The notes under the pieces: generated by a model
The model's database searches: none
What the model was told of the DNA's origin: nothing
What the model saw: the letters and a program-made list of their open reading frames with translations, nothing else
Assembly: GCF_024584785.1 (NCBI RefSeq)
Contig: NZ_CP074112.1
Span: 1,116,001 to 1,180,000 of the forward strand
Direction of reading: 5' to 3'
Origin: Idiomarina loihiensis
GTDB lineage: Bacteria; Pseudomonadota; Gammaproteobacteria; Enterobacterales; Alteromonadaceae
Length of the DNA: 64,000 nt
Shown: one piece after another, positions 1 through 64,000 of the stretch
Layout: each line of letters starts with the position of its first letter
Numbering within the stretch: the stretch's first letter is position 1
Translations under genes and position numbers: made by a program

Positions 1-900
1 GTCATCGGTTAAGGTCACTTGGTTACCATCTAACAAAGTTAGTTGCTCGCCAGTTGCTGCCATTCGTACCTGCACGGCACCTTCTAACTTAGCGTTATCA
101 AAGGCGTGCATCGGATGACCCAGCTCTAACAACACGTAGTTGGTCACGTCCACCACAGGATCAATACTACGCACACCACTGCGGCGCAGACGTTCACGCA
201 ACCACAATGGTGACTCGGCTTGCACGTTAAGATCTCGTACAATTCGACCCAAATAACGAGGACAAGCTGCCGGTGCTGCTAAGATTACCGCGCGCTCTTG
301 GTCATGGGTTACCGTAACTGGAGCCATAGCTGGTTCAGTTACTGTTAATCGATTCAACACGCCCACTTCGCGCGCAATACCACGAATGCCTAAGCAATCA
401 GCGCGGTTTGGGGTTAAATCCACATCTAAAGTTACATCATTAAGTTCTAGATAATCGCGATAATCCATGCCTACCGGCGCATCGGCTGGCAATTCAATAA
501 TGCCATCGTGATCATCACTTAAACCAAGCTCAGCGTTCGAACATAACATGCCGTGCGAAGGCTGACCGCGTAATTTGGCTTTCTTGATTTTAAAATCACC
601 TGGTAGCACAGCACCCACAGTCGCTACCGCTACTTTCAAACCCAATCGGCAGTTCGGCGCACCACAGACGATATCAACCGGCTCATCAGCACCGATATCA
701 ACCTTAGTGACTTGTAATTTATCGGCATCAGGATGCGGACCACAGGCAATAACTTCGCCCACCACGACGGCACTAAAATCTTCCGCTACCGCATCAATAC
801 TGTCTACTTCTAGGCCTGCCATGCTTAATTGCTCTGACAACGCCACACTATCTAAGGCCGGGTTAACCCAGCTACGTAACCACTTTTCACTAAATTTCAT
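1..900 (-). CDS. pheT: Phenylalanyl-tRNA synthetase beta chain, N-terminal 300 residues (runs off window)
   Basis: The beta subunit of the alpha2-beta2 PheRS that charges tRNA-Phe in the cytoplasm. The reading frame opens at ATG 898-900 with [14 protein letters not shown], a typical PheT start, and stays open to the window edge. The tRNA-binding OB-fold-like region ([22 protein letters not shown]) lies at about residues 45-85, followed by the B3/B4 editing region start ([18 protein letters not shown]). It follows pheS with a 13-base gap, so the two are co-transcribed on the minus strand. Only the N-terminal part is visible. Confidence 0.97.
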
Positions 901-913
901 CTGCGTACCCGGC

Positions 914-1906
<993 letters not shown>

Positions 1907-1963
1907 TTATGACTAAAACATAAAAGTGAATAGTTAATTGCGCCTATGATAACGAAAAAGCAT

Positions 1964-1995
1964 AAAAAAAGGGAGCTAGAAAGCCCCCTTTTTAT
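1964..1995. terminator. Hairpin terminator or attenuator between rplT and pheS
   Basis: A-run, GGGAGCT stem, short TAGA-type loop, GCCCCC stem and T-run, readable as an intrinsic terminator on both strands. It lies in the 115-base gap between the rplT stop and the pheS start. In E. coli this gap holds the pheST attenuator. The only short peptides here lack a Phe run, so classic pheM-style attenuation is not supported by the sequence. Confidence 0.7.
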
Positions 1996-2009
1996 GTATT
2001 TCAACTAGC

Positions 2010-2363
2010 TTACAGAGCGCTTTTAGCTTTCTCTACCAGCGCAGCAAAACCAGCTTGGTCATGAACTGCGATGTCGGCCAGGATTTTACGATCGATTTCT
2101 ACCGATGCTTTTTTCAAGCCATTGATAAAACGGCTGTACGACAAACCACTTTGACGCGCTGCAGCATTGATACGAACGATCCATAATTGACGGAACGTAC
2201 GTTTCTTAGCTTTGCGGTCACGGTATGCGTATTGACCCGCTTTGATAACGGCTTGCTTCGCTACGCGATAAACGCGTGAACGAGCACCATAATAACCTTT
2301 CGCCTGCTTCAGGACTTTCTTGTGACGCGCTCGCGCGATCACACCACGTTTTACTCGTGCCAT
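2010..2363 (-). CDS. rplT: 50S ribosomal protein L20
   Basis: Component of the large ribosomal subunit, binding 23S rRNA early in assembly. It is 117 residues, very basic, with the family start [20 protein letters not shown] and the motif [13 protein letters not shown] region intact. It follows rpmI with an 18-base gap in the conserved infC-rpmI-rplT block. In enterobacteria L20 represses this operon through the mRNA. I did not resolve such a site here. Confidence 0.99.
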
Positions 2364-2381
2364 TTGCTATCTCCTTTCCTT

Positions 2382-2579
2382 TTACGCGAACGGTAACATG
2401 CGCGCGACTAACGCTACATCAGACTCGTGCACCATGCTTTTCGCACGTAAGTGACGTTTCCGCTTTGAGCTTTTCTTAGTCAGAATGTGACGCAAATGTG
2501 ATTGCTTGCATTTAAAGCCGCCTGAAGCGGTTTTCTTAAAGCGCTTTGAGGCGCCTTTTTTGGATTTCATTTTCGGCAT
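2382..2579 (-). CDS. rpmI: 50S ribosomal protein L35
   Basis: Small basic ribosomal protein of 65 residues, full length for the family, starting [21 protein letters not shown] and containing the typical [18 protein letters not shown] stretch. It sits between infC and rplT on the minus strand, as in most gammaproteobacteria, and is translated from an ATG preceded by a GGAGTA-type ribosome binding site. Confidence 0.99.
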
Positions 2580-2669
2580 GAAAATTACTCCGCATTGTTA
2601 GTTAACAGTGTAACAGGGTGAGTTTGGTGAACTTCAATTGAAGCCCGCCGCCCTACTTGAAAACCACAG

Positions 2670-3212
2670 CTACTTCTTAGTAGGTGCCAGAACCATAATC
2701 ATCTGACGACCTTCAGCCCGTCTTGGGAACGACTCGCAAGTTGAGATCTCTTCTAAATCGGTTTTGATCCGGTTTAGTAGGTCAATACCCAACTCTTGGT
2801 GCGCCATTTCTCGGCCACGGAAACGAACGGTGACTTTAGTTTTGTCACCTCCCTCCAGAAAACGAGTCAGGTTGCGTAGTTTTACCTGATAATCGCCTTC
2901 ATCAGTTCCAGGACGGAATTTAACTTCCTTCACCTGAATCTGCTTCTGGTTTTTCTTTTGCTCTTTAGCGTTCTTAGCTTTCTCGTAGACAAACTTCCCG
3001 TAATCCATCAAACGACAGACTGGCGGCTCAGCGTTAGGGCTGATTTCAACCAGATCAACGCCCGCTTCTTCAGCTGCATTAATTGCATCCTGAATAGCGA
3101 CAACACCGATTTGTTCACCTTCAACACCGATTAATCGTACTTCTTTGACACGAATTTCTTCGTTAATCCGATTCTTATCACCAGCTTTCTGAGTTTTTTT
3201 TCCGCCTTTAAT
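2670..3212 (-). CDS. infC: Translation initiation factor IF-3 with AUU start codon
   Basis: IF-3 prevents subunit joining and proofreads the start codon. The frame extends upstream of the first ATG (at 3011) to an ATT at 3210-3212, giving 180 residues that begin [20 protein letters not shown], the normal IF-3 N-terminus. A strong GGAGG lies about 8 bases upstream of that ATT. The N domain covers roughly residues 15-85, and the C domain ends with [15 protein letters not shown] starts are known to let IF-3 repress its own translation. The gap to the thrS stop is 19 bases. Confidence 0.96.
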
Positions 3213-3231
3213 GGGTCATTCCTCCAATCAA

Positions 3232-5148
3232 TTAACTAATCTTGCGACTACGTACTTCTTCGTTGAGCTCAGCAATAAACTGCTGTAGCCCTTTAATACC
3301 GTGGTCTTCACCACGTCGAGTACGTACCGCAACCGCTTGGTTCTCGACTTCTTTATCGCCAACAACCAACAAATATGGAACACGTTTTAAAGTGTGCTCG
3401 CGAATTTTAAAGCCTATTTTCTCATTTCTCAAGTCGGCTGTCGCCCTAAATCCGAGTTTATTCAACTCTTTTACGATTTCTTTTGCATAATCAGCCTGAT
3501 TATCGGTGATATTCATCACCACAACTTGATTTGGTGCCAACCATAATGGGAAGTAACCCGCATATTCTTCAATGATAATTCCCATAAAGCGCTCTAACGA
3601 GCCCAAAATGGCACGGTGAATCATCACGGGCGTATGGCGTTCATTATCTTCGCCCACATAAGTAGCACCTAAGCGGCCCGGTAACGCGAAATCTAACTGT
3701 ACCGTACCACATTGCCATGCCCGACCTAAACAGTCGTGCAGGGTAAATTCAATTTTCGGACCGTAGAAAGCGCCCTCACCCGGCAAGTATTCAAACTCAA
3801 TGCCGTGATTCTTTAACGCATCGGCCAAGGCTTGTTCAGCATGGTCCCAAGTTGCGTCATCGCCTAGACGATGTTCTGGACGGGTTGACAGTTTCACTAC
3901 GATATCTTCAAAACCAAAAGTTTTGTAGGTTTCGTAAACCATCTTAATGCAGCCACTAACTTCTTGCTGCACCTGTGCATCCGTACAGAAAATATGCGCA
4001 TCGTCTTGGGTAAAGCCACGAACGCGCATCAGGCCATGCAAGGCACCTGACGGTTCGTTACGATGGCACGAGCCAAATTCAGCCATCCGCAACGGCAAAT
4101 CACGGTAAGATTTTAAACCTTGATTAAAAATCTGCACATGCCCCGGACAGTTCATGGGTTTAATAGCATATTCACGGTTTTCTGAAGCCGTAGTAAACAT
4201 CAGCTCAGAAAACTTTTCCCAGTGCCCTGAACGTTCCCACAGCACTCGGTCCATCATCAATGGGCCTTTTACTTCTTGGTATTTGTACTCGCGTAATTTT
4301 TCGCGAATAAAACGTTCAAGTTCTAAGAAAATGGTCCAGCCATTGTGGTGCCAAAACACCATACCTGGCGCTTCTTCTTGCCAGTGAAACAAATCTTGGG
4401 TTTTACCAATTTTACGGTGGTCACGCTTTTCTGCTTCTTCTAATCGTTGCAGATAAGCTTTCAACGCTTTTTTATCCGCCCAGGCCGTACCATAAATACG
4501 CTGTAGCATCTTGTTATCTGAATTGCCACGCCAGTATGCACCGGCTACCTTCATGATCTTGAAGTGTTGGCAAAAACGCATGTTCGGCACGTGCGGACCA
4601 CGGCACATGTCGATGTATTCTTCATGGTGATACAAGCCAGGCTGATCATCTTGGCTGATATCATCATCTAAAATCTCAACCTTATAAGGTTCATGACGGC
4701 TGACAAAAGTCTCGCGAGCTTCTTGCCAGCTTACCTTTTTCTTCACCACTGAATATTCAGTTTTTGCCAACTCTAGCATGCGTTTTTCTAACGCCTGCAA
4801 ATCGTCTGCAGTGAGCGTATGCTCCATATCCACATCGTAGTAAAAGCCATTATCAATGACCGGACCAATGGCCATCTTCACATCAGGGAACATCTGCTTT
4901 AAGGCATGGCCGAGCAAATGTGCACAAGAGTGACGAATAATATGCACACCATCATCGTCTTTTGGCGTGATGATCTGAACATGGGCGTCTTCAGTAATGA
5001 GGTCACACGCGTCGTGCAAATCACCGTTAATTCGTCCAGCTACCGTCGCTTTGGCTAAACCAGGGCCAATATCTTGGGCAACATCAAGAATGGAAACGGG
5101 GCCATCAAAGGCGCGTTGACTACCATCAGGAAGGGTTACTACAGGCAT
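3232..5148 (-). CDS. thrS: Threonyl-tRNA synthetase
   Basis: Charges tRNA-Thr in the cytoplasm. I chose ATG at 5146-5148 ([16 protein letters not shown]) because it matches the family N-terminus and has AAGGATT upstream. A longer frame with 12 extra residues exists. The 638 residues comprise a TGS domain (1-63), the editing domain with the zinc-type [14 protein letters not shown] motif (about 73-90), the class II catalytic core with [22 protein letters not shown] motif 2 region and [12 protein letters not shown], and the anticodon-binding domain from about residue 530. Confidence 0.98.
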
Positions 5149-5292
5149 GACTGAATCCTTTTTTACAGTGGTGGCACCTACCAAGTGTCACTTGTGATTT
5201 TAGAAAGCAGCACTATAGCGTATGATGCCCCTCAAGGAAAGGCCTGCACCGCAATCGCACCTAAAACTTAGCCGTTACCAGAGACAGTAATC

Positions 5293-5517
5293 ATGGAAAA
5301 CCTCATTGGCCCACTAGCAGCTTTAACCGCAGCCTTATTTTGGACCCTTGCCACCTTACTTTATAGTCAAGCTGGCAGTTATTTGTCGGCCACCCAATTA
5401 AACTTGGTCAAAGGCATTGTAGCCTGTCCGCTACTGCTCATCGCCGGCTGGTTTACCGGGCAACTACTCACCTTAGAAGCTAAATCGTTGAGCCATCGAC
5501 TAAAAAATTTTACGTAG
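5293..5517 (+). pseudogene. EamA/DMT-family transporter, N-terminal remnant
   Basis: A 74-residue frame starting MENLIGPLAALTAALFWTLATLLY, which looks like the first two membrane helices of a drug/metabolite (EamA) transporter, normally about 290 residues. The similarity stops after the second helix (IVACPLLLIAGWFTGQLL) and the frame ends soon after. No continuation is visible before the next gene at 5586. Most likely a deletion remnant; a small stand-alone two-helix protein is the alternative. Confidence 0.6.
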
Positions 5518-5585
5518 TCAGCAGCAGGAAATTTTCGCAGAATCAGCCATACTAAAGTGACTCAAGTCACTGCAAGGAAGTAAGT

Positions 5586-5795
5586 ATGAACGCTGATAAA
5601 CTCTACGATGCCGGCCTCCGCTGCCCTCACTGCGGACACCGAATCCACGTTAGTATCGACCCCTCAGAAGGTGCTCAAGACTACCTCGATGAGTGCGCTG
5701 CATGCGGTTCAGATATTCATTTGATAGTGAAGATAGATGAGGTAGCGGATAAAATAATTGTCCGCGTGGCCAGCGATGACGAAAATTTCTACTGA
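5586..5795 (+). CDS. CPXCG-motif cysteine-rich protein
   Basis: A 69-residue soluble protein with a zinc-ribbon-like pair of motifs, CPHCG (residues 13-17) and CAACG (about 37-41), and an acidic middle. It matches the CPXCG-motif cysteine-rich protein family of gammaproteobacteria, whose function is unknown. The start ATG has AAGGAAG about 7 bases upstream. It lies convergent to ribE. Confidence 0.85.
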   Translation: MNADKLYDAGLRCPHCGHRIHVSIDPSEGAQDYLDECAACGSDIHLIVKIDEVADKIIVRVASDDENFY

Positions 5796-5827
5796 GTTTT
5801 AATCACTCGCTCGTCAGCTGCCATAGA

Positions 5828-6430
5828 CTAATGCCCGCGCTGCGCTAAAACTCGCTCGACTGTGTTGACAATGGTCATGGTTTGTTGGTCAAACTCAAGG
5901 TTAACCTGGTCTGCGTCTGCCAAATTAGTAAGCCGCAAGGTTTCCGGAATTAAATGCAAAGAAAATGTATTGCCTACCACTTGGCCTACGGTCAAGCTTG
6001 CACCATTGACACTGATAAAGCCCTTGGGCAAAACGTAAGGCGCAAATTCAGGCGCAAATTCAATCCACAAAGCTAAGTTATCAGGGCTCTGTTGCCGCTC
6101 AACAATGCGCCCCACCCCATGAATATGGCCCGAGACGTAATGGCCGCCCATTTCATCGCCCACCTTCAAACTACGCTCAAAGTTAACCTTGTCACCCACG
6201 CAGAGTGCGCCTAGATTAGTTAAGCGCAAGGTTTCATCAATGATATCAAAACTTACTGTGGTCTCGGTGAAACTCACCACCGTTAAACAACAACCATTAA
6301 TCGCAATACTGGCACCTAGTGCCACCTGCTGCAGATACTCAGGGGCTACGCTTAGGGTAAGTTGACGAAAGTTGTCACGGTCCTGTAATTTGGCCACTTG
6401 CGCTTGGGTTTGTACTATTCCGGTGAACAT
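5828..6430 (-). CDS. ribE: Riboflavin synthase alpha chain
   Basis: Converts two lumazine molecules into riboflavin plus a pyrimidine, the last step of riboflavin synthesis. The start is ATG at 6428-6430, because MFTGIVQTQAQV is the invariant family N-terminus; the open frame runs 34 residues further upstream. It has 200 residues in two lumazine-binding repeats, each with its own motif (INGCCLTVV near residue 46, VNGASLTVG near 143), and VSGHIHGVGRI. It stands alone here, without other rib genes. Confidence 0.96.
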   Translation of the reverse strand: MFTGIVQTQAQVAKLQDRDNFRQLTLSVAPEYLQQVALGASIAINGCCLTVVSFTETTVSFDIIDETLRLTNLGALCVGDKVNFERSLKVGDEMGGHYVSGHIHGVGRIVERQQSPDNLALWIEFAPEFAPYVLPKGFISVNGASLTVGQVVGNTFSLHLIPETLRLTNLADADQVNLEFDQQTMTIVNTVERVLAQRGH

Positions 6431-6543
6431 AAGAGGTCTCGTTTTGCTGAATCTCAGGTAAAATATTGTAACCACAATAATGATGAAGTGCCACGTAAAG
6501 TACGAGTACCACTGAGCGCAGATCACCAACAAACAGGAACCCT

Positions 6544-7650
6544 ATGACTCAGCCGCAGCATCCTAACCAACGTTGCTTAACCTGCCGCTATCGCACATGG
6601 GCGTGGCTAACAACGTTGCTGCTACTGACAGCCTGTAACCCGGCACCCGTTGGATTAGAGCAAGTAGCTGATTACCGGCAGCGGGTCGCTAATACCCTCA
6701 AGAGCCCATTACCAGCACCCGTGCTAGCAGCGCCCACCTGGCAACTGCCGCCCTTGCGCGAGCTTCGCATCGAAGTACCAAGCCAGAGTCTGTCGTTGCT
6801 GGATGCGATACGTTTAGATCAATGCCAAGCGGGCAGTCTAATCGCTGAGCGCAACAGCAGTTTAGGCAAATTACAACAGGGCTTAGTGCGCTACTATCAT
6901 GATTATCAGCTGCTGCAAGCGCTTTATATCTGTGCCGCTCAGCTAGAACAACAAGGTCAGCTTGAATTAGCGCAAAAGGTGAGCGACCTAAGCCGCAACA
7001 AAGCTGCCAATATGACCCAACTCAAGCTCCAAGCCTTGGTAAGTGACCCTAGTATACGGCAAAGTTTACGCCTAGCAGATCGTCCTTTAGCCAAGGTCGA
7101 CCCTGCCCAACTCGCGCCGCTTTTAACCGCCTTACAACAAGTCTACCTACTGTTAAATGCGCCCTTACCAGCGCCCAATGCGGCATTCAATCAAGAGCAG
7201 CAAAGCGAGTTATCGATAGCCCCGGTGGCGCTGGACGAGCTAGAGCAGGCATTGCAGCTCCTCGAACAGTCCCCTTACTTAAGCCAACTGTGGCGCGCTT
7301 TGTATGATCAGCAACAATACCTGCAGCAGCTAACGCCATTAGTACAAGACTTGAGTGCCGCAGCCGGTTGCCTAAGTGCCGGCACCCCCAGTCGGGCCCT
7401 AGTATTACGCAATGTTTTTGTGCAATATTTCAGTGGCCCTGTGCAGCAGCATTTTGCCGGCCTAATTCGCCAAGCTCAGCAAGTAGCTCCGCTATTAACC
7501 CTATTGGCCTCACCCGAGGCACCGCAAGCGTGGTTAACCCACCTGCGACAAATCAACGCATTACCTGATCAACTCACCGATACCACCCGTAATCATGTGC
7601 GTTATTGGCAACAGTTCTTCAGTGATTGTGGTTTTACCCCGGGGGCATAA
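6544..7650 (+). CDS. DUF3080-family lipoprotein
   Basis: A predicted lipoprotein of 368 residues: a basic start, hydrophobic segment and lipobox LLTAC with Cys at about residue 31, so it is probably anchored in the outer membrane. The rest is Leu/Gln-rich and largely helical. The DAIRLDQCQAGSLIAERNSSLGK segment (about 88-110) is what I recognise of DUF3080. Function is unknown. It is divergent from ribE across a gap of about 110 bases. Confidence 0.75.
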   Translation: MTQPQHPNQRCLTCRYRTWAWLTTLLLLTACNPAPVGLEQVADYRQRVANTLKSPLPAPVLAAPTWQLPPLRELRIEVPSQSLSLLDAIRLDQCQAGSLIAERNSSLGKLQQGLVRYYHDYQLLQALYICAAQLEQQGQLELAQKVSDLSRNKAANMTQLKLQALVSDPSIRQSLRLADRPLAKVDPAQLAPLLTALQQVYLLLNAPLPAPNAAFNQEQQSELSIAPVALDELEQALQLLEQSPYLSQLWRALYDQQQYLQQLTPLVQDLSAAAGCLSAGTPSRALVLRNVFVQYFSGPVQQHFAGLIRQAQQVAPLLTLLASPEAPQAWLTHLRQINALPDQLTDTTRNHVRYWQQFFSDCGFTPGA

Positions 7651-7693
7651 CTCAAGTAAAACACTTGGCAGCCATGACAAATTAGAGTATTTT

Positions 7694-7710
7694 ATGAGAA
7701 CGATTCTCAT
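7694..7710. promoter_or_regulatory. Fur-box-like palindrome
   Basis: ATGAGAA-CGA-TTCTCAT is a perfect 7-3-7 inverted repeat close to the classical Fur site core (TGATAATNATTATCA and TGAGAATNATTCTCA variants). It lies 48 bases upstream of the chosen start of the small exported protein at 7758, in promoter position. Iron-responsive control is inferred. Confidence 0.65.
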
Positions 7711-7757
7711 TAAGCATTTGGCTTAAGTTGTCACTCAGTCTACCCAGGAGCTTATTC

Positions 7758-8150
7758 ATGACCCTTTTTAAACAATTAACCAGCGCCTCTATTGCCGTTA
7801 TCCTTGCCAGCGGCGTAGCTTTTGCACCAGCTAGCCAAGCTAGCGATGACCGTCCCGACCACTTTAAAGGCAAGCCATCAGAAAACCTTGAGCAAGCCTT
7901 AGATAACTTGCGCGAATACAATAAAAAATTAGCCGAAGTACTTAACGGTGAGTTAACGCCTCAAAAAATGGGTGAAATTCATCAATTAACCTACACCCTC
8001 GAAGTTGCACTGCAATGTCTAGAGACCGAAGTTGATGATTTACAAGACGTGCTAGAGGAAGTTCACAAAGGCTCAGAGCACATGGACTTTGACAAAGTGA
8101 AGAAAAACGGTAAACAATACCTGCAAACTTCAGGAAAAATAGTGGACTAA
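7758..8150 (+). CDS. Small exported DUF6746-like protein, probably Fur-controlled
   Basis: A 130-residue protein. The start at 7758 (MTLFKQLTSASIAVILASGVAFA) has a CAGGAG site upstream and gives a clean signal peptide with cleavage after ASQA. The mature part is helical and charged (NLEQALDNLREYNKKLAEVL ... LEVALQCLETEVDDLQDVLEEVHKG), suggesting a four-helix bundle like cytochrome b562 but without a CxxCH. I believe this is DUF6746. It sits behind a Fur-like palindrome and ends two bases before the MoxR gene, so the three genes may be one operon. Confidence 0.7.
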   Translation: MTLFKQLTSASIAVILASGVAFAPASQASDDRPDHFKGKPSENLEQALDNLREYNKKLAEVLNGELTPQKMGEIHQLTYTLEVALQCLETEVDDLQDVLEEVHKGSEHMDFDKVKKNGKQYLQTSGKIVD

Positions 8151-8151
8151 C

Positions 8152-8985
8152 ATGAGCTTTACCAGTACCAGTAATTATATTGTTGCCGATGATCTCGGCC
8201 TAGCCGTAAACGCCGCAGTAACTTTAGAAAAACCGCTCTTACTCAAAGGCGAACCTGGCACTGGTAAAACCCGACTGGCGGAAGAATTAGCCGCCAGTTT
8301 GGGCGTACCACTGATTCGTTGGCAAATAAAATCCACCACCAAAGCTCAGCAAGGTCTGTACGAATACGATGCTGTATCGCGCTTGCGTGATAGTCAGTTG
8401 GGCAGCGACAAAGTGCACGATATTGCCAATTACATTAAACCGGGCAAACTCTGGCAGGCTTTTAGCGCCACCACCCGACCGGTATTGTTGATCGATGAAA
8501 TCGACAAGGCGGACATCGAGTTTCCCAACGATCTCTTACATGAACTGGATCAAATGGAGTTTCATGTGTATGAGACGGGCGAGCAAATCAGAGCTCAACA
8601 GCGCCCTATTGTTATCATCACCTCCAACAACGAAAAAGAACTGCCAGATGCCTTTCTGCGACGCTGTTTTTTTCACTACATCAAATTTCCGGATGCAGAC
8701 ACCTTAGCGAAAATCGTGCAGGTTCACTTTCCAGACATTCGACAACAGTTGTTGAGTACCGCACTCGAGGTTTTCTTTGACTTGCGCCAAGTGCCAAATC
8801 TGAAGAAAAAGCCATCCACGTCGGAACTAATCGACTGGCTAAAACTCTTGCTCGCGGAACAAATCCAGCCCGCGGACTTACAACAGAATACCGGCCTGAT
8901 GCCGCTGTTCGGTGCCTTGTTAAAAAACGAGCAAGATGTGCAACTGGTTGAGAAACTCGCCTTTATGGCGCGTCGCCAGCGCTAA
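8152..8985 (+). CDS. MoxR-family AAA+ ATPase
   Basis: A 277-residue AAA+ ATPase with Walker A GEPGTGKT (about residues 32-39), Walker B LLIDEIDKAD (about 113-122), sensor 1 ITSNNEKELPDAF and an arginine-finger region FLRRCFFHYIKFP. MoxR ATPases act as chaperones that work with a VWA partner to mature metalloenzymes or protein complexes. The stop overlaps the start of the VWA gene (TAATG), strongly suggesting co-translation. The client here is unknown. Confidence 0.92.
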   Translation: MSFTSTSNYIVADDLGLAVNAAVTLEKPLLLKGEPGTGKTRLAEELAASLGVPLIRWQIKSTTKAQQGLYEYDAVSRLRDSQLGSDKVHDIANYIKPGKLWQAFSATTRPVLLIDEIDKADIEFPNDLLHELDQMEFHVYETGEQIRAQQRPIVIITSNNEKELPDAFLRRCFFHYIKFPDADTLAKIVQVHFPDIRQQLLSTALEVFFDLRQVPNLKKKPSTSELIDWLKLLLAEQIQPADLQQNTGLMPLFGALLKNEQDVQLVEKLAFMARRQR

Positions 8986-10163
8986 TGCTAATAGAGTTTT
9001 TTTACTGCCTGCGTAAACATGGGCTTAGCACCAGTATTACCGAGCTATTAGATCTATTGGCTGCGTTAGAGCGCGGTGTGATCTTTGCTAACGTCGATGA
9101 CTTTTATACGCTAGCAAGGCTGGTGCTCGTTAAAGACGAGAGTCTGTACGATAAGTTTGACCAAGCCTTCGCCGAATATTTTACCGGCGTTGAGCAGGTT
9201 GATCTTGCTGCTAGCATTCCGCCTGAATGGCTAGAGCAGGCTTTGCAGCGCCAGCTCAGTGACGAAGATAAAGCTAAACTTCAAGCTTTGGGCGGCCTAG
9301 ATGAACTCCTTAAAACCTTCCGCGAGCGCTTAGCCGAACAACAAAAGCACCATGCTGGTGGCAACAAATGGATTGGCACCGGTGGCACCTCACCGTTTGG
9401 CGCATACGGCTATAACCCTGAAGGTATTCGTGTCGGCCAAGACCGCAGCAATGCACGACGCGCAGTCAAAGTGTGGGATCAGCGCGAATTTAAAGATCTC
9501 GATGGTGGCCAACAACTCACCCAGCGCCATCTGCAGCTCGCCCTGCGCAAATTACGCAAGTTTGCTCGCTCCGGCGCAGCCACTGAACTAGACCTTAACA
9601 ACACCATTCGAGCCACCTCGCAAAAAGGCGGATTACTTGATTTGCAATGGCAGGCGGAACGTCACAACGCCATCAAAGTGTTGATCTTGTTTGATGTCGG
9701 TGGCTCTATGGATGACTATATCTATGAATGTGAACAGCTTTTTAGCGCTGCCCGCAGTGAGTTTAAACACCTCGAATTTTATTATTTTCATAACTGCGTG
9801 TATGAGCATGTGTGGCAACATAACAGCCGCCGTTTTACCGAAAAAACGCCCACGAAAGAGCTTATCAATAAATACGGCCGCGACTACAAGCTGATTTTTG
9901 TCGGCGACGCCACCATGGGGCCCTACGAGATCGCTTATCCGGGGGGGAGTGTCGAGCACTGGAACGAAGAGCCTGGTTCAGTTTGGATGCAAAGATTACT
10001 GGGGCAGTACCAGCATGCGGTTTGGCTTAATCCCCAGCCACAACAGCACTGGCATTATTACGCGTCTATCGACATGATGAACGAACTCATGGGGCACCGT
10101 ATGTTTCCACTCACCTTAGATGGCTTAACCACAGCCATGAGCAGGTTGCTACAAAAAGGCTAA
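8985..10163 (+). CDS. VWA-domain (CoxE-like) partner of the MoxR ATPase
   Basis: A cytoplasmic protein of 392 residues. The N-terminal half is helical. A Gly-rich link (GGNKWIGTGGTSPFGAYGYNPEG) precedes the VWA domain, with the metal-site-like motif LILFDVGGSMDDY (about residues 228-240) and later FVGDATMGPYEI. The motif is DxGxS, as in CoxE-type proteins, not the classical DxSxS. The first base of its ATG is the last base of the moxR stop. A hairpin terminator follows. Confidence 0.9.
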   Translation: MLIEFFYCLRKHGLSTSITELLDLLAALERGVIFANVDDFYTLARLVLVKDESLYDKFDQAFAEYFTGVEQVDLAASIPPEWLEQALQRQLSDEDKAKLQALGGLDELLKTFRERLAEQQKHHAGGNKWIGTGGTSPFGAYGYNPEGIRVGQDRSNARRAVKVWDQREFKDLDGGQQLTQRHLQLALRKLRKFARSGAATELDLNNTIRATSQKGGLLDLQWQAERHNAIKVLILFDVGGSMDDYIYECEQLFSAARSEFKHLEFYYFHNCVYEHVWQHNSRRFTEKTPTKELINKYGRDYKLIFVGDATMGPYEIAYPGGSVEHWNEEPGSVWMQRLLGQYQHAVWLNPQPQQHWHYYASIDMMNELMGHRMFPLTLDGLTTAMSRLLQKG

Positions 10164-10174
10164 AAAACCCCATA

Positions 10175-10210
10175 AAAAAACCGCTCATAGCCAAAGCTAC
10201 AAGCGGTTTT
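10175..10210. terminator. Bidirectional terminator between VWA gene and S8 protease gene
   Basis: AAAACCGCT, about 16 bases of loop, then AGCGGTTTT, flanked by A-run and T-run. It lies between two convergent genes and can serve both. Confidence 0.8.
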
Positions 10211-10230
10211 AACTCACTTAATGACGGGTA

Positions 10231-13200
10231 TTACCGCTGCACTCCATCCATAGAGTCTCGCACAGGTGCTTGTTGCGCCTGCTCTGGCTGCCATTGCGGC
10301 TGCCGTAATTGCTGTAACAACTCAGCTGAATCTGGATGCTCAACGCGACCACTCGCAATCGACGGATCCACCACTTCACTATAGCGGTCAACCACCCGCA
10401 CATGGTCAATCACCCAACCACGGAAGCCATTGTATAAATGGTCTATCGTTGCGAACTGGAAGCGGATCTGAATCTGCGAACCTACGTACGCCGATAAGTC
10501 TAACAGTTCGTTGGTCCACACCGGTTTACGATTGTAGCCCGCTGATGAGAACGGCTTAGCAGCGCGTTGCGTATCATTCGGATCAACATACGGATTTAAC
10601 GTACGCACCGTGACAAAATTATCACCGTTCATCGACACCTGAATCCGTAGCAAATCAAAACCGCTACTATTAGGATTCACTGACTCGATTTCCCACCAGC
10701 TTTGTAGATCTAGCATCGGCTGGTTGGTATTACTCAAGTCAATCACTGGTGAAGTTAGCATACCCATATTACTTGACGTAGAGCGACCACCACTTAACAG
10801 CGTATCTGAACTAGCTTGTTCACCAATAAAGGTACCTGTATCGGCTTTGCCGTACCACCACACGTAATCGCCATCATAAGCCTGTGGCAGATATGCATGG
10901 TCAGCAACTTCATCTGGAGCAAACAGCACATACCCTTCATCAACCAACAGGTTGTACAAGCTATTACCCGTCATTGATTCCAAGTGCCACATACCTACTG
11001 CAGACCATTCGCCGGGGCCATTTTCAAAGCTATCTGCAAAAATAACTTCTTCAGATTCTTCCAGCTCGTTCAAACGGAAGTTTTCTACCCGATCTAAGCC
11101 TGCCAATACGATCACTTCGTCACGTACCGCAGTGGTATGCATCGATGCTGTCGCTTCCATGGTAAAGCTCTCAATCGGTTGGCCAGTGCTCGATACTTTG
11201 GAGATGTTAGAAATCACATACTCACCGGCACTATTGGTTACCGCCGAAGCAAAGTAGCCATTAGTGAGCTCACCACCAGAGATACGTACTGACGCGCCTG
11301 CTACCGGCTCATCATTTTGATTCACCACACGGCCGCTAATAGAGCCCACCGAACCGGCATCTAGTGTCGTCATATTGAGGTAAATCGTTTGCGGCTCATC
11401 AGTCGTTACGGTAAAGCTCACCGCGCTGCTCTGATAATCCGTTGCCTCGGCATAAACCGAATAGCTACCCGGCTTCAACCATGCTGGAGTAATACCACTT
11501 TCAGGCGAATAACCGGTAAAGCTATACAATTGACCAGCTTCGTTAGCTATTTGCAACTCAGCACCACCAATGGCGTTCAGGCTGACCGTATCACGAGTAT
11601 TGATGAATACTTGCGCTAGGCTAAAGGTATAGCTACGGCTCGCATTCACGATGGTATCGCTTTGCGGATCATACAAATCAACGTTAACCGTTAACCGATG
11701 CTCCTGCGCATCTCCATCAAACATTCCCGCAAAAATACCCACATCACCGGTACCTGAATCCGTCACAGACCAGTTTTGCTCAGCAGATAAGCTCTCTAAC
11801 TGCCAATCAAAAGACTGCACCGCTAAGTTGTTATCAATGCTAGTCATAATAAACTGCACTTGATTCATAAACGGATTCACCATGTAGTGGCTAATAGTCA
11901 CTTTACTGTTGATGATGTCTTGCGCCATCGCCACCGCGTTAGCCACATTCAATACCGGAATCGGGCTAGGTAATTCAACCGTTTCTGGCACGCCATTACA
12001 GCTCGCAGCATTGGCATGACGCTGAGTAACATAAGTATCAGCACTGTCGACCAAGATCTGCTTCACTTCAGTTGGGGTAAAGCCCGGATACATGCTGTAA
12101 ATTAACGAAGCAGCACCAGCCACTACTGGCGACGCAGCCGAGGTACCATTAAAGCCGCCGCTGTAACAACTGCCATAACTATCGTCTTCGCTGGCATAGT
12201 ATTCAGACACACCCGCGTTAACTGCACCTACCCCAAGATACTCACTAGGAGCTGCAATATCTACGCTGGTGCCATAGTTACTGTAAGGCAACAACAAGCC
12301 GTCGCTGCCGTGAGCCGCAACCACCATGATATTACTCAAAGGCGAGTAGCTGCCGTTGTTATTTAAATGCAAGGCACCATTTTGATAAGTTGCTGAGCGC
12401 CCGTCATTACCGGCAGCCCATACGTGCAATACATCTTGATGAGCTAAGGCTAATTGGCGATAACTACGGCTGAAGTAAATACCCATGCTTATCGAGCTGG
12501 AGTTATTCCCCATCGGACCCCATGAGTTATTCACCACCTTAATTTTACGAAGATCATTGGCATCATCTTGCGCCAAAGCTTCAGCGTACGACTGCACGCC
12601 CCAGCGCGCTAACACTGCTTGCGAACTGTGATTGATACCAGTAACACCCACGCCATTGTTGCTAGCCCCGACAATCGCACCAGCGGTGCCGTTGCCATGC
12701 GCTGACTGGCTCGCCGTCAACAAGTGGCTATAACGACCTTGCAGCTCTTCATGCTCGGCATAAAACCCACCATCAACCACAGCAATTTGCACGTTTTCGT
12801 TACCGGTAACCGTATTCCAAGCCTCGACAAAGTTTGCCCCTTGCTCGGTTTCTAGGTGCCAGTTACTGCCGCCATCAGCCCAAGTGTCACCATCATCAGG
12901 TAATGCGGTACTGAAGCTGATTTCAGCATTCACACCCACATGCACACGCTGATTGACAGATGCGATATTCGGCTGCAACTTAAGCATTTCTAACTGCTCG
13001 CGTACCAAAATAGAATCCGCATCGTACTGCACCAATAGGCCCTGCGTTGCATCATAAGCAACCGGGTTAAGGGTGCTGTAATCGCTGGTAATAAGCGCGG
13101 TAAGCTCAGCTTCCGTGAGCGTATCACTCACCACCCACGATTGGTTCAGTACCACCGCCACCACTTCATCTAATGCTGTGGTGCCATCGTAGTTTTCTAA

Positions 13201-14355
13201 CGCGGCGGGGTCTGGTGCCGGCACACTAGAAGTCAGTACCGCCATCGACTGCATGCTATCACCACTGTGCGAGGTAGCCACTACATCATACAAGCCTACA
13301 TCATCGACATTGAATTCAATGGCTGCGTTGTCGTTGATAGCAGTAAAATCAACCGCGCTTGCATCAGCACGCTTAGTTACCTGCCAGTTGATAGAACGCA
13401 GATCTTCGCTGCTGTCTAAATAGACGGTTACTGTGCTACCTACGGCACGAGCATCGCCAGCAAACATAGCGACACCAGTAAGTTCCGGATACACCGGATA
13501 CAGCGTAACTGTCACTTCATCCGTAGCAGTTTTGCCTTCGTTATCCGTAACTGTTAACCGAAATACCAACGTAGTGACCTCGGTCACGTCAGGGGCATCA
13601 AACTCAAGGGTTGGGCTAGCGGGATCAAGAATCACCACCTCAGGACCACTTATCTGCTCCCATAACCAGCTCACAATCTCCATATCGTCTGAGCCAGTCC
13701 CTTCAATACTGACCCGATCACCGGCATTCGCGTCGGTGTCATCACCTGCATCACACTGCGGTGCTTCGTTAAACTGTAATTGCGCTTGTACCACACACGC
13801 AGCGGTAATCGGCCCGGTAGTATAAGTGTCATCAGCAAAACTACCTTCACAGCCCTCGGTGGTTAAAATACGATAATCTACCGGGTCCCAGGTCAGCACA
13901 AATGAGGTGCTATCACCGTGTTCAACAATCGCTTCGGTTGGTGACCAACTACCGCCCTCAGTTACATCTGTGGTAACTGTGTACGTCTTTTTAATAAAAC
14001 TTGCGGTGACGGTACAGTCTTCAGTAATTGCACCGGTGGTGTAAGTCGTACCAGCTAAATCACCGCCACATCCGGTTACGCCATCAATGTCATAACCCGT
14101 ATCAGCAGTCACCTCAATCGATGCTTGCTCGCCAGACTCTACTTCTTGTTCGGTTGGCGCCACGCTTCCTCCCTCACCGGCTTCAGCAGTTACCGTGTAA
14201 CTTGCTGGCGGTGGCGGCGGAGGTGGTGGCGGAGTAATAGGCTCAGGATCATCAGAGCCACCACATGCAGTAAGCACGGTAGCTGCTGCAACCCCGGTTA
14301 AAATCAGTTTAAGGGAACGAGCTAAACCGCCCATTCGATAGGTACTTCTATCCAT
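10231..14355 (-). CDS. Large S8 (subtilisin-like) serine protease lipoprotein
   Basis: A predicted surface or periplasmic lipoprotein of 1374 residues. The start at 14353-14355 is preferred (AGGGAT upstream); it gives a signal with lipobox LTAC followed by GGSDD and a proline run. Next come InlB-type repeats (YTVTAEAGEGG, YTVTTDVTEGG), a PKD-like domain (APQCDAGDDTDANAGD to VTVTLYPV), and the S8 catalytic domain with Asp in IAVVDGG, His in AHGNGTAGAI and Ser in GTSAASPVVAGAA. Then follow a carboxypeptidase-regulatory-like domain (GSISGRVVNQNDEPVAGASV) and a C-terminal jelly-roll-like part (FADSFENGPGEW). All three catalytic residues are present. Substrate unknown. Confidence 0.93.
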   Translation of the reverse strand: MDRSTYRMGGLARSLKLILTGVAAATVLTACGGSDDPEPITPPPPPPPPPASYTVTAEAGEGGSVAPTEQEVESGEQASIEVTADTGYDIDGVTGCGGDLAGTTYTTGAITEDCTVTASFIKKTYTVTTDVTEGGSWSPTEAIVEHGDSTSFVLTWDPVDYRILTTEGCEGSFADDTYTTGPITAACVVQAQLQFNEAPQCDAGDDTDANAGDRVSIEGTGSDDMEIVSWLWEQISGPEVVILDPASPTLEFDAPDVTEVTTLVFRLTVTDNEGKTATDEVTVTLYPVYPELTGVAMFAGDARAVGSTVTVYLDSSEDLRSINWQVTKRADASAVDFTAINDNAAIEFNVDDVGLYDVVATSHSGDSMQSMAVLTSSVPAPDPAALENYDGTTALDEVVAVVLNQSWVVSDTLTEAELTALITSDYSTLNPVAYDATQGLLVQYDADSILVREQLEMLKLQPNIASVNQRVHVGVNAEISFSTALPDDGDTWADGGSNWHLETEQGANFVEAWNTVTGNENVQIAVVDGGFYAEHEELQGRYSHLLTASQSAHGNGTAGAIVGASNNGVGVTGINHSSQAVLARWGVQSYAEALAQDDANDLRKIKVVNNSWGPMGNNSSSISMGIYFSRSYRQLALAHQDVLHVWAAGNDGRSATYQNGALHLNNNGSYSPLSNIMVVAAHGSDGLLLPYSNYGTSVDIAAPSEYLGVGAVNAGVSEYYASEDDSYGSCYSGGFNGTSAASPVVAGAASLIYSMYPGFTPTEVKQILVDSADTYVTQRHANAASCNGVPETVELPSPIPVLNVANAVAMAQDIINSKVTISHYMVNPFMNQVQFIMTSIDNNLAVQSFDWQLESLSAEQNWSVTDSGTGDVGIFAGMFDGDAQEHRLTVNVDLYDPQSDTIVNASRSYTFSLAQVFINTRDTVSLNAIGGAELQIANEAGQLYSFTGYSPESGITPAWLKPGSYSVYAEATDYQSSAVSFTVTTDEPQTIYLNMTTLDAGSVGSISGRVVNQNDEPVAGASVRISGGELTNGYFASAVTNSAGEYVISNISKVSSTGQPIESFTMEATASMHTTAVRDEVIVLAGLDRVENFRLNELEESEEVIFADSFENGPGEWSAVGMWHLESMTGNSLYNLLVDEGYVLFAPDEVADHAYLPQAYDGDYVWWYGKADTGTFIGEQASSDTLLSGGRSTSSNMGMLTSPVIDLSNTNQPMLDLQSWWEIESVNPNSSGFDLLRIQVSMNGDNFVTVRTLNPYVDPNDTQRAAKPFSSAGYNRKPVWTNELLDLSAYVGSQIQIRFQFATIDHLYNGFRGWVIDHVRVVDRYSEVVDPSIASGRVEHPDSAELLQQLRQPQWQPEQAQQAPVRDSMDGVQR

Positions 14356-14687
14356 AGTTATTATCCCTGTACTGGTGTTGTTAAAACTCATTGCAGCTGA
14401 GTGCGCACCTCAGTGAGTGATTTAACCCATAGGTCTGTACGCATTTGGCTACAGATAAAGTGAGTGAAATATAGACGCAAATGTTATCACTTTCAACATT
14501 TTTTCAACTAACTTTTAATAGCGTAAAGAGATAAATGCTATATCTGGCTGATTTTCAGACACAATCGCTTTGCAAATAAACCTTGATCTAAAAAATGAAT
14601 CATGATTCACTTCTTGTATTGAGTGACACGGTCGTACACCCGAGCAACTACGAACAAATAACGAGCAACAAACAACGAGCAACCACT
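14356..14687. other. Intergenic region upstream of the S8 protease and TetR genes
   Basis: About 330 bases between divergent genes. It is AT-rich near 14480-14590. Just before the TetR start, imperfect direct copies of ACGAGCAAC occur three times (from about 14641 to 14683), a possible operator or slippage repeat. No gene is seen. Confidence 0.4.
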
Positions 14688-15335
14688 ATGGCCTACCGCG
14701 AAACCAGTAAAATACGTGAACGCAAACAAGCAACCCACAGCACCATCGTAAGCCATGCACTAGCAATGCTTAACGAAGTGGGCTTCAGCGGATTGCAAAT
14801 GGCCGCATTAGCCAATCGGTGTGGCTTAGCTACCGGTACCTTGTATCGTTACTTTCCCTCAAAAGAAGATCTCTGCACGGTGCTCTTTGCCCATGCTACC
14901 GATATCGAAATCGCTCAAGTGGAACAACACCTTAGCAGCACCACAGATACTGCCAGTGAACGCATAGCTGCTGCCCTAAGCACTTTTGCTAAACGTGCCT
15001 TACGTGCACCTATCACCGCCTGGGCCCTTATCGCTGAACCGGTAGCTCCAGCAGTGATTGCAGCACGTTTACATTACCGTGAACGCTACGCTCAACTCTT
15101 TGCCAACGCCATCGAGCAAGGCGTAGCTACGGGCGAACTCCCTGCGCAAGACAGCAGCTTGAGTAGTCGAGCGTTGGTAGGAGCTATAGCTGAAGCTTTA
15201 ATTGGGCCGCTGGCCAAAACCGAACAACTTGATGCTCATGCCGCGGTGCAAACCAGCGTTGCTTTTTGTATGCAGGCCATCAGCGCCCGCCCATGGCCGT
15301 CAGCCCATCTCGCATCATCAATAACTCATAAATAA
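14688..15335 (+). CDS. TetR-family transcriptional regulator
   Basis: DNA-binding repressor of 215 residues. The start at 14688 (MAYRETSKIRERKQATHSTI) places the helix-turn-helix (GFSGLQMAALANRCGLATGTLYRYFPSKEDL) at about residues 28-58, as in the family; the open frame extends 31 residues further upstream. The C-terminal ligand domain is helical and not assigned to a ligand. It precedes the acyl-CoA dehydrogenase gene by 22 bases, so it probably controls this fatty-acyl set and itself. Confidence 0.9.
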   Translation: MAYRETSKIRERKQATHSTIVSHALAMLNEVGFSGLQMAALANRCGLATGTLYRYFPSKEDLCTVLFAHATDIEIAQVEQHLSSTTDTASERIAAALSTFAKRALRAPITAWALIAEPVAPAVIAARLHYRERYAQLFANAIEQGVATGELPAQDSSLSSRALVGAIAEALIGPLAKTEQLDAHAAVQTSVAFCMQAISARPWPSAHLASSITHK

Positions 15336-15357
15336 CGATCAACACAGGACAACCATC

Positions 15358-17022
15358 ATGCCAGCCGAACGCGACCCTACTTATCTAAGCAATACCCACC
15401 AAGTAGAAAACCAACCCCCAGCTTTAGAAGACTATAATCTTTATGCAGAAGATAGCGCCCTTCAAGAAGCAGTTAACCGCGAAGGCGGCGCGTGGGCGCA
15501 ACAAGACTTAGCCCGGTTTGGTGCAGAGTGCGGTCTGCCCGAACGCATTGCATTGGGCTTTCACGCCAATGCAAATAAGCCACAACTACTTACCCACGAC
15601 CGCTTTGGCCACCGTATCGATCACATCGATTTTCATCCTAGCTATCACCAGTTGATGGACATTGCTATCAGCGAAGGCTTACATGCAAGCCCATGGACTG
15701 ACCCGAAGCCTGGTGCCCACGTCGCCCGAGCCGCCAAGTATTATTTGCACACCCAAGTGGAAGCTGCCCACGGTTGCCCGATAACCATGACCTTTGCCGC
15801 CCTACCAGCCTTGCGCCATCAACCCAACTTGTTTGCGCAATTCGCACCCAAAATTACCAGCAGCATCTACGACGGCCGAAACCTACCTGATGGGCAAAAA
15901 TTGGGCCTAACCATCGGCATGGCGATGACCGAAAAACAAGGTGGTTCTGACGTACGTAGCAACAGCACCCAAGCCTATGCGGTAGGTACGGAAGGTGCCG
16001 GCGAAGCCTATGAACTGGTGGGCCATAAGTGGTTTGTATCTGCTCCTATGAGTGATGCCTTCTTAGTCCTTGCGCAAACGCCAGCCGGCCTGTCCTGCTT
16101 TTTAGTGCCCCGTTGGCGCCCTGATGGCAGTAAAAACGCGCTGCAGATCCAGCAACTGAAAAACAAAATGGGCAATATTGCCAACGCTTCCAGCGAGTGT
16201 GAGCTGCGCGGTGCACTTGGCTGGATGGTAGGTGAGCCGGGCCGCGGCGTGCCCACTATCATCGAGATGGTGGCCATGACTCGTTACGATTGCATGATTG
16301 GTTCTAGTTCTGGAATGCGTCAAGCAACCGTACAAGCCATTCATCATGCCCGTCATCGCCAAGCCTTTGGTGCCCTCCTCTGTGATCAACCCTTAATGCA
16401 GAATGTGTTAGCCGATTTAGCTCTAGAAAGCGAAGCTGCGATGACACTTACCCTGCGCATGGCTCGCTCCATGGACCAACAAGATCAAGAACACGAGCGG
16501 CTGTTGGCCCGTATTGCTACTCCCATAGGTAAGTATTGGATTTGTAAACGCACCCCTAATCATGCTTACGAAGCCATGGAGGTTATCGGTGGTATGGGCG
16601 TTATGGAAAACACCATCATGCCGCGCTTGTATCGAGAGGCCCCGGTTAACGCCATTTGGGAGGGCAGCGGAAACGTGCAATGTCTGGATATTCTGCGCGC
16701 CATAGCAAAAGAACCACAAGTACTCGAGGCCTATTTTAACGAACTGCAGCGAGCGAGCGGCTGTGACCGACGCTTTGATGAATTTGTCGCTGAACTACAA
16801 CGCAATTTCAAACAAACGCCGCAACAGCAATGGCCCTACCATGCACGTTACTTTGCCGACCACATGGCGCTTGCCTTGCAGGCGGCCCTGCTCTTACAAC
16901 ACGCCCCCAATACCCTAGCTGATGCTTTTATCGCTGCACGTCTGGTTGCCCGCAGTCATGCCAATTACGGCTGTCTGCCCAGTGGGCTCGATCTTAACTC
17001 AATCATTAACCGCGCGTTTTAA
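15358..17022 (+). CDS. Acyl-CoA dehydrogenase, AidB-like
   Basis: FAD-dependent acyl-CoA dehydrogenase of 554 residues, longer than the usual 380-400 and matching the AidB-like subfamily. Visible features are GLTIGMAMTEKQGGSDVRSN (FAD/substrate loop, about 180-200), HKWFVSAPMSDAFLV, RYDCMIGSSSGMRQA, and the C-terminal VIGGMGVMENTIMPRLYREAPVNAIWEGSGNVQ with a Glu in the catalytic region. It is followed 10 bases later by an acyl-CoA ligase gene, so the pair probably activates and oxidises a fatty or branched acyl substrate under the TetR regulator. Confidence 0.93.
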   Translation: MPAERDPTYLSNTHQVENQPPALEDYNLYAEDSALQEAVNREGGAWAQQDLARFGAECGLPERIALGFHANANKPQLLTHDRFGHRIDHIDFHPSYHQLMDIAISEGLHASPWTDPKPGAHVARAAKYYLHTQVEAAHGCPITMTFAALPALRHQPNLFAQFAPKITSSIYDGRNLPDGQKLGLTIGMAMTEKQGGSDVRSNSTQAYAVGTEGAGEAYELVGHKWFVSAPMSDAFLVLAQTPAGLSCFLVPRWRPDGSKNALQIQQLKNKMGNIANASSECELRGALGWMVGEPGRGVPTIIEMVAMTRYDCMIGSSSGMRQATVQAIHHARHRQAFGALLCDQPLMQNVLADLALESEAAMTLTLRMARSMDQQDQEHERLLARIATPIGKYWICKRTPNHAYEAMEVIGGMGVMENTIMPRLYREAPVNAIWEGSGNVQCLDILRAIAKEPQVLEAYFNELQRASGCDRRFDEFVAELQRNFKQTPQQQWPYHARYFADHMALALQAALLLQHAPNTLADAFIAARLVARSHANYGCLPSGLDLNSIINRAF

Positions 17023-17032
17023 GGAGCCTGCG

Positions 17033-18556
17033 ATGATTATCCCAGCTTACGTAGCACGTAACGCCCGTAAATACCCAAACCAAGAAGCCGTGATTGATGG
17101 CCAACTTCGAGCAACATGGCAGCAACTCGATAACGATGTGGATCGCTGTGCACGCTACTTAGTTTGTCAGCACCAAATTAGCGCAGGCGACCGGGTCTGT
17201 TTGGTGTTACCCAATACCTACACTTTTGTGGTGGCGTATTTTGCCATCCAACGTATCGGTGCCATCGTCGCTCCGATTAACGTTAAACTCACCGCCAGTG
17301 AGCTTAACTACATCTTCACCGATGCAGATGCCCGTTTAGTGATCACCTGTGATTTAACCAGCACCCATGCACTAGCAGCCTGCCGCGACTTAGGTATAAA
17401 CAGCCTGGTGATTAACCAAATGCCCGAATTTCTTGCCAGCCAGCCAATCGCCCACACCTTGCCGCCAGGGCCATCAGATAGCGCCCAAGACCCATTACAA
17501 CCGTTGGCAACAGACGCTGTATTAACCGCCGCAACCTTGCTCTACACCTCAGGTACCACTGGCCGCCCCAAAGGGGTCTTGTTTCATCATCAAGCGTTAC
17601 TCTTTGTTGGCATGATGTTCGCCACAGAAATGCATTACGGCCCCGATAGTCGGCTGTTATCGCTGATGCCATTTACTCATTCGGCACCGCTAAACCTAAC
17701 CTTAGTAGGCGGTACCATCATGGGCAGCACCCATGTTATCGCACCAACTTTTACTCCTGAACTGCTCCTTCAGCTAGTAGCACAAGAACGCACCACCCAT
17801 TTCTTTGGCGCACCCGTGGCCTACCTGATGACGGCACAGCACCCTGCTATTAAAACAGCTGACTTAACCAGCATGAGTCACTGGATTTATGGTGGCGGCC
17901 CGTTAGCCGCAGAACATGCAAAACAAGTACAAGAAGCCTTTGGTAGCGATCAATTTTATTGCGTTTACGGCCTAACCGAGGCCGGTCCAACTGGCAGTTT
18001 TTTACGCCCAGAAGAGCATGCCAGCAAAGCTGGATCTGTTGGCAGGCGTGCCGCCGCCTTTACCGAGATGAGAATTATCAACAGCGATGGCAAGATCGCA
18101 GCAGTGAACGAACCGGGCGAAATTCACATTGGCGGAGAAGGCCTGATGCAAGAATATTGGCGTAATCCCAGCGCCACCGCAGAGGTCTTCACCAGCGACG
18201 GTTGGATCCGAACTGGAGATATAGGTATTCGTGACCAAGACGGCTATTTCTGGGTTAAAGATCGCATCAAAGATCTGATTATCTGTGGCGGTGTAAATGT
18301 CTATCCGCGCGAGGTTGAAGACGCTCTAGCCCGGCACCCTGCGGTGCTAGAAGCCGCGGTTATTGGTATTCCGCACCCGCAGTGGGGCGAAACCGTAAAA
18401 GCCTGCGTGGTACTGAAAGCTAACGCCACTGAAGCTGACTTGCGTGCACACATGAGCAACTGCCTCGCCGATTATAAATGTCCCCGCATTTACGCCGTCA
18501 TGGATGAACTCCCCCACAACGCGAACGGTAAGGTGTTGAAGCATCAATTAAGATAA
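17033..18556 (+). CDS. AMP-dependent acyl-CoA ligase (long/medium chain)
   Basis: Adenylate-forming enzyme of 507 residues that makes acyl-CoA from a carboxylic acid, ATP and CoA. The start is ATG 17033 with AAGGAG upstream; an upstream frame overlaps the preceding gene and is not used. Motifs: the P-loop LLYTSGTTGRPKG (about residues 165-177), YGLTEAGPTG (about 312-321), TGDIGIRDQDGYFWVKDRIKDLI (hinge) and the C-terminal catalytic Lys in NANGKVLKHQLR. It pairs with the dehydrogenase upstream. Confidence 0.94.
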   Translation: MIIPAYVARNARKYPNQEAVIDGQLRATWQQLDNDVDRCARYLVCQHQISAGDRVCLVLPNTYTFVVAYFAIQRIGAIVAPINVKLTASELNYIFTDADARLVITCDLTSTHALAACRDLGINSLVINQMPEFLASQPIAHTLPPGPSDSAQDPLQPLATDAVLTAATLLYTSGTTGRPKGVLFHHQALLFVGMMFATEMHYGPDSRLLSLMPFTHSAPLNLTLVGGTIMGSTHVIAPTFTPELLLQLVAQERTTHFFGAPVAYLMTAQHPAIKTADLTSMSHWIYGGGPLAAEHAKQVQEAFGSDQFYCVYGLTEAGPTGSFLRPEEHASKAGSVGRRAAAFTEMRIINSDGKIAAVNEPGEIHIGGEGLMQEYWRNPSATAEVFTSDGWIRTGDIGIRDQDGYFWVKDRIKDLIICGGVNVYPREVEDALARHPAVLEAAVIGIPHPQWGETVKACVVLKANATEADLRAHMSNCLADYKCPRIYAVMDELPHNANGKVLKHQLR

Positions 18557-18719
18557 GCTTATTTTGGTCTGGCGCTTGTTACTTCGCTGCCGTGCGCAAG
18601 GACAAGTGCCAGCCCCAGAACCACCTATATGTGCCAGCTAAAGCGTAGACACCCCGGAAAAATTCTCCTACCATGCCCCTCATCGCAATACCTAATAAAA
18701 ACAACTAAGGAACCTAGCA

Positions 18720-20273
18720 GTGTCTTCACAACCAACAACCTCCAGCGATAAAGGCTTCATCGCTTTTGTTGAACGAGCTGGTAAACGCATCCCCGATCCC
18801 GTTATCATCTTCATTTACTTTCTAATCGGCGCGCTGGTGTTAACCTGGGCCATCGGTGGCTTAACCTTCACAACCTACGGTGGCGATGGGCAACCCATAG
18901 CCTATGAAATCAAAAACATGCTGGCCAGCGACAATGTGGTATGGCTGTTTGATAATGCGTTATTAACTAACTGGTTAGGTTTTGGTGGCGGCGTGCTTGG
19001 CGTTATCTTAATCGTCATGCTAGGGGTAGGCATTGCAGAACACTCTGGATTATTTGGCGCCATCTTAAAGAAAGTATCGCGCGGCTTACCCATTAATTGG
19101 TTACCCTTATTCCTCGTCTTTATTGGCATCATGAGCTCCATTGCTACCGATGCCGGTTACTTGATCTTGATCCCGCTGGCCGGGCTACTTTATGCAGGCT
19201 TAAACAAAAACCCGCTGATCGGCATGGCCGCAGCTTTTGCCGGAGTTTCCGCCGGCTTTAGTGCCAATTTAATTCCCGCAACCCCGATTGATGTCATTAT
19301 TGGGGTCAACGCTCAAGTTTTTGCCGAAGCTCAGGGGATTCCTTTCACCAATCAAGCCGGAGAACCTTTAACGCCAGCCACCATGAATTACTACTTCATT
19401 TTGGCTTCAACTTTCGTGTTAGGTGCGGTAGGGGCTTGGGTGACGCTAAAATTTGTGCAGCCACGACTCGAGCAAAAGCCCTATACCATCCCAGCTGAAT
19501 TAGAGCTCGGCGATTTTGATGTCACTGCGCAAGAACAAAAAGGTTTACGTGCCGCAGGCATTGCTCTAGTGGTAGCGTTACTGGCTGTTTATGGCTTAGC
19601 AGTGGGCCCCCTGGCACCCTATCAAAACGCCGAGGGCGCAACCATTACTCCCTACCTGAATAACGTGATCCTGCTTATTACTTTCGTCTTTACCGCCGTG
19701 GGTGTTGCTTTTGGTGTGGCAAGCGGACGTTTTACCTCGATGCAAGATGTCGTGAAAGCCATGGTGAAACAGATGGACACCATGGGCTACATCTTGGTAC
19801 TTACTTTCTTTTGCTATAACTTTCTGGGCGTACTGAGTTACAGCGGACTTGGTGCCTACATCACCTACTTAGGCGCAACCCTGCTCACCAACTTAGGGCT
19901 ACAAAGCTTTCCGGTATTATTATTGATTGGCTTTATCCTAGTTACCGCCATCATTAATATTTTCGTCGGCGGGCTCACCTCTAAATGGATGCTGTTAGGC
20001 CCAATATTTATTCCGATGCTGTACTTGGTTAATAGCGAAATGACACCCGATTTAGTCGCCGCAGCCTTCCGAGTGGCGGATTCATCAACCAATATCATCA
20101 CCCCGATGATGAGTTACGCCGGTATTATCTTAGCCTTTATGCGCAAATATAATCCGCAACTCACCTTCGGCGAAATGATTGCCATGATGGTGCCCTATTC
20201 ACTGGCCTTTATGCTGGTATGGACCGCGCTGTTAGTCGCGTTTTTCAGCTTTGGCATCCCGCTTGGGTTCTAA
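18720..20273 (+). CDS. AbgT-family transporter (GTG start)
   Basis: Inner-membrane transporter of 517 residues with about twelve hydrophobic segments. It belongs to the AbgT family, whose members import p-aminobenzoyl-glutamate or export sulfonamides. The start codon is GTG, preceded by AAGGAA, giving MSSQPTTSSDKGFIAFVERAGKRIPDPVIIF. Family motifs FGGGVLGVILIVMLGVGIAEHSGL and DSSTNIITPMMSYAGIILAF are seen. It is separated by about 160 bases from the acyl-CoA ligase and convergent with the NsrR-like gene. Substrate not inferable. Confidence 0.93.
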   Translation: MSSQPTTSSDKGFIAFVERAGKRIPDPVIIFIYFLIGALVLTWAIGGLTFTTYGGDGQPIAYEIKNMLASDNVVWLFDNALLTNWLGFGGGVLGVILIVMLGVGIAEHSGLFGAILKKVSRGLPINWLPLFLVFIGIMSSIATDAGYLILIPLAGLLYAGLNKNPLIGMAAAFAGVSAGFSANLIPATPIDVIIGVNAQVFAEAQGIPFTNQAGEPLTPATMNYYFILASTFVLGAVGAWVTLKFVQPRLEQKPYTIPAELELGDFDVTAQEQKGLRAAGIALVVALLAVYGLAVGPLAPYQNAEGATITPYLNNVILLITFVFTAVGVAFGVASGRFTSMQDVVKAMVKQMDTMGYILVLTFFCYNFLGVLSYSGLGAYITYLGATLLTNLGLQSFPVLLLIGFILVTAIINIFVGGLTSKWMLLGPIFIPMLYLVNSEMTPDLVAAAFRVADSSTNIITPMMSYAGIILAFMRKYNPQLTFGEMIAMMVPYSLAFMLVWTALLVAFFSFGIPLGF

Positions 20274-20301
20274 TCAAACTTGAACAAAGGTGGCGTGCCG
20301 G

Positions 20302-20757
20302 TTAATTTAACTCACCGCGCGCCACCGTGAATATCTCACGTAATTGTGGCGCCTGCACCATCAAGCTGGCTAGCGAATATTGTTCAAGGTACTGGTAAAA
20401 CAACTCTTTTCCACGTGCCACTATACCTTTTAGCTCACAAGCAGGCATCGCCACGCAGTAGGGATTTTCGCATTCAATCCACTTCTCATCACCCTCAAGC
20501 TGCCTTATCACAAAAGCCAACGAGATCTGCTCTGGCGCCTGCGCCAACAAAAACCCACCATTTTTGCCACGACGAGTTTCGATTAACTTTAGCCGTCCTA
20601 AATGATGCACCACCTTATTCACATGATTAGCTGACAAATCGAACGTAGCACAAATCTCTTTTATCGTTGCCAACTTAGCCCCCTCGCCCAACTGCTCGTA
20701 GCTGGCCAAGTACATCAAGATGCGCAAACCGTAATCCGTATATTTTTTTAATTGCAT
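20302..20757 (-). CDS. nsrR: Rrf2-family nitric-oxide-sensing repressor (NsrR-like)
   Basis: Iron-sulfur repressor of 151 residues. The start is ATG 20755-20757 (MQLKKYTDYGLRILMYLAS), the family N-terminus. The winged helix spans residues 1-75, with RRGKNGGFLLAQ in the wing. Three cysteines in ECENPYCVAMPACELKG (about residues 91-107) match the cluster ligands of NsrR and exclude IscR-type spacing. The NsrR operator in the divergent promoter supports the name. In other bacteria NsrR controls NO detoxification genes. Confidence 0.85.
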   Translation of the reverse strand: MQLKKYTDYGLRILMYLASYEQLGEGAKLATIKEICATFDLSANHVNKVVHHLGRLKLIETRRGKNGGFLLAQAPEQISLAFVIRQLEGDEKWIECENPYCVAMPACELKGIVARGKELFYQYLEQYSLASLMVQAPQLREIFTVARGELN

Positions 20758-20817
20758 AAGACCGCCGTAAAGGTGCATTTACAAAGCAGATATTAACCCA
20801 AAGCTTGATCCACATCA

Positions 20818-20840
20818 AACATGCATGCATAATGCATCTT
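20818..20840. promoter_or_regulatory. NsrR operator
   Basis: AACATGCAT-GCATA-ATGCATCTT closely fits the NsrR consensus of two ATGCAT half sites with 5-base spacing and flanking AAN/NTT. It lies between nsrR and the small membrane protein gene at 20894. A further half site, GTGCATTTAC, is seen near 20774. Confidence 0.75.
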
Positions 20841-20893
20841 ATTAAACATGCGTTGAAGATGATTATTATGATCTACAGCAACCAAGGTGCCCT

Positions 20894-21211
20894 ATGACTA
20901 CCATTGATACTCGTTTCAGTAGCGCCGCTGCTACCGCTGTTGCAGCACACCAAGCACATCAGGCTAATCGCCCCAGCCCCGCTCAACAGCAAACAGCCCA
21001 GCGCCTCCTAACGGGTGCCAACTACGCCATGCTTATCTTTTTGGGAGCATTCTTAGTAGTAGCCTATCTTGCTTGGGGTCTCGAAGCCGAGTTCCCACTA
21101 ATGACAGTGGCTGTGTTGCATTTTTTACAGATATTTCTAGCTGGTTTGTTCAAACTAAGCTACGTGGTACGCTTAATCGCTCAGCACCTCCTCGGTCAGC
21201 AACTGCGCTAG
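20894..21211 (+). CDS. Small two-helix membrane protein behind an NsrR operator
   Basis: A 105-residue protein with an Ala/Gln/His-rich N-terminal tail (residues 1-38) and two hydrophobic segments, about 45-65 (YAMLIFLGAFLVVAYLAW) and 70-92 (LMTVAVLHFLQIFLAGLF). I do not recognise the family. Its promoter holds the NsrR operator, so a role in nitric oxide response or respiration is inferred. The last 76 bases of the gene belong to a duplicated segment also found before the intact tRNA-Val. Confidence 0.7.
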   Translation: MTTIDTRFSSAAATAVAAHQAHQANRPSPAQQQTAQRLLTGANYAMLIFLGAFLVVAYLAWGLEAEFPLMTVAVLHFLQIFLAGLFKLSYVVRLIAQHLLGQQLR

Positions 21212-21433
21212 CATATATGGTGGTATGGACAGCTTAGTTGGTTAGCTTGTTCAGCTTCGGAATACCGCTAGGTTTCTAGAATAGGTCGAAACTTACGCGA
21301 TCGAGCAACGACAGGGCAGAAACCACTTGCACCGTCGTGTGGCAGAATGACTAATATAGCCCCCGTTCACAATCGTGAACGCCTCAGAATGTGCGTCCGT
21401 AGCTCAGTTGGTTAGAGCACTACCTTGACATGG
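21136..21433 (+). repeat. Duplicated segment, copy 1 (gene end plus 5' half of tRNA-Val)
   Basis: Direct repeat of 27244-27539, nearly identical (a 2-base deletion and a few substitutions in copy 2). It starts inside the small membrane protein gene and ends after ACATGG in the tRNA anticodon arm. The copies flank the Rhs cluster. Confidence 0.95.
21393..21433 (+). pseudogene. tRNA-Val(GAC) 5' half
   Basis: Identical to the first 41 bases of the intact tRNA-Val at 27499-27575, including D arm and anticodon GAC. It stops at the 3' side of the anticodon stem and continues into unrelated DNA, so it cannot fold as a tRNA. The breakpoint is the same core found at 27525 and 63521, as expected of a site-specific crossover. 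Confidence 0.9.
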
Positions 21434-21579
21434 ATGAAGATGAACAACACTTTTATAATTTTATCTGTCACACCGAGATGCAACAGCTTTCAGACATCCT
21501 CTATCAGAACGGACCAATCCCGGATAATTTCCGTGACTTAAAACACCTGATATTTGAGCGTACGTTGCTCCGAAAGTAA
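21430..21579 (+). CDS. Short ORF fused to the broken tRNA-Val
   Basis: An open frame of 49 residues starting at the ATG formed within the tRNA core (MDEDEQHFYNFICHTEMQQL) and ending RTLLRK. It is acidic, then mixed, with no known domain that I recognise. The ATG lies in the tRNA remnant with no ribosome binding site, so it may be a C-terminal fragment of a mobile-element gene. Confidence 0.35.
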   Translation: MDEDEQHFYNFICHTEMQQLSDILYQNGPIPDNFRDLKHLIFERTLLRK

Positions 21580-21862
21580 CAGCAGACTGAGCAGCCTCAA
21601 ACAGCAGAGCTGATCACACCCGGCCAGCAGAACAGATCAGTCTGTCCAGCCCCACCAGTTAGTGGCGCTGGCACAGATTGCACAACCTGCTGCTAGCAAG
21701 TGCGTAGTTCTACTGGGTTTGGTTGCGCACTTGATAGCTTTTTCTAGGGAAATTGTTAAAAAAACAAAATACAACTCCATCCTGAAAGGACTGAAGTTGT
21801 GATGATGGGTAGAAGGTTGGCTCAGGATCCTAAAGAGATCCTGAGTCTTATTTTAGGTATTG
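21580..21862. other. Spacer with hairpin before the first Rhs immunity gene
   Basis: No gene is seen. CTCAGGATC (21821-21829) and GATCCTGAG (21837-21845) form a perfect 9-base stem, followed on the plus strand by TCTTATTTT, a possible terminator just beyond the end of the minus-strand immunity gene. Confidence 0.5.
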
Positions 21863-22237
21863 TTAAGTAGATTCATCATCATGAACATAAATTGCCCATA
21901 ATGGCTTATGAGGAGAAGATCTTATCCAGCCAAGCTCCCTAATTACTCTGCTAGCCATTTTTCTCATCTTCGCCCATTGAACACTGCTCGATACCGATTC
22001 ATTGGTCCACAGCTCAGCATTCTCTTGACCGCTAATAGATAGCATATAGTCATCAAGTTCTTTGATGGCGCTTCTTGCACTATCAGACAGCTCATCCAAA
22101 TCAGTATCCTCTAAGGCTTCTTCCCAGCTTAATGCTAACTCGTCAGCCGCGTTAGCAAAATCAGGAAACAATCCAAGTTGAACTTTTGCAGGTTGAGCTA
22201 ATGCTAATAGTGCCCATTCAAATTGTTCGCTAACCAT
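21863..22237 (-). CDS. Probable immunity protein for Rhs cassette A
   Basis: A 124-residue acidic cytoplasmic-type protein (no signal). It begins one base into the stop codon of the Rhs cassette (TAATG), the usual toxin-immunity layout. Family not recognised. A cytoplasmic location would fit a cytoplasm-acting toxin tip such as a nuclease. The function is inferred from position only. Confidence 0.65.
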   Translation of the reverse strand: MVSEQFEWALLALAQPAKVQLGLFPDFANAADELALSWEEALEDTDLDELSDSARSAIKELDDYMLSISGQENAELWTNESVSSSVQWAKMRKMASRVIRELGWIRSSPHKPLWAIYVHDDEST

Positions 22238-23655
22238 TAATTAACTCCACTTACTATTGTGCCTTTTTGGTTAGGGTCGGCACGGAATGTTGCAGGATTA
22301 ACAACCCAGACTCTACCTTGAGTACTGGTCGATATTTTGTAATAAGCGCCACCATGTCTGCCGCCACCTGCATGAACTTGAATTTGTGTAACTTGCTTAT
22401 GTCCGCCTACTTTGATGATTGTTGCGTTACCAGACCCCCTTGTCGATTGTCTTACTGCAACTTGATAACCTTCAGCGGTCAATATGGCAGCTATTTGTTC
22501 TGCATTTCGCCCCCATAACAGCTTGGGTTGGGCAACCATATTCCCAGATAGCCCTCCTGACGGTAACCGCATTGAAGCTGAGGAACTAGCACGTAGAGGG
22601 GTATTTGCAAGTAAAACTGAACCTACTTTCCTAAAGTCATTTGCCACACCTTGTGCGACTTCGTTATCTACATCAACCCATTGCCCCATCCTACCTAGAA
22701 AGCCAGAATCTTGATGTAGAAACCTTTCAGTCCAATCAGCAATGCCATTTGCCATGTCAGGTATTAGATTACCAATGGCAGCGGCTGCACCATTAGCAAT
22801 CGTAGAGGCTGTATCTGAGTATATTTGATTGTAATTGGTACTATTATTACCTTTTGCAGTTGTTGATGGTGTGCCTATATCGGCTGTTGCAGACATATTG
22901 CCTATCTGAATATTAACCGTACCATTACCATTGCCTGTCATGGTGCCGACTTTCACATCGCGTTTTATGCGGGAACCTGTGACAGATTGCTTTTGTGTTA
23001 CATCGGCTGTTTCGCCTTTACCCAGATCTTCTGCAACGTCTTGGCACCCTGCGGCATCATCTACACTACAACTTGCATATCCCGTCGGATCTGTCCCACT
23101 TAACGGGTTATTCATAATATACGAATAGGGGTTAATACTTTGGCTATTCGTGGGGCTTTGAATAAATGGATCAACCGACATAAACCGGCCAAGGTTATAA
23201 TCGTACACCCGCCCGTTCATATGAATGAGCTCAACGTCATCCAAATGCAGGTGGTCGGTAAAGCCGCGGCGAGTGATGCCGATATTGCTGATACCCGCAT
23301 AATCGGCAAAGTTCTTCAGGCGTGGCCGTGCTCCGGGCTCCATCAAGGTGCCGTCAATCATTCGCGGTTTACCAAAGGCGTCATAGTGCCGGCGCCCGAC
23401 GACCTGCCCATTCTCGTCACTGAAGGTCAAGCTCGTGCCCAGACGGTCCTTATGGTGGTAGCGGATGCGATGCCCATCGTCATTGCTGTAGCTGATAATG
23501 GCCATGGCGCTTAAATAGACCTTCCAGCTCCCATCCGGGCTGGCTTCATAGGCGTGGTCGACTTCATAGGTGGTCACCCCATCTCGAACGACTTTCACCC
23601 GCTCACGCTGCGCCCCATACGTAAAGCTATACTGGCTGCCGCCACGGGTGATGGT
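22237..23655 (-). CDS. Orphan Rhs C-terminal cassette A (truncated Rhs core plus toxin tip)
   Basis: Rhs/YD-repeat core fragment, beginning without a start codon near 23655 (frame reads TRGGSQYSFTYGAQRERVKVV). It carries the conserved core end NGRVYDYNLGRFMSVDPFIQ and NPYSYIMNNPLSGTDPTGY. After this comes a variable tip of about 290 residues ending WGRNAEQIAAILTAEGYQV ... GGGRHGGAYYKISTSTQG. The final 90 residues look like a compact nuclease-type toxin but I cannot name the family. An internal ATG at 23598 could start translation. As an orphan it would become active only after recombination onto a full Rhs gene. Confidence 0.75.
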   Translation of the reverse strand, partial: TITRGGSQYSFTYGAQRERVKVVRDGVTTYEVDHAYEASPDGSWKVYLSAMAIISYSNDDGHRIRYHHKDRLGTSLTFSDENGQVVGRRHYDAFGKPRMIDGTLMEPGARPRLKNFADYAGISNIGITRRGFTDHLHLDDVELIHMNGRVYDYNLGRFMSVDPFIQSPTNSQSINPYSYIMNNPLSGTDPTGYASCSVDDAAGCQDVAEDLGKGETADVTQKQSVTGSRIKRDVKVGTMTGNGNGTVNIQIGNMSATADIGTPSTTAKGNNSTNYNQIYSDTASTIANGAAAAIGNLIPDMANGIADWTERFLHQDSGFLGRMGQWVDVDNEVAQGVANDFRKVGSVLLANTPLRASSSASMRLPSGGLSGNMVAQPKLLWGRNAEQIAAILTAEGYQVAVRQSTRGSGNATIIKVGGHKQVTQIQVHAGGGRHGGAYYKISTSTQGRVWVVNPATFRADPNQKGTIVSGVN

Positions 23656-23879
23656 GCATATTTATCGCTATTGCTTTTTAGCATTCCAGTTGTAATAAAT
23701 ATCCAATCCTCTGGGGTTACCACGTCGATAGTGGTTTTAGCTCGTACAAAACAATTATCCATCATCTTAATTGCCTTATTTTTCAATTCTACATTCATTA
23801 TTATGTGACTGCGCAATTCCATGAAACCAAATATTTGAGGAAAAGCATCAAGCTTCACTGTGAAAGGCTTATATGACAT
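23656..23879 (-). pseudogene. Truncated small gene, possibly a displaced immunity gene
   Basis: The frame starts MSYKPFTVKLDAFPQIFGFMEL at 23879 and reads about 74 residues before it runs out of frame into Rhs cassette A at the junction near 23655. It follows the immunity gene of cassette B on the same strand. A leftover immunity gene cut by insertion of the next Rhs copy is the simplest reading. Family unknown. Confidence 0.45.
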
Positions 23880-23954
23880 TTCATACGAACCGCTACTTAC
23901 AGTTAGTTGAGTGACGTAGTCGGGTGCCTCTAGGGAGGCTCACTACGCCAACAT

Positions 23955-24335
23955 TCAAAAATCTGAAAGATAAATTTTTATTGAATTTTTTTCGTCAAAA
24001 TAGACATCGTCGATCTTTGTTGACCTAAATATTAAATTCAAAACCGAGTAATCAATGGACGCCTTTCTAATCCTCAATGATACTTCAGCGCCTTTTTTCG
24101 GCAACGGGAATATTACCCATTCACCTGTTTTAAAATTTGATAAAGTAATTTCTGAAATTTCAGAGCATTTACGGCTATTAGTATTGGAATCAATATTGAC
24201 GACAAATTCTACAAACTCTCCATTTTTTCCATCGTACGATTTATCTATAGTAACGCCACATTCTTTCAATCTATTTGTGTCTGCATTGCATGCAGCAGTT
24301 AGGGTTAAAGCTGCAACTAGAAACAATATCTTCAT
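23955..24335 (-). CDS. Probable lipoprotein immunity protein for Rhs cassette B
   Basis: A 126-residue protein with signal and lipobox (MKILFLVAALTLTAACNADT; Cys 16), so it is probably a periplasm-facing lipoprotein. The start codon overlaps the Rhs B stop as ATGA. The mature part is beta-rich, with no family that I recognise. A periplasmic immunity protein fits a toxin that attacks periplasmic or envelope targets, such as a protease. Confidence 0.7.
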   Translation of the reverse strand: MKILFLVAALTLTAACNADTNRLKECGVTIDKSYDGKNGEFVEFVVNIDSNTNSRKCSEISEITLSNFKTGEWVIFPLPKKGAEVSLRIRKASIDYSVLNLIFRSTKIDDVYFDEKNSIKIYLSDF

Positions 24336-25456
24336 TGTTTGCCTACTCCTTTTTGACGCCTGAATCGGTCAACTGCTTGTTGGGAAACCAGCGCAAACGC
24401 TCTCTGCTGTAACCTAGAGTTATGTGGACGTGCTTTACCTAGGTTAGCTGGATTGTAATGCCTAGACTCATGCGCCAATGTCGCAATAGCTCTTTCCACC
24501 CCTGTGAAACCCGGCCTAGAAAACGTTGCAGGTTTATAAATAGTTGATTTTCCCCCATAGTGGTACCCAAACACCCACACTTTCTCGTATCCAGCGCCGT
24601 AACTTTCACCTGCATATTCGTTTGCCTCTTCAAAGCTTTTAAATAATTTAGGGGCGTAAGTCTCATTATGGTCGGACACACTTCGAATAGAGATTGCGTA
24701 TTCATCTTTAAACTCTACCTCTTCGCCCATGTTGCTTGCATCATCTTTGAAGAATTCATAAGCCTTATCAAATGTTTTTTGCGCACTACCTTCGTCTTTT
24801 CCAAGTTCAGATTTTTCTATTTTCCCAGTTAGCCCAGATGACTCTGCACTCCCATGCTTCCCACTGGTATCACCCTGACCACCCTCAGCCTCGGCTGGCG
24901 GCGCTAAATCGCTGGTTTCACCACGTCCGTGAGCGGTAGCAACTTTGTCACTCGCACCATTACCTACGGTATTGTTCGAACTGTCGTTTTGGCGCGGCTT
25001 CGATGAGGTGTCCGTGGTGACGTTTTCAAGGGCTATCATATGGGGGCACATCGAGTCCGCCATTTGTGATACCCCACAGCCAATATAGCCCGTGGGGTCG
25101 GTTCCCGCCAGAGGGTTATTCATGAGGTACGAATACGGGTTTAAGGATTGGCTGTTGCCGGGGCTTTGAATCACCGGGTCGACGCTTAAGAAGCGCCCTA
25201 GGTTATAGTCGTACACCCTACCATTCATATGAATGAGCTCAACGTCATCCAAATGCAGGTGGTCGGTAAAGCCGCGGCGAGTGATGCCGATATTGCTGAT
25301 ACCCGCATAGTCAGCAAAGTTCTTTAGGCGTGGCCGTGCTCCGGGCTCCATCAAGGTGCCGTCAATCATTCGCGTTTTACCAAAGGCGTCATAGTGCCGG
25401 CGCCCGACGACCTGCCCATCCTCGTCACTGAAGGTCAAGCTTGTGCCCGGTCGCGA
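24332..25456 (-). CDS. Orphan Rhs C-terminal cassette B with HExxH tip
   Basis: The frame joins Rhs core at about 25449 (GTSLTFSDEDGQVVGRRHYDAFG) and keeps the core end NGRVYDYNLGRFLSVDPVIQ and NNPLAGTDPTGY. The tip differs entirely from cassette A. Its last 60 residues contain AIATLAHESRHYNPANLGK, an HExxH zinc-protease motif, followed by a basic end. The tip also has GYEKVWVFGYHYGGKST. A secreted lipoprotein gene overlaps its stop. The 5' end is fused to a fragment of an unrelated nuclease gene, so this copy lacks its own start. Confidence 0.75.
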   Translation of the reverse strand, partial: SRPGTSLTFSDEDGQVVGRRHYDAFGKTRMIDGTLMEPGARPRLKNFADYAGISNIGITRRGFTDHLHLDDVELIHMNGRVYDYNLGRFLSVDPVIQSPGNSQSLNPYSYLMNNPLAGTDPTGYIGCGVSQMADSMCPHMIALENVTTDTSSKPRQNDSSNNTVGNGASDKVATAHGRGETSDLAPPAEAEGGQGDTSGKHGSAESSGLTGKIEKSELGKDEGSAQKTFDKAYEFFKDDASNMGEEVEFKDEYAISIRSVSDHNETYAPKLFKSFEEANEYAGESYGAGYEKVWVFGYHYGGKSTIYKPATFSRPGFTGVERAIATLAHESRHYNPANLGKARPHNSRLQQRAFALVSQQAVDRFRRQKGVGKQ

Positions 25457-25457
25457 A

Positions 25458-25606
25458 ATTCGGCACACGCCGACCAAAAAGAGTTGTTGGAGTTTTTAGA
25501 AACTACCGAAAAGCCATTGCACGACGTACGCTTAGTTCACGGTGAGGCCGAGCCAAAGCGCGTACTGGCTGAAGCAATACGTCAAAGTGGGTTGATTACG
25601 GGGTAG
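25458..25606 (+). pseudogene. C-terminal fragment of a beta-CASP metallo-beta-lactamase nuclease
   Basis: The plus-strand frame reads NSAHADQKELLEFLE ... VRLVHGEAEPKRVLAEAIRQ and stops at 25606. SAHADQ and VRLVHGE are motifs of the C-terminal end of MBL-fold/beta-CASP RNA-processing hydrolases (normally about 450 residues). The 5' side is cut at the junction with Rhs cassette B. Confidence 0.7.
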
Positions 25607-25651
25607 TTACAATAACTCCGAGTCAAGCTGGAAATACAACTAAACATAAAT

Positions 25652-26164
25652 TCAGTCGAATAATCGCCCAACAAAAACATCTTTACCGGGAGAGAATTCA
25701 ACGGAGTATGATCTCCCTCCTGTTCCAAAAACTACAATTCTTACTTGTCCGTCGAGACCGAGGTGAAACTCCTTGACTTTATAATCACTACAAAAATCTC
25801 GATCGCTATTGTCACACCAGCTTTTCAACTTTGAAAGTTTAGTATTGTAAATTTCGAAATTAATATCACCTAACTTGCCAAGATACAGAACTGCTTGTTC
25901 TCTATCTAACTCAGCACATTCGCTGCCAGCAATTTGGGCTTGAAACAATTGAATAGGCTTTGATGATGTAACTCTATTATTATATAACGTTAATATAACT
26001 CTATCCTTCATGCAAAGTCCTTTATGGCTAAAAGATGGGCCATCAACAACCAGACTTTTTTCATGAGAGCCTGTTCCAGAAAATTTAAAATGCTCAATAC
26101 CTTCATCATATGAAGCTGCCAAATGAAATGGCATGAAAAATAAAAAAAGAAGATACTTATTCAT
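25652..26164 (-). CDS. Probable exported immunity protein for Rhs cassette C
   Basis: A 170-residue protein. The start ATG at 26162-26164 overlaps the Rhs C stop by 8 bases and gives a signal peptide (MNKYLLFLFFMPFHLAASYDEG); a longer frame exists upstream but lies inside the toxin. The mature part is beta-rich with a pair of Cys (SWCDNSDRDFC). It has no family that I recognise. Export fits protection from a periplasm-acting metalloprotease. Confidence 0.7.
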   Translation of the reverse strand: MNKYLLFLFFMPFHLAASYDEGIEHFKFSGTGSHEKSLVVDGPSFSHKGLCMKDRVILTLYNNRVTSSKPIQLFQAQIAGSECAELDREQAVLYLGKLGDINFEIYNTKLSKLKSWCDNSDRDFCSDYKVKEFHLGLDGQVRIVVFGTGGRSYSVEFSPGKDVFVGRLFD

Positions 26165-27243
26165 AGCCGTCTTTCCTGTATTGCTGAAACAATCTTTGCA
26201 AGTCGTTATCTGTGAGCTTTCTTTCATGCCCTTCGACATGAGCATAACTTAATAGACTTTTCGTATCGTTATGCTGATGAAGAAGACCTAACATATGGCC
26301 AAACTCATGTGCAGCTGTATTTCTATCTGCGGCCGGTGCGCGCAGCTCTATTAAAGTCGATCCGAGAGAAGCGCGACCAGCATTTCTAAAAGAATTTGCA
26401 GTGCTGCACCATCCGGGGCACTCGTTTATGTAGAAGTCAGGATTCTCTTTGCTAAAAGATACGTCTGTTTTTAGAAGTATTTTATACCCATTTGAGTGAG
26501 TACCTTCAATATTGAAGTGTTCGTTAATACCGGCAATGTAATCTGACAAAAGCTCATGCTCAATATCATTTGTTCCAACTGAGAGCTTAATTTGTAATGT
26601 GTAAGCTTTATTTTTCACATCGACTGTTGTTTTTATTTTTCCTTTAAAATTTATATTAGTATAAACATCATTGGATATATCCGTTGGAGATTTGTCATTC
26701 TGACTGTCAGAAAGTACGTATCCCAGTGCTGGCGCTTGATTTTGACTGCCAATATCAGCAACTTGCATCTGTTGAACTAAATCCGTCAGTTCACTTGGTT
26801 GTGCACCATTACCTACGGTATTGCTCGCACTGTCGTTTTGCCGCGGCTTCGATGAGATGTCCGTGGTGGCGTTTTCAAGCGCTGTCATATGAGGACACAT
26901 CGAATCCGCCATTTGTGATACCCCACAGCCACTATAGCCCGTGGGGTCGGTTCCCGCCAGTGGGTTGTTCATCAGGTAGGAATACGGGTTTAAGGATTGG
27001 CTGTTGCCCGGGCTTTGAATCACCGGGTCGACGCTTAAGAAGCGACCTAGGTTATAGTCGTACACCCGACCATTCATATGAATGAGCTCAACATCATCCA
27101 AATGCAGGTGATCGGTAAAGCCGCGGCGAGTGATACCGATATTACTGATACCTGCATAGTCAGTAAAGTTTTTAAGGCGCGGCCGTGCCCCAGGCTCCAT
27201 CAAAGAGCCATCTAGCATTCGCGGTTTACCAAAGGCGTCGTAG
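26157..27243 (-). CDS. Orphan Rhs C-terminal cassette C with metzincin-type protease tip
   Basis: The Rhs core begins abruptly at the junction near 27243 (YDAFGKPRMLDGSLMEPG) and shares about 440 bases with cassette B, including the PTGY core end. The tip, from about residue 140, is new. It contains NTAAHEFGHMLGLLHQHND, that is HExxHxxGxxH, the zinc motif of metzincins, followed by a Met-lacking turn LLSYAHVEGHERKL. FYINECPGWCSTANSFR has two Cys that could form a disulfide. An exported immunity gene overlaps its end. Confidence 0.8.
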
Positions 27244-27539
27244 TCTAGCTGGTTTGTTCAAACTAAGCTACGTGGTACGCTTAATCGCTCAGCACCTCCT
27301 CGGTCAGCAGCTGCGCTAGCATTTATGGTGGTATGGACAGCTTAGTTGGTTAGCTTGTTCAGCTTCGGAATACCGCTAGGTTTCTAGAATAGGTCGAAAC
27401 TTACGCGATCGAGCAACGACAGGGCAGAAACCACTTGCACCGTCGTGGCAGAATGACTAATATAGCCCCCGTTCACAATCGTGAACGCCTCAAAACGTGC
27501 GTCCGTAGCTCAGTTGGTTAGAGCACTACCTTGACATGG
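27244..27539 (+). repeat. Duplicated segment, copy 2 (leading into intact tRNA-Val)
   Basis: Direct repeat of 21136-21433. Its left end joins Rhs core directly, in the middle of what was the small membrane protein gene. Its right end runs into the intact tRNA. Confidence 0.95.
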
Positions 27540-27575
27540 TAGGGGTCGGTAGTTCGAGTCTACTCGGACGCACCA
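27499..27575 (+). tRNA. tRNA-Val (anticodon GAC)
   Basis: 77 bases with encoded CCA. Acceptor GCGTCCG pairs with CGGACGC, the D arm contains AGCTCAGTTGGTTAGAGC, the anticodon stem CTACC/GGTAG encloses loop TTGACAT, and the T arm is GTAGTTCGAGTCTAC. It is the integration site for the elements on both sides. Confidence 0.97.
27525..27543 (+). repeat. Attachment core in tRNA-Val (left end of 36-kb island)
   Basis: ACTACCTTGACATGGTAGG, 19 bases covering the anticodon arm, repeated exactly at 63521-63539. The first 15 bases also occur at 21419-21433. Together they mark the ends of two adjoining inserted segments. Confidence 0.85.
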
Positions 27576-27824
27576 TCTTCTTAAAGTTCCAAATCCCTTG
27601 ATTTTATTGACTTGCAGCCGTGATGGTTGGCTTGATGCTTTGTGCGTATTTGTGACCATATTGGGGCTTGTGACCAAATGGTGACCAAACGGTGACCATG
27701 TTTGATTTCATACCTTAAAAGCGACTGTCTTTGATTCTTTAAATGTACTGGTGACAATTGCCAACTAAGGATGAATAATTATGCAGCTAATAAGTTAATT
27801 CGCATTGTTTATTCGACAACTAAT
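27576..27824. other. att-flanking region with helically phased GTGACCA repeats
   Basis: GTGACCA occurs at 27652, 27670, 27681 and 27692, with spacings 18, 11 and 11, all in the same direction and within 125 bases of the tRNA. This resembles the arm-type binding sites of a tyrosine integrase. No integrase gene is left next to them. No gene is seen in the stretch. Confidence 0.6.
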
Positions 27825-28268
27825 TCATTCTTCCGAATCTGATTCTGCATCAGGTGGCTTTTTAGAGATTTTTCGAGCTTTCGCTTGCAACTTCCCAGCA
27901 CTTTTTTGCGCTTCAGGATTATCTCGTATAGCCATTTCTAACGCTGCTGCCGCGCGCTGCGCCTCTCCATTCCATAGACTTTGAGCTTTCATAATGTCTT
28001 TTATGGCGCTATGTTCTTTTAGGAATGCTAGTTGACCTTGCAATGCCCGATACACATCACCACCCCATTGACTTTGAGCAGTCACGCTATTTTTAAATGA
28101 TTCAAAATCATTCAATGCCGCCATTTGACTAGCAATGGATTGAGCAATGCCGATGCTTGATCTTTCGTTAAATTCACGGATTTGGTCCGCAATAATTAGC
28201 GCTTGTTCCTCATCCGTAATTTCGTCTAATTCATCCTCTGTTGGGCGTGTTATAACCCCGCTGTGCAC
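27825..28268 (-). CDS. Hypothetical protein fused to an IS remnant
   Basis: 147 residues, acidic and mainly helical, with two related segments (AQSQWGGDVYRALQGQLAFLKEH and AQSLWNGEAQRAAAALEMAI). No domain is recognised. Its apparent start lies at the boundary with an IS3-family fragment, so the native N-terminus is probably lost. Confidence 0.45.
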   Translation of the reverse strand: MHSGVITRPTEDELDEITDEEQALIIADQIREFNERSSIGIAQSIASQMAALNDFESFKNSVTAQSQWGGDVYRALQGQLAFLKEHSAIKDIMKAQSLWNGEAQRAAAALEMAIRDNPEAQKSAGKLQAKARKISKKPPDAESDSEE

Positions 28269-28269
28269 G

Positions 28270-28425
28270 GATGCCTTCTTTTTGCATTAAGCGTAAGATC
28301 CGATCTCGGCCGCAATATTGGTTGGCATCACGAAAGTCCATATAGATATTGCGGTAGCCATGAAAACCACCGCTCTCTATCCAAAACTGCTTAATTTTTT
28401 GCGCGAGTTGTTGTGTAATCCCCCC
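28270..28425 (-). pseudogene. IS3-family transposase (orfB) fragment
   Basis: The frame reads QQLAQKIKQFWIESGGFHGYRNIYMDF then CGRDRILRLMQKEGIRAQ, the N-terminal region of an IS3-type orfB. It is cut at both ends. The 28425 end carries GTGTAATCCCCCC, which recurs at other junctions in this island. Confidence 0.75.
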
Positions 28426-28437
28426 ATTTTAAGCCAT

Positions 28438-28791
28438 TTAACCGACAACTAGCTTTCCCCGATACATTTGCATCTGGCAATGAAAGTCGTACTCTCCGGG
28501 TTCCAGCGCTGGTATTTGAATTTGCTTTAATTTGTTAGAAGGCAACGTTTCACTTATTTCTAGCTTGGGAATGAGCAAAGTTACAGAACAAGGCGATTGA
28601 TCCTTCCGCAGGAACTTAAGTTCAACCGGTTTACCTTCAGGTATTTTTATTCTCGAAGGCGAGTAGATACCGTTTTCGACGGCAATCACCAAATCACCTT
28701 CTCCCAGCTTCAGCTGCTGGGGCTTGTAAAGCCAAAACCACCAGACGATCAGCGCGATCAAAGTGATACCAGCAATATTAATGAATAACAT
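28438..28791 (-). CDS. Membrane-anchored cupredoxin-like protein
   Basis: 117 residues. One N-terminal helix (IAGITLIALIVWWFWLY) is followed by a cupredoxin fold of about 90 residues. Likely copper ligands are Cys and His/Met in SPCSVTLLIP and in YDFHCQMQMYRGKLVVG near the C-terminus. It probably binds copper at the outer face of the inner membrane. It lies next to a broken CopA gene, a common arrangement for this family. Confidence 0.75.
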   Translation of the reverse strand: MLFINIAGITLIALIVWWFWLYKPQQLKLGEGDLVIAVENGIYSPSRIKIPEGKPVELKFLRKDQSPCSVTLLIPKLEISETLPSNKLKQIQIPALEPGEYDFHCQMQMYRGKLVVG

Positions 28792-28828
28792 GTTTATTCT
28801 CCTGAATGCGTCAGTGTTAGAAGGTGCG

Positions 28829-29630
28829 TTAATGTTTCTTGGCTTTGAAAAAGCGTAACCGGTTAGCGTTACTCACTACCGTAAGAGAAGAAAAAGCCAT
28901 TGCTGCACCAGCAATAACCGGGCTCAATAGCATTCCCAAAAACGGGTACAGAACGCCTGCGGCAAAAGGAATACCCCCTACGTTGTAAATAAAAGCACCA
29001 AATAAGTTTTGCTTAATATTGCGCAGCGTGGCCTTGCTCACCGCGATCGCATCGGCAAGCCCATGTAACGACCCACGCATCAATGTAATATCGGCACTTT
29101 CAATAGCAACGTCCGTCCCTGTGCCAATAGCGAAGCCTACATTGGCAATAGCTAGCGCTGGCGCATCATTAATACCGTCTCCCGTCATACCAACAATTTC
29201 GCCTTCCATCTGCAGCTCCTGAACCTTTTTTGATTTTTCTTCCGGCAGAACTTCGGCAAAAAACTCTTTAATTCCTACTTTTTCAGCAACCGCTTGTGCA
29301 GTCGCGCGATTATCACCAGTAAGCATTACGACTCGCACACCGTTATCCTGCAAACGCTTAATGGCATCGACAGAGTCGTCTTTTATTGGGTCAGCAACTG
29401 CAATTATTGCAGCCAATTCATTATTAACAGCAAAGTACATTGGTGTCTTAGCTTCAGCTGCTAATTCTTGGGCTTTTTCAATAAAGTTACCGAGCTCAAT
29501 TTGACGTTCACGTCAAAGTTTTTCATTACCAAAAAGGAGGGACTTCCCGTCTACTTTAGCCTCCACGCCATGGCCAGCAATCGCATTGAAGTTTGAGACT
29601 TTAGTTGTTTCAATTCCTCTTTCCCGAGCT
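28829..29630 (-). pseudogene. Copper-transporting P-type ATPase, C-terminal remnant with in-frame stop
   Basis: The readable frame from 29630 gives ARERGIETTKVSNFNAIAGHGVEAKVDGK, then NEKL-TGA-REQ-like sequence at about 29515, then continues in frame to 28829. The hinge [18 protein letters not shown] and last two helices remain. The phosphorylation site, CPC helix and everything N-terminal were removed where the IS3 transposase now begins. So it has both a truncation and a nonsense codon. An ATG at 29440 could give a 203-residue fragment. Confidence 0.85.
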
Positions 29631-30360
29631 GATTAGCCGTACCGCTTACTATTACGAGCCAAAATTGAACGATGATGACGAAATCATTGATGCCTTGAAT
29701 GCTTTAATCGACAAGCACCATCGGTGGGGGTTCCCGAAGTGCTTTAAACGCCTTCGAAAGCTAGGCCATCGATGGAACCACAAGCGTGTTTATCGCGTTT
29801 ATACTGAGCTAAAACTGAACCTGCGACGCAAAGGCAAAAAGCGATTACCCAACCGCAACCCAGAGCCATTGGCTGCACCGAATGCATTGGGTAAGTCCTG
29901 GTCAATGGACTTTATGAGTGACAGCTTGCACAACAAAGTCAGGTTTCGCACATTTAATGTCATTGATGACTTTAATCGCGAAGTTTTAGGTATCGATATT
30001 GCGACCAGCATGCCGTCGTTGCGCGTCATACGCTATCTTGACCAACTTGCTGAGTGGCATGGTTACCCTGAGAAAATTCGGGTTGATAATGGCAGCGAAT
30101 TCACCTCGGAAGTGTTTGTAAATTGGGCAAAAGCACATGACATTATGATTGATTACATTAAACCTGGTTGCCCATATCAAAACGCCTACATTGAACGATT
30201 TAACCGAACTTATCGTGATGATGTACTCGATTGCTACATCTTCAACAACCTGAACGAAGTGAAGCAAATAACCGAAGATTGGATTGAGCTATACAACAAC
30301 GAACGACCGCACGATTCACTCAATGACATGACGCCATTTGAGTACCGAAATGCGGCATAA
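29631..30360 (+). pseudogene. IS3-family transposase (orfB), N-terminally cut
   Basis: Reads ISRTAYYYEPKLNDDDEIIDALN and ends YRNAA. The integrase core keeps the DDE residues: Asp in SMDFMSD, Asp in RVDNGSEFTS and Glu in YIERFNRTY. The HTH of orfA and the start of orfB are missing; the frame fuses to DNA from the copA remnant. Probably inactive. Confidence 0.85.
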
Positions 30361-30391
30361 ATACTCTACGAGATGACTGTGTTAGAAATAG

Positions 30392-30478
30392 GGTATTTAC
30401 AGCTTTACTATCCTCACACTCATTGTCATCCCGGTATTCTATACGCTGGTGAAACAGCATCGATTAATGCCTCGTTAA
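30392..30478 (+). pseudogene. RND metal efflux pump, C-terminal tail remnant
   Basis: The plus-strand frame reads GIYSFTILTLIVIPVFYTLVKQ then HRLMPR and a stop, matching the last helix of CusA/CzcA-type pumps (TLIVIPVFY). About 29 residues remain between the IS3 remnant and the ATPase gene. Confidence 0.55.
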
Positions 30479-30501
30479 TCAACGGATGGTGGATGAGGGG
30501 G

Positions 30502-30539
30502 CACAAGCTGCTGAAACATCTGTTCTTCAGCAGCTTGTG
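30502..30539. terminator. Long perfect hairpin
   Basis: CACAAGCTGCTGAA and TTCAGCAGCTTGTG form a 14-base perfect stem around a 10-base loop, just beyond the end of the minus-strand ATPase gene. No long T-run follows on either strand, so a terminator role is likely but not certain. Confidence 0.45.
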
Positions 30540-30574
30540 TTATCAGAGCATCATTCCGTGGGTTATCGCCCCAT

Positions 30575-32908
30575 TCAATCGCGTGAGCCACGAAGCCGGA
30601 GAGCGTTGAAAACCACCGATGCCGAGCTGAGACTCATTGCGAGTGCGGCGAACATGGGTGAGAGCAGAATACCCGTGAGGGGATACAACACACCGGCTGC
30701 GATCGGGACGCCAAGCGCATTGTAGATAAACGCGAAACCCAGATTTTGCTTCATATTAGCGACGGTACTATCGGAAAGGTGCCGTGCGGTGGAGATTCCA
30801 CGCAAGTCGCCTTTGACCAGGGTTACCTGAGCGCTGTTCATGGCAACGTCTGTACCCGTCCCCATGGCGATACCTACGTTAGCCTTTGCGAGAGCCGGGG
30901 CATCGTTAATCCCGTCCCCAGCCATAGCTACAATACAACCTTCAGCTTGAAGCTGTGTGACGAGGTCAAGCTTGTCAGCAGGTTTGACTTCGCCGTGCAC
31001 TTCGTCGATTCCCAATTCCTTGGCAACAGCGTTAGCCGTTGTAATACCATCGCCGGTTGCCATGATGATACGAATCCCCGCTTGCTGGAGATCTCGCACT
31101 GCTTCCAGCGTGCTCTGTTTGATCGGGTCGGAGACAGCCAACAGGCCTGCAAGTTGGCCATCCGAGGCGAGATACATGACACTCGCACCTTTTTCGCGCA
31201 ATGAGTCGGCGATGTTTGTCAGGTGGGTAACATCAATCCCGTCTTGCTGCATCAGAGCTGTATTGCCCAGGACCAGCGACTTACTATCGACTTGGCCACG
31301 AACGCCGATGCCGCTACCTGATTCAAAATCGTCGACTGCACTGAGTGTGAGGCCGCGCTCGCGCGCCGCGTTCACAATAGCGTCGGCAAGTGGATGTTCA
31401 CTGCCTTGATCGAGGCTCGCTGCAAGACGTAGTACTTCATCGGCAGTTATGTCACCTGCCGGAATTGCTTGTTCAAAAGCCGGACGTCCTTCAGTCAATG
31501 TGCCGGTTTTATCAACAATCAGAGTATCGACTTTGCGGAAGTTCTCAATCGCGGCGGCATCGCGAAACAGCACGCCTTGCGTAGCGGCTTTGCCGGTTGC
31601 CACCATGATGGACATGGGTGTGGCCAGCCCCAACGCACACGGGCAAGCGATAATCAGCACCGCAACAGCATTTATCAAACCGTACACCCAGCTCGGTTGC
31701 GGACCGAAGAATCCCCAAACGAACAGAGTTGTTATGGCGATGACCACTACAGCCATAACGAAGTAACCGGCAACCAAGTCAGCCATGCGCTGCATGGGAG
31801 CGCGCGAACGCTGCGCCTGCGCTACGAGCTGCACAATCTGAGAGAGCACTGTGGCAGAACCCACTTTCTCTGCCCGAATCACAAGAGCGCCTGAAGTATT
31901 CATCGTCGCGCCAATCACCTTGTCTCCGGGCCGCTTGCTTACGGGGAGTGGCTCTCCGGTCAACATCGACTCATCCAATGAGCTATTACCTTCCTCTACC
32001 GTGCCGTCAACCGGGACTTTTTCACCAGGGCGAACGCGCAAGCGATCACCTTCATGTACGTGATTCAAAGGCACATCTTCCTCAGTGCCATCCTTGTTGA
32101 TCCGCCGTGCTGTCTTAGGCGCCAGACCGAGCAAGGACTTGATGGCAGCTGATGTTTTCGAGCGTGCCCTCAACTCAAGCATCTGACCCAACAATGTCAG
32201 CGAAATAATGACAACTGCTGCTTCAAAATAGACTGAAACGCGGCCCATCGACATGAAAGTTTCAGGGAATATGCCCGGTGCTATCGTCGCGATAGTGCTA
32301 TAGATAAACGCAGCTCCAGTACCAAGGCCTATCAGCGTCCACATGTTCGGGCTGCGGTTCACTACTGATTGCCAGCCCCGTACAAAAAATGGCTGCCCTG
32401 CCCACAACACTACCGGTATTGAGAGAACGAGTTCGATCCATGTTTGCACGCTCATGCTGAACCAGCCAAGCTGCGGGCCGAACATAGCAAGTATTGTCAC
32501 GATGACAGTAAACGGCAGCGTCCACCAGAACCTGCGTGAAAAATCTTTCAACTCTGGATTGTTATCATCATCCAGACTGGGCATCAATGGCTCAAGAGCC
32601 ATGCCACACTTTGGACAGGTTCCCGGGTGATCTTGCAGGATCTCCGGATGCATAGGGCAAGTGTACGTCGTGCCGGGCTCATGCGGCGTTGTATGTTCCT
32701 CCGACTTGGTGGGATCGAGGTACTTTTCCGGGTCATCACGGAATCTACCCAAACACTTGGTGCTGCAAAAATAGAAAGACTTACCCTCATGCTCCATGTG
32801 ATGGGATGAATTCTCTGTAACTCGCATGCCGCACACGGGATCTGAGAGCGGCGCATCTGTGTGCGACGGATCCACGTGGTGTGGATGTTCTGATTGATTC
32901 TGCCTCAT
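30575..32908 (-). CDS. Copper/silver-exporting P1B-type ATPase with YHS and heavy-metal-binding domains
   Basis: Inner-membrane ATPase of 777 residues that exports Cu(I)/Ag(I). The start is ATG 32906-32908 (GAGGATT upstream). The N-terminus has a His-rich leader, a YHS domain ([15 protein letters not shown] ... [12 protein letters not shown]) and a metal-binding module ([26 protein letters not shown]) instead of GMTCxxC domains. Then come eight membrane helices with [10 protein letters not shown] in helix 6, phosphorylation site [14 protein letters not shown] and [10 protein letters not shown]. This resembles SilP/CopB-like plasmid ATPases. Intact, unlike the copA remnant nearby. Confidence 0.93.
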
Positions 32909-33013
32909 AACAACTAATCCTCTCGAGGTATGTGCCAAATTCCGTATACGCGTGCGTATAGCCTCATGACTGCATACATTTACTTCTTTTCAGCACCACT
33001 TTAACCCATTGGA

Positions 33014-33921
33014 TGTACTGGTCAACTAAATCCGGACACATTTTTAAACAATAATTCATGGTTAACTGGCGACCTGCCGCCGTTGGCCGAATGTAGTCGC
33101 TCCAGGTGGTAGTAACGGATGTAAGCGGCCACATCCCTTTTCATATGTTCACGTGTCGGTTGTGACACTTTAAAGAGCCAATCATGTTTCAGGCTGCCAA
33201 AAAATCGTTCAACAACTGCGTTGTCCCAGCAGGCGCCAACGTCGCCCATACTCGCTCGCATACCAAAACGCTGAAGCTGCTTCCGGTACCGCTTGCTGGT
33301 GTACTGCGACCCGCGGTCGCTATGGAACACCAGCCCCTTGCTCGGCCTGCGCAGGTTGTAAGCCGTAATCAGAGCCCGCAGCACCAAACTGGTGGTCATC
33401 GTTTTATCAATTGCCCAGCCCACGATGCGCCGCGAATACAGGTCCATCACAACCGCCAGATACATCCAGCCTTCGCCGGTGCGGCAGTAGGTCACATCGC
33501 CCGCCCAGATCTGATTCGGGCCCACTGGGTTGAAATTCTGATTCAGCAAATTGCCCGCTACGCTGTCGCTGTGTTTGCGCTTGGTGGTTACTTTGTAAGC
33601 CACGCGCTGCGTCACCTTCAAGCCCATTTGATCCATAAGCCGGCGAACCCGGTATCGGCCAATTTCAAAGCCTTCCGCGCGAAGTGCCTTCATCATTTTC
33701 CGGCTGCCCAAGCTGGATCTGCTCGCTTTGAACAGTTCCTTGATCCGGCGGCGAAGCTGCAGCTCTTGAGCGCCAATCAGCTTGCCCGGGCGCTTGCACC
33801 AGTCATAGTAAGCCGACTTGCTGACCTTCATAACCCGACACAGAGCCCTGATTGGGTAGTTGCCAGATTCGACCTTGATGAATTCAAACTTTACTTTATT
33901 TCTTTCGCGAAGAAGGCTGAT
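33014..33921 (-). mobile_element. IS3-family (IS51-like) element, 5' truncated
   Basis: Contains transposase orfB 33022-33831 and beyond (frame open upstream to about 33921, reading YISLLRERNKVKFEF). DDE residues are Asp in AGDVTYCR, Asp in HSDRGSQYTS and Glu in NAVVERFFGSLK. The downstream end begins TGTACTGGTCAACTAAATCC at 33014, a typical IS3 terminus. The orfA and left terminus are missing where an IS30 fragment starts. Confidence 0.85.
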
Positions 33922-33927
33922 GTAGAT

Positions 33928-34300
33928 TCAAGTCATCAACGCAACACCCTTATCAATCATGTGTGACGGTGTCATAAAGCTCAATGTTTTTCTCGGTCTC
34001 TCGTTTAATTGGGTCGCTACGTTGTTAAGAACTTCCTGTGAATGAACAGATAAATCAGTTTTTCTTGGGAAGTATTGCCGAACCAAACTATTAGTATTTT
34101 CGTTTGTGCCTCGTTGCCATGGTGATTGGGGGTCGCAAAAGTAAACGGGTATACCAATTTCTTTTGTTAGATCAGCATGCTTAGCCAGTTCCATACCGCG
34201 ATCCCAGGTGAGCGATTTCCGGTATTCTCCCGGCACTGCTTAAATATTTTTAACAGCGCCCGGTAAACCGACTCCGCGTCTTTGCCAGCTAATTTCAATA
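33928..34300 (-). pseudogene. IS30-family transposase, C-terminal fragment with frameshift
   Basis: The frame from 34236 reads KSLTWDRGMELAKHADLT, then FCDPQSPWQRGTNENTN, then LNERPRKTLSFMTP, the catalytic C-terminal part of IS30 transposases. In the preceding bases a different frame reads AGKDAESVYRALLKIFK, so there is a frameshift near 34236. The N-terminal DNA-binding part is gone. Confidence 0.8.
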
Positions 34301-34352
34301 GGATAGTTACAAGCTATTTCCCGTAAAGTACCAACGATAAAACCGTCACTAA

Positions 34353-34811
34353 CTACATATCCGAAAATCGGTTCGCAGTTTGCACCATTCGTTTAATTTC
34401 ATTTTCTTCAACGTTTTTTACTGTTTCTAACAGCTCTTTTGCGCTGTCTATATCGACACGGGAATATAGGTGTTCATACAACTCAATGACTTGCTCATGA
34501 TGGTTTACAATGTTCTCCATAATGTGATCAGTATCTAACTCTTTAAAAGGCGAATCACAGTGTCCATGCTCAACGATGGGATGTTTCCCAATATAGTCAT
34601 AACACCAAGTGTCTAATGCATTTCGGTTTGCTGTACTCAAAAAACCTTCGACCATTCGCTCTAAGCTAGCCTCATGACCCGACACGTAGTTTAGAATCAT
34701 CCGAGCTCGTTCATCTTGGTTTTGTTTAGAGCAGTGAGTAACACACTCCTTCAGGTTTTTGTGGAAATCAACGGTCCAACTCAGCACATCTTTGATTGTT
34801 TCTATTTGCAT
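34353..34811 (-). CDS. Helical ferritin-like hypothetical protein of metal-resistance clusters
   Basis: 152 residues, almost all helix, with His/Glu-rich stretches (SGHEASLERMVEGF, ENIVNHHEQVIELYEHLY, GKHPIVEHGHCDSP). The pattern suggests a four-helix bundle able to bind metal. I do not know a defined function. It follows the HMA-like and PII-like genes on the same strand, upstream of which lies cusCBA, so a role in metal response is inferred from context. Confidence 0.6.
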   Translation of the reverse strand: MQIETIKDVLSWTVDFHKNLKECVTHCSKQNQDERARMILNYVSGHEASLERMVEGFLSTANRNALDTWCYDYIGKHPIVEHGHCDSPFKELDTDHIMENIVNHHEQVIELYEHLYSRVDIDSAKELLETVKNVEENEIKRMVQTANRFSDM

Positions 34812-34838
34812 TTTTTACTCCTTACCTATAATTAATCG

Positions 34839-35210
34839 TTACTTTCGTTTGCTTTTGTTAACTGGCGGACTTCTGTGACAACTCCACGGTGTATGTTCCG
34901 AATTATCTTTAATATTTTGGTCAATAAACTTGTAGTACTCTTCTTTCAGATGAGTCCACCACCCACTATTTATTTCAACACCAAACTTCCTGAGCTTTTC
35001 CTCTATAACATTGAGATCCACTTTAGAGGCATCATAAGCTACCAATAACAAGTTACGCTCAGAGTCATAGGCAACGCTATCGAGACCAACCAAGCGATCG
35101 ATTTCGTTAATCGCTTCGCGAACTTTTTTCACACTCTCAGTGTTTAGCTTTAATGTGCGATTGACTAAGTTAATTTCCCGCACTCCGGCTCTATGATCGT
35201 TATTTGACAT
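34839..35210 (-). CDS. HMA-like small protein
   Basis: 123 residues. I chose ATG 35208-35210 (MSNNDHRAGVREINLVNRTLKL). The middle has a ferredoxin-like HMA pattern (VREAINEIDRLVGLDSVAYDSERNLLLVAYDASKVDLNVIEEKL) but lacks the CxxC metal site. The tail is WWTHLKEEYYKFIDQNIKDNSEHTPWSCH. Likely a metallochaperone-like or regulatory protein; function unknown. It lies 57 bases after the PII-like gene. Confidence 0.6.
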   Translation of the reverse strand: MSNNDHRAGVREINLVNRTLKLNTESVKKVREAINEIDRLVGLDSVAYDSERNLLLVAYDASKVDLNVIEEKLRKFGVEINSGWWTHLKEEYYKFIDQNIKDNSEHTPWSCHRSPPVNKSKRK

Positions 35211-35267
35211 CAATACTGTCCTGTTAATTAAAACTACCAATACGTTTCAGGCAACATTTGCTCGGTG

Positions 35268-35606
35268 TTAACTTTGTAACGAAAGCTCTTTATTAGTGGC
35301 TGCTCGTTTATCGTGACCCCAGAACAATTCATCGATTGGCGAGATAGAAACTAATCCCTCGTTAGATACCCCAGTATGGGCCGCTTCAACTACCAAGAGG
35401 GCAACATCACGCGCATCATCACTGTTCACATAAACTTCAAGCTGTACGTGATCAACTAAGTGATCATCGTTATAGCTATCGAAGTAGTAACCCCGTCCTC
35501 GCACAGGAAACAGCGTAAAGCCGCTAACGCCACGGCCGATGAGAGCCTCTTCCACTGAGTCTTGTCGAAGTTGATCAAAAATAGCGGTAATTTTAGATAG
35601 GTTCAT
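35268..35606 (-). CDS. PII-like signalling protein linked to metal efflux
   Basis: 112 residues with the PII trimer fold pattern: ITAIFDQLRQDSVEEALIGRGVSGFTLFPVRGRGYYF (beta1-alpha1-beta2) and SNEGLVSISPIDELF near the C-terminus. The T-loop is replaced by a short acidic loop (DSYNDDHLVDH) without the Tyr uridylylation site. It lies downstream of cusCBA and upstream of the HMA-like gene, so it more likely senses metal or regulates efflux than nitrogen; that is inference. Confidence 0.75.
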   Translation of the reverse strand: MNLSKITAIFDQLRQDSVEEALIGRGVSGFTLFPVRGRGYYFDSYNDDHLVDHVQLEVYVNSDDARDVALLVVEAAHTGVSNEGLVSISPIDELFWGHDKRAATNKELSLQS

Positions 35607-35702
35607 ATACCCCCCTAAAAGCCCTAAAACATATAGCTTATGGACTGTGTTTAGTCTAGTTACTTAAATTTCGAGAAAATCTAGAGTTGTAATTTAGTAG
35701 TG

Positions 35703-36071
35703 CTATTTCGGAGGGTAGTAAATATCGAAGAGTATTTGCTTCACATCACCTTTATAAGACAAGGGATGTGGCAAGTTGCTAGGAGAGTTTATCGAGGTGT
35801 CGAATTGAATAAATACTAGAGGTGAGTTCGCAGAGTTACACTCTTCATCCATAGAGCATTTATCAGCTACGCAGCAATAACAGTCGTCAATGATAGATTG
35901 CTCACTTTCATCGCAATGAAAGTTATCTTTGCTTTCGTTGCTAACATCCATATGGCTAACACTTTTTTCGTGCTGTACATTGGAAGCATTGTTATAAGGA
36001 GGAGCGGCTGGGAAGGATAGCTGTATCACTATTCCTAACATAAGCACAACTAAAAATTTTGCTTGAAACAT
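35703..36071 (-). CDS. Small exported Cys/His-rich protein
   Basis: 122 residues with a signal peptide (MFQAKFLVVLMLGIVIQLSF). The mature part holds HEKSVSHMDVSNE, FHCDESEQS and a Cys cluster DDCYCCVADKCSMDEEC, then a tail ending LFDIYYPPK. The layout resembles the two paralogues at 42277 and 52534 (signal, His/Met segment, CC motif, tail with aromatic-Pro-Pro) but is more diverged. A periplasmic copper-binding role is inferred from residues and neighbours. Confidence 0.55.
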   Translation of the reverse strand: MFQAKFLVVLMLGIVIQLSFPAAPPYNNASNVQHEKSVSHMDVSNESKDNFHCDESEQSIIDDCYCCVADKCSMDEECNSANSPLVFIQFDTSINSPSNLPHPLSYKGDVKQILFDIYYPPK

Positions 36072-36170
36072 ATGTGCGCTCCTATTGCCATGCTATAAAT
36101 TAGCATACTACCCCCTGCACATCATTGATCGAGATCAAAGATGCGCAGGTGATATTTACAGAGTAAGGTA

Positions 36171-39100
36171 TCATCTAACCTTAACGTCTTTCTTTCGCCA
36201 CAAATAGTAAACAGCAGGTAATACGAGCAAGGTTAAGATAACAGCGCTGATCATTCCTCCAACCATTGGCGCCGCTATTCTACTAACCACCTCAGCCCCA
36301 GTCCCTGTACTAAACATTATAGGCAATAAACCAGCAATTGTAGAAACGGCCGTCATCATGACTGGGCGAACACGAAGTCCTGCCCCTTCCATTACGGCAA
36401 GAGAGAGACCCTCTTTCGTTAATGCCTTACCATGCTCTAACTGACTTTTTTCATATTCATTATAGGACTGGTTTAGGTAAGTCAGCATTAGTATTCCTAT
36501 TTCTACAGTGACACCTGCTAGAGCTATAAAACCAACCGCTACAGCAACTGAGAAATTATAATCTAAAAGATACATTAGCCAGATTGCCCCCACCAATGCG
36601 AGAGGCAAAGTTCCCAATATAATGGCTATTTCTGTAGCGTTTCGAAAGTTCATATATAAAAGAACGATAATAATCGCGAGCGTTAACGGAATCACGTAAG
36701 TCAGTTTTTCCTTTGCCCTTTCCATATATTCGTACTGCCCGGACCAGGTAACTGAATACCCTGCTGGCAACTCGAGTTCTTGTTCTACAACCTTCATTGC
36801 TTTTTCAACATAAGTGCCGACATCAACTCCCTCAATGTCGACAAAAGTCCAGCCATTAAGTCTTGCGTTTTCGCTTTTAATTGCCGGCGGTCCAAGTTCA
36901 ACGTAGACATCAGCCACATCCGCCAAACTAATACGCTGCCCGTTTGGCGTAACTAAAGGTAGCTTCTTTAATTCTTCCGGCGAATCACGGTAATCTTGAG
37001 GGTAGCGCAAGTTTATTGGGTAACGTTCAAGCCCTTCAATGGTCTCTGAAACATTCATTCCGCCAATAGCCGTGGCAACAACCTGCTGAACATCCTCAAT
37101 GTTCAAGCCATAACGTGCAGCCTGCTCTCTTTTTATGTCGACTTTGACATAGCGTCCACCAGCCACTCGCTCTGAATAAACAGAAGCCGTACCATCGACA
37201 TCATCAAGTATCGTTTCAAGCTGCTGACCGATCTTCTGAATTTCATTAAGATCAGCTCCGGCAACTTTTATACCTACCGGCGTTTTTATACCTGTCGATA
37301 ACATATCAATGCGAGTTTTAATGGGGTAAACCCACGCATTGGTCAGCCCCGGAAACTTTACAAGCGCATCCAGTTCTTTTTTCAACTTCTCAGTGGTCAT
37401 ACCGTCTCTCCACTGATCTTTCGGTTTCAGTTGAATAAAGGTTTCAATCATCGTTAGGGGTGCCGGATCAGTGGCGGTATCCGCTCGACCAATTTTGCCA
37501 AAAACCGTCTTCACTTCCGGTACCGTTTTTATGAGCTTGTCGGTTTGCTGCAACAGCTCCCTTGCTTTACCAATTGATAATCCGGGATAGGTAGTGGGCA
37601 TATACATCAAATCGCCCTCATCCAAATCTGGAATAAATTCACTACCAATTTTGTCAATCGGCCAGACACCAACGGCCAGGATAACAAGCGCTCCGCCAAC
37701 TGCTGTCTTGGGGTATTTCAAAATGCCTTTTAAAAGCGGTTTATACCCGGCGATCAATAACCGATTAAGCGGGTTTTTCCCCTCAGGTGTTACCTTTCCT
37801 CTGATAAAATATCCCATCAACACGGGGATAACGGTAATCGCTAAGGCTGCACTGGCTGCCATTGCGTAAGTTTTCGTGAAAGCAAGCGGAGAAAACATCC
37901 GCCCTTCCTGGGCTTCTAAGGTAAATACCGGCATAAAGCTGACGGTAATAATGAGCAAGCTAAAGAAAAGAGCAGGGCCCACCTCTGAAGCAGAGGCGGC
38001 AACCACCCGCCAGCGGTTCTCTGCTGTCAGTGGCGTTTTTTCCATATGCTTATGCATATTTTCAATCATGACGATGGCACCATCGAGCATAGCGCCAATA
38101 GCGATTGCGATCCCTCCAAGTGACATAATATTCGCGTTAATTCCTTGCCAATACATGACAATAAACGCGGTTAAAATACCCAAAGGCAAGCTGATAACGG
38201 CAACCAGCGAGGAGCGGACATGGAAGAGAAAAATCACACAGATAAACGCGACAATAGCGAGTTCTTCTATTAAACTTTTCCAGAGACTTTCCACGGCATC
38301 CGAGATAAGCCCCGAACGATCATAGACAGTGACTATATCGACACCTTCTGGTAGCCCAGACTTTAATTCTTCCAACTTTTGTTTAACGCCATCAATCGTT
38401 TTTTGGGCATTTTCTCCGAAACGCATTACCACAATACCACCCACGGCTTCTCCCTCACCGTTGAGTTCGGCGATACCGCGTCTCATTTGGGGGCCCACAC
38501 CCACATCAGCAACGTCTTTAAGCAATAATGGCGTGCCATTTTCATCAACGCCAAGCGGGATACTCTCTAAGTCTGACACACTATCAATATAGCCTGAGGC
38601 CCGGACCATATACTCAGCTTCCGCCATTTCAACCACCGACGCCCCCACTTCCCGATTGCCTCGCTGGATAGCATTTTGTATGTGAGCAAGAGGAATATTG
38701 AATGCGCGCAGCTTCTCCGGATCCACTTTCACCTGGTACTGCTTTACCATCCCGCCGAGGGCGGCAACTTCCGAAACCCCCTCGACCGTTTGCAGTTCAT
38801 ACTTTAAAAACCAATCCTGCATACTGCGTAACTCACTCAAATTGTGGTTACCCGTGCGATCAACCAAGGCATACAAATACACCCAACCAACCCCTGTTGC
38901 ATCAGGGCCTAATTGCGGTCTTGCATTAGAAGGCAGTTTCGGAGCAACCTGAGACAAATATTCCAGTACTCGCGAACGCGCCCAGTAAGCGTCTGTATCT
39001 TCGCCAAAAATGACATACACATAGGAGTCGCCGAAAAACGAATATCCACGGACGGTTTTAGCGCCGGGGACAGACAGCATAGCGGTTGTTAATGGATAGG

Positions 39101-39296
39101 TAACTTGATCTTCTACCACCTGCGGCGCTTGACCCGGATAGCTGGTTTTAATGATCACCTGGACATCCGACAAGTCCGGCAGTGCGTCTACGGGCGTATT
39201 CTTAACCGCAAAAGCACCAACACCCACGAGGATTAATGTCGCCAGAAGAACGAAAAAACGGTTACTCACTGACCATCGAATGACTGACTTAATCAT
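36171..39296 (-). CDS. cusA: CusA-type Cu(I)/Ag(I) RND efflux pump
   Basis: Inner-membrane RND pump of 1041 residues that moves Cu(I)/Ag(I) out of the periplasm. Twelve membrane helices with two large periplasmic loops are apparent. The three Met residues that bind copper in CusA are in place: MYMPTTYPG, APLTMIETF and RIDMLSTGIKTPVG, which favours Cu/Ag over the Zn/Co pumps of the CzcA group. The motif GGIAIAIGAMLDGAIVMIENMHKH carries the proton-relay Asp. The start overlaps the cusB end by 8 bases. Confidence 0.96.
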   Translation of the reverse strand: MIKSVIRWSVSNRFFVLLATLILVGVGAFAVKNTPVDALPDLSDVQVIIKTSYPGQAPQVVEDQVTYPLTTAMLSVPGAKTVRGYSFFGDSYVYVIFGEDTDAYWARSRVLEYLSQVAPKLPSNARPQLGPDATGVGWVYLYALVDRTGNHNLSELRSMQDWFLKYELQTVEGVSEVAALGGMVKQYQVKVDPEKLRAFNIPLAHIQNAIQRGNREVGASVVEMAEAEYMVRASGYIDSVSDLESIPLGVDENGTPLLLKDVADVGVGPQMRRGIAELNGEGEAVGGIVVMRFGENAQKTIDGVKQKLEELKSGLPEGVDIVTVYDRSGLISDAVESLWKSLIEELAIVAFICVIFLFHVRSSLVAVISLPLGILTAFIVMYWQGINANIMSLGGIAIAIGAMLDGAIVMIENMHKHMEKTPLTAENRWRVVAASASEVGPALFFSLLIITVSFMPVFTLEAQEGRMFSPLAFTKTYAMAASAALAITVIPVLMGYFIRGKVTPEGKNPLNRLLIAGYKPLLKGILKYPKTAVGGALVILAVGVWPIDKIGSEFIPDLDEGDLMYMPTTYPGLSIGKARELLQQTDKLIKTVPEVKTVFGKIGRADTATDPAPLTMIETFIQLKPKDQWRDGMTTEKLKKELDALVKFPGLTNAWVYPIKTRIDMLSTGIKTPVGIKVAGADLNEIQKIGQQLETILDDVDGTASVYSERVAGGRYVKVDIKREQAARYGLNIEDVQQVVATAIGGMNVSETIEGLERYPINLRYPQDYRDSPEELKKLPLVTPNGQRISLADVADVYVELGPPAIKSENARLNGWTFVDIEGVDVGTYVEKAMKVVEQELELPAGYSVTWSGQYEYMERAKEKLTYVIPLTLAIIIVLLYMNFRNATEIAIILGTLPLALVGAIWLMYLLDYNFSVAVAVGFIALAGVTVEIGILMLTYLNQSYNEYEKSQLEHGKALTKEGLSLAVMEGAGLRVRPVMMTAVSTIAGLLPIMFSTGTGAEVVSRIAAPMVGGMISAVILTLLVLPAVYYLWRKKDVKVR

Positions 39297-40815
39297 GGTT
39301 ATGCTCCTGCTCTGTCACTTGTTTTTGCTCAGGAATATGAATCGATGTGAGCTGGTACTGTTGCTTCCCGACTTGCGTTATTTCCGCATGCAAGGATAAC
39401 CCCGTGCTAAGCTGAGAAAGTTCAACATCCGAAGCAACATCGAAGTCCATCGTCATTGCAGGCCAGTCCCATTCAGAAATCTCACCGTGCTCCAGCGTAA
39501 CCATCGAGTGCTGAGGCATAACATTTTTAACGGTTGCTTCAACCCAGACAGCTTGAGCTGCTGCGTCACTTGACATACTGCCATGGCTCTCGTTATCAGC
39601 ATCAGTGTCATGTTGCATGCGCTTAAAGTCAGAGGATTTACTGGACTCAGAATCAATCAAAAACTGAGCTGAAGTAACGATCTCATCACCTGCCATAAGA
39701 CCCGATAAAATTTCAACTCGCGAGCTCCCTAACCGCCCAACGTCAACATTAACTGATTTAAATTTCCCATCACCCAGTGCCAGTACAACTCGGTTCGAAC
39801 CACCCATTCGGATAAGCGCTTCTTTAGGGATGATTAAGTTTTTGTCGCCTAAACCAGCCTTAATGTTAAGTTTCGCAAACATGCCCGGTTTTAAAAAACC
39901 ATCTGGGTTGTCGAAGTGAATTCGAACTTGTCCCGTCCGAGTTTTAGGGTTAAGTGACGGATAGACATAATCAACCTTTCCTTGCCACTCTTTACCTGGA
40001 GCATACTCAAGGTTCATTTGAACGTCATTGCCTACCTCAACCTGGTTCAATTGCCGCTCAAAGACTTCTGCAATAACCCAAATGTTATCCAGTTGAGCAA
40101 TGGTCATTAAATTCATACTCGGCGTTACAAACGCACCTTCACGCACAGTCAGTCTATCCAATACCCCGGACTGCTTTGCTTTTACCGTGATTGTTTTCTG
40201 AATTTTACGAGTTTCTTTTAACTTCTTAATCTCAGATTCAGAGACTTGCAGAGCTCTTAAGCGTTCTTCAGCGGCATCAATTAGCACCTGATTACCTCTT
40301 TGCGAGGCCAATACAAGCTCCTCTTGCGCATTAACCATTTCAGGAGAGTAAATACTGTATAAAGGCTCGCCGGCTTTAACCGAGTTACCAACCGCTTTTA
40401 CGAAAAGCTTCTCAATCCAGCCTTCAACACGGGGACTTACTGTTAATACTCGGTCCTCATCAAACTGAACATAGCCAACTGTTTCGATATCTAGGTTGAG
40501 TCTCGAGGACGTGACGGTTGCAGTTGTAACCCCAAGGTTATTAATAACGTCGGGATCAATTCTCACCGTACCAGGTGAACTCTCTTCTGCATCATCGCCA
40601 TAGTAAGGAATAAGGTCCATCCCCATTGGAGACTTTCCTGGTTTGTCTCGACGATAATTGGGATCCATCGGAGCCACCCAATATAACGGCTCTTTTTCTG
40701 CATTGCCCGATGAACGGTCAGACACTTCAGTCGATTGCATTACATAGCCAATAGCGCCAGCGCCAACTGCAAAGCCTACAGCTAAACTTATAAGAGATTT
40801 GGTGACTGTTTTCAT
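39289..40815 (-). CDS. cusB: CusB periplasmic adaptor with fused CusF domain
   Basis: Membrane fusion protein of 508 residues. The start ATG 40813-40815 gives a signal/anchor (MKTVTKSLISLAVGFAVGAG). Next is a metal-binding module (LYWVAPMDPNYRRDKPG, SPMGMDLIPYY), the barrel-sandwich and alpha-hairpin (VNAQEELVLASQRGNQ), and beta domains. The last about 75 residues (ATVKNVMPQHSMVTLEHGEI, WPAMTMDFDVA) are a CusF-like copper chaperone domain with the W/M/H ligands. So chaperone and adaptor are one chain. The cusC stop lies 1 base upstream. Confidence 0.94.
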   Translation of the reverse strand: MKTVTKSLISLAVGFAVGAGAIGYVMQSTEVSDRSSGNAEKEPLYWVAPMDPNYRRDKPGKSPMGMDLIPYYGDDAEESSPGTVRIDPDVINNLGVTTATVTSSRLNLDIETVGYVQFDEDRVLTVSPRVEGWIEKLFVKAVGNSVKAGEPLYSIYSPEMVNAQEELVLASQRGNQVLIDAAEERLRALQVSESEIKKLKETRKIQKTITVKAKQSGVLDRLTVREGAFVTPSMNLMTIAQLDNIWVIAEVFERQLNQVEVGNDVQMNLEYAPGKEWQGKVDYVYPSLNPKTRTGQVRIHFDNPDGFLKPGMFAKLNIKAGLGDKNLIIPKEALIRMGGSNRVVLALGDGKFKSVNVDVGRLGSSRVEILSGLMAGDEIVTSAQFLIDSESSKSSDFKRMQHDTDADNESHGSMSSDAAAQAVWVEATVKNVMPQHSMVTLEHGEISEWDWPAMTMDFDVASDVELSQLSTGLSLHAEITQVGKQQYQLTSIHIPEQKQVTEQEHNHD

Positions 40816-40816
40816 T

Positions 40817-42106
40817 TTACACTCCTGAAAGTAATAAGTAGTTTGCTTCGGCAATCAATTTTTGGCGGTTGATGGCGATTGCTAATGCATCAATTTTTGC
40901 GTCGATTTCCGCAATCTGTGACCGTACCGCCTCGGCAAAGTCGCCATCATCATTGTTGTAGGCAGTCAATGCGGCTTCAGACTGGGCGGACATTTGTGGA
41001 AGTAGCTCTTCGTGATATAGGGCAGCACGTTCATTCAAACGGTTCAGTTGTAAAAACGTACTGCGTAAATTGGCTATTAACTGCCTGGCAACCAATAACT
41101 TCTCAGTTTTTTTTGCTTCCGTTTTAAACTTTGCTGAGCGTACCTGCTTATCCTGTTTGTTATCAGTAAATAAAGGGACATCGAACGTAACCCCGACTGA
41201 CAGCAAGTCGGCACGGTCATTGCCGCTTGGATCGTCGTTTCTATGGCCATATTTCAGATTGGCTGACCATTGCGGTTTATAACCTTGCTGAGCGAGCTCG
41301 ACAGACGTCTCCGACGCCAAAATGTCTTGATCGGTCGCTTGCAAAACCGGGTGTTCTTTTATCAATTCGTACAAGGCTTGATTCGGTATTGTCGAAGGTG
41401 ATAGCAATGTCTTCTTCAGCGTAAGACTCGGAAGGTCATCCGGTAACCTTGATTTCGCTATAACACCTATCCATTCCGACAATTCGCTTTGAAGTTGCTC
41501 CTCTTTTTGTCGCAGTGACGTCAACCTATCATCCAGGCGTGTAAGCTCAAGTTGGGCTCTAATAACATCTTGCTGCCGTGCTTTTCCCTCGGTACTGGTA
41601 TAACTCGCCTTAGCGGTTGACACTAACTGTTCAAAAAGCGCTCTATCCGATTCAATCAAGCGAATACTTTGCTGAGAGAAAAAAACATCTAACCACAACT
41701 TGGTGACCGTTGTTTGGACCTTTGCAATACGATCCGCTCTCAAAAACGGTTGTTTTTGAGCTAATTGGTTTTTCTGCTTACGAGACAACGATAAAGTGTC
41801 TCCTCTGGGAAATGCTTGTGAAACACCGACGACTAACTGGGTCATTCCTTCCTGTCTTGAACTAAAACTGTCAACCGGGAAACTGGCAGCCGTGAGCGAT
41901 ATTTGAGGGTCAGGCAAACTGGAAGAGGCTATCGCTTCACTCGCGAATGCCTCTTGGGTTTGCTTACTTGCCGTTAACCAAGGATCTTCTTGTACAGCGA
42001 TACTCACTGCTTCTTGTAAATTCAAAAGTGGCTCTTGCGCACTAACAACATTTGGCACTACTGCAGTCAGAACACCTAAATAAGCCATTCTTCTTAAAAG
42101 TTTCAT
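40817..42106 (-). CDS. cusC: CusC-type outer-membrane efflux protein (TolC family)
   Basis: Outer-membrane channel of 429 residues with a signal peptide (cut near VVSAQEP) and two TolC repeats: LTLKKTLLSPSTIPNQ lies between them, and long heptad-like helices (TVTKLWLDVFFSQQSIRLIESD, LIANLRSTFLQLNRLNERA) are visible. First gene of cusCBA on the minus strand. No lipobox is seen, unlike E. coli CusC. Confidence 0.92.
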   Translation of the reverse strand: MKLLRRMAYLGVLTAVVPNVVSAQEPLLNLQEAVSIAVQEDPWLTASKQTQEAFASEAIASSSLPDPQISLTAASFPVDSFSSRQEGMTQLVVGVSQAFPRGDTLSLSRKQKNQLAQKQPFLRADRIAKVQTTVTKLWLDVFFSQQSIRLIESDRALFEQLVSTAKASYTSTEGKARQQDVIRAQLELTRLDDRLTSLRQKEEQLQSELSEWIGVIAKSRLPDDLPSLTLKKTLLSPSTIPNQALYELIKEHPVLQATDQDILASETSVELAQQGYKPQWSANLKYGHRNDDPSGNDRADLLSVGVTFDVPLFTDNKQDKQVRSAKFKTEAKKTEKLLVARQLIANLRSTFLQLNRLNERAALYHEELLPQMSAQSEAALTAYNNDDGDFAEAVRSQIAEIDAKIDALAIAINRQKLIAEANYLLLSGV

Positions 42107-42276
42107 ATTGTTACTCTCAAAAACTGTGAATTTTTAGATTCAACACAGACCAAGCTATGAATCAGAGCGTAACGAGGACGACGATCGGCGTCGTAACAAC
42201 AATGAGCGAACCAAAGCTTATAGCTGTGCTTTTACCTGGACGATAAACGCGCCAGGAGCGAGAAATTTAGTACTTT

Positions 42277-42606
42277 TTAAGAGTAGATTGGGGGCCGAAA
42301 TAGCGCAAGAGAGTGCTTTTCTTTAATATTCGTATCTAAGAATGAGGAAGCGTTAAAAAGCAGCTTTTCAACAGGAGGAACGGTGGATTGCTCAGAATAA
42401 ACGACAGTAATTGACGGGCTGTAACAATGACGCATCATTGAATCAGAGCAACAGTTATCGGTAAGAGAATGTGACACTTCGCAATCTGCAAGATCGCAAA
42501 CTTGCTCAGTAGGATCGTGCATACATGCCTTTTCCGTACTGATAGTTTGTGAAAATGACATTGTTGTTACTGCTAATAGCAGTAGGGCAATGATTAAACG
42601 ATACAT
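42277..42606 (-). CDS. Small exported Cys/His protein, paralogue of 52534
   Basis: 109 residues from ATG 42604-42606, with signal peptide (MYRLIIALLLLAVTTMSFSQ). The mature part has KACMHDPTEQVCDLADCEVSH, NCCSDSMMRHC and a C-terminal FRPPIYS. Alignment by eye with the protein at 52534-52884 shows the same order: S-F-S-Q after the signal, C-C-x-D-x-x-x-R-H-C, D-T-x-I-x-x-K-H and L-F-R-P-P-I. Likely periplasmic copper-binding; it precedes cusCBA on the same strand. Confidence 0.65.
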   Translation of the reverse strand: MYRLIIALLLLAVTTMSFSQTISTEKACMHDPTEQVCDLADCEVSHSLTDNCCSDSMMRHCYSPSITVVYSEQSTVPPVEKLLFNASSFLDTNIKEKHSLALFRPPIYS

Positions 42607-42766
42607 GCGAAGGTTCACTATAAAAACATGCTTGCATTGTATCTCTTTTGGCTGATAAAGATCAATCAATTAAAGGAAGTACCCATAACGAGGTAGTCAA
42701 CCCAGGTGGTGATACGACTTCTACATCACCACGCAGATTTATTGCTAACTCAGGCGCTTTCAAGCT

Positions 42767-44413
42767 CTAAATACCAAAGTCATCGAACCTTACTTGTTCT
42801 CGCGGAACGCCAAAGTCAGCAAGAGACTTTAACGTTGCTTTCAGCATTGGTGGAGGACCACACACGTAAACGTCCAATGTGTTTTTGTTTTCATCTGCCA
42901 ACCATTTCATTGCGATTTCGTGCACAAAGCCAGTGTGCCCGGCCCACTCATCTGATTTAGCAACCTCTGAAAGTACCGGTATATAATATAACCGCTCATC
43001 TCTTTCGAACTCATCCCTATAACAGAGCTCTTTTTCATATCGTGCGCCGTAAAAAAAGATACAGCGACGAGGAGAGCCTGCTGCTAATTCACTTTGTATT
43101 AACGCTCTCAACGGTGCAACACCCGCGCCGCCCCCGATGAAGACTTGTGTATGAGAGTTTTGCTTTGCCAGTTGGAAGTCTCCAAATGGCCCAACGGCAT
43201 CGACACGAGCGCCAGCTTCTAAATTACATAAGTAATTTGATCCCACCCCCGGCGGTACCCCTTCGCTTGGCGATGGCAGCTGCCTTATGTTAAACACAAA
43301 TCGAGTCGGGTGAGGCCGCGTAGCAACCGAGTAGTGCCGTGACAATATTTCGTTTATATGTGGAATACGGAACTGCATAAATTGCCCGGCTTCATAACTA
43401 ACGGGGTCTGAACTTACAAAAGTAAGCTCCATAATGGATGGAGTGAGTTGCCGCTTTGAATCAAGTGTTAAAGCAATATCATCGACTCCGACATTATGCA
43501 GCTTAACGTCATAATTGGATGACGTTCTGTGTTGACAAGATAGGCGCGTTCCTGCTTCTAATTCGTTGGCACTCAATAACGCTTTATCAGCTGCTTTCGG
43601 GCTGGGTATATTGCTGCCTTGCAGTGTCACTTTACATAACCCACAGGTACCGCCTCCGCCACAATTACTCGCAATTGGTTGCCCTTTCTGCTGAAAATAT
43701 TCTAGCCACGTTTTCTTACGTTTTGGATTAAAGTCACCGTCAGTAATATTTCGGCCTAAGAGAATTAAACCGGATAATGAAAACCAAAGAGCGAATAATC
43801 CAGCACTCCATATCAATAGATGATTAAAACTTCGACCGCCCGTGTAATCCATAAAGTGCAGACGAAACGCCCAGTCAGCGATTGTCCATGGCGTATTACG
43901 ATGTTCCACAACCCGGGATGACGCTTCATCGATATATATTCGGGTATTAAGATCATCCTCGATATCAATGCGGAATCCTGAGGCATTCCAGCCATTCACT
44001 TCATCGCTTCCCTTGACTCTTTCAACCCTTTCAACCTGGCCCGGTCCATTGTAGCTATTCAGCGCTAGCTGAGTCGCCAAAGCTTGGTCCGTAGACCACC
44101 GTTCACCGGTATCTGCGTTGAAGTAAAGCAAACGTCCATCTGGCAGAGACACCTGATACTGACCTACCCCGGCAACACTGACCAGTTCAATGGAGTGAGC
44201 TAAGGGGAATCGTTGATGCATTTCAGTAACATCGATTTGAGGCGCTATTTTTTTAAGTGGGGGTTCAGAGTTTTTTGAGACCATATATTGGTGGCCTGAC
44301 ATTTCGTGATGTCCGGTTAAGCTAAAAAATAACCCACTCACTAGCCACAAAGCGACTTGAATCACTAAAACCAAACTCACCCAACGATGAAGCCATTGCA
44401 TAAACCTTATCAT
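42767..44413 (-). CDS. PepSY membrane protein fused to 2Fe-2S ferredoxin and FAD/NAD(P) reductase
   Basis: 548 residues in one chain. An N-terminal helix (WVSLVLVIQVALWLVSGLFF), PepSY-type periplasmic part with HWHxx-like RLHFMDYTGG, and a second helix pair (LIWSAGLFALWFSLSGLILLG) are followed by a plant-type ferredoxin domain with Cys in NCGGGGTCGLC and LSCQH, an FAD domain (SRHYSVATRP) and an NAD domain (FIGGGAGVAPLRALI, VYVCGPPPMLK). It overlaps the next PepSY gene by 4 bases. It could carry electrons from NAD(P)H across the inner membrane to reduce metal or a periplasmic partner; that is inference. Confidence 0.85.
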   Translation of the reverse strand: MIRFMQWLHRWVSLVLVIQVALWLVSGLFFSLTGHHEMSGHQYMVSKNSEPPLKKIAPQIDVTEMHQRFPLAHSIELVSVAGVGQYQVSLPDGRLLYFNADTGERWSTDQALATQLALNSYNGPGQVERVERVKGSDEVNGWNASGFRIDIEDDLNTRIYIDEASSRVVEHRNTPWTIADWAFRLHFMDYTGGRSFNHLLIWSAGLFALWFSLSGLILLGRNITDGDFNPKRKKTWLEYFQQKGQPIASNCGGGGTCGLCKVTLQGSNIPSPKAADKALLSANELEAGTRLSCQHRTSSNYDVKLHNVGVDDIALTLDSKRQLTPSIMELTFVSSDPVSYEAGQFMQFRIPHINEILSRHYSVATRPHPTRFVFNIRQLPSPSEGVPPGVGSNYLCNLEAGARVDAVGPFGDFQLAKQNSHTQVFIGGGAGVAPLRALIQSELAAGSPRRCIFFYGARYEKELCYRDEFERDERLYYIPVLSEVAKSDEWAGHTGFVHEIAMKWLADENKNTLDVYVCGPPPMLKATLKSLADFGVPREQVRFDDFGI

Positions 44414-45141
44414 TGAGCACCCCCAGTCGATTTTCTTTTAAACGTAATCGTATAAAAAAGCAGGACAGTGCCCGTTATCATTAAAATAAACGTACCGATA
44501 ATAAAGCCCTTTAACCACCAGGTCTCGATATCCACACGCTCGTCGTAGTCCATTATGTGTAACATCCAGGCGATATCAAACCCCCGCCAAAACGTATGTC
44601 GCTTTACCAAAAGCTCCCCGGTCGTTTCAGATAAATACAGACTGGTATTACCGAAATCGTCATAATTTACCTGCCAAATCGGTAACAAAGCACCACTCAC
44701 TTCTGTTGGTGGGTTATCAGTCATGTAAACGACCGATTCAATAGCGTCGGGATCCTTCGTGTAATATTGATTCGCTAACTCTTTAATGTGTTGTTCGGTT
44801 ATATCAATACGCTGCAGCGACTCCGCATTAACTAAAAACGCTCCCTCGTTCCTCTCTATTTTATACACCGGCTGTAACTTCTGATTCAGCCATACGCTTT
44901 TTAACGACGTTTTTCGTGTTTCTGGATAGCGGCTCAACAGGTCATTTAAGCTTGATATTTCAACACCTTTCGGTATTGGCTGGCTTATATCCTGAACTAA
45001 GTGATCACCATGAATATAATCCAAATCGAAGAATACCATGTAAGCGCCACTGATTGTCCAAACAACCATTTGCAGGCCAAAAATCAAAGATAGCCAACGA
45101 TGCCAAACTCGCCAGCTACTGGAGCGTTTCTTTTGAGTCAT
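44410..45141 (-). CDS. PepSY-domain membrane protein
   Basis: 243 residues: N-terminal helix (WLSLIFGLQMVVWTISGAYMVFF), a periplasmic PepSY-like domain (about 40-185) with KRHTFWRGFDIAWMLHIMDYDE, and a C-terminal helix (GFIIGTFILMITGTVLLFY). Its end overlaps the start of the PepSY-reductase by 4 bases (ATGA), so the two are probably one complex. A broken TonB receptor end lies just upstream, which in related clusters is the outer-membrane partner. Confidence 0.8.
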   Translation of the reverse strand: MTQKKRSSSWRVWHRWLSLIFGLQMVVWTISGAYMVFFDLDYIHGDHLVQDISQPIPKGVEISSLNDLLSRYPETRKTSLKSVWLNQKLQPVYKIERNEGAFLVNAESLQRIDITEQHIKELANQYYTKDPDAIESVVYMTDNPPTEVSGALLPIWQVNYDDFGNTSLYLSETTGELLVKRHTFWRGFDIAWMLHIMDYDERVDIETWWLKGFIIGTFILMITGTVLLFYTITFKRKSTGGAQ

Positions 45142-45207
45142 ACCCTACCTCAAATTTAATAAAACAAAGCTGGCGCTCCCAGGGAAAAGCGACAGCCAGT
45201 CTAGTCT

Positions 45208-45303
45208 TTAAAAGCTGTAACGTACCTTCAGATATAACTGACGGCCTAACAAGTCATATGTCATAGTGTCAGTATTGGCGTCCGTCCAACTTTTAAAATA
45301 AGC
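45208..45303 (-). pseudogene. TonB-dependent receptor, last strand remnant
   Basis: The frame reads YFKSWTDANTDTMTYDLLGR then QLYLKVRYSF and stop, the typical last two beta strands of an outer-membrane receptor. Upstream the frame closes with TGA at once. About 31 residues survive, upstream of the PepSY pair on the same strand. Confidence 0.7.
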
Positions 45304-45473
45304 TCTTCAAGATGACTAGAAAAGTTATAAAAAAAGTTGTCCACTTTTTTCAAAATAAAAATAATTTTTCATTTTTAATGAATTTTTACCCTTTTTTGAT
45401 TATTGATGCTTTTAATCTTTTGCCGACTATAATGCGTACACGAATACATAACTTTTACGTAAGGAACTTGGCT

Positions 45474-46220
45474 ATGAGTCAATCAACTAAAAAAGCCACG
45501 CTTTACAGAATGTCGACACCTGACCACCAATGCCCTTTCGGTTTAAAAACCCGGCACTTACTTAAAGCCAACGGTTACGATGTGGACGACAACCTACTGG
45601 AAAGCCGCGAGGAAACCAACATATTCAAGGAAAAACACAACGTCGATACCACTCCACAAGTGTTTATTGGTGATGAACGCATCGGTGGGTACGAAGAGGT
45701 TCGAGCCTTTCTAGGAAAACCTCTTCCTGACCCTGACGCAACCAGTTACCGACCCGTTATTGCATTATTTATTATGACAACGCTCCTCTCTGTAGCCACG
45801 TCGTGGCTGTCTTTTGGTCGCGCATTTACCGTACAAACCATCGAGTGGTTCATCAGTTTCTCTATGGTGGTTCTGGCCTTGCTCAAACTCCAGGACGTAG
45901 AGAAATTCTCTACCATGTTTCTCAATTACGATCTTCTCGCCAAAAAATGGGTGCCTTATGGCCGTATTTACCCCTACGCCGAAGGCTTGGCGGGTCTGTT
46001 AATGGCAGCGGAATTTGCTCATGTCATTTCCATCCCTATTGCGTTATTCATAGGCATCGTGGGTTCTGTCTCCGTGTTTAAAGCCGTTTATGTCGACAAA
46101 CGCGAGCTAAAATGCGCCTGTGTCGGTGGCTCCAGTAATGTGCCGTTAGGCTTCATTTCACTCACTGAAAACCTCATGATGGTCGCTATGGCTGTCTGGA
46201 TGTTTTTTACAATGAACTAG
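45474..46220 (+). CDS. Glutaredoxin-MauE fusion membrane protein
   Basis: 248 residues from ATG 45474 (AAGGAA upstream; an open stretch of 54 codons precedes it but is AT-rich leader). Residues 1-85 are a glutaredoxin-like domain with CPFGLKTRHLL (single active Cys) and TTPQVFIGDERIGGYEE. Residues 95-248 contain four membrane helices of the MauE/DoxX type and a Cys pair KCACVGG. The fusion suggests thiol-redox transfer across the inner membrane. It is the only plus-strand gene in the copper block. A TATAAT at 45428-45433 may be its -10 box. Confidence 0.8.
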   Translation: MSQSTKKATLYRMSTPDHQCPFGLKTRHLLKANGYDVDDNLLESREETNIFKEKHNVDTTPQVFIGDERIGGYEEVRAFLGKPLPDPDATSYRPVIALFIMTTLLSVATSWLSFGRAFTVQTIEWFISFSMVVLALLKLQDVEKFSTMFLNYDLLAKKWVPYGRIYPYAEGLAGLLMAAEFAHVISIPIALFIGIVGSVSVFKAVYVDKRELKCACVGGSSNVPLGFISLTENLMMVAMAVWMFFTMN

Positions 46221-46245
46221 AAAAAGAGCGCTATGCGCTCTTTTT
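46221..46245. terminator. Bidirectional terminator
   Basis: AAAAAGAGCGC-TAT-GCGCTCTTTTT, a perfect 11-base stem with a 3-base loop between convergent genes (glutaredoxin-MauE and APC permease). It serves both strands. Confidence 0.92.
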
Positions 46246-46246
46246 C

Positions 46247-47557
46247 TTAACGCTTTTTACGTAAAAACAAAATCTCACCAGCGGCAATCAATGCCATACC
46301 GATAAGAGACGCCCAAATAACCAGCGGATCGCTTGTCCATTTCACCCATATAAAAGCGGCTAAAACGATGACATCTAGCGTGATTGCGCTGACAAGTATG
46401 TAAATATTGGCATTCACCTTTTGCCTTAGATGCCGTAATACGCCCCAGTGGATCGCAATGTCCATCACGATATAAAAAATAGCGCCCAGTGACGCAATTC
46501 GACTCAAATCGAAGAATGCCGCTAAGATCATAGCCATAACAATGGTGTAAACCAGCGTATGCTTCTGAATGGAACCTGGCATGCCAAAATGACTGTGTGG
46601 AACAAGCTTCATATTGGTCAACATGGCTAACATTCTTGAAACGGCAAACGCGCTGGCAATCACTCCTGATACCGTTGCTACAATTGCAAAAGCGACCGTC
46701 ACCCATAGTCCGGTCTCGCCATAGACGGGTCTGGCTGCTTCAGCAAGCGCGTAGTCTTTCGCTTTCACAATTTCATCTATGGACAGGCTCGAGCCAACCG
46801 CCAGAGTGACCAGAACGTATATTAACGCGCAGATAATAAGCGAAATAATAATGGCACGCCCGACATTTCTCTTAGGCTCAACAATTTCACCGCCACTATT
46901 GGTTATTGTTGTAAACCCTTTGTACGCAAGTATGCTTAAAGCAATCCCCGCTAAAATACCGCCACCCGTAGCTTCTTCTGGAATAGCCGATATCGATTCA
47001 AACTGAATGCCTGAGGCCCACAAACCACCAGCCGCTAAAATGACCAACCCTAAAGTCTTAACAAAGGCCATAAAAAACGAGAACGTTTGAATAAACTGAT
47101 TACTCAAAATATTGATAAAAAACGCAAAGACCAGCAAACCCACCGCCAACAAAGGGATAAGCCACTGCGCTTCAAAAGAAATTAACTGGCTGGTATAAGA
47201 CGCAAATGTCCGAGCGACTAAACTTTCATTAATGACCATAGAAAAGTACATCAAGAGTGCGAATATCGCCGTCACACTTCCTTTTCCATAAGCTTTACTG
47301 AGGAACATCGCAATACCGCCCGCTGACGGATAGGCTTTCGCCAACTTAACGTAAGAGTACGCGCTAAAGCCGGCAATGATACCGCCGCACACAAACGCCA
47401 GGACAAACCACTCTCTTGCCAGCTGAGCAACTTGTCCGGTCAGTGCAAAAATACCAGCGCCAATCATCACACCAGTCCCCAGCGACACCGCCCCCCAAAG
47501 GCTCAGGCTGCTTTTCTGATAATCCTGATGTCCGTGTTCATGATCGTGTTCTGCCAT
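46247..47557 (-). CDS. APC-family amino-acid/polyamine permease
   Basis: Inner-membrane permease of 436 residues with twelve helices. The family motif is at the start (SLGTGVMIGAGIFALTGQVAQLA) and another at ILAYKGFTTITNSGGEIVEPKRNVGRAI. A His-rich N-terminus (AEHDHEHGHQDYQKS) is unusual. It is the last gene of the minus-strand copper operon, 21 bases after the SnoaL-like gene. Substrate unknown; permeases of this type are seen in copper operons of marine bacteria. Confidence 0.85.
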   Translation of the reverse strand: MAEHDHEHGHQDYQKSSLSLWGAVSLGTGVMIGAGIFALTGQVAQLAREWFVLAFVCGGIIAGFSAYSYVKLAKAYPSAGGIAMFLSKAYGKGSVTAIFALLMYFSMVINESLVARTFASYTSQLISFEAQWLIPLLAVGLLVFAFFINILSNQFIQTFSFFMAFVKTLGLVILAAGGLWASGIQFESISAIPEEATGGGILAGIALSILAYKGFTTITNSGGEIVEPKRNVGRAIIISLIICALIYVLVTLAVGSSLSIDEIVKAKDYALAEAARPVYGETGLWVTVAFAIVATVSGVIASAFAVSRMLAMLTNMKLVPHSHFGMPGSIQKHTLVYTIVMAMILAAFFDLSRIASLGAIFYIVMDIAIHWGVLRHLRQKVNANIYILVSAITLDVIVLAAFIWVKWTSDPLVIWASLIGMALIAAGEILFLRKKR

Positions 47558-47578
47558 AATCAGCTCCTGTGATTGAAC

Positions 47579-48013
47579 TCAGTTGGACCAATGGATCCGG
47601 ATAATTTTCCAGCCAGACTCAGTCGTATTTGATACGGTTACGGTTTCATTCATCGTTAAATCAACCTCACGCCCGTTATACTCCCCGGAAACGCTATACC
47701 GAGAAGTGATCACAGCAAGGCCATCGGCTTCTTGTACTGTCCTTTCAAGCAACTGTGAAGGAACCGCCTGGCTAAACTTAATATCTGACTTAAGATGATG
47801 AGCACTGTATTCAGCCAGGGACCGTTCAACGCCACCACCTTCAAAGATAAGCACATCATCGGAAAGCACGTCTTTAACGACCTCCGTGTCACCTTCAGTT
47901 AAAGCAGTTCGAAATGCATCAAGCACAGCGGTCGGCTCAGATAGTTTTTCGGCGCTACTGGGCGCTGAAATAAACATTACCGAAACCATAAAAACACTCA
48001 CAAGTAATTTCAT
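47579..48013 (-). CDS. Exported SnoaL/DUF4440-like protein
   Basis: 144 residues with a signal peptide (MKLLVSVFMVSVMFISAPSSA) and an NTF2-like fold pattern: TAVLDAFRTALTEGDTEVVKDVLSDDVLIFEGGGVERSLAEY and a C-terminal SGWKIIRIHWSN. No catalytic residues are assigned. It lies between copD and the permease in the copper operon. Function in copper tolerance unknown. Confidence 0.75.
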   Translation of the reverse strand: MKLLVSVFMVSVMFISAPSSAEKLSEPTAVLDAFRTALTEGDTEVVKDVLSDDVLIFEGGGVERSLAEYSAHHLKSDIKFSQAVPSQLLERTVQEADGLAVITSRYSVSGEYNGREVDLTMNETVTVSNTTESGWKIIRIHWSN

Positions 48014-48030
48014 TCTTCTTATTCCTTACA

Positions 48031-48879
48031 TTAACCGGGGGAAAACGCGCTGCTTAGCGCTGAGGCCAGGGTAAAAATAGTGACAGCCAATACCATTTCC
48101 GCCGTTATGGAGTTTTTGAGTCGCTTGGCGGCCGCGTTATCATTTAATTGCGGTACGAACTTTAATTTATGCAATGCGGCAACAAGGAGAATCAGCGCCA
48201 CAAACACAAGTTTCGCTAGTAGTACCGTGTCATACGACGTAAGCGGCAGCTCTGGCATCCATCGCCCTGTTGCACTACGATACATAACCAAGCCCGCAAT
48301 AAGGAGTATTGGAACCGCTGCAGACATATGCACACCAAAACGCTCCATAATGGCTTTCGCTTTAGCAAGCGGTACCGACGTTGCCAGCTTTCGCAATGAG
48401 TTAAGACTGCCGAACCAAATCCAAGCGACTAACAAGTGTGTTAAAAGCGCTAGCTTTCCCCACCAGACGGCGTCACTGCCGTGACCAATACTTAAAAAGC
48501 TCCATCCCATGAGTCCAATGGCGACAACATATAGCACCCACTTTATACGTTTTAGCTTAACAACGGAGTAAACAATCCAAGCAATAGCAATCGCTATCTG
48601 AAGTTGGATGAACAACCCAACAGGGCCGGTCCATATAAACTGCATGTAAGTCTTGTCAATCATGCCGGCAAAGCCTTCAGCAGCAAAACTACCGACTTTC
48701 AGAAAAAAATACAGAAGGCTTGCCAGTAATAGAAGCAACGCAACAAGGCTATTCTTTCGTTCAGACTGCTTTTTTAAACCGGACAAATAAACGATATAAG
48801 GCGAGGCGGTCATCACCGCGTTAAGCCAGAATATAAAGGCCAACGTTAAAACGCTGGCCACACTCCAAAGGGTCATCAT
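48031..48879 (-). CDS. copD: Copper resistance protein CopD
   Basis: Inner-membrane protein of 282 residues with eight hydrophobic segments, the CopD/PcoD family. Visible: SIGHGSDAVWWGKLALLTHLLVAWIWFGSLNSL with the conserved His residues, and a second His in TYDTVLLAKLVFVALILLVAALHKLKFVP. It works with CopC in copper import or handling in the membrane. The start overlaps the copC end by 4 bases. Confidence 0.92.
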   Translation of the reverse strand: MMTLWSVASVLTLAFIFWLNAVMTASPYIVYLSGLKKQSERKNSLVALLLLLASLLYFFLKVGSFAAEGFAGMIDKTYMQFIWTGPVGLFIQLQIAIAIAWIVYSVVKLKRIKWVLYVVAIGLMGWSFLSIGHGSDAVWWGKLALLTHLLVAWIWFGSLNSLRKLATSVPLAKAKAIMERFGVHMSAAVPILLIAGLVMYRSATGRWMPELPLTSYDTVLLAKLVFVALILLVAALHKLKFVPQLNDNAAAKRLKNSITAEMVLAVTIFTLASALSSAFSPG

Positions 48880-49226
48880 TTCACCTCAAAGCTAAAATCA
48901 CCCGATATTTTATGACTGTCCCCACCCATTGCCGTCCAATAAACCGTATAACCACCTGACGCCAAATTGTTTTTAACAGCAATTTCGTACGCTGCTTTGG
49001 GAGTCATGCTCATCGAAAAGTCCAGCGGATGCATTTTACCGTCATCTGAGTGCAGCATAATTTTAGCCAGACGAACATCACCGGAAAAATTCATCGTAAT
49101 TTCCGTTGGTGACTCGGACAAAGTCGCACCGTCCTCCGGGCTACTGGATGTTAGGCCGACGTGAGCGCTGGCCCATGCACTAAAAAATAACGTGGTACCG
49201 AAGGCTAACTTAAGTATGTTTTTCAT
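48876..49226 (-). CDS. copC: Copper resistance protein CopC
   Basis: Periplasmic copper carrier of 116 residues. The start ATG 49224-49226 gives a signal peptide, with the mature protein starting at HVGLTSSSPEDGATL, so the N-terminal His is the Cu(II) ligand. GMH and DSHKISGDFSFEV carry the other ligands. The open frame extends 12 residues upstream but the signal begins at this Met. Confidence 0.93.
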   Translation of the reverse strand: MKNILKLAFGTTLFFSAWASAHVGLTSSSPEDGATLSESPTEITMNFSGDVRLAKIMLHSDDGKMHPLDFSMSMTPKAAYEIAVKNNLASGGYTVYWTAMGGDSHKISGDFSFEVK

Positions 49227-49252
49227 GTTGTTTCCTCTTTGTTTATTATCAA

Positions 49253-49996
49253 TTAAAACCAAACTCTGGCCCCAAGGACCACGCCTGTTTCTGTGGTGTC
49301 CTCTCCCATTCGTTTCATTTCATCTGCCGTGTTGCCTAACGCGCCGTTCCAATAAACACCAATGTAGGGTGCAAACTCACGACTGATTTCGTGACGATAA
49401 CGCAACCCCACACGCAAGTTGCTCAAGCCACTTTGCCGTTCATATTTGTCTGAATCTGTCAGGTTGGCTGTAAACTCAATGCGAGGCTGTAAGTACGATG
49501 TTTGTGTGAGCTGCCACTCGTACTCAGTTTCGCTAACAAACTGGACATCACCTTCTTCGTTCACCATCAACGAGTTGTCCATTTCAAACCAATACGGAGC
49601 CAGCCCCATGAAGCTAACAACGGCATAATTTTCCATAGAGGCATTGGACGATAAGGAGCCTCGCGTACCAACACCGGCCTGAAACGACCAAAACGGAGAC
49701 ATCAGGTAGCCGTATAACAACTCAGCCCTTTCCAAGTCAGTGGGCTCTCCGTCATCTTGAATATTTTCCCCCTCACTTTTGAAGACAAACCGATGATAAT
49801 CACCACCGTACCAAGCCATCATGTCCCAAACGGCAACGTTCTCTTCCTCGTCTGTTCGCGTTAATTCCAGCCGGTCAAATAATACCTGCCCGGTGTAATA
49901 TTCTTTAACGGGCTCTGGCCAGCCTTCCTCTGCATGTCCCGCCATTGCCACTGCGGGTAAAAGTGCTGTAGTGAACAACAATGATTTAGCGTACAT
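49253..49996 (-). CDS. copB: Copper resistance outer-membrane protein CopB
   Basis: Outer-membrane beta-barrel protein of 247 residues. The start ATG 49994-49996 gives a signal peptide (MYAKSLLFTTALLPAVAMAG); the longer frame overlaps copA and is not used. It lacks the Met/His-rich N-terminal stretch of longer CopB proteins. Strand pattern: YTGQVLFDRLELTRTDEEENVAVWDMMAWYGGDYHRF, and FAPYIGVYWNGALGNTADE near the end, closing with a terminal WF. Confidence 0.9.
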   Translation of the reverse strand: MYAKSLLFTTALLPAVAMAGHAEEGWPEPVKEYYTGQVLFDRLELTRTDEEENVAVWDMMAWYGGDYHRFVFKSEGENIQDDGEPTDLERAELLYGYLMSPFWSFQAGVGTRGSLSSNASMENYAVVSFMGLAPYWFEMDNSLMVNEEGDVQFVSETEYEWQLTQTSYLQPRIEFTANLTDSDKYERQSGLSNLRVGLRYRHEISREFAPYIGVYWNGALGNTADEMKRMGEDTTETGVVLGARVWF

Positions 49997-50007
49997 AGCC
50001 TTCCTCC

Positions 50008-51765
50008 TTATGCCACATTTACCACACGAAACATGCCCGCTTTCATGTGATAAAGCAGATGACAATGAAATGCCCAGCTTCCCGGTGCATCAGCGGATAT
50101 CAGTAGTGACACTTTCTCGCTTGGTTTTAAACTAATGGTGTGCTTACGAGGACGAGGATACTGTCCATTTTCAAGTTCCATCCACATACCGTGTAAGTGG
50201 ATTGGATGATCCATCATGGTGTCATTAACCATCACCAACCTTAAGCGCTCGCCGTGACGGAACTGCACAGGGCCGTCAACTTCGGTGTAGTTCTTCCCGT
50301 CAAACGACCACATATACCGTTCCATATTACCGGTCAAATGCAGTTCAATCTGGCGCTCTGGTTCCCGCTTATCTGGCCATTCTTGGGCGCCAATAAGATC
50401 GCTATACACTAAGACTCTATGGTCAACATTATCCAAACCTATGCCCGGTTCATGGAGACGACTGGTCGGATTCATAGCTATCATGGCGGCAGCAGCTCCG
50501 TGACCACCTTCACTGTGCTCAATTTTAATGTTTTCCACAGGAAGCTCTTTTTTATGCATCATTTCATGATTCATATGACCGTCTGTGCCGCTCATATTCA
50601 TCATACCTTTCTCTTCCTTATTTCCTGACATCGCCATGGCCCCCATTCCCATCGCGGCCATCCCACGTTCAGGCACCGCGCGTAACTCAGGAACTTCTGC
50701 TTCAAGGCCAATTTCTGGTGTTAATGTGCCTCTGACATAGCCACTACGGTCAAAGCTCTCCGCAAAAATCGTATAAGCCTTGTTATGCTTTGGCTGAACA
50801 ATGACATCATAGGTTTCAGCCACTCCGATACGAAACTCATCAATAGACACAGGCTTCACCGGTTGACCATCTGCCGCCACTACAGTCATCTCTAGACCAG
50901 GAATACGTACATCGAAATAGCTCATCGCAGAGCCGTTGATAATACGAAGTCGCACTTTCTCACCTGGTTTAAATAATGCTGACCAGTTCATTGCTGAATC
51001 GCGACCATTCATCAGGTAGGTGTATGTACTCCCTGTCACATCAGCGATATCGCGAGGACTCATCCGCATTTGTCCCCACATTTCTCTTTGCTTCCAGGTT
51101 TTCTCTAACCCATGCTGGCGCACGTCCTCGAACGTCTCAAATATCGTACGCTTTTGGTAGTTATAGTAGCCTTCCGCTACTTTCAAATTACGAAAAACCT
51201 CATTTGGATCTTCGAATGTCCAGTCACTTAGAATAATTGTGTGTTCACGATCAGCGCCTATATCTCCGTCTTTTGGGTCGATAATCAGCGGACCTAAGTG
51301 CCCCAGTTGCTCCTGTAAACCCGAGTGGCTGTGATACCAATAAGTTCCGTTTTGCTCGACATCGTAGCGGTATTTGAACGTTCGTCCTGGCTTTATCCCT
51401 TCGAAAGATACGCCAGGCACGCCATCCATATTCTCCGGCAAAATAATCCCATGCCAGTGGATTGACGTGTCTTCAGATAGTCTATTGGTCACATTTAGCT
51501 TGGCTCGTTGACCTTCTTTCAAACGAATTAGAGGACCAGGCATTTGACCGTTAATCGTTATAGGTGTGCCAACCTTATTCCCTACTAACAAAGGAGACTT
51601 CGCGATGGTTAAATCAATTTCATCTTTCGTCAAAACTTGATCTTTAAATTTACGCCCTTGAGGTGTTGCCCATGTTGGGGCTACTTTGGCAATTGCTAAC
51701 GCGGACGCCACAGTAAATGCAGATTTAATGAATTTTCGACGCCCTTTATTAAACTCATTGTTCAT
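50008..51765 (-). CDS. copA: Copper resistance multicopper oxidase CopA (Tat-exported)
   Basis: Periplasmic Cu(I) oxidase of 585 residues of the PcoA/CopA family. The N-terminus has a twin-arginine signal ([20 protein letters not shown]). Copper motifs: [44 protein letters not shown] and [12 protein letters not shown], so T1, T2 and T3 ligands are present. A Met/His-rich stretch ([24 protein letters not shown]) lies at about residues 365-405, for extra Cu(I) binding. The start overlaps tatA by 11 bases. Confidence 0.96.
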
Positions 51766-51973
51766 GATGACGCTCCTCTTCTGAGGTTAAATTTTGATGA
51801 CGTTGAATGTCCTTTTCCCTATCAGACGGTTCATCAGTAATCGATGATTTAAACCCTTTTATCGCACTACCAAGATCGGATCCCAGGGTTCGTAGCTTTT
51901 TGCTACCAAAAAGAAGAATGACAATAACCAGTAAAACTCCTAACTGAACCATACTCATGCCGCCAAATCCCAT
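51755..51973 (-). CDS. tatA: TatA/E-type translocase subunit in the copper operon
   Basis: 72 residues: a short N-terminus, one helix ([24 protein letters not shown]) with the FGSKKL hinge, an amphipathic segment ([14 protein letters not shown]) and a charged tail. It overlaps the start of the Tat-exported CopA oxidase by 11 bases, so it is co-translated with its likely cargo. An extra copy dedicated to the oxidase is inferred; no tatB or tatC is seen here. Confidence 0.9.
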
Positions 51974-51975
51974 AG

Positions 51976-52467
51976 CTAAAGCCCTCCATTTGAGAGTGCT
52001 TGCTGCTGCTCTAAACTTGCTATCTGCTGATAAGGTGTAATTGAACCGTCCTTTTTGATTTCATAGACCGTATACGGTTGAAACCGAGTACCCATTTCCA
52101 TACCAACAGACCCTACCGGCATGCCAGGAACAGTTAATCCAATGCCATTTTCTGACTTTTTCCCAGCTAAATAATGAGAAACCAATGTAGGAGGAACGTG
52201 CCCCTCAAAGACATAGCCATTACTAGAAATAGCGGTATGACAGGATTGGACCTCGGCACTAATACCGGAGTCACGTTTTCGTTGGGTCAGGTTGTTCGGA
52301 TGTTGTACGGACACACTAAAGCTATCGGGTAAAGCTTGTAACCACTTTTCACAGCAACCGCAGTTGGGATCTTTTAGAACGGTTAGTTGCTGCTCTTCTA
52401 CATCGGTTGCAGATACAGACACGGAAAACAGCATCGCCAAAACAGCGATATTGCGTTTGATAGACAT
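51976..52467 (-). CDS. Exported DUF411 metal-binding protein
   Basis: 163 residues with signal peptide ([21 protein letters not shown]) and the DUF411 pattern: [19 protein letters not shown] (CxCC), then [26 protein letters not shown] and [18 protein letters not shown] periplasmic copper-binding protein by residues and context. The stop lies 2 bases before the tatA start. Confidence 0.88.
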
Positions 52468-52533
52468 AATTATTCACCGATTAATAAGTTTTAAGGAAAC
52501 ACGCCGAGCGTGTGTTAAATTTCTAGTAACTTA

Positions 52534-52884
52534 TTAAGCGGTAATTATTGGGGGACGGAATAAATTAGACGCGTGTTTAGCACGAATTGAGGTGTCGATG
52601 GTCGTATCGACTTTGGCAGAGAGGTTAACTGCAGCGGCATTAACCGAAGAAGACTGTCCGACAAATAAAACCGAGCCGCCGGAGCAATGCCGAATGGTCA
52701 TGTCAGCACAGCACGAGTTGTGCTTTTGCGTCTCATGCTCGCAATCGTTTGTGTCGGCTTCGTACATCATGCTGTGCTGCATTTGGCTGTTATCATGACA
52801 TGCGTGAGCTTCTGCCGTTTGCGAAAACGACATCGACACCAATAGCACTGTCATTAATAACAGAATTCGAATTAGCACGAGCAC
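52534..52884 (-). CDS. Small exported Cys/His protein, paralogue of 42277
   Basis: 116 residues with a signal (MLVLIRILLLMTVLLVSMSFSQ), then AHACHDNSQMQHSMMYEADTNDCEHETQKHN, a core SCCADMTIRHC, and tail DTSIRAKHASNLFRPPI. First gene of the copper operon. It shares the CC-x-x-x-x-RHC core and LFRPPI end with the gene before cusCBA. A periplasmic Cu chaperone or sensor is inferred from residues and place. Confidence 0.65.
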   Translation of the reverse strand: MLVLIRILLLMTVLLVSMSFSQTAEAHACHDNSQMQHSMMYEADTNDCEHETQKHNSCCADMTIRHCSGGSVLFVGQSSSVNAAAVNLSAKVDTTIDTSIRAKHASNLFRPPIITA

Positions 52885-53233
52885 CCTGCTTTTTGCAATT
52901 TAATAAACTTCAGTCTAACGTCATTTTAGCGCATGTCAAATATCATTCTTCTTTACTTTATAGCGTTCGGCCCATGGAAAAATGTTGATAAATAGCTAAT
53001 TCACTTTAACCAAAGCAACAAGTATAGCTTTTCATCTCTGATCAGAAGCACGAATTTATTTGCCACTACACGTTCACAAGTTGCAGACCACTATAGCTAT
53101 GTTCAACGTGTTAAGCGAGTATTGGGCATAGCCAAAAAGTTAAAAGATTCATTTGTGAAAAAGCTTTCAATCAAAAAACTAAAGCTGAAGTTTTAGTAAC
53201 AAGGTAAGTAACACGCTTGAATCTTGATATTTT
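52885..53233. other. Spacer upstream of the copper operon with an unassigned open frame
   Basis: A plus-strand frame without a start codon (about 52992-53196) reads VADHYSYVQRVKRVLGIAKK and ends KKLSIKKLKLKF. It may be the C-terminal end of a lost gene. I see no known family. The promoter of the copper operon should lie near 52885-52960, but I see no clear metal-regulator operator. Confidence 0.35.
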
Positions 53234-53268
53234 TTATCCACTATAAAACAATAAGTTATTAGATCTTA

Positions 53269-53289
53269 TCGATTCCGCCTCCGGCACCA
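53269..53289 (+). other. tRNA-Leu 3' end remnant (attachment site of the truncated integrase)
   Basis: TCGATTCCGCCTCCGGCACCA matches the T-arm/acceptor end with CCA of a tRNA-Leu (GCCGGAG acceptor type). It lies within the last codons of the integrase, the usual place for an att core carried by an element. Confidence 0.65.
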
Positions 53290-53340
53290 TTATTGATAAG
53301 GCCTCGCTAGAAATAGCGGGGCTTTTCTTTTTCTGGCTTT

Positions 53341-53366
53341 GTACCAGATTTGTACCAGTTGTACCA
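53341..53366. repeat. GTACCA direct repeats beside the integrase att site
   Basis: GTACCA at 53341, 53352 and 53361, close to one helical turn apart, about 55 bases from the tRNA-Leu remnant. They look like arm-type sites of this integrase and encode part of its C-terminus. Confidence 0.55.
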
Positions 53367-53857
53367 TCCACATTGCCCGCCACCCGTTTCAAATGATGAC
53401 TCGCAAGATGAGCGTACCGCAGTACCATCTCATACGATGACCAACCGCCAAGCTCCTGCAACTCTTGTAAGCTTGTGCCGCGTTGAACATGCCAGCTTGC
53501 CCATGTATGGCGTAAATCGTGCCTACGAAAATTTTCAATACCCGCTCGTTTTAACGCTGCATGCCATGCTTTGGTTGATGTGCGCTCAACTGGTTTGCCT
53601 TGATACACAAAACAATAGTGAACATCGTCGCCCTGCACTTCTTGCAACACCGATAAAGCATCGTTATTGAGTGGCACGTTTATCGCCTTTCCTGATTTTG
53701 ATTGATCAGGATGAATCCACGCAAAACCACGTTCTAAGTCCACTTGATCCCACCGTAGATAACTCACATTCGACTGACGCAAACCTGTAGCCAGTGAAAA
53801 TTGAGCCATCAACCGCAGATGCTTAGGTAACTCATTCAATAAACGTTGTGCTTCATC

Positions 53858-53891
53858 GTGTAATCCCCCCGATTTTTCGGGGGGATTACAC
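53858..53891. repeat. Perfect palindrome at the integrase truncation point
   Basis: GTGTAATCCCCCC, 8 bases, GGGGGGATTACAC. The same end, GTGTAATCCCCCC, borders the IS3 fragment at 28413-28425, and AATCCCCCCATTTTA occurs at 28417 and 63211. It may be two abutted mobile-element ends. Confidence 0.8.
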
Positions 53892-53927
53892 ATTGGCTGT
53901 AGGAAAAAGATTACGGATAAAGTTAGC

Positions 53928-54110
53928 TTAGTATGTGCTCGTTGATTTAGGCTGCAAGGTTAACGTTAAACCAAGTGCAGATGCCACCTTAGCGATAGTT
54001 GAAAATGTCGGATCTCCATCAGATTCCTCCACGCATGCATCCAAATATGCTTGAATGGCTTCGTCATTATCGAGGTGTTGTGTGTATGTAACTACCCCGG
54101 GGTTTGTCAA
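53928..54110 (-). pseudogene. HigA-like addiction-module antidote with internal deletion
   Basis: 60 residues. The N-terminal part (QHLDNDEAIQAYLDACVEES) and the C-terminal part (DPTFSTIAKVASALGLTLTL) match the two ends of the antidote family (about 95-100 residues), but the middle segment, including the helix-turn-helix, is absent. No toxin gene is adjacent. Probably a non-functional remnant. Confidence 0.6.
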
Positions 54111-54258
54111 CTGCAGTTAACAACCTGTGCGTTGACACGAGGTTTGAAGAGTATGGTTAGTTGGTAAAAGTGGCAAACGTAATATTGTGTAGGATAAAAA
54201 CTTAATAGTTAAAATTCGACGAAGCTATGTCCGCTGTGTGCCATTAAGAGACATTCAC

Positions 54259-54474
54259 TTAGCTCTTACAACAACTTTGGCCTTCTTGAATTGGTGGGCA
54301 TTTCACTGTTCCATAAGAGCAGTATACACAACAATCGCCCTTCAAAGGCTTTAGGAGAACTTTGCAAGATTCACATTCATAATACCACTGGCAAGCGTTG
54401 GTTGACATTTCTTCGGTTTTACTGAAACCGCACTCAGGGCAAGTAATGGTAGAATTTAACTCTATACCTCGCAT
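54259..54474 (-). CDS. GDCCVxC-domain cysteine-rich protein of mercury operons
   Basis: 71 residues, ten Cys. Pattern: TCPECGF, CQWYYECESC, GDCCVYCSYGTVKCPP and a C-terminal SCC. This is the GDCCVxC family found in mer operons, of unknown exact role, probably handling Hg or thiols in the cytoplasm. It overlaps the merC end by 13 bases. Confidence 0.82.
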   Translation of the reverse strand: MRGIELNSTITCPECGFSKTEEMSTNACQWYYECESCKVLLKPLKGDCCVYCSYGTVKCPPIQEGQSCCKS

Positions 54475-54851
54475 GTTTGCTCCTTCAAAGGTTTAACAAT
54501 GTCCAATACGGACATTACAATCATCAAACAAATACCCACATAGAACAAATAAGTGCTCCAGTCATATTGCCATAGTGGATAGAGGGTTAACAAAACAGCT
54601 ATAGGCCCAATAACTCCAAGAGTACCTCTCGTATGATTTTGGTTTTTATACCAGTTATACAAATTTACCAACAACGCCAAAGTTGCAAATATAGGTAACA
54701 AGGTATTTACAGCAATCCCCTCAAAGTGAGAGAGAAAGCCTAATCCCAATGCTGATGCTAATGAACCGAGAGCAGGGAAACACCCCGTACAACTGAGGGC
54801 TGCAAGCCAAACACCACCTGAGCCAACTTTATCTAAAATCTTATTAATCAT
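54462..54851 (-). CDS. merC: MerC-family mercury transport protein
   Basis: Inner-membrane protein of 129 residues with four helices and CTGCFPALGSLASALGLGFL, the Cys pair used by MerC/MerT-type proteins. It takes up Hg(II) into the cytoplasm in complete mer systems. No merA reductase is seen nearby, so uptake here would need another detoxification step. It starts just beyond the MerR operator. Confidence 0.85.
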   Translation of the reverse strand: MINKILDKVGSGGVWLAALSCTGCFPALGSLASALGLGFLSHFEGIAVNTLLPIFATLALLVNLYNWYKNQNHTRGTLGVIGPIAVLLTLYPLWQYDWSTYLFYVGICLMIVMSVLDIVKPLKEQTCEV

Positions 54852-54882
54852 TTTTAACGCCTAACATTATTTGAATGACTTG

Positions 54883-54914
54883 AGTGTAAACTCCGTAGAT
54901 AGGTACGGAGTCAA
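54883..54914 (-). promoter_or_regulatory. MerR-type operator and promoter of merC
   Basis: On the minus strand: TTGACT, then the dyad CTCCGTA-CCTATC-TACGGAG, then TTACACT. The spacing between -35 and -10 is 19-20 bases, longer than the optimal 17, as expected for promoters activated by MerR through DNA twisting. It lies between the merR stop and the merC start. Confidence 0.88.
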
Positions 54915-54916
54915 TG

Positions 54917-55294
54917 CTATTTTAGCGAATCGATTATTGGGCAGTGAGATTGGTCGTTATTGTTGCGGCATGAATTAGTCATTTCTTTTATGACGACTTC
55001 TAAGCGTTGAAGGTCAGCTATCTTACTTTGAATTAAGCTCAGTTTCTGCAAACCTAGAGATTCAACTTTGGCACAATCGCCATCCATTGACATCAAAGAC
55101 GCTACTTCCTTTAGAGTAAAGCCAAGTGCTTTAGCCTTACAAATGAATTGTAATTGCTTGGTGATTGAGTCGTCATACACACGATAACCATTTTGAGGTT
55201 TTTGAGGTTGTTTTATCAAGCCTTCTCGCTCATAAAAGCGTATAGTTTCTACGCCTAAACCAAGTTCTTTAGCCAACTTGCCTATTGTTTTCAT
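54917..55294 (-). CDS. merR: Mercury-responsive regulator MerR
   Basis: 125 residues. HTH IGKLAKELGLGVETIRFYEREGLIKQPQKPQNGYRVYD (residues 3-42), then a dimerisation helix, and three Cys in DGDCAKVESL, NSCRNNN and SHCPII, which match the Hg-binding set of MerR. It lies upstream of merC on the same strand, with the operator between them, unlike the divergent Tn21 layout. Confidence 0.88.
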   Translation of the reverse strand: MKTIGKLAKELGLGVETIRFYEREGLIKQPQKPQNGYRVYDDSITKQLQFICKAKALGFTLKEVASLMSMDGDCAKVESLGLQKLSLIQSKIADLQRLEVVIKEMTNSCRNNNDQSHCPIIDSLK

Positions 55295-55429
55295 CGTATA
55301 ACCACAAAATCAGCCTACTTCATGACATTAGTATATCAATACGATATAAAATTTCTCGAACTAATAATGACCGCTTCTCGCTCTTAGCAGACCACAAAAT
55401 TGCCCTGTCAGGCGGCTTCGTGCCAAGAG

Positions 55430-55516
55430 CGGACGTTAATGCCGTCAACACGCGCGGCTTTGTAGTGGAGGCGCAGCCACAAAGGAAAAGCTGTCGTCGT
55501 GATTGGCCTTGTTAAC
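55430..55516 (-). other. attC-like site 1 (3' of cassette gene 55512)
   Basis: On the minus strand it starts TTAACAAGGCC at the gene stop and ends near GGCATTAACG, with inverted arms CAATCACGACGAC/GCCGCGCG region only loosely paired. Less regular than the others; it marks the array end next to merR. Confidence 0.45.
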
Positions 55517-55976
55517 TGCTGGCATTTTCGAGCAACTTTTTCACTACAGTTTCTAAATAGTCAGGTTCTGGAAAAAGCGATTTGGTATAAAGCCAGTTTC
55601 GGCGTGGCCCTATTGTGAATGTGCCAGTTCTTGCTTTGTAACCAGGATTCACATGATAGGCTTCTGAGTCAAGAATCGCCTTGGCTTCGGTTTTTGAAAG
55701 AACCCATTGAGGACCACCTTTTCCTGGTCTGGTGTCATCAATTCGACAGGAAAGGCCTTGATCTGTAACCGCCAACCAAGTTTTCTGTTTAGATGTCCTA
55801 AACACAAGAATTTCCCGAAGGCTATCCTCTGCTTCATTATCCGAGGCATTCTCAGGTTCCGCCTCTTCCTGCTCTGGTGCTCTAAGATATGTTCGGTACG
55901 CCAATACAGCCATCACAACAGCAGTCACGGCTGTAACGATCTGTGTAATCACTTGTGTCCAAACAGGAAAACTCAT
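55512..55976 (-). CDS. Cassette gene: membrane-anchored hypothetical protein
   Basis: 154 residues: one N-terminal helix (VITQIVTAVTAVVMAVLAY), an acidic linker (APEQEEAEPENASDNEAEDS), and a soluble C-terminal domain of about 95 residues. I do not recognise the family. It is bounded by attC-like sites on both sides, in cassette orientation. Confidence 0.65.
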   Translation of the reverse strand: MSFPVWTQVITQIVTAVTAVVMAVLAYRTYLRAPEQEEAEPENASDNEAEDSLREILVFRTSKQKTWLAVTDQGLSCRIDDTRPGKGGPQWVLSKTEAKAILDSEAYHVNPGYKARTGTFTIGPRRNWLYTKSLFPEPDYLETVVKKLLENASS

Positions 55977-56003
55977 TTAGATAAATTTCTCTCTACTATT
56001 GAG

Positions 56004-56124
56004 GCAGTTAACGCCGCAAACATGGGCTGGCAGAAGTGTCACGTAATTGCGAATGCAATTTAAGTGACGCTTTTGACAGTCCAGCGCAGCTTTGCTGTGC
56101 GACATGCTTTGCCTTGTTATGCGC
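56004..56124 (-). other. attC site 2
   Basis: Minus strand: CGCATAACAAGGCAAAGC at one end and GTTTGCGGCGTTAACTGC at the other, with self-complementary arms (GCAAAGC/GTTTGC; ATTGCATTCGCAAT near the middle). The TAA stop of the gene at 56117 is within the TAACAAGG core. Classical attC layout. Confidence 0.8.
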
Positions 56125-56578
56125 TGACAGCATCTGTTCTGACTTTGGTTTTGGTGTAGTTTATTGGTGGGTACTCACCGTGATTCTGAAAGTACCACCA
56201 CAAAAATTGTCCTTCAGCACCCAGCAGAGTGTCGCCAAACTTACGATAATCACAAAACGCGATCTCTATTGCCCCATAATTTCTTATTATCATATCAAAT
56301 TTCAACGAGTTAGCCTTTGACGTGGCATGCAGGTTTGCGTGGCGGAAATATCTGGACTTGAAACTGGTCTTTGTTTGGCCTATGTAAAGTATGTTGCTCT
56401 CGCCATTGAGGCGAGGCACAGGTTTTGAGGACAAGAAAAAATAGATTATGTTTTTTGCCTGAGCAGCAGCTTCCGTGTCATAAACACTTTCAAAGGCGGA
56501 CTTTGAGAGCTCATTGATTCGGCCCGGTAGACGCTCAAAATTGCTCACAAGAGATGGCAAGTCATGCTTTGTAATCAA
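56117..56578 (-). CDS. Cassette gene: GIY-YIG nuclease-like protein
   Basis: 153 residues with a helical N-terminus and a GIY-YIG domain: NIIYFFLSSKPVPRLNGESN, ILYIGQTKTSFKSRYFRHA and GAEGQFLWWYFQNHG (Glu in the metal site region). The Gly-Ile-Tyr motif is replaced by I-Y-F, so activity is unsure. It begins 2 bases after the end of the 56581 gene, so this is a two-gene cassette. Confidence 0.75.
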   Translation of the reverse strand: MITKHDLPSLVSNFERLPGRINELSKSAFESVYDTEAAAQAKNIIYFFLSSKPVPRLNGESNILYIGQTKTSFKSRYFRHANLHATSKANSLKFDMIIRNYGAIEIAFCDYRKFGDTLLGAEGQFLWWYFQNHGEYPPINYTKTKVRTDAVSA

Positions 56579-56580
56579 AC

Positions 56581-56931
56581 TTACTGCTCCTCACCTGAAT
56601 GATCTGATAAATGGGTAGACCCGTCAGGCAACCATTCAATACTCAAGTCGCCACCACCAAAACGAACAATCCCTTCTTTTTTCGGCAACTCATTACATCG
56701 GCCTCGGTGTGCAATAAAATCATCGAGAAGCTCGAGCAGATGCAGCTTAAAACCAGACTCCGTAACCTGATCGAAAATATCCTCTTCAAGTGTCCAAGAT
56801 GTACCACTCAAGCGGTCTTCATCATCTTCTGCACGGAAAACCACCTCACCTGTAACTTTAACAATGTCTGAATGCTGTTTGGCCAGCGAGGCAAGACGTG
56901 CAGCTTCAAAATTTTGATCGAAATTCGACAT
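56581..56931 (-). CDS. Cassette gene: hypothetical protein, partner of GIY-YIG gene
   Basis: 116 residues, acidic, with no signal or helix. No family is recognised (VTGEVVFRAEDDEDRLSGTSW, DLSIEWLPDGSTHLSDH). It is translated just upstream of the GIY-YIG gene, so the two may act together. Confidence 0.6.
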   Translation of the reverse strand: MSNFDQNFEAARLASLAKQHSDIVKVTGEVVFRAEDDEDRLSGTSWTLEEDIFDQVTESGFKLHLLELLDDFIAHRGRCNELPKKEGIVRFGGGDLSIEWLPDGSTHLSDHSGEEQ

Positions 56932-56949
56932 ACCTTTTCCTTTATGATC

Positions 56950-57029
56950 ATTGCTCTTTCAGCTTACGCGAGCTTGCGAGCGTCGGGCGACCGAAGGGAG
57001 CGTACTTGATGGCTTGGTTATGCATATTA
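56950..57029 (-). other. Degenerate attC-like site 3
   Basis: Minus strand: GCATAACCAAGCCATCAAG at the stop of the gene at 57027, then GCTCGCAAGCTCGCG. The distal GTTA core is not clear. Position and first half fit an attC. Confidence 0.45.
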
Positions 57030-57587
57030 TAGGTCTCCTGCGTCCTGAACTATTTCAGACCAAGATTTATCGGAATGCCACTCGTCGTACTTTACCATCA
57101 TTGGCAAGTAATGCTCTGGAATGTCTGATTCCGGTGCGTTGCTATACACATACGCCATACCTTCTCTAAACCATTCAGGTTTCATCATGGTCGAAACAGG
57201 GCCAATTTCATAAAATTGGAACCAATGAACCAATTCGTGCTGAGTGATGTAGCGCTGCCACGATTCAGGAGCTATAACCGTACCGAGAAACGGATAAGAA
57301 ATCGCTCGCTCATTTCCTCCACCAAACGACTGGTAGCACTCTGCAGTAGAGCAATAAACAAACGTTGGGCTAGCTCTAAGTGGAAGTTGAGCTGCAGAGA
57401 TGTTCGTTACCGCAGAGCCATAAAGCTCAATAGCTTGATACATCCCACTCGTATCCTCCACGCACACTGAGCCGTTGCACGTCACTCCATTTAAATGAGG
57501 CAGAAGTAACCTTAACGGCTTTGCATATGACCAAGCGAGCGCTGGAATTGACGCAATTACTAAAACCAGAAATAGTTTTCGTATCAC
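57027..57587 (-). CDS. Cassette gene: exported HExxH zinc-peptidase-like protein
   Basis: 186 residues with a signal peptide (MIRKLFLVLVIASIPALAWS) and ITQHELVHWFQFYEIGPV, an HExxH zinc motif, followed by PEWFREGMAYVYS with a Glu that could be the third ligand (gluzincin spacing). Two Cys pairs (TCNGSVC, CSTAEC) could form disulfides. A periplasmic or secreted metalloprotease on a gene cassette. Target unknown. Confidence 0.7.
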   Translation of the reverse strand: MIRKLFLVLVIASIPALAWSYAKPLRLLLPHLNGVTCNGSVCVEDTSGMYQAIELYGSAVTNISAAQLPLRASPTFVYCSTAECYQSFGGGNERAISYPFLGTVIAPESWQRYITQHELVHWFQFYEIGPVSTMMKPEWFREGMAYVYSNAPESDIPEHYLPMMVKYDEWHSDKSWSEIVQDAGDL

Positions 57588-57600
57588 ACTGAGTCCTTAT

Positions 57601-57678
57601 GCATAACGCCCGGCTCACGCGCCGGCTTGGAGCCGCAAAGCGGCGGAAAATCGGTCGCTGTGCAGCCGATTGTTATGC
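57601..57678 (-). other. attC site 4
   Basis: Minus strand GGCATAACAATCGGCTG ... GAGCCGGGCGTTATGC. Pairs: CATAAC with GTTATG, and AATCGGCTG near CAGCCGATT-type complement within the first arm, CCGGCGCGTGAGCCGG inside. The TAA of the gene at 57673 opens it. Confidence 0.85.
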
Positions 57679-58476
57679 CAGAAGTTCCGCGAAATCAACG
57701 GCAAACTCCTGTTCCAAAAACTTTATAGTTTCTGGCTGACCATCCAACGAGGCTCGGATGAGCTGCGAGGTAAACAGCCCACTCTTTGATTTCCACTTTG
57801 CCTCGTTTCGCGGAACAGTCCTGATCCAGTCGACGAGTGCGACATACTCCGACTTATCGAGATCGTTCGAGTTTTCTGCAATATTTGGGCATACCAGCTC
57901 ATGCTGCAAAAGTGGGATACCGCCTACCAGAACGTCACGCACCGGCCGAGCGCTTTGAGTAATTTGGCCAACCCCAACAAAACCGTGGCGCTTGAGATAT
58001 GCTGCGACAAAATCCCCTGTCTGCAAACCTAGCATTGCATCCCGGAATCTTGGTGCCTGACCTGCGGAGATAAACCCATGGGAAACGTAGTCATCCCAGT
58101 TGCGATGCACACCTTCCCCTACGTTGTAATAATATAGCCCATTTTGAAAATCGAACCCCGAAAGGTATTTGTGTAGGGAGTCATGCGGACGGAAATTGTC
58201 TGCATAATGGCCCGAGGATATATTCGTTAACTGCTTACCCAACTTCCAGAGTAGCGTCTTCTCAACCAGCAGCGCATCGTGCTCAGATAGATTGCGAGCA
58301 ATAACCCTGATTATTGGCTCCAACCCTTCTTTCTTGATGGCCTTTATCCGCCGGGATTTTTCGCTATCCGAGTCGTCATTCAGGTGAGCATGTTTACGGG
58401 AGCCTTTACCTTTTCCAAAGTAAAACTCCTCGAAATTTCTGGGATCAATGTAAACGTAGACGTAATAGTTACTCAT
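57673..58476 (-). CDS. Cassette gene: LEM-3-like GIY-YIG domain fused to an EVE/PUA-like domain
   Basis: 267 residues. Residues 1-95 fit a GIY-YIG fold of the LEM-3 type (YYVYVYIDPRNFEEFYFGKGKGSRKHAHL, EKTLLWKLGKQLTNIS). Residues 105-190 (LYYYNVGEGVHRNWDDYVSHGFISAGQ, LQTGDFVAAYLKRHGFVGVGQIT) look like an EVE/YTH-type pocket that can read modified bases. A nuclease joined to a modified-base reader would suit defence against modified phage DNA; this is inference. Confidence 0.7.
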   Translation of the reverse strand: MSNYYVYVYIDPRNFEEFYFGKGKGSRKHAHLNDDSDSEKSRRIKAIKKEGLEPIIRVIARNLSEHDALLVEKTLLWKLGKQLTNISSGHYADNFRPHDSLHKYLSGFDFQNGLYYYNVGEGVHRNWDDYVSHGFISAGQAPRFRDAMLGLQTGDFVAAYLKRHGFVGVGQITQSARPVRDVLVGGIPLLQHELVCPNIAENSNDLDKSEYVALVDWIRTVPRNEAKWKSKSGLFTSQLIRASLDGQPETIKFLEQEFAVDFAELLA

Positions 58477-58487
58477 AACACCTTAGG

Positions 58488-58603
58488 GCATAACGTCGTG
58501 CTAAGCCGACCGAACCGAGAGTGTAACACAGCGCGTACAATGGCGAAGCCATGCGCTGTGTGGAGCGTAGGTGAAGGTTCGGCTTGAGCACCTTGTTGGG
58601 TGC
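58488..58603 (-). other. attC site 5
   Basis: Minus strand GCACCCAACAAGGTGCTCAAGCCGAACC ... GGTTCGGTCGGCTTAGCACGACGTTATGC. Long self-complementary arms (AAGCCGAACC with GGTTCGGTCGGCTT) and an inner stem (GCGCATGGC/GTACGCGC). Nearly the same as sites 6 and 7. Confidence 0.9.
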
Positions 58604-58925
58604 TTTGCGCACTAGGAACCACTGCCCCACCAAGAAGCCCTGAACTACCCTACTTTGAAGATGTACTACAATGGCCAAATTGAAGAAGGGGTGTACGCGC
58701 CGCTTGCCCAACTTACGCGAACCACCAGAAAAGCTTGATAAAATGGTTAACACTGAAAAAACCTACGCCCTCATTTCAAACTCTTCAAGCCGAGAATTTC
58801 AACGACAACCTTCCTTTAAAACGCGCCGGAAACGATATACCAAAGACCACAGAAATAATATCGTTCGCGCAAAGCCTTCACTGAACTCTGACGACTAGAA
58901 AACAAAATTTAGAATGTTTTACCTA
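58604..58925. other. Cassette between attC 5 and 6, no clear gene
   Basis: About 320 bases. The only open frame of note is on the plus strand (58671-58898, MAKLKKGCTRRLPNLREPPE), opposite to the usual cassette direction, without a ribosome binding site and rich in basic residues. I do not count it as a gene. Could be a toxin-like or non-coding cassette. Confidence 0.4.
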
Positions 58926-59042
58926 CACCCAACGCCGTGCTAAGCCGGCCGAACCGAGAGTGTAGCACAGCGCGTACAATGGCGAAGCCATGCGCTGGGC
59001 GGAGCGTAGGTGAAGGTTCAGCTTGAGCGTCTTGTTGGGTGC
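58926..59042 (-). other. attC site 6
   Basis: Begins GCACCCAACAAGACGCTCAAGC on the minus strand and ends GGCTTAGCACGGCGTTGGGTG. Over 90 per cent like site 5 by eye. CACCCAAC and GTTGGGTG are exact complements. Confidence 0.9.
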
Positions 59043-59380
59043 CTGCCAGTTAGAACCTACCCACTTCCAGCGAACTAACTTAGCCTTGCAAAGACTGGCA
59101 CGCTTTTAGGCTGCTTGCGATGTGAAACCCCAAGGACAGCTAAAGTATAGAACACCGTTTTTTGCGGGAACACCACTGTTTTGCAAATGAAAATAAACAC
59201 GGCTTGTGAACTGGTACGACGACGATATTCGCCGCTCTAACTTAGGTTAACCCTGTTCCCCAACCTGCAGGAAAGATAGCTTTGGCCCTCTGACTTCCGT
59301 TATTAAAAACGTTCTCGCCTCGAACCACCACGATTAATAATGCCAGGCTTCTGCACATTTAGAACCAAGATGTTTTTTTA
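59043..59380. other. Gene-less cassette between attC 6 and 7
   Basis: About 340 bases without an open frame of note in any frame. Some cassettes carry promoters or RNAs. No specific structure recognised. Confidence 0.55.
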
Positions 59381-59499
59381 CACCCAACGCCGTGCTAAGC
59401 CGGCCGAATCGAGAGTGTAGCACGGCGAGATATAATGAGCGAAGCGAACCAGCCTGCGCAACGTAGGTGAAGGTTCGGCTTGAGCACCTTGTTGGGTGC
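59381..59499 (-). other. attC site 7
   Basis: Same ends as site 6 (GCACCCAACAAGGTGCTCAAGC to GGCTTAGCACGGCGTTGGGTG), with a different inner loop (GGCTGGTTCGCTTCGCTC). It lies 7 bases beyond the stop of the ion-channel gene. Confidence 0.9.
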
Positions 59500-59505
59500 A
59501 TACCA

Positions 59506-59937
59506 CTAACGCTGATCCCAGTGACGCTGCATTTCGAGATAGAGAAACGAAGCTGTCCAAGTAATAAGTACCAACCCTGCTATTGACTCAATGCCTGTAA
59601 GATAGCGAATATACCCTAAAGGCTCAATATCACCAAAGCCGACTGTTGTGTAAACCGTAAACGAAAAATATACGCAGTCCAACAACGTACCATCAAAATT
59701 GCCTTCTAAACTACCCCAACCCGAACCTTGAGATTTAAAATAGTAACCTAAAGCAAAAATCCATATTTCTATAACATGAGCAATCAAGGCGCCAAAGACT
59801 CCGAAAACTATCCGTAGGCTATGAGCGAAAGTAAAACGTGGTAGGATTTTAACGATCTGGTGCAATATGCCGTAATGCACCATGACCACTACGGCGACAA
59901 GCAAACTATTGATTACAAACGCGAGAAGCAACTGCAT
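59506..59937 (-). CDS. Cassette gene: two-helix potassium-channel-like protein
   Basis: 143 residues. Hydrophobic segments at about 1-25 (LLLAFVINSLLVAVVVMVHYGIL), 40-65, and 105-135 (GIESIAGLVLITWTASFLYL) flank a pore loop with the selectivity filter YTTVGFGDIEPLG. This is the Ion_trans_2 type. A channel borne on a gene cassette may act as a membrane effector or in ion balance. Confidence 0.82.
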   Translation of the reverse strand: MQLLLAFVINSLLVAVVVMVHYGILHQIVKILPRFTFAHSLRIVFGVFGALIAHVIEIWIFALGYYFKSQGSGWGSLEGNFDGTLLDCVYFSFTVYTTVGFGDIEPLGYIRYLTGIESIAGLVLITWTASFLYLEMQRHWDQR

Positions 59938-60366
59938 TACAAATTTACCCAGAAATTACTGTGATCTACTTTAGCACCCAACATTTGTATATTGTGCGTG
60001 CGCATTTAGAAACTCGTCCAATTGACGGTTTTCGGTTCTTAACTTACTGATCAAGCAGGCATTCCTGACTTGAAAAGTCCCGAGTTAGCAAAGGCTATTT
60101 GAGAATGCTCAGTTACACTCTACCGAGCGCACAATATCCAACCTTCATTTTTTGTTATGTCACTGACAGTAAACGACTTAAATACACAACACAACAACAA
60201 AACGCGTAATATTGCCGACGTGAATGTGCCGTGCACCGCTAGCAACACCCACACTGACGAATAACGGAACGGCTAGTCACTAGTTGGAGTAGGCTGAAAG
60301 TCAGAAGGTCCGCTGTTCGCTCATTCGAGCCCGGCAAGCCAGAATTAGGAATGCATGATAACCCTA
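59938..60366. other. Spacer without recognised gene
   Basis: About 430 bases. AGGTCCGCTGTTCGCTCATT at 60306-60325 recurs with 2 changes at 60945-60964, so the pair flanks the next GIY-YIG cassette. No open frame of note. Confidence 0.45.
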
Positions 60367-60434
60367 GCCATAACGTTCAAAAACGCAGTTAGATAACAAC
60401 GCTATTAATCTTTAACTTTGTTGGCTTGTTAGTG
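60367..60434 (-). other. attC-like site 8
   Basis: Minus strand CACTAACAAGCCAACAAAG ... CGTTTTTGAACGTTATGGC. The TAA of the GIY-YIG gene opens it. Short (about 68 bases) with a weak inner stem. The last site of the array on this side. Confidence 0.6.
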
Positions 60435-60896
60435 ATTATCGAAGTTATTGTGAGGGGTTCCTAAACTTACAGAAACGTACATCTCTAAAAGTGCCTGTCG
60501 CATTGGTTCCGGTTCGGAAACGTAGCGTACATGCATCTCCCTCACCCTCTTTTTCTGTTTGATAAATTCAGGACCAAACGTAGCATCTAACTCTAAATTC
60601 GCACGTGAGCCATCGGTAACATATGTCGCCTGTGTGATTCCGGTAATTTCTCGCGTAAGCCTAAAAGCAAATGTAGCTGAATTATGTCCTGAACTTGGCC
60701 GACAATGATTCTGCAAACGCTTTCTTATTGTATTTGTTCTGCCAACGTACAGATGTTTACCATTCTCTGAAAACAGATAAATACCGGACTGTGGGATTTC
60801 CTTTGGCAACGTTGCAACCGTGACTGGTTTCATATTTAGAAGTTGTTGGAAAGATGGTTCTAGTGAATCAATGTACTCTTTAAAAACTGGATGCAT
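60429..60896 (-). CDS. Cassette gene: GIY-YIG nuclease-like protein
   Basis: 155 residues. After a helical N-terminus, SGIYLFSENGKHLYVGRTNTIRKRLQNHC is a standard GIY-YIG start with Arg in place, and GSRANLELDATFGPEFIKQKK carries the Glu. Related proteins are widespread single-domain nucleases of unknown role. Confidence 0.82.
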   Translation of the reverse strand: MHPVFKEYIDSLEPSFQQLLNMKPVTVATLPKEIPQSGIYLFSENGKHLYVGRTNTIRKRLQNHCRPSSGHNSATFAFRLTREITGITQATYVTDGSRANLELDATFGPEFIKQKKRVREMHVRYVSEPEPMRQALLEMYVSVSLGTPHNNFDNH

Positions 60897-61216
60897 TTTT
60901 AATTATCCTAGCATTTTTAAAACAAAAGTTAGCACGAATATTGGAGGTCCGTTCTTCGCTCATTGCTGACCTTCAGCTAAACCCCGACTTTAGTAGTCGT
61001 TTTTAATTTAGCCACTCGAGAGTCTTCCCTTGCATTTCAGTCATTGTTTAGTAAGAATAACTGAGCAAGGATTAAGTACGTTTCGATTAATAGCCCGCCA
61101 AACTATTAGTCATTGAATAGGCACTCCAAATGGGCGCCTATTCAAATCTCCCCAAACCGCATTTCATTAATCAACCTAAGCAGTACATTACGACCATAGG
61201 TTGTTTGCATTAAAAG
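60897..61216. other. Spacer without recognised gene
   Basis: About 320 bases. GAATAGGC (61115-61122) and GCCTATTC (61136-61143) form an inverted repeat with a 13-base loop, without a T-run. The second AGGTCCG-type repeat is at 60945. No gene seen. Confidence 0.4.
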
Positions 61217-61600
61217 TCAAGGTTGTGTTTGCTCTAACGCTCTCGCCTCACTGTTTAACCACATGAGCAATATGTCGCGACGGCCATCAAAAAAAGCCAG
61301 TAATTTACACCATGTTCGCACAAGATAAAGCAACGTGTCTGATTGCGAAACGTTCAACTTTATCTGATTTGCCACTTTTAACTTAATTGTACGCTCAGTC
61401 AAACCGAGCGCATCAGCAATGAGAGTCAAAGGAATGAAATGTTGTAGCGAGTCAATCACGCAAGCATCAATCCCATCTCGCAACTCTTGCTGCACCTTGG
61501 ATGCCGGAAGGGTGATTCTTGCGCAAGAATCACCTGGAGCAAGATTAACAAACCACTGGCTCAATGAACTCGTGTTTTCTTCCGTTGATACAGTGTTCAT
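61217..61600 (-). CDS. Xre/MbcA-type orphan antitoxin-like protein
   Basis: 127 residues. IPLTLIADALGLTERTIKLKVANQIKLNVSQSDTLLYLVRTWCKLLAFF resembles the DUF2384 (MbcA/ParS) pattern: helix-turn-helix followed by a serine-turn and long helix. It ends LMWLNSEARALEQTQP, about 20 residues short of usual partners, and no RES toxin is adjacent. It may be a regulator on its own. Moderately sure of the fold. Confidence 0.5.
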   Translation of the reverse strand: MNTVSTEENTSSLSQWFVNLAPGDSCARITLPASKVQQELRDGIDACVIDSLQHFIPLTLIADALGLTERTIKLKVANQIKLNVSQSDTLLYLVRTWCKLLAFFDGRRDILLMWLNSEARALEQTQP

Positions 61601-61720
61601 TCTATTCCCCCCGCTTAGCTTCTGCGAGATTGTAGCGTCAATTTTAAAATATGTTACTCATGTTAACCATAGCATCAATTTCTAAGACTAAATTTACTGA
61701 GTATCGATTGGAGAAATCAC

Positions 61721-62152
61721 ATGGGGATTATGATCACGGTTGCGTTTGTTATCATGGTTATTGGCTATCTAATTGGCAAAGGCGACGTTGCTGCAAAACG
61801 CTCGCCGGACCTGCTCGCTCCTGTACCTATCAAAAAAACTGGTGACCAGCTTAACGGTACGACCACACGCCTCTTAAGCTCGGATATCCTGAGGTTATAC
61901 GATTGTGATGATGAGCCAACACCGCACCTTTGCCACTCTTATTGGAGAAACCACCGTTTCAGTCATCACTCAGTGATGCATCACGACTTACTCGACCCAG
62001 CCAACCTACTCTCGCCCTTCAATCCAGTAAATGTTCAGTCAGGGTTTCATGACGACATGTTCACGCACAGATTGAGTGATGACGGCATCTTCAATAGCAG
62101 TATCAATAATGACTCATTCAGCTCATTTGACTCACATAGCCCATTTGATTAA
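61721..62152 (+). CDS. Membrane-anchored hypothetical protein
   Basis: 143 residues: one N-terminal helix (MITVAFVIMVIGYLIG), then a hydrophilic part rich in His, Ser, Asp and Phe (PTPHLCHSYWRNHRFSHHSV) ending in repeated S-F/N-N-D units (NSSINNDSFSSFDSHSPFD). No family recognised. It starts 121 bases after the divergent 61217 gene. Confidence 0.5.
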   Translation: MGIMITVAFVIMVIGYLIGKGDVAAKRSPDLLAPVPIKKTGDQLNGTTTRLLSSDILRLYDCDDEPTPHLCHSYWRNHRFSHHSVMHHDLLDPANLLSPFNPVNVQSGFHDDMFTHRLSDDGIFNSSINNDSFSSFDSHSPFD

Positions 62153-62260
62153 CCGCCCTGCAGCGCCCTACTTTTTGGCCCTGCCAATCAGTAGCGCCAA
62201 TATCGAAACATGCTAGCGTGGTTCTGCATAAGTTATTTTAATCACCAAGGAGCCACAACT

Positions 62261-62971
62261 ATGCACTACTCAAAAACCGTATTCGATAAGGCATTCGCTA
62301 ATGCTGACAATGTCCAATGCCTGTTTGATATGCAGCATCAACTGATTGCGTTGGTCGACAACCACCAGCAAATTTTAGGCGCGCTTCTGTTCGAGCTACG
62401 CGATGACAAATACGCTCAAATCGAAGCCCTTGCGACTGCTACCGAGAAAAAGGGTTATGGCTACCGTTTATACCTGTCTGCACTTGCTGCTCTTGCACCT
62501 GGCATGCAGCTTATACCTCAGGCGCTCCAAGACAGCGATGTCTGCTTAGATATTTGGTACAAGCTTTACATGGAGCCGGATACCATCAAGACATCGCTCA
62601 ACGGCACCAAGCATTATCATTTTGACTGGGATGCCACCTACTCTCACGAACTTGCGGGCCTAAATCCCGATATTATTTGCGAGCAATGGGAGGCTTGGGA
62701 GCTCACCGACGATATCTACACCCAAGTGCACTCAGGTGAATTGAATCCACATCCATCCAATGTCTCATTTACACTGCCTGAGCAACGCCGCGCACAAATT
62801 GTCAAAACGGTAACGCCTTATGTGTTTACCGCAGCGCAAATTACCGCGCTAAACGGTTGCTTACAGCTCGACTACGAATCGCTTGGCAGCCCCAAAGCAG
62901 ATACCTTACGACAAGGCGTGACACTACCTGGCAGCAGCGTTACTTCTGCGTTAAAAGTGTGTGCTGCTTAA
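62261..62971 (+). CDS. Hypothetical protein with possible GNAT-like part
   Basis: 236 residues from ATG 62261 (AAGGAG upstream). The N-terminal 100 residues resemble an acetyltransferase-like fold (GALLFELRDDKYAQIEALATATEKKGYGYRLYLSALAAL). The C-terminal part is unassigned. A hairpin terminator follows directly. Fold assignment is tentative. Confidence 0.55.
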   Translation: MHYSKTVFDKAFANADNVQCLFDMQHQLIALVDNHQQILGALLFELRDDKYAQIEALATATEKKGYGYRLYLSALAALAPGMQLIPQALQDSDVCLDIWYKLYMEPDTIKTSLNGTKHYHFDWDATYSHELAGLNPDIICEQWEAWELTDDIYTQVHSGELNPHPSNVSFTLPEQRRAQIVKTVTPYVFTAAQITALNGCLQLDYESLGSPKADTLRQGVTLPGSSVTSALKVCAA

Positions 62972-62996
62972 TTTTCGCCATCCGATACAAACAAAA

Positions 62997-63020
62997 AACG
63001 GAGGCAGTCGCCTCCGTTTC
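62997..63020 (+). terminator. Intrinsic terminator
   Basis: AAACGGAGGC-AGTC-GCCTCCGTTT, a 10-base stem just after the gene at 62261. It also lies beyond the end of the minus-strand gene at 63042, so it can act for both. Confidence 0.88.
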
Positions 63021-63041
63021 ATATTAAATTCATGCACGCAA

Positions 63042-63206
63042 CTATGACGTTGCCTCTTGCCGTTCAATGACTTCGTTCTGTGCCTCAATGGCTTTATCAA
63101 TTACCCGAGCATACACACGCTTCTTCTCACGCGATTTTGCATTTCGCACGAATTCTGACAGGTTCGAGTTATAAGTTGCTCTCGGTTTTGGTAGCCAACT
63201 GAACAT
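63042..63206 (-). CDS. Small hypothetical protein
   Basis: 54 residues: MFSWLPKPRATYNSNLSEF ... SREKKRVYARVIDKAIEAQNEVIERQ. Basic then helical, no cysteines. It reads like a small regulatory or plasmid-type protein; no family recognised. Start ATG 63204-63206. Upstream, 119-170 bases away, lie two related palindromes. Confidence 0.5.
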   Translation of the reverse strand: MFSWLPKPRATYNSNLSEFVRNAKSREKKRVYARVIDKAIEAQNEVIERQEATS

Positions 63207-63324
63207 CACCAATCCCCCCATTTTATGTCGTCAACTGGTGCTAATTATAGCACTCAACAATGCACTAACAGATCGCAACTAACCCACAAATCTGCATACC
63301 TATGCAAACCCCAAAAATACAAAT

Positions 63325-63373
63325 AGCATGAAATCATGCTTTTTCAGCACTCAAATTAGCATGATTTCATGCC
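63325..63373. promoter_or_regulatory. Paired palindromes, possible operator
   Basis: AGCATGA-AA-TCATGCT at 63325-63340 and AGCATGA-TT-TCATGCC at 63358-63373. The same palindrome twice, centres 33 bases apart (three helical turns). Looks like two dimer sites for one regulator. Confidence 0.6.
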
Positions 63374-63520
63374 AAAACCATGTGACCAAGTTTGCCGCGA
63401 CCATGCTAATTTACCTTAATTGATCTTAACTGGCGTTCGGGGTCGATATCGCTGAAAGCCTTATATATCAAGGGTTGCAAAGCAACGTACATTAAGGTAT
63501 AAATACAGAAATTACCCCAG

Positions 63521-63539
63521 ACTACCTTGACATGGTAGG
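63521..63539 (+). repeat. Attachment core, right end of the 36-kb island
   Basis: ACTACCTTGACATGGTAGG, identical to 27525-27543 in the tRNA-Val. Flanks differ on both sides, as expected for an att junction. Confidence 0.85.
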
Positions 63540-63552
63540 AGTTACTTAATTA

Positions 63553-63825
63553 TTAAGGCCACTTCATAGCCGCATGTAGGATTCGTAAAATTCTAAGGGC
63601 GTCCTTACTGAAATCGTACACGACAATATAGTTTGCATGCACTACAAGCTCTCGAGTTCCAAGAACCCGTCCTTCACGGCCTATTTCTGGATATTCAGAC
63701 AGATTTGCTACGCTTGACGAGACTTGATTATCTAGTTGAAGCGCCGCTACTGGGTTATCATTTTCGATAAAGTCATAAATTTGCTCACGATCCCGAATAG
63801 CTTAAGGAGTCCATTGCACAATCAT
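63553..63825 (-). pseudogene. RelE/ParE-type toxin with early in-frame stop
   Basis: The frame from ATG 63823-63825 reads MIVQWTP, then TAA at codon 8, then AIRDREQIYDFIENDNPVAA ... IGREGRVLGTRELVVHANYI ... ILHAAMKWP. The body fits RelE/ParE toxins of about 90 residues. The start overlaps the antitoxin stop (ATGA). The nonsense codon should silence the toxin unless translation restarts downstream; no ATG follows nearby. Confidence 0.8.
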
Positions 63826-64000
63826 CGTTGCTTATCGATGTTACGCTGCGTTAACGCTCTGCGTGCCGCAAACTTAGCCTCAACGTCACCCGCTGGAACC
63901 AAATTCCCAGCGTTAGCAGAATCAAGCCCTTGCTTCACTTGCTCCCTAAACCAGCTATCGTGCTCAGCCAACCGCTCTTGTTGCTGAACGTACTCACGCA
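63822..64000 (-). CDS. Antitoxin of the RelE/ParE pair, C-terminal part (runs off window)
   Basis: The frame open from the window edge reads REYVQQQERLAEHDSWFREQ ... GDVEAKFAARRALTQRN and ends DKQR. The DSWFREQV and AGDVEAKFAARRA pattern is common in antitoxins upstream of ParE toxins. It overlaps the toxin start by 4 bases. The N-terminal DNA-binding part is outside the window. Confidence 0.65.
   Translation of the reverse strand, partial: REYVQQQERLAEHDSWFREQVKQGLDSANAGNLVPAGDVEAKFAARRALTQRNIDKQR

What the first reader, a model, noticed from the sequence alone, without database searches (positions are those of the whole stretch)
57673..58476. GIY-YIG nuclease fused to an EVE/PUA-like reader on a cassette
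The chain joins a LEM-3-type GIY-YIG to a domain resembling EVE, which binds modified cytosines in other proteins. This would be a one-gene modification-dependent restriction enzyme, mobile on a cassette.
Basis: inference. Interest (0 to 1): 0.7.

Follow-up and report, generated by a model that had tools for sequence, protein, structure and literature searches.

The report
Integron-borne GIY-YIG nuclease with EVE-like reader
A small mobile gene cassette in a bacterium encodes a DNA-cutting domain joined to a domain shaped like known readers of chemically modified bases, so it is probably a one-gene defence enzyme against viruses that disguise their DNA, although what it recognises has not been measured.

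Summary
The ORF is real: 57673-58476 (-), 267 aa, GIY-YIG nuclease (~1-96) plus a second domain (~111-265). The nuclease aligns with PD-T4-3/CMoRE, a proven 5hmC/5ghmC-dependent GIY-YIG enzyme (Z 11.3, 34% identity), but CMoRE's own sensor is not detected. The same reader occurs on NucS-like nucleases (PADLOC PDC-S11). The gene fills one 887-bp integron cassette: homology to Oceanimonas and Marinobacter DNA begins and ends at its borders. Neighbours of its relatives are rich in defence genes. Best reading: a single-gene type IV restriction enzyme, a CMoRE-type nuclease with an exchanged sensor. Not shown: cleavage, phage protection, or the modification read; two positions stressed for the EVE prototype are not aromatic here, so '5mC/5hmC' is unproven. 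Reader-plus-GIY-YIG enzymes and defence cassettes on integrons are known kinds; this family is a new variant.

The parts
57673..58476 (-). CDS, 267 aa: GIY-YIG nuclease + EVE-like reader
58189..58476 (-). GIY-YIG nuclease domain (residues 1-96); Y5, Y7, Y19, R27, E72, N85 conserved; acidic stretch 33-39
   Evidence: Pfam PF22945; PD-T4-3/CMoRE match; residue counts
58147..58233 (-). linker, residues 82-110; pLDDT below 50 in the model
57682..58146 (-). EVE/YTH-fold (PUA superfamily) reader domain, residues 111-265
   Evidence: 10-residue pLDDT blocks 84-98 up to residue 260, last block 76; Z 11.5 to 1wmm, 11.4 to VcaM4I 6yex_B, 9.2 to 2eve; PDC-S11 C-terminal match
57601..57677 (-). attC-type site of this cassette (GGCATAAC...GTTATGC); overlaps the stop codon
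58488..58602 (-). attC-type site of the preceding cassette; its presumed crossover point is the 5' border of this cassette
   Evidence: repeat family shared with 58924-59048 and 59379-59505; stem fold; not found by the script
57607..58493 (-). the mobile cassette between the two presumed G|TT crossover points, 887 bp, holding this one gene
   Evidence: homology to L034 covers window 57599-58494 and to L035 57601-58494, with no other match between window 53001-64000 and those loci

Best explanation
A single-gene, type IV-like, modification-dependent restriction enzyme carried as an integron cassette. Inferred mechanism: the EVE-fold C-terminal domain binds duplex DNA, flips out a modified base and holds it; the protein probably works as a dimer or higher oligomer, as CMoRE does; the GIY-YIG domain, joined by a ~29-residue linker and perhaps held back by an acidic stretch, then cuts near the modified site, so the DNA of a phage with modified bases is destroyed while host DNA is spared. 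Shown here: both domains and their predicted folds, conserved catalytic residues, the same reader on another nuclease type, cassette mobility, defence genes near relatives. Inferred: DNA as ligand, base flipping, cleavage, oligomer, self/non-self rule, and which base is read.
For: Nuclease: PADLOC PD-T4-3 E 3.6e-14; phmmer to 9u75 E 7.1e-8; Z 11.3, 2.4 A, 84 residues, 34% identity to 9u75_A; profile comparison with six PD-T4-3-like proteins E 8.3e-24 over residues 3-96. Catalytic-type residues Y5, Y7, Y19, R27 in 21 of 21 rows with letters and E72, N85 in 22 of 22. CMoRE was shown by its authors to cut 5hmC/5ghmC DNA and block T-even phages (PMC12923530, abstract, results and discussion read). 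Reader: aligns over 109-267 with EVE and YTH structures, among them VcaM4I (Foldseek 1wmm E 2.7e-4). The same reader sits behind a NucS-like domain in other proteins (NucS_C at E<=1e-3 in 7 of 10 scanned). The 22 GIY-type readers lie on one side of a 100/99 branch. Neighbours of relatives: 157 and 109 PADLOC models hit among 74 and 67 ORFs, against 2 models (3 matches) among 82 control ORFs.
Against: No biochemistry. Foldseek's TM-score over the whole chain is low (0.28 to 9u75) because the second domains differ, and the domain orientation is unknown. EVE-prototype positions W26 and Y82 are not aromatic here. The acidic stretch is shorter than CMoRE's loop (gap of 8) and holds only 2 acidic residues in 4 of 21 rows. 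YTH domains, among the best fold matches, bind RNA. PADLOC counts are of models, not of loci or systems; of 20 neighbours scanned singly, 15 had no hit; the control covers hosts of the first ORF set only.
Confidence: 0.62

Rival explanations
1. A nuclease acting on modified RNA (tRNA or mRNA) in an abortive-infection response: the EVE/YTH-fold domain reads an RNA modification and the GIY-YIG domain cuts the RNA or nearby DNA.
For: Many of the listed fold matches are YTH domains that bind m6A in RNA.
Against: The nuclease half is closest to CMoRE, a DNA enzyme that acts by direct defence, not abortive infection.
Confidence: 0.12
2. A restriction-like nuclease whose EVE-fold domain reads plain DNA sequence or structure (ends, branches, replication forks) rather than a modified base.
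For: The prototype EVE aromatic positions are replaced; LEM-3-type GIY-YIG enzymes act on unusual DNA structures (recalled).
Against: A sequence-reading nuclease without a protecting methyltransferase in its cassette would attack its host (the cassette holds this one gene). R125, W127 and aromatics at 135 and 235 are kept in 25 of 25 reader rows, as expected of a ligand site.
Confidence: 0.14
3. A DNA repair or housekeeping nuclease that happens to ride on cassettes.
For: GIY-YIG proteins include UvrC-type repair enzymes; a GIY-YIG cassette ORF in an Aeromonas integron was described by its authors as of a type engaged in recombination and repair (PMC10609294, passages).
Against: Patchy distribution (full-length hits in 5 of 59 genomes searched as relatives, own included), near-identity across genera that ends at cassette borders, defence genes near relatives.
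Confidence: 0.07

Closest known systems
CMoRE / PD-T4-3 (PDB 9u75, 9u7u; PMC12923530)
   Same: Single-gene GIY-YIG nuclease at the N-terminus, three-tyrosine GIYxY-YIG motif, acidic stretch, linker to a C-terminal domain; nuclease domains are homologous.
   Different: The C-terminal domain shows no profile similarity to that of six PD-T4-3-like proteins (E 0.17, probability 0.4%) and has an EVE/YTH fold, whereas the authors found no homologue for theirs. Acidic stretch shorter. Their types II-IV carry an extra domain that the text read does not name.
VcaM4I, EVE-HNH restriction enzyme (PDB 6yex; PMC7897488)
PDC-S11 (PADLOC candidate; NucS-like nuclease + reader)
   Same: Same reader domain (E 2.7e-34, residues 112-260).
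   Different: NucS-like domain of ~200 aa in place of GIY-YIG. I found no experimental function: two papers name it; passages of one were read, the other was not.
GIY-YIG-EVE fusions predicted by Bell et al. 2020 (PMC7641849)
   Same: Architecture class as described: EVE fused to GIY-YIG with a predicted type IV role (passages and section 9).
   Different: Individual proteins are not listed in the text read; whether this family is among them could not be checked.
wH-GIY-YIG enzymes Ahi29725I, Apa233I (PMC11037411)
   Same: GIY-YIG nuclease plus a modification reader, type IV-like enzymes (abstract and passages).
   Different: Winged-helix reader of 6mA; other domain order.
Integron cassettes with anti-phage genes (Darracq et al. 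2025, as told in PMC12409362)
   Same: Small defence genes carried on cassettes; type II and IV restriction genes reported to be reduced in size in integrons (passages).
   Different: Whether this family was among those tested is not known to me; the primary paper was not read.

Membership tests
CMoRE / PD-T4-3 | N-terminal GIY-YIG domain of the PD-T4-3 type | tested here: met
CMoRE / PD-T4-3 | GIYxY-YIG three-tyrosine motif, catalytic Arg and Glu | tested here: met
   Y5, Y7, Y19, R27 in 21 of 21 rows with letters; E72 in 22 of 22; aligned to the CMoRE chain
CMoRE / PD-T4-3 | inserted acidic loop over the active site | tested here: inconclusive
   acidic stretch at 33-39 with 2-4 D/E in 21 of 21 rows with letters, about 8 residues shorter than in CMoRE; its place over the active site was not examined
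CMoRE / PD-T4-3 | CMoRE C-terminal modification-sensing domain | tested here: not met
CMoRE / PD-T4-3 | 5hmC/5ghmC-dependent cleavage | not testable with these tools
   needs biochemistry
   AlphaFold model, residues 109-267: Z 11.5 to 1wmm (3.0 A, 121), 11.4 to 6yex_B (3.1 A, 126), 9.2 to 2eve (3.7 A, 126); YTH domains score nearly as well (about 9-10), so EVE and YTH are not told apart; weak profile support, E 2.9e-4, probability 41%
EVE-domain restriction enzyme (VcaM4I kind) | match to Pfam EVE PF01878 | tested here: not met
   no hit at E<=1 for P0001 or at E<=0.01 for any of 22 members
EVE-domain restriction enzyme (VcaM4I kind) | base pocket residues (W26, Y82 in 2eve; P24, W82, Y130 in VcaM4I) | tested here: inconclusive
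   position of W26 (extended by hand) is Ile/Leu in 25 of 25 rows; no conserved aromatic in 177-209 of the GIY-type rows; F/Y235 in 25 of 25 is a candidate. By elimination W26 is not conserved in VcaM4I either.
EVE-domain restriction enzyme (VcaM4I kind) | HNH nuclease domain | tested here: not met
   GIY-YIG in its place
PDC-S11 | C-terminal reader | tested here: met
PDC-S11 | N-terminal NucS-like nuclease | tested here: not met
   GIY-YIG in its place
integron gene cassette | bounded by attC recombination sites and mobile as a unit | tested here: met
   homology to Oceanimonas and Marinobacter DNA ends at the cassette borders
integron gene cassette | array next to an integron integrase gene | tested here: not met
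   the one integrase match over the cut-off (270 bits with its neighbour in the frame, but without model residues 61-147) is at C1:2471069-2471743, about 1.3 Mb away; an N-terminal half (1-163) is about 0.58 Mb away; near the array there is only a background-level match (E 7.6e-4) at window 53372-53587

The most novel reading that the evidence does not exclude
A distinct class of base readers with the EVE/YTH fold but without the usual aromatic positions serves as an exchangeable sensor for at least two nuclease superfamilies (CMoRE-type GIY-YIG and NucS-like), reads a phage DNA modification other than 5mC/5hmC, and is spread between bacterial genera as a self-contained integron cassette.
Probability: 0.28. 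Interest if true: 0.68.

Novelty: new variant of a known kind. Interest (0 to 1): 0.5.

Why it matters
It suggests that the sensor of a proven GIY-YIG anti-phage enzyme can be exchanged for an unrelated reader fold, with the same reader also paired with a second nuclease type, so specificity could be compared directly across natural chimeras. If active, it is an 804-bp, one-gene, naturally mobile restriction enzyme, with a possible new reader of modified DNA bases and a concrete test for the candidate PDC-S11.

Tried and rejected
My first attC script printed nothing. A relaxed one found the downstream site and one further up the array (59382-59497), but also a likely false site at 53807-53947, gave counts of 2, 2, 0, 0, 0 in five shuffles (both strands counted), and missed the upstream site of this cassette; so I rest the cassette on the homology borders. 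The same script on relatives gives mostly hairpins far from the gene.

Rejected: homing endonuclease (all 20 phage matches cover only the GIY-YIG half, 32-35% of the query); direct CMoRE membership (sensor differs); PDC-S11 membership (nuclease differs). The hhalign scores to housekeeping EVE proteins are weak (probability 24% and 41%); the fold claim rests on the structure match.

Full report
WHAT IS THERE. The ORF at 57673-58476 (-) is intact, 267 aa. Pfam sees only a LEM-3-like GIY-YIG domain (residues 18-99, E 1.2e-9). PADLOC sees two halves: PD-T4-3 on residues 3-95 (E 3.6e-14) and the C-terminal part of PDC-S11 (profile 206-356 of 358) on residues 112-260 (E 2.7e-34).

THE FAMILY. One scan of genome contigs gave 27 loci that encode a relative, out of 49 stretches that matched a pattern. 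Of the 25, two are broken in frame (L047, L056), one lacks its start at a contig edge (L055) and one lacks the last ~23 residues (L054). Hosts include many Pseudomonadota and MAGs labelled Verrucomicrobiota, Planctomycetota, Cyanobacteriota, Acidobacteriota, Balneolota, Myxococcota and Thermodesulfobacteriota (labels; MAG labels can be wrong for mobile genes). For alignment A3 I dropped L032 and L033 (near copies) and L047 and L056 (broken): 22 rows with the window's protein, 59-97% identity to it, 38 invariant columns.

NUCLEASE. The closest solved relative is PD-T4-3/CMoRE (9u75): phmmer E 7.1e-8, Z 11.3 with 2.4 A over 84 residues at 34% identity; against six PD-T4-3-like proteins the profile E is 8.3e-24 over residues 3-96. 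Its authors showed a type IV enzyme that cuts 5hmC and 5ghmC DNA, blocks T-even phages by direct defence, and needs the tyrosines of a GIYxY-YIG motif (PMC12923530; abstract, results and discussion read). Here Y5, Y7, Y19 and R27 are kept in 21 of 21 rows that reach them, E72 and N85 in 22 of 22. An acidic stretch (residues 33-39; 2-4 acidic residues in the 21 rows that reach it) stands where CMoRE has its longer autoinhibitory loop.

READER. The model (30-row alignment) has mean pLDDT 82.1 and pTM 0.62; ten-residue blocks from 111 to 260 run 84-98, the last 76; residues 82-110 lie below 50. VIA-align places 109-267 on EVE and YTH structures: 1wmm Z 11.5 (3.0 A, 121 aligned), VcaM4I 6yex_B Z 11.4 (3.1 A, 126), 2p5d 11.0 (3.0 A, 120), YTHDC1 6zda 10.1 (3.8 A, 133), 2eve 9.2 (3.7 A, 126); Foldseek gives 1wmm E 2.7e-4, TM 0.61 by target length. 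That 1wmm and 2p5d are EVE-family proteins is recalled. Profile comparison with seven EVE proteins of this genus and order is only suggestive (E 2.9e-4, probability 41%; E 8.1e-4, 24%) and aligns the GD..Y...GIVG core. Extending it by hand without gaps puts the prototype's W26 (numbering as) at Ile136, which is Ile or Leu in 25 of 25 reader rows; the region of Y82 has no conserved aromatic, though at 182 all 7 NucS-type rows have Phe and all 18 GIY-type rows Val. Positions aromatic in 25 of 25 rows are 115, 116, 127, 135, 144, 166, 217 and 235, and R125 is invariant. So the fold is of the EVE/YTH kind, the known pocket residues are not in place, and the ligand cannot be named.

The same domain ends 350-390-aa proteins with a NucS-like domain in front. 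In Pfam NucS_C matches 7 of 10 scanned at E<=1e-3, of which only L024, L058 and L090 reach the curated 24 bits; three had no hit. Such proteins are annotated as DUF91 or NucS on some plasmids. On plasmids 62 records match the query, one over at least 80% of it; of the 30 listed, 28 match only from residue 96 on. In a tree of 36 readers the 22 GIY-type ones are one side of a 100/99 branch in 100% of bootstrap trees, so one fusion or swap is enough, provided the root lies outside them.

THE CASSETTE. Minus-strand attC-type sites lie at 58602-58488 and 57677-57601, each folding into a long stem; the stop codon overlaps the second, and the ATG comes 17 nt after the presumed crossover. BLAST of window 53001-64000 against the Oceanimonas locus gives a single match, 58494-57599 (93.6%), and against the Marinobacter maroccanus locus a single match, 58494-57601 (91.5%); against Pseudidiomarina donghaiensis the long match (99.9%) ends at 57599, after which the next cassette differs. 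The gene is 100% and 99.9% identical to two other members of the genus, 93.7% to Oceanimonas and 92.9% to M. maroccanus, while pheS is 80%, 80%, 74% (over 668 of 981 bases) and 69% (over 567). This is horizontal movement of one cassette. No integrase lies beside the array: in this genome the one match over the cut-off, at C1:2471069-2471743, lacks model residues 61-147, and an N-terminal piece lies at C1:1752954-1753439; the 14 control genomes all give sub-threshold matches, so the other matches are background. Of six other host genomes tested, five hold a full integrase over the cut-off, on contigs other than that of the gene. Not every relative is a cassette: among the 21 loci whose flanks I printed I read attC-like sequence beside the gene in L032-L035, L039 and L042, by eye; a script agrees for L032-L034. 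The genus is inferred: G385 and G380, of the same genus as the window, share contig lengths with L032 and L033 (P. donghaiensis).

NEIGHBOURS. From 23 of 25 loci (L032 and L033 left out) I sent 141 of 184 neighbouring ORFs to PADLOC at E<=1e-10: 157 models hit among 74 ORFs and 109 among 67, the best 25 of each being listed. They include type I, II and III methyltransferases, type III and methyl-directed restriction enzymes, Old, CBASS cyclase, phospholipase effector and capP, and Shedu. In the control, 82 of 84 ORFs from ten arbitrary stretches on the same contigs in ten of these genomes hit 2 models, three matches in all; these ten are hosts of the first set (10 of its 11 loci), none of the second. 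Models are redundant, so this is no count of systems. Scanned singly, 5 of 20 neighbours (5 of 18 loci) hit: type I methyltransferase (L041), PD-T4-6/mads_6-like (L042), type I restriction enzyme (L045, which also has an Old-like ATPase, E 2.8e-22), type III methyltransferase (L050), NERD-UvrD (L051); 15 had none.

HOW IT PROBABLY WORKS. All functional steps are inferred. That integron cassettes carry anti-phage genes, and that type II and IV restriction genes in them are reduced in size, is reported in passages of PMC12409362, which cites Darracq et al. 2025; that paper I did not read.

NOVELTY. GIY-YIG enzymes with modification readers are known or predicted: CMoRE, wH-GIY-YIG (abstract and passages) and GIY-YIG-EVE fusions in a 2020 survey. 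My nine searches of the paper library listed no paper that I could recognise as describing this family; apart from the papers named here I saw listings only, and no supplementary files. It is a new variant of a known kind.

Noticed in passing
window 60429-60896 (-) and 56117-56578 (-): Two further GIY-YIG-like ORFs near the same array: PF01541 E 2.8e-7 for the first, and E 0.017, below the cut-off, for the second.
   Followed up: partly
window 58492-58603, 58931-59042, 59379-59505: Three similar attC-type repeats (78-93% to one another over the reported stretches) about 440-455 bases apart, enclosing short cassettes without an obvious long ORF.
   Followed up: no
window 57027-57587 (-): Next cassette: 186-aa ORF with a HELVH metalloprotease-like motif (motif recalled) and no Pfam hit; a similar sequence follows the gene in L032 but not in L033.
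   Followed up: partly
G000 C1:2471069-2471743 and C1:1752954-1753439; G425 C5:53420-54031: Integron integrase matches that lack the middle or the C-terminal half of the model, in this genome and in Pseudidiomarina donghaiensis, although both carry the same cassette.
   Followed up: partly
window 22237-27218 (-): Three ORFs share an RHS-type core end (label recalled) with different C-terminal tails, as in sets of exchangeable tips.
   Followed up: no
L047 and L057: One alphaproteobacterial MAG (Biocath_Alpha_33) holds both a frame-broken GIY-type copy and a NucS-type protein with the same reader.
   Followed up: no
   Followed up: partly
L023 (Lichenihabitans psoromatis plasmid): A 56%-identical copy whose match begins at residue 21, directly after an IS3-family transposase gene, as if the insertion had replaced its start.
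   Followed up: no
window 53234-53893 (-): 219-aa tyrosine recombinase-like ORF (weak integrase match, E 7.6e-4), possibly shortened, between the metal-resistance genes and the cassette array.
   Followed up: no
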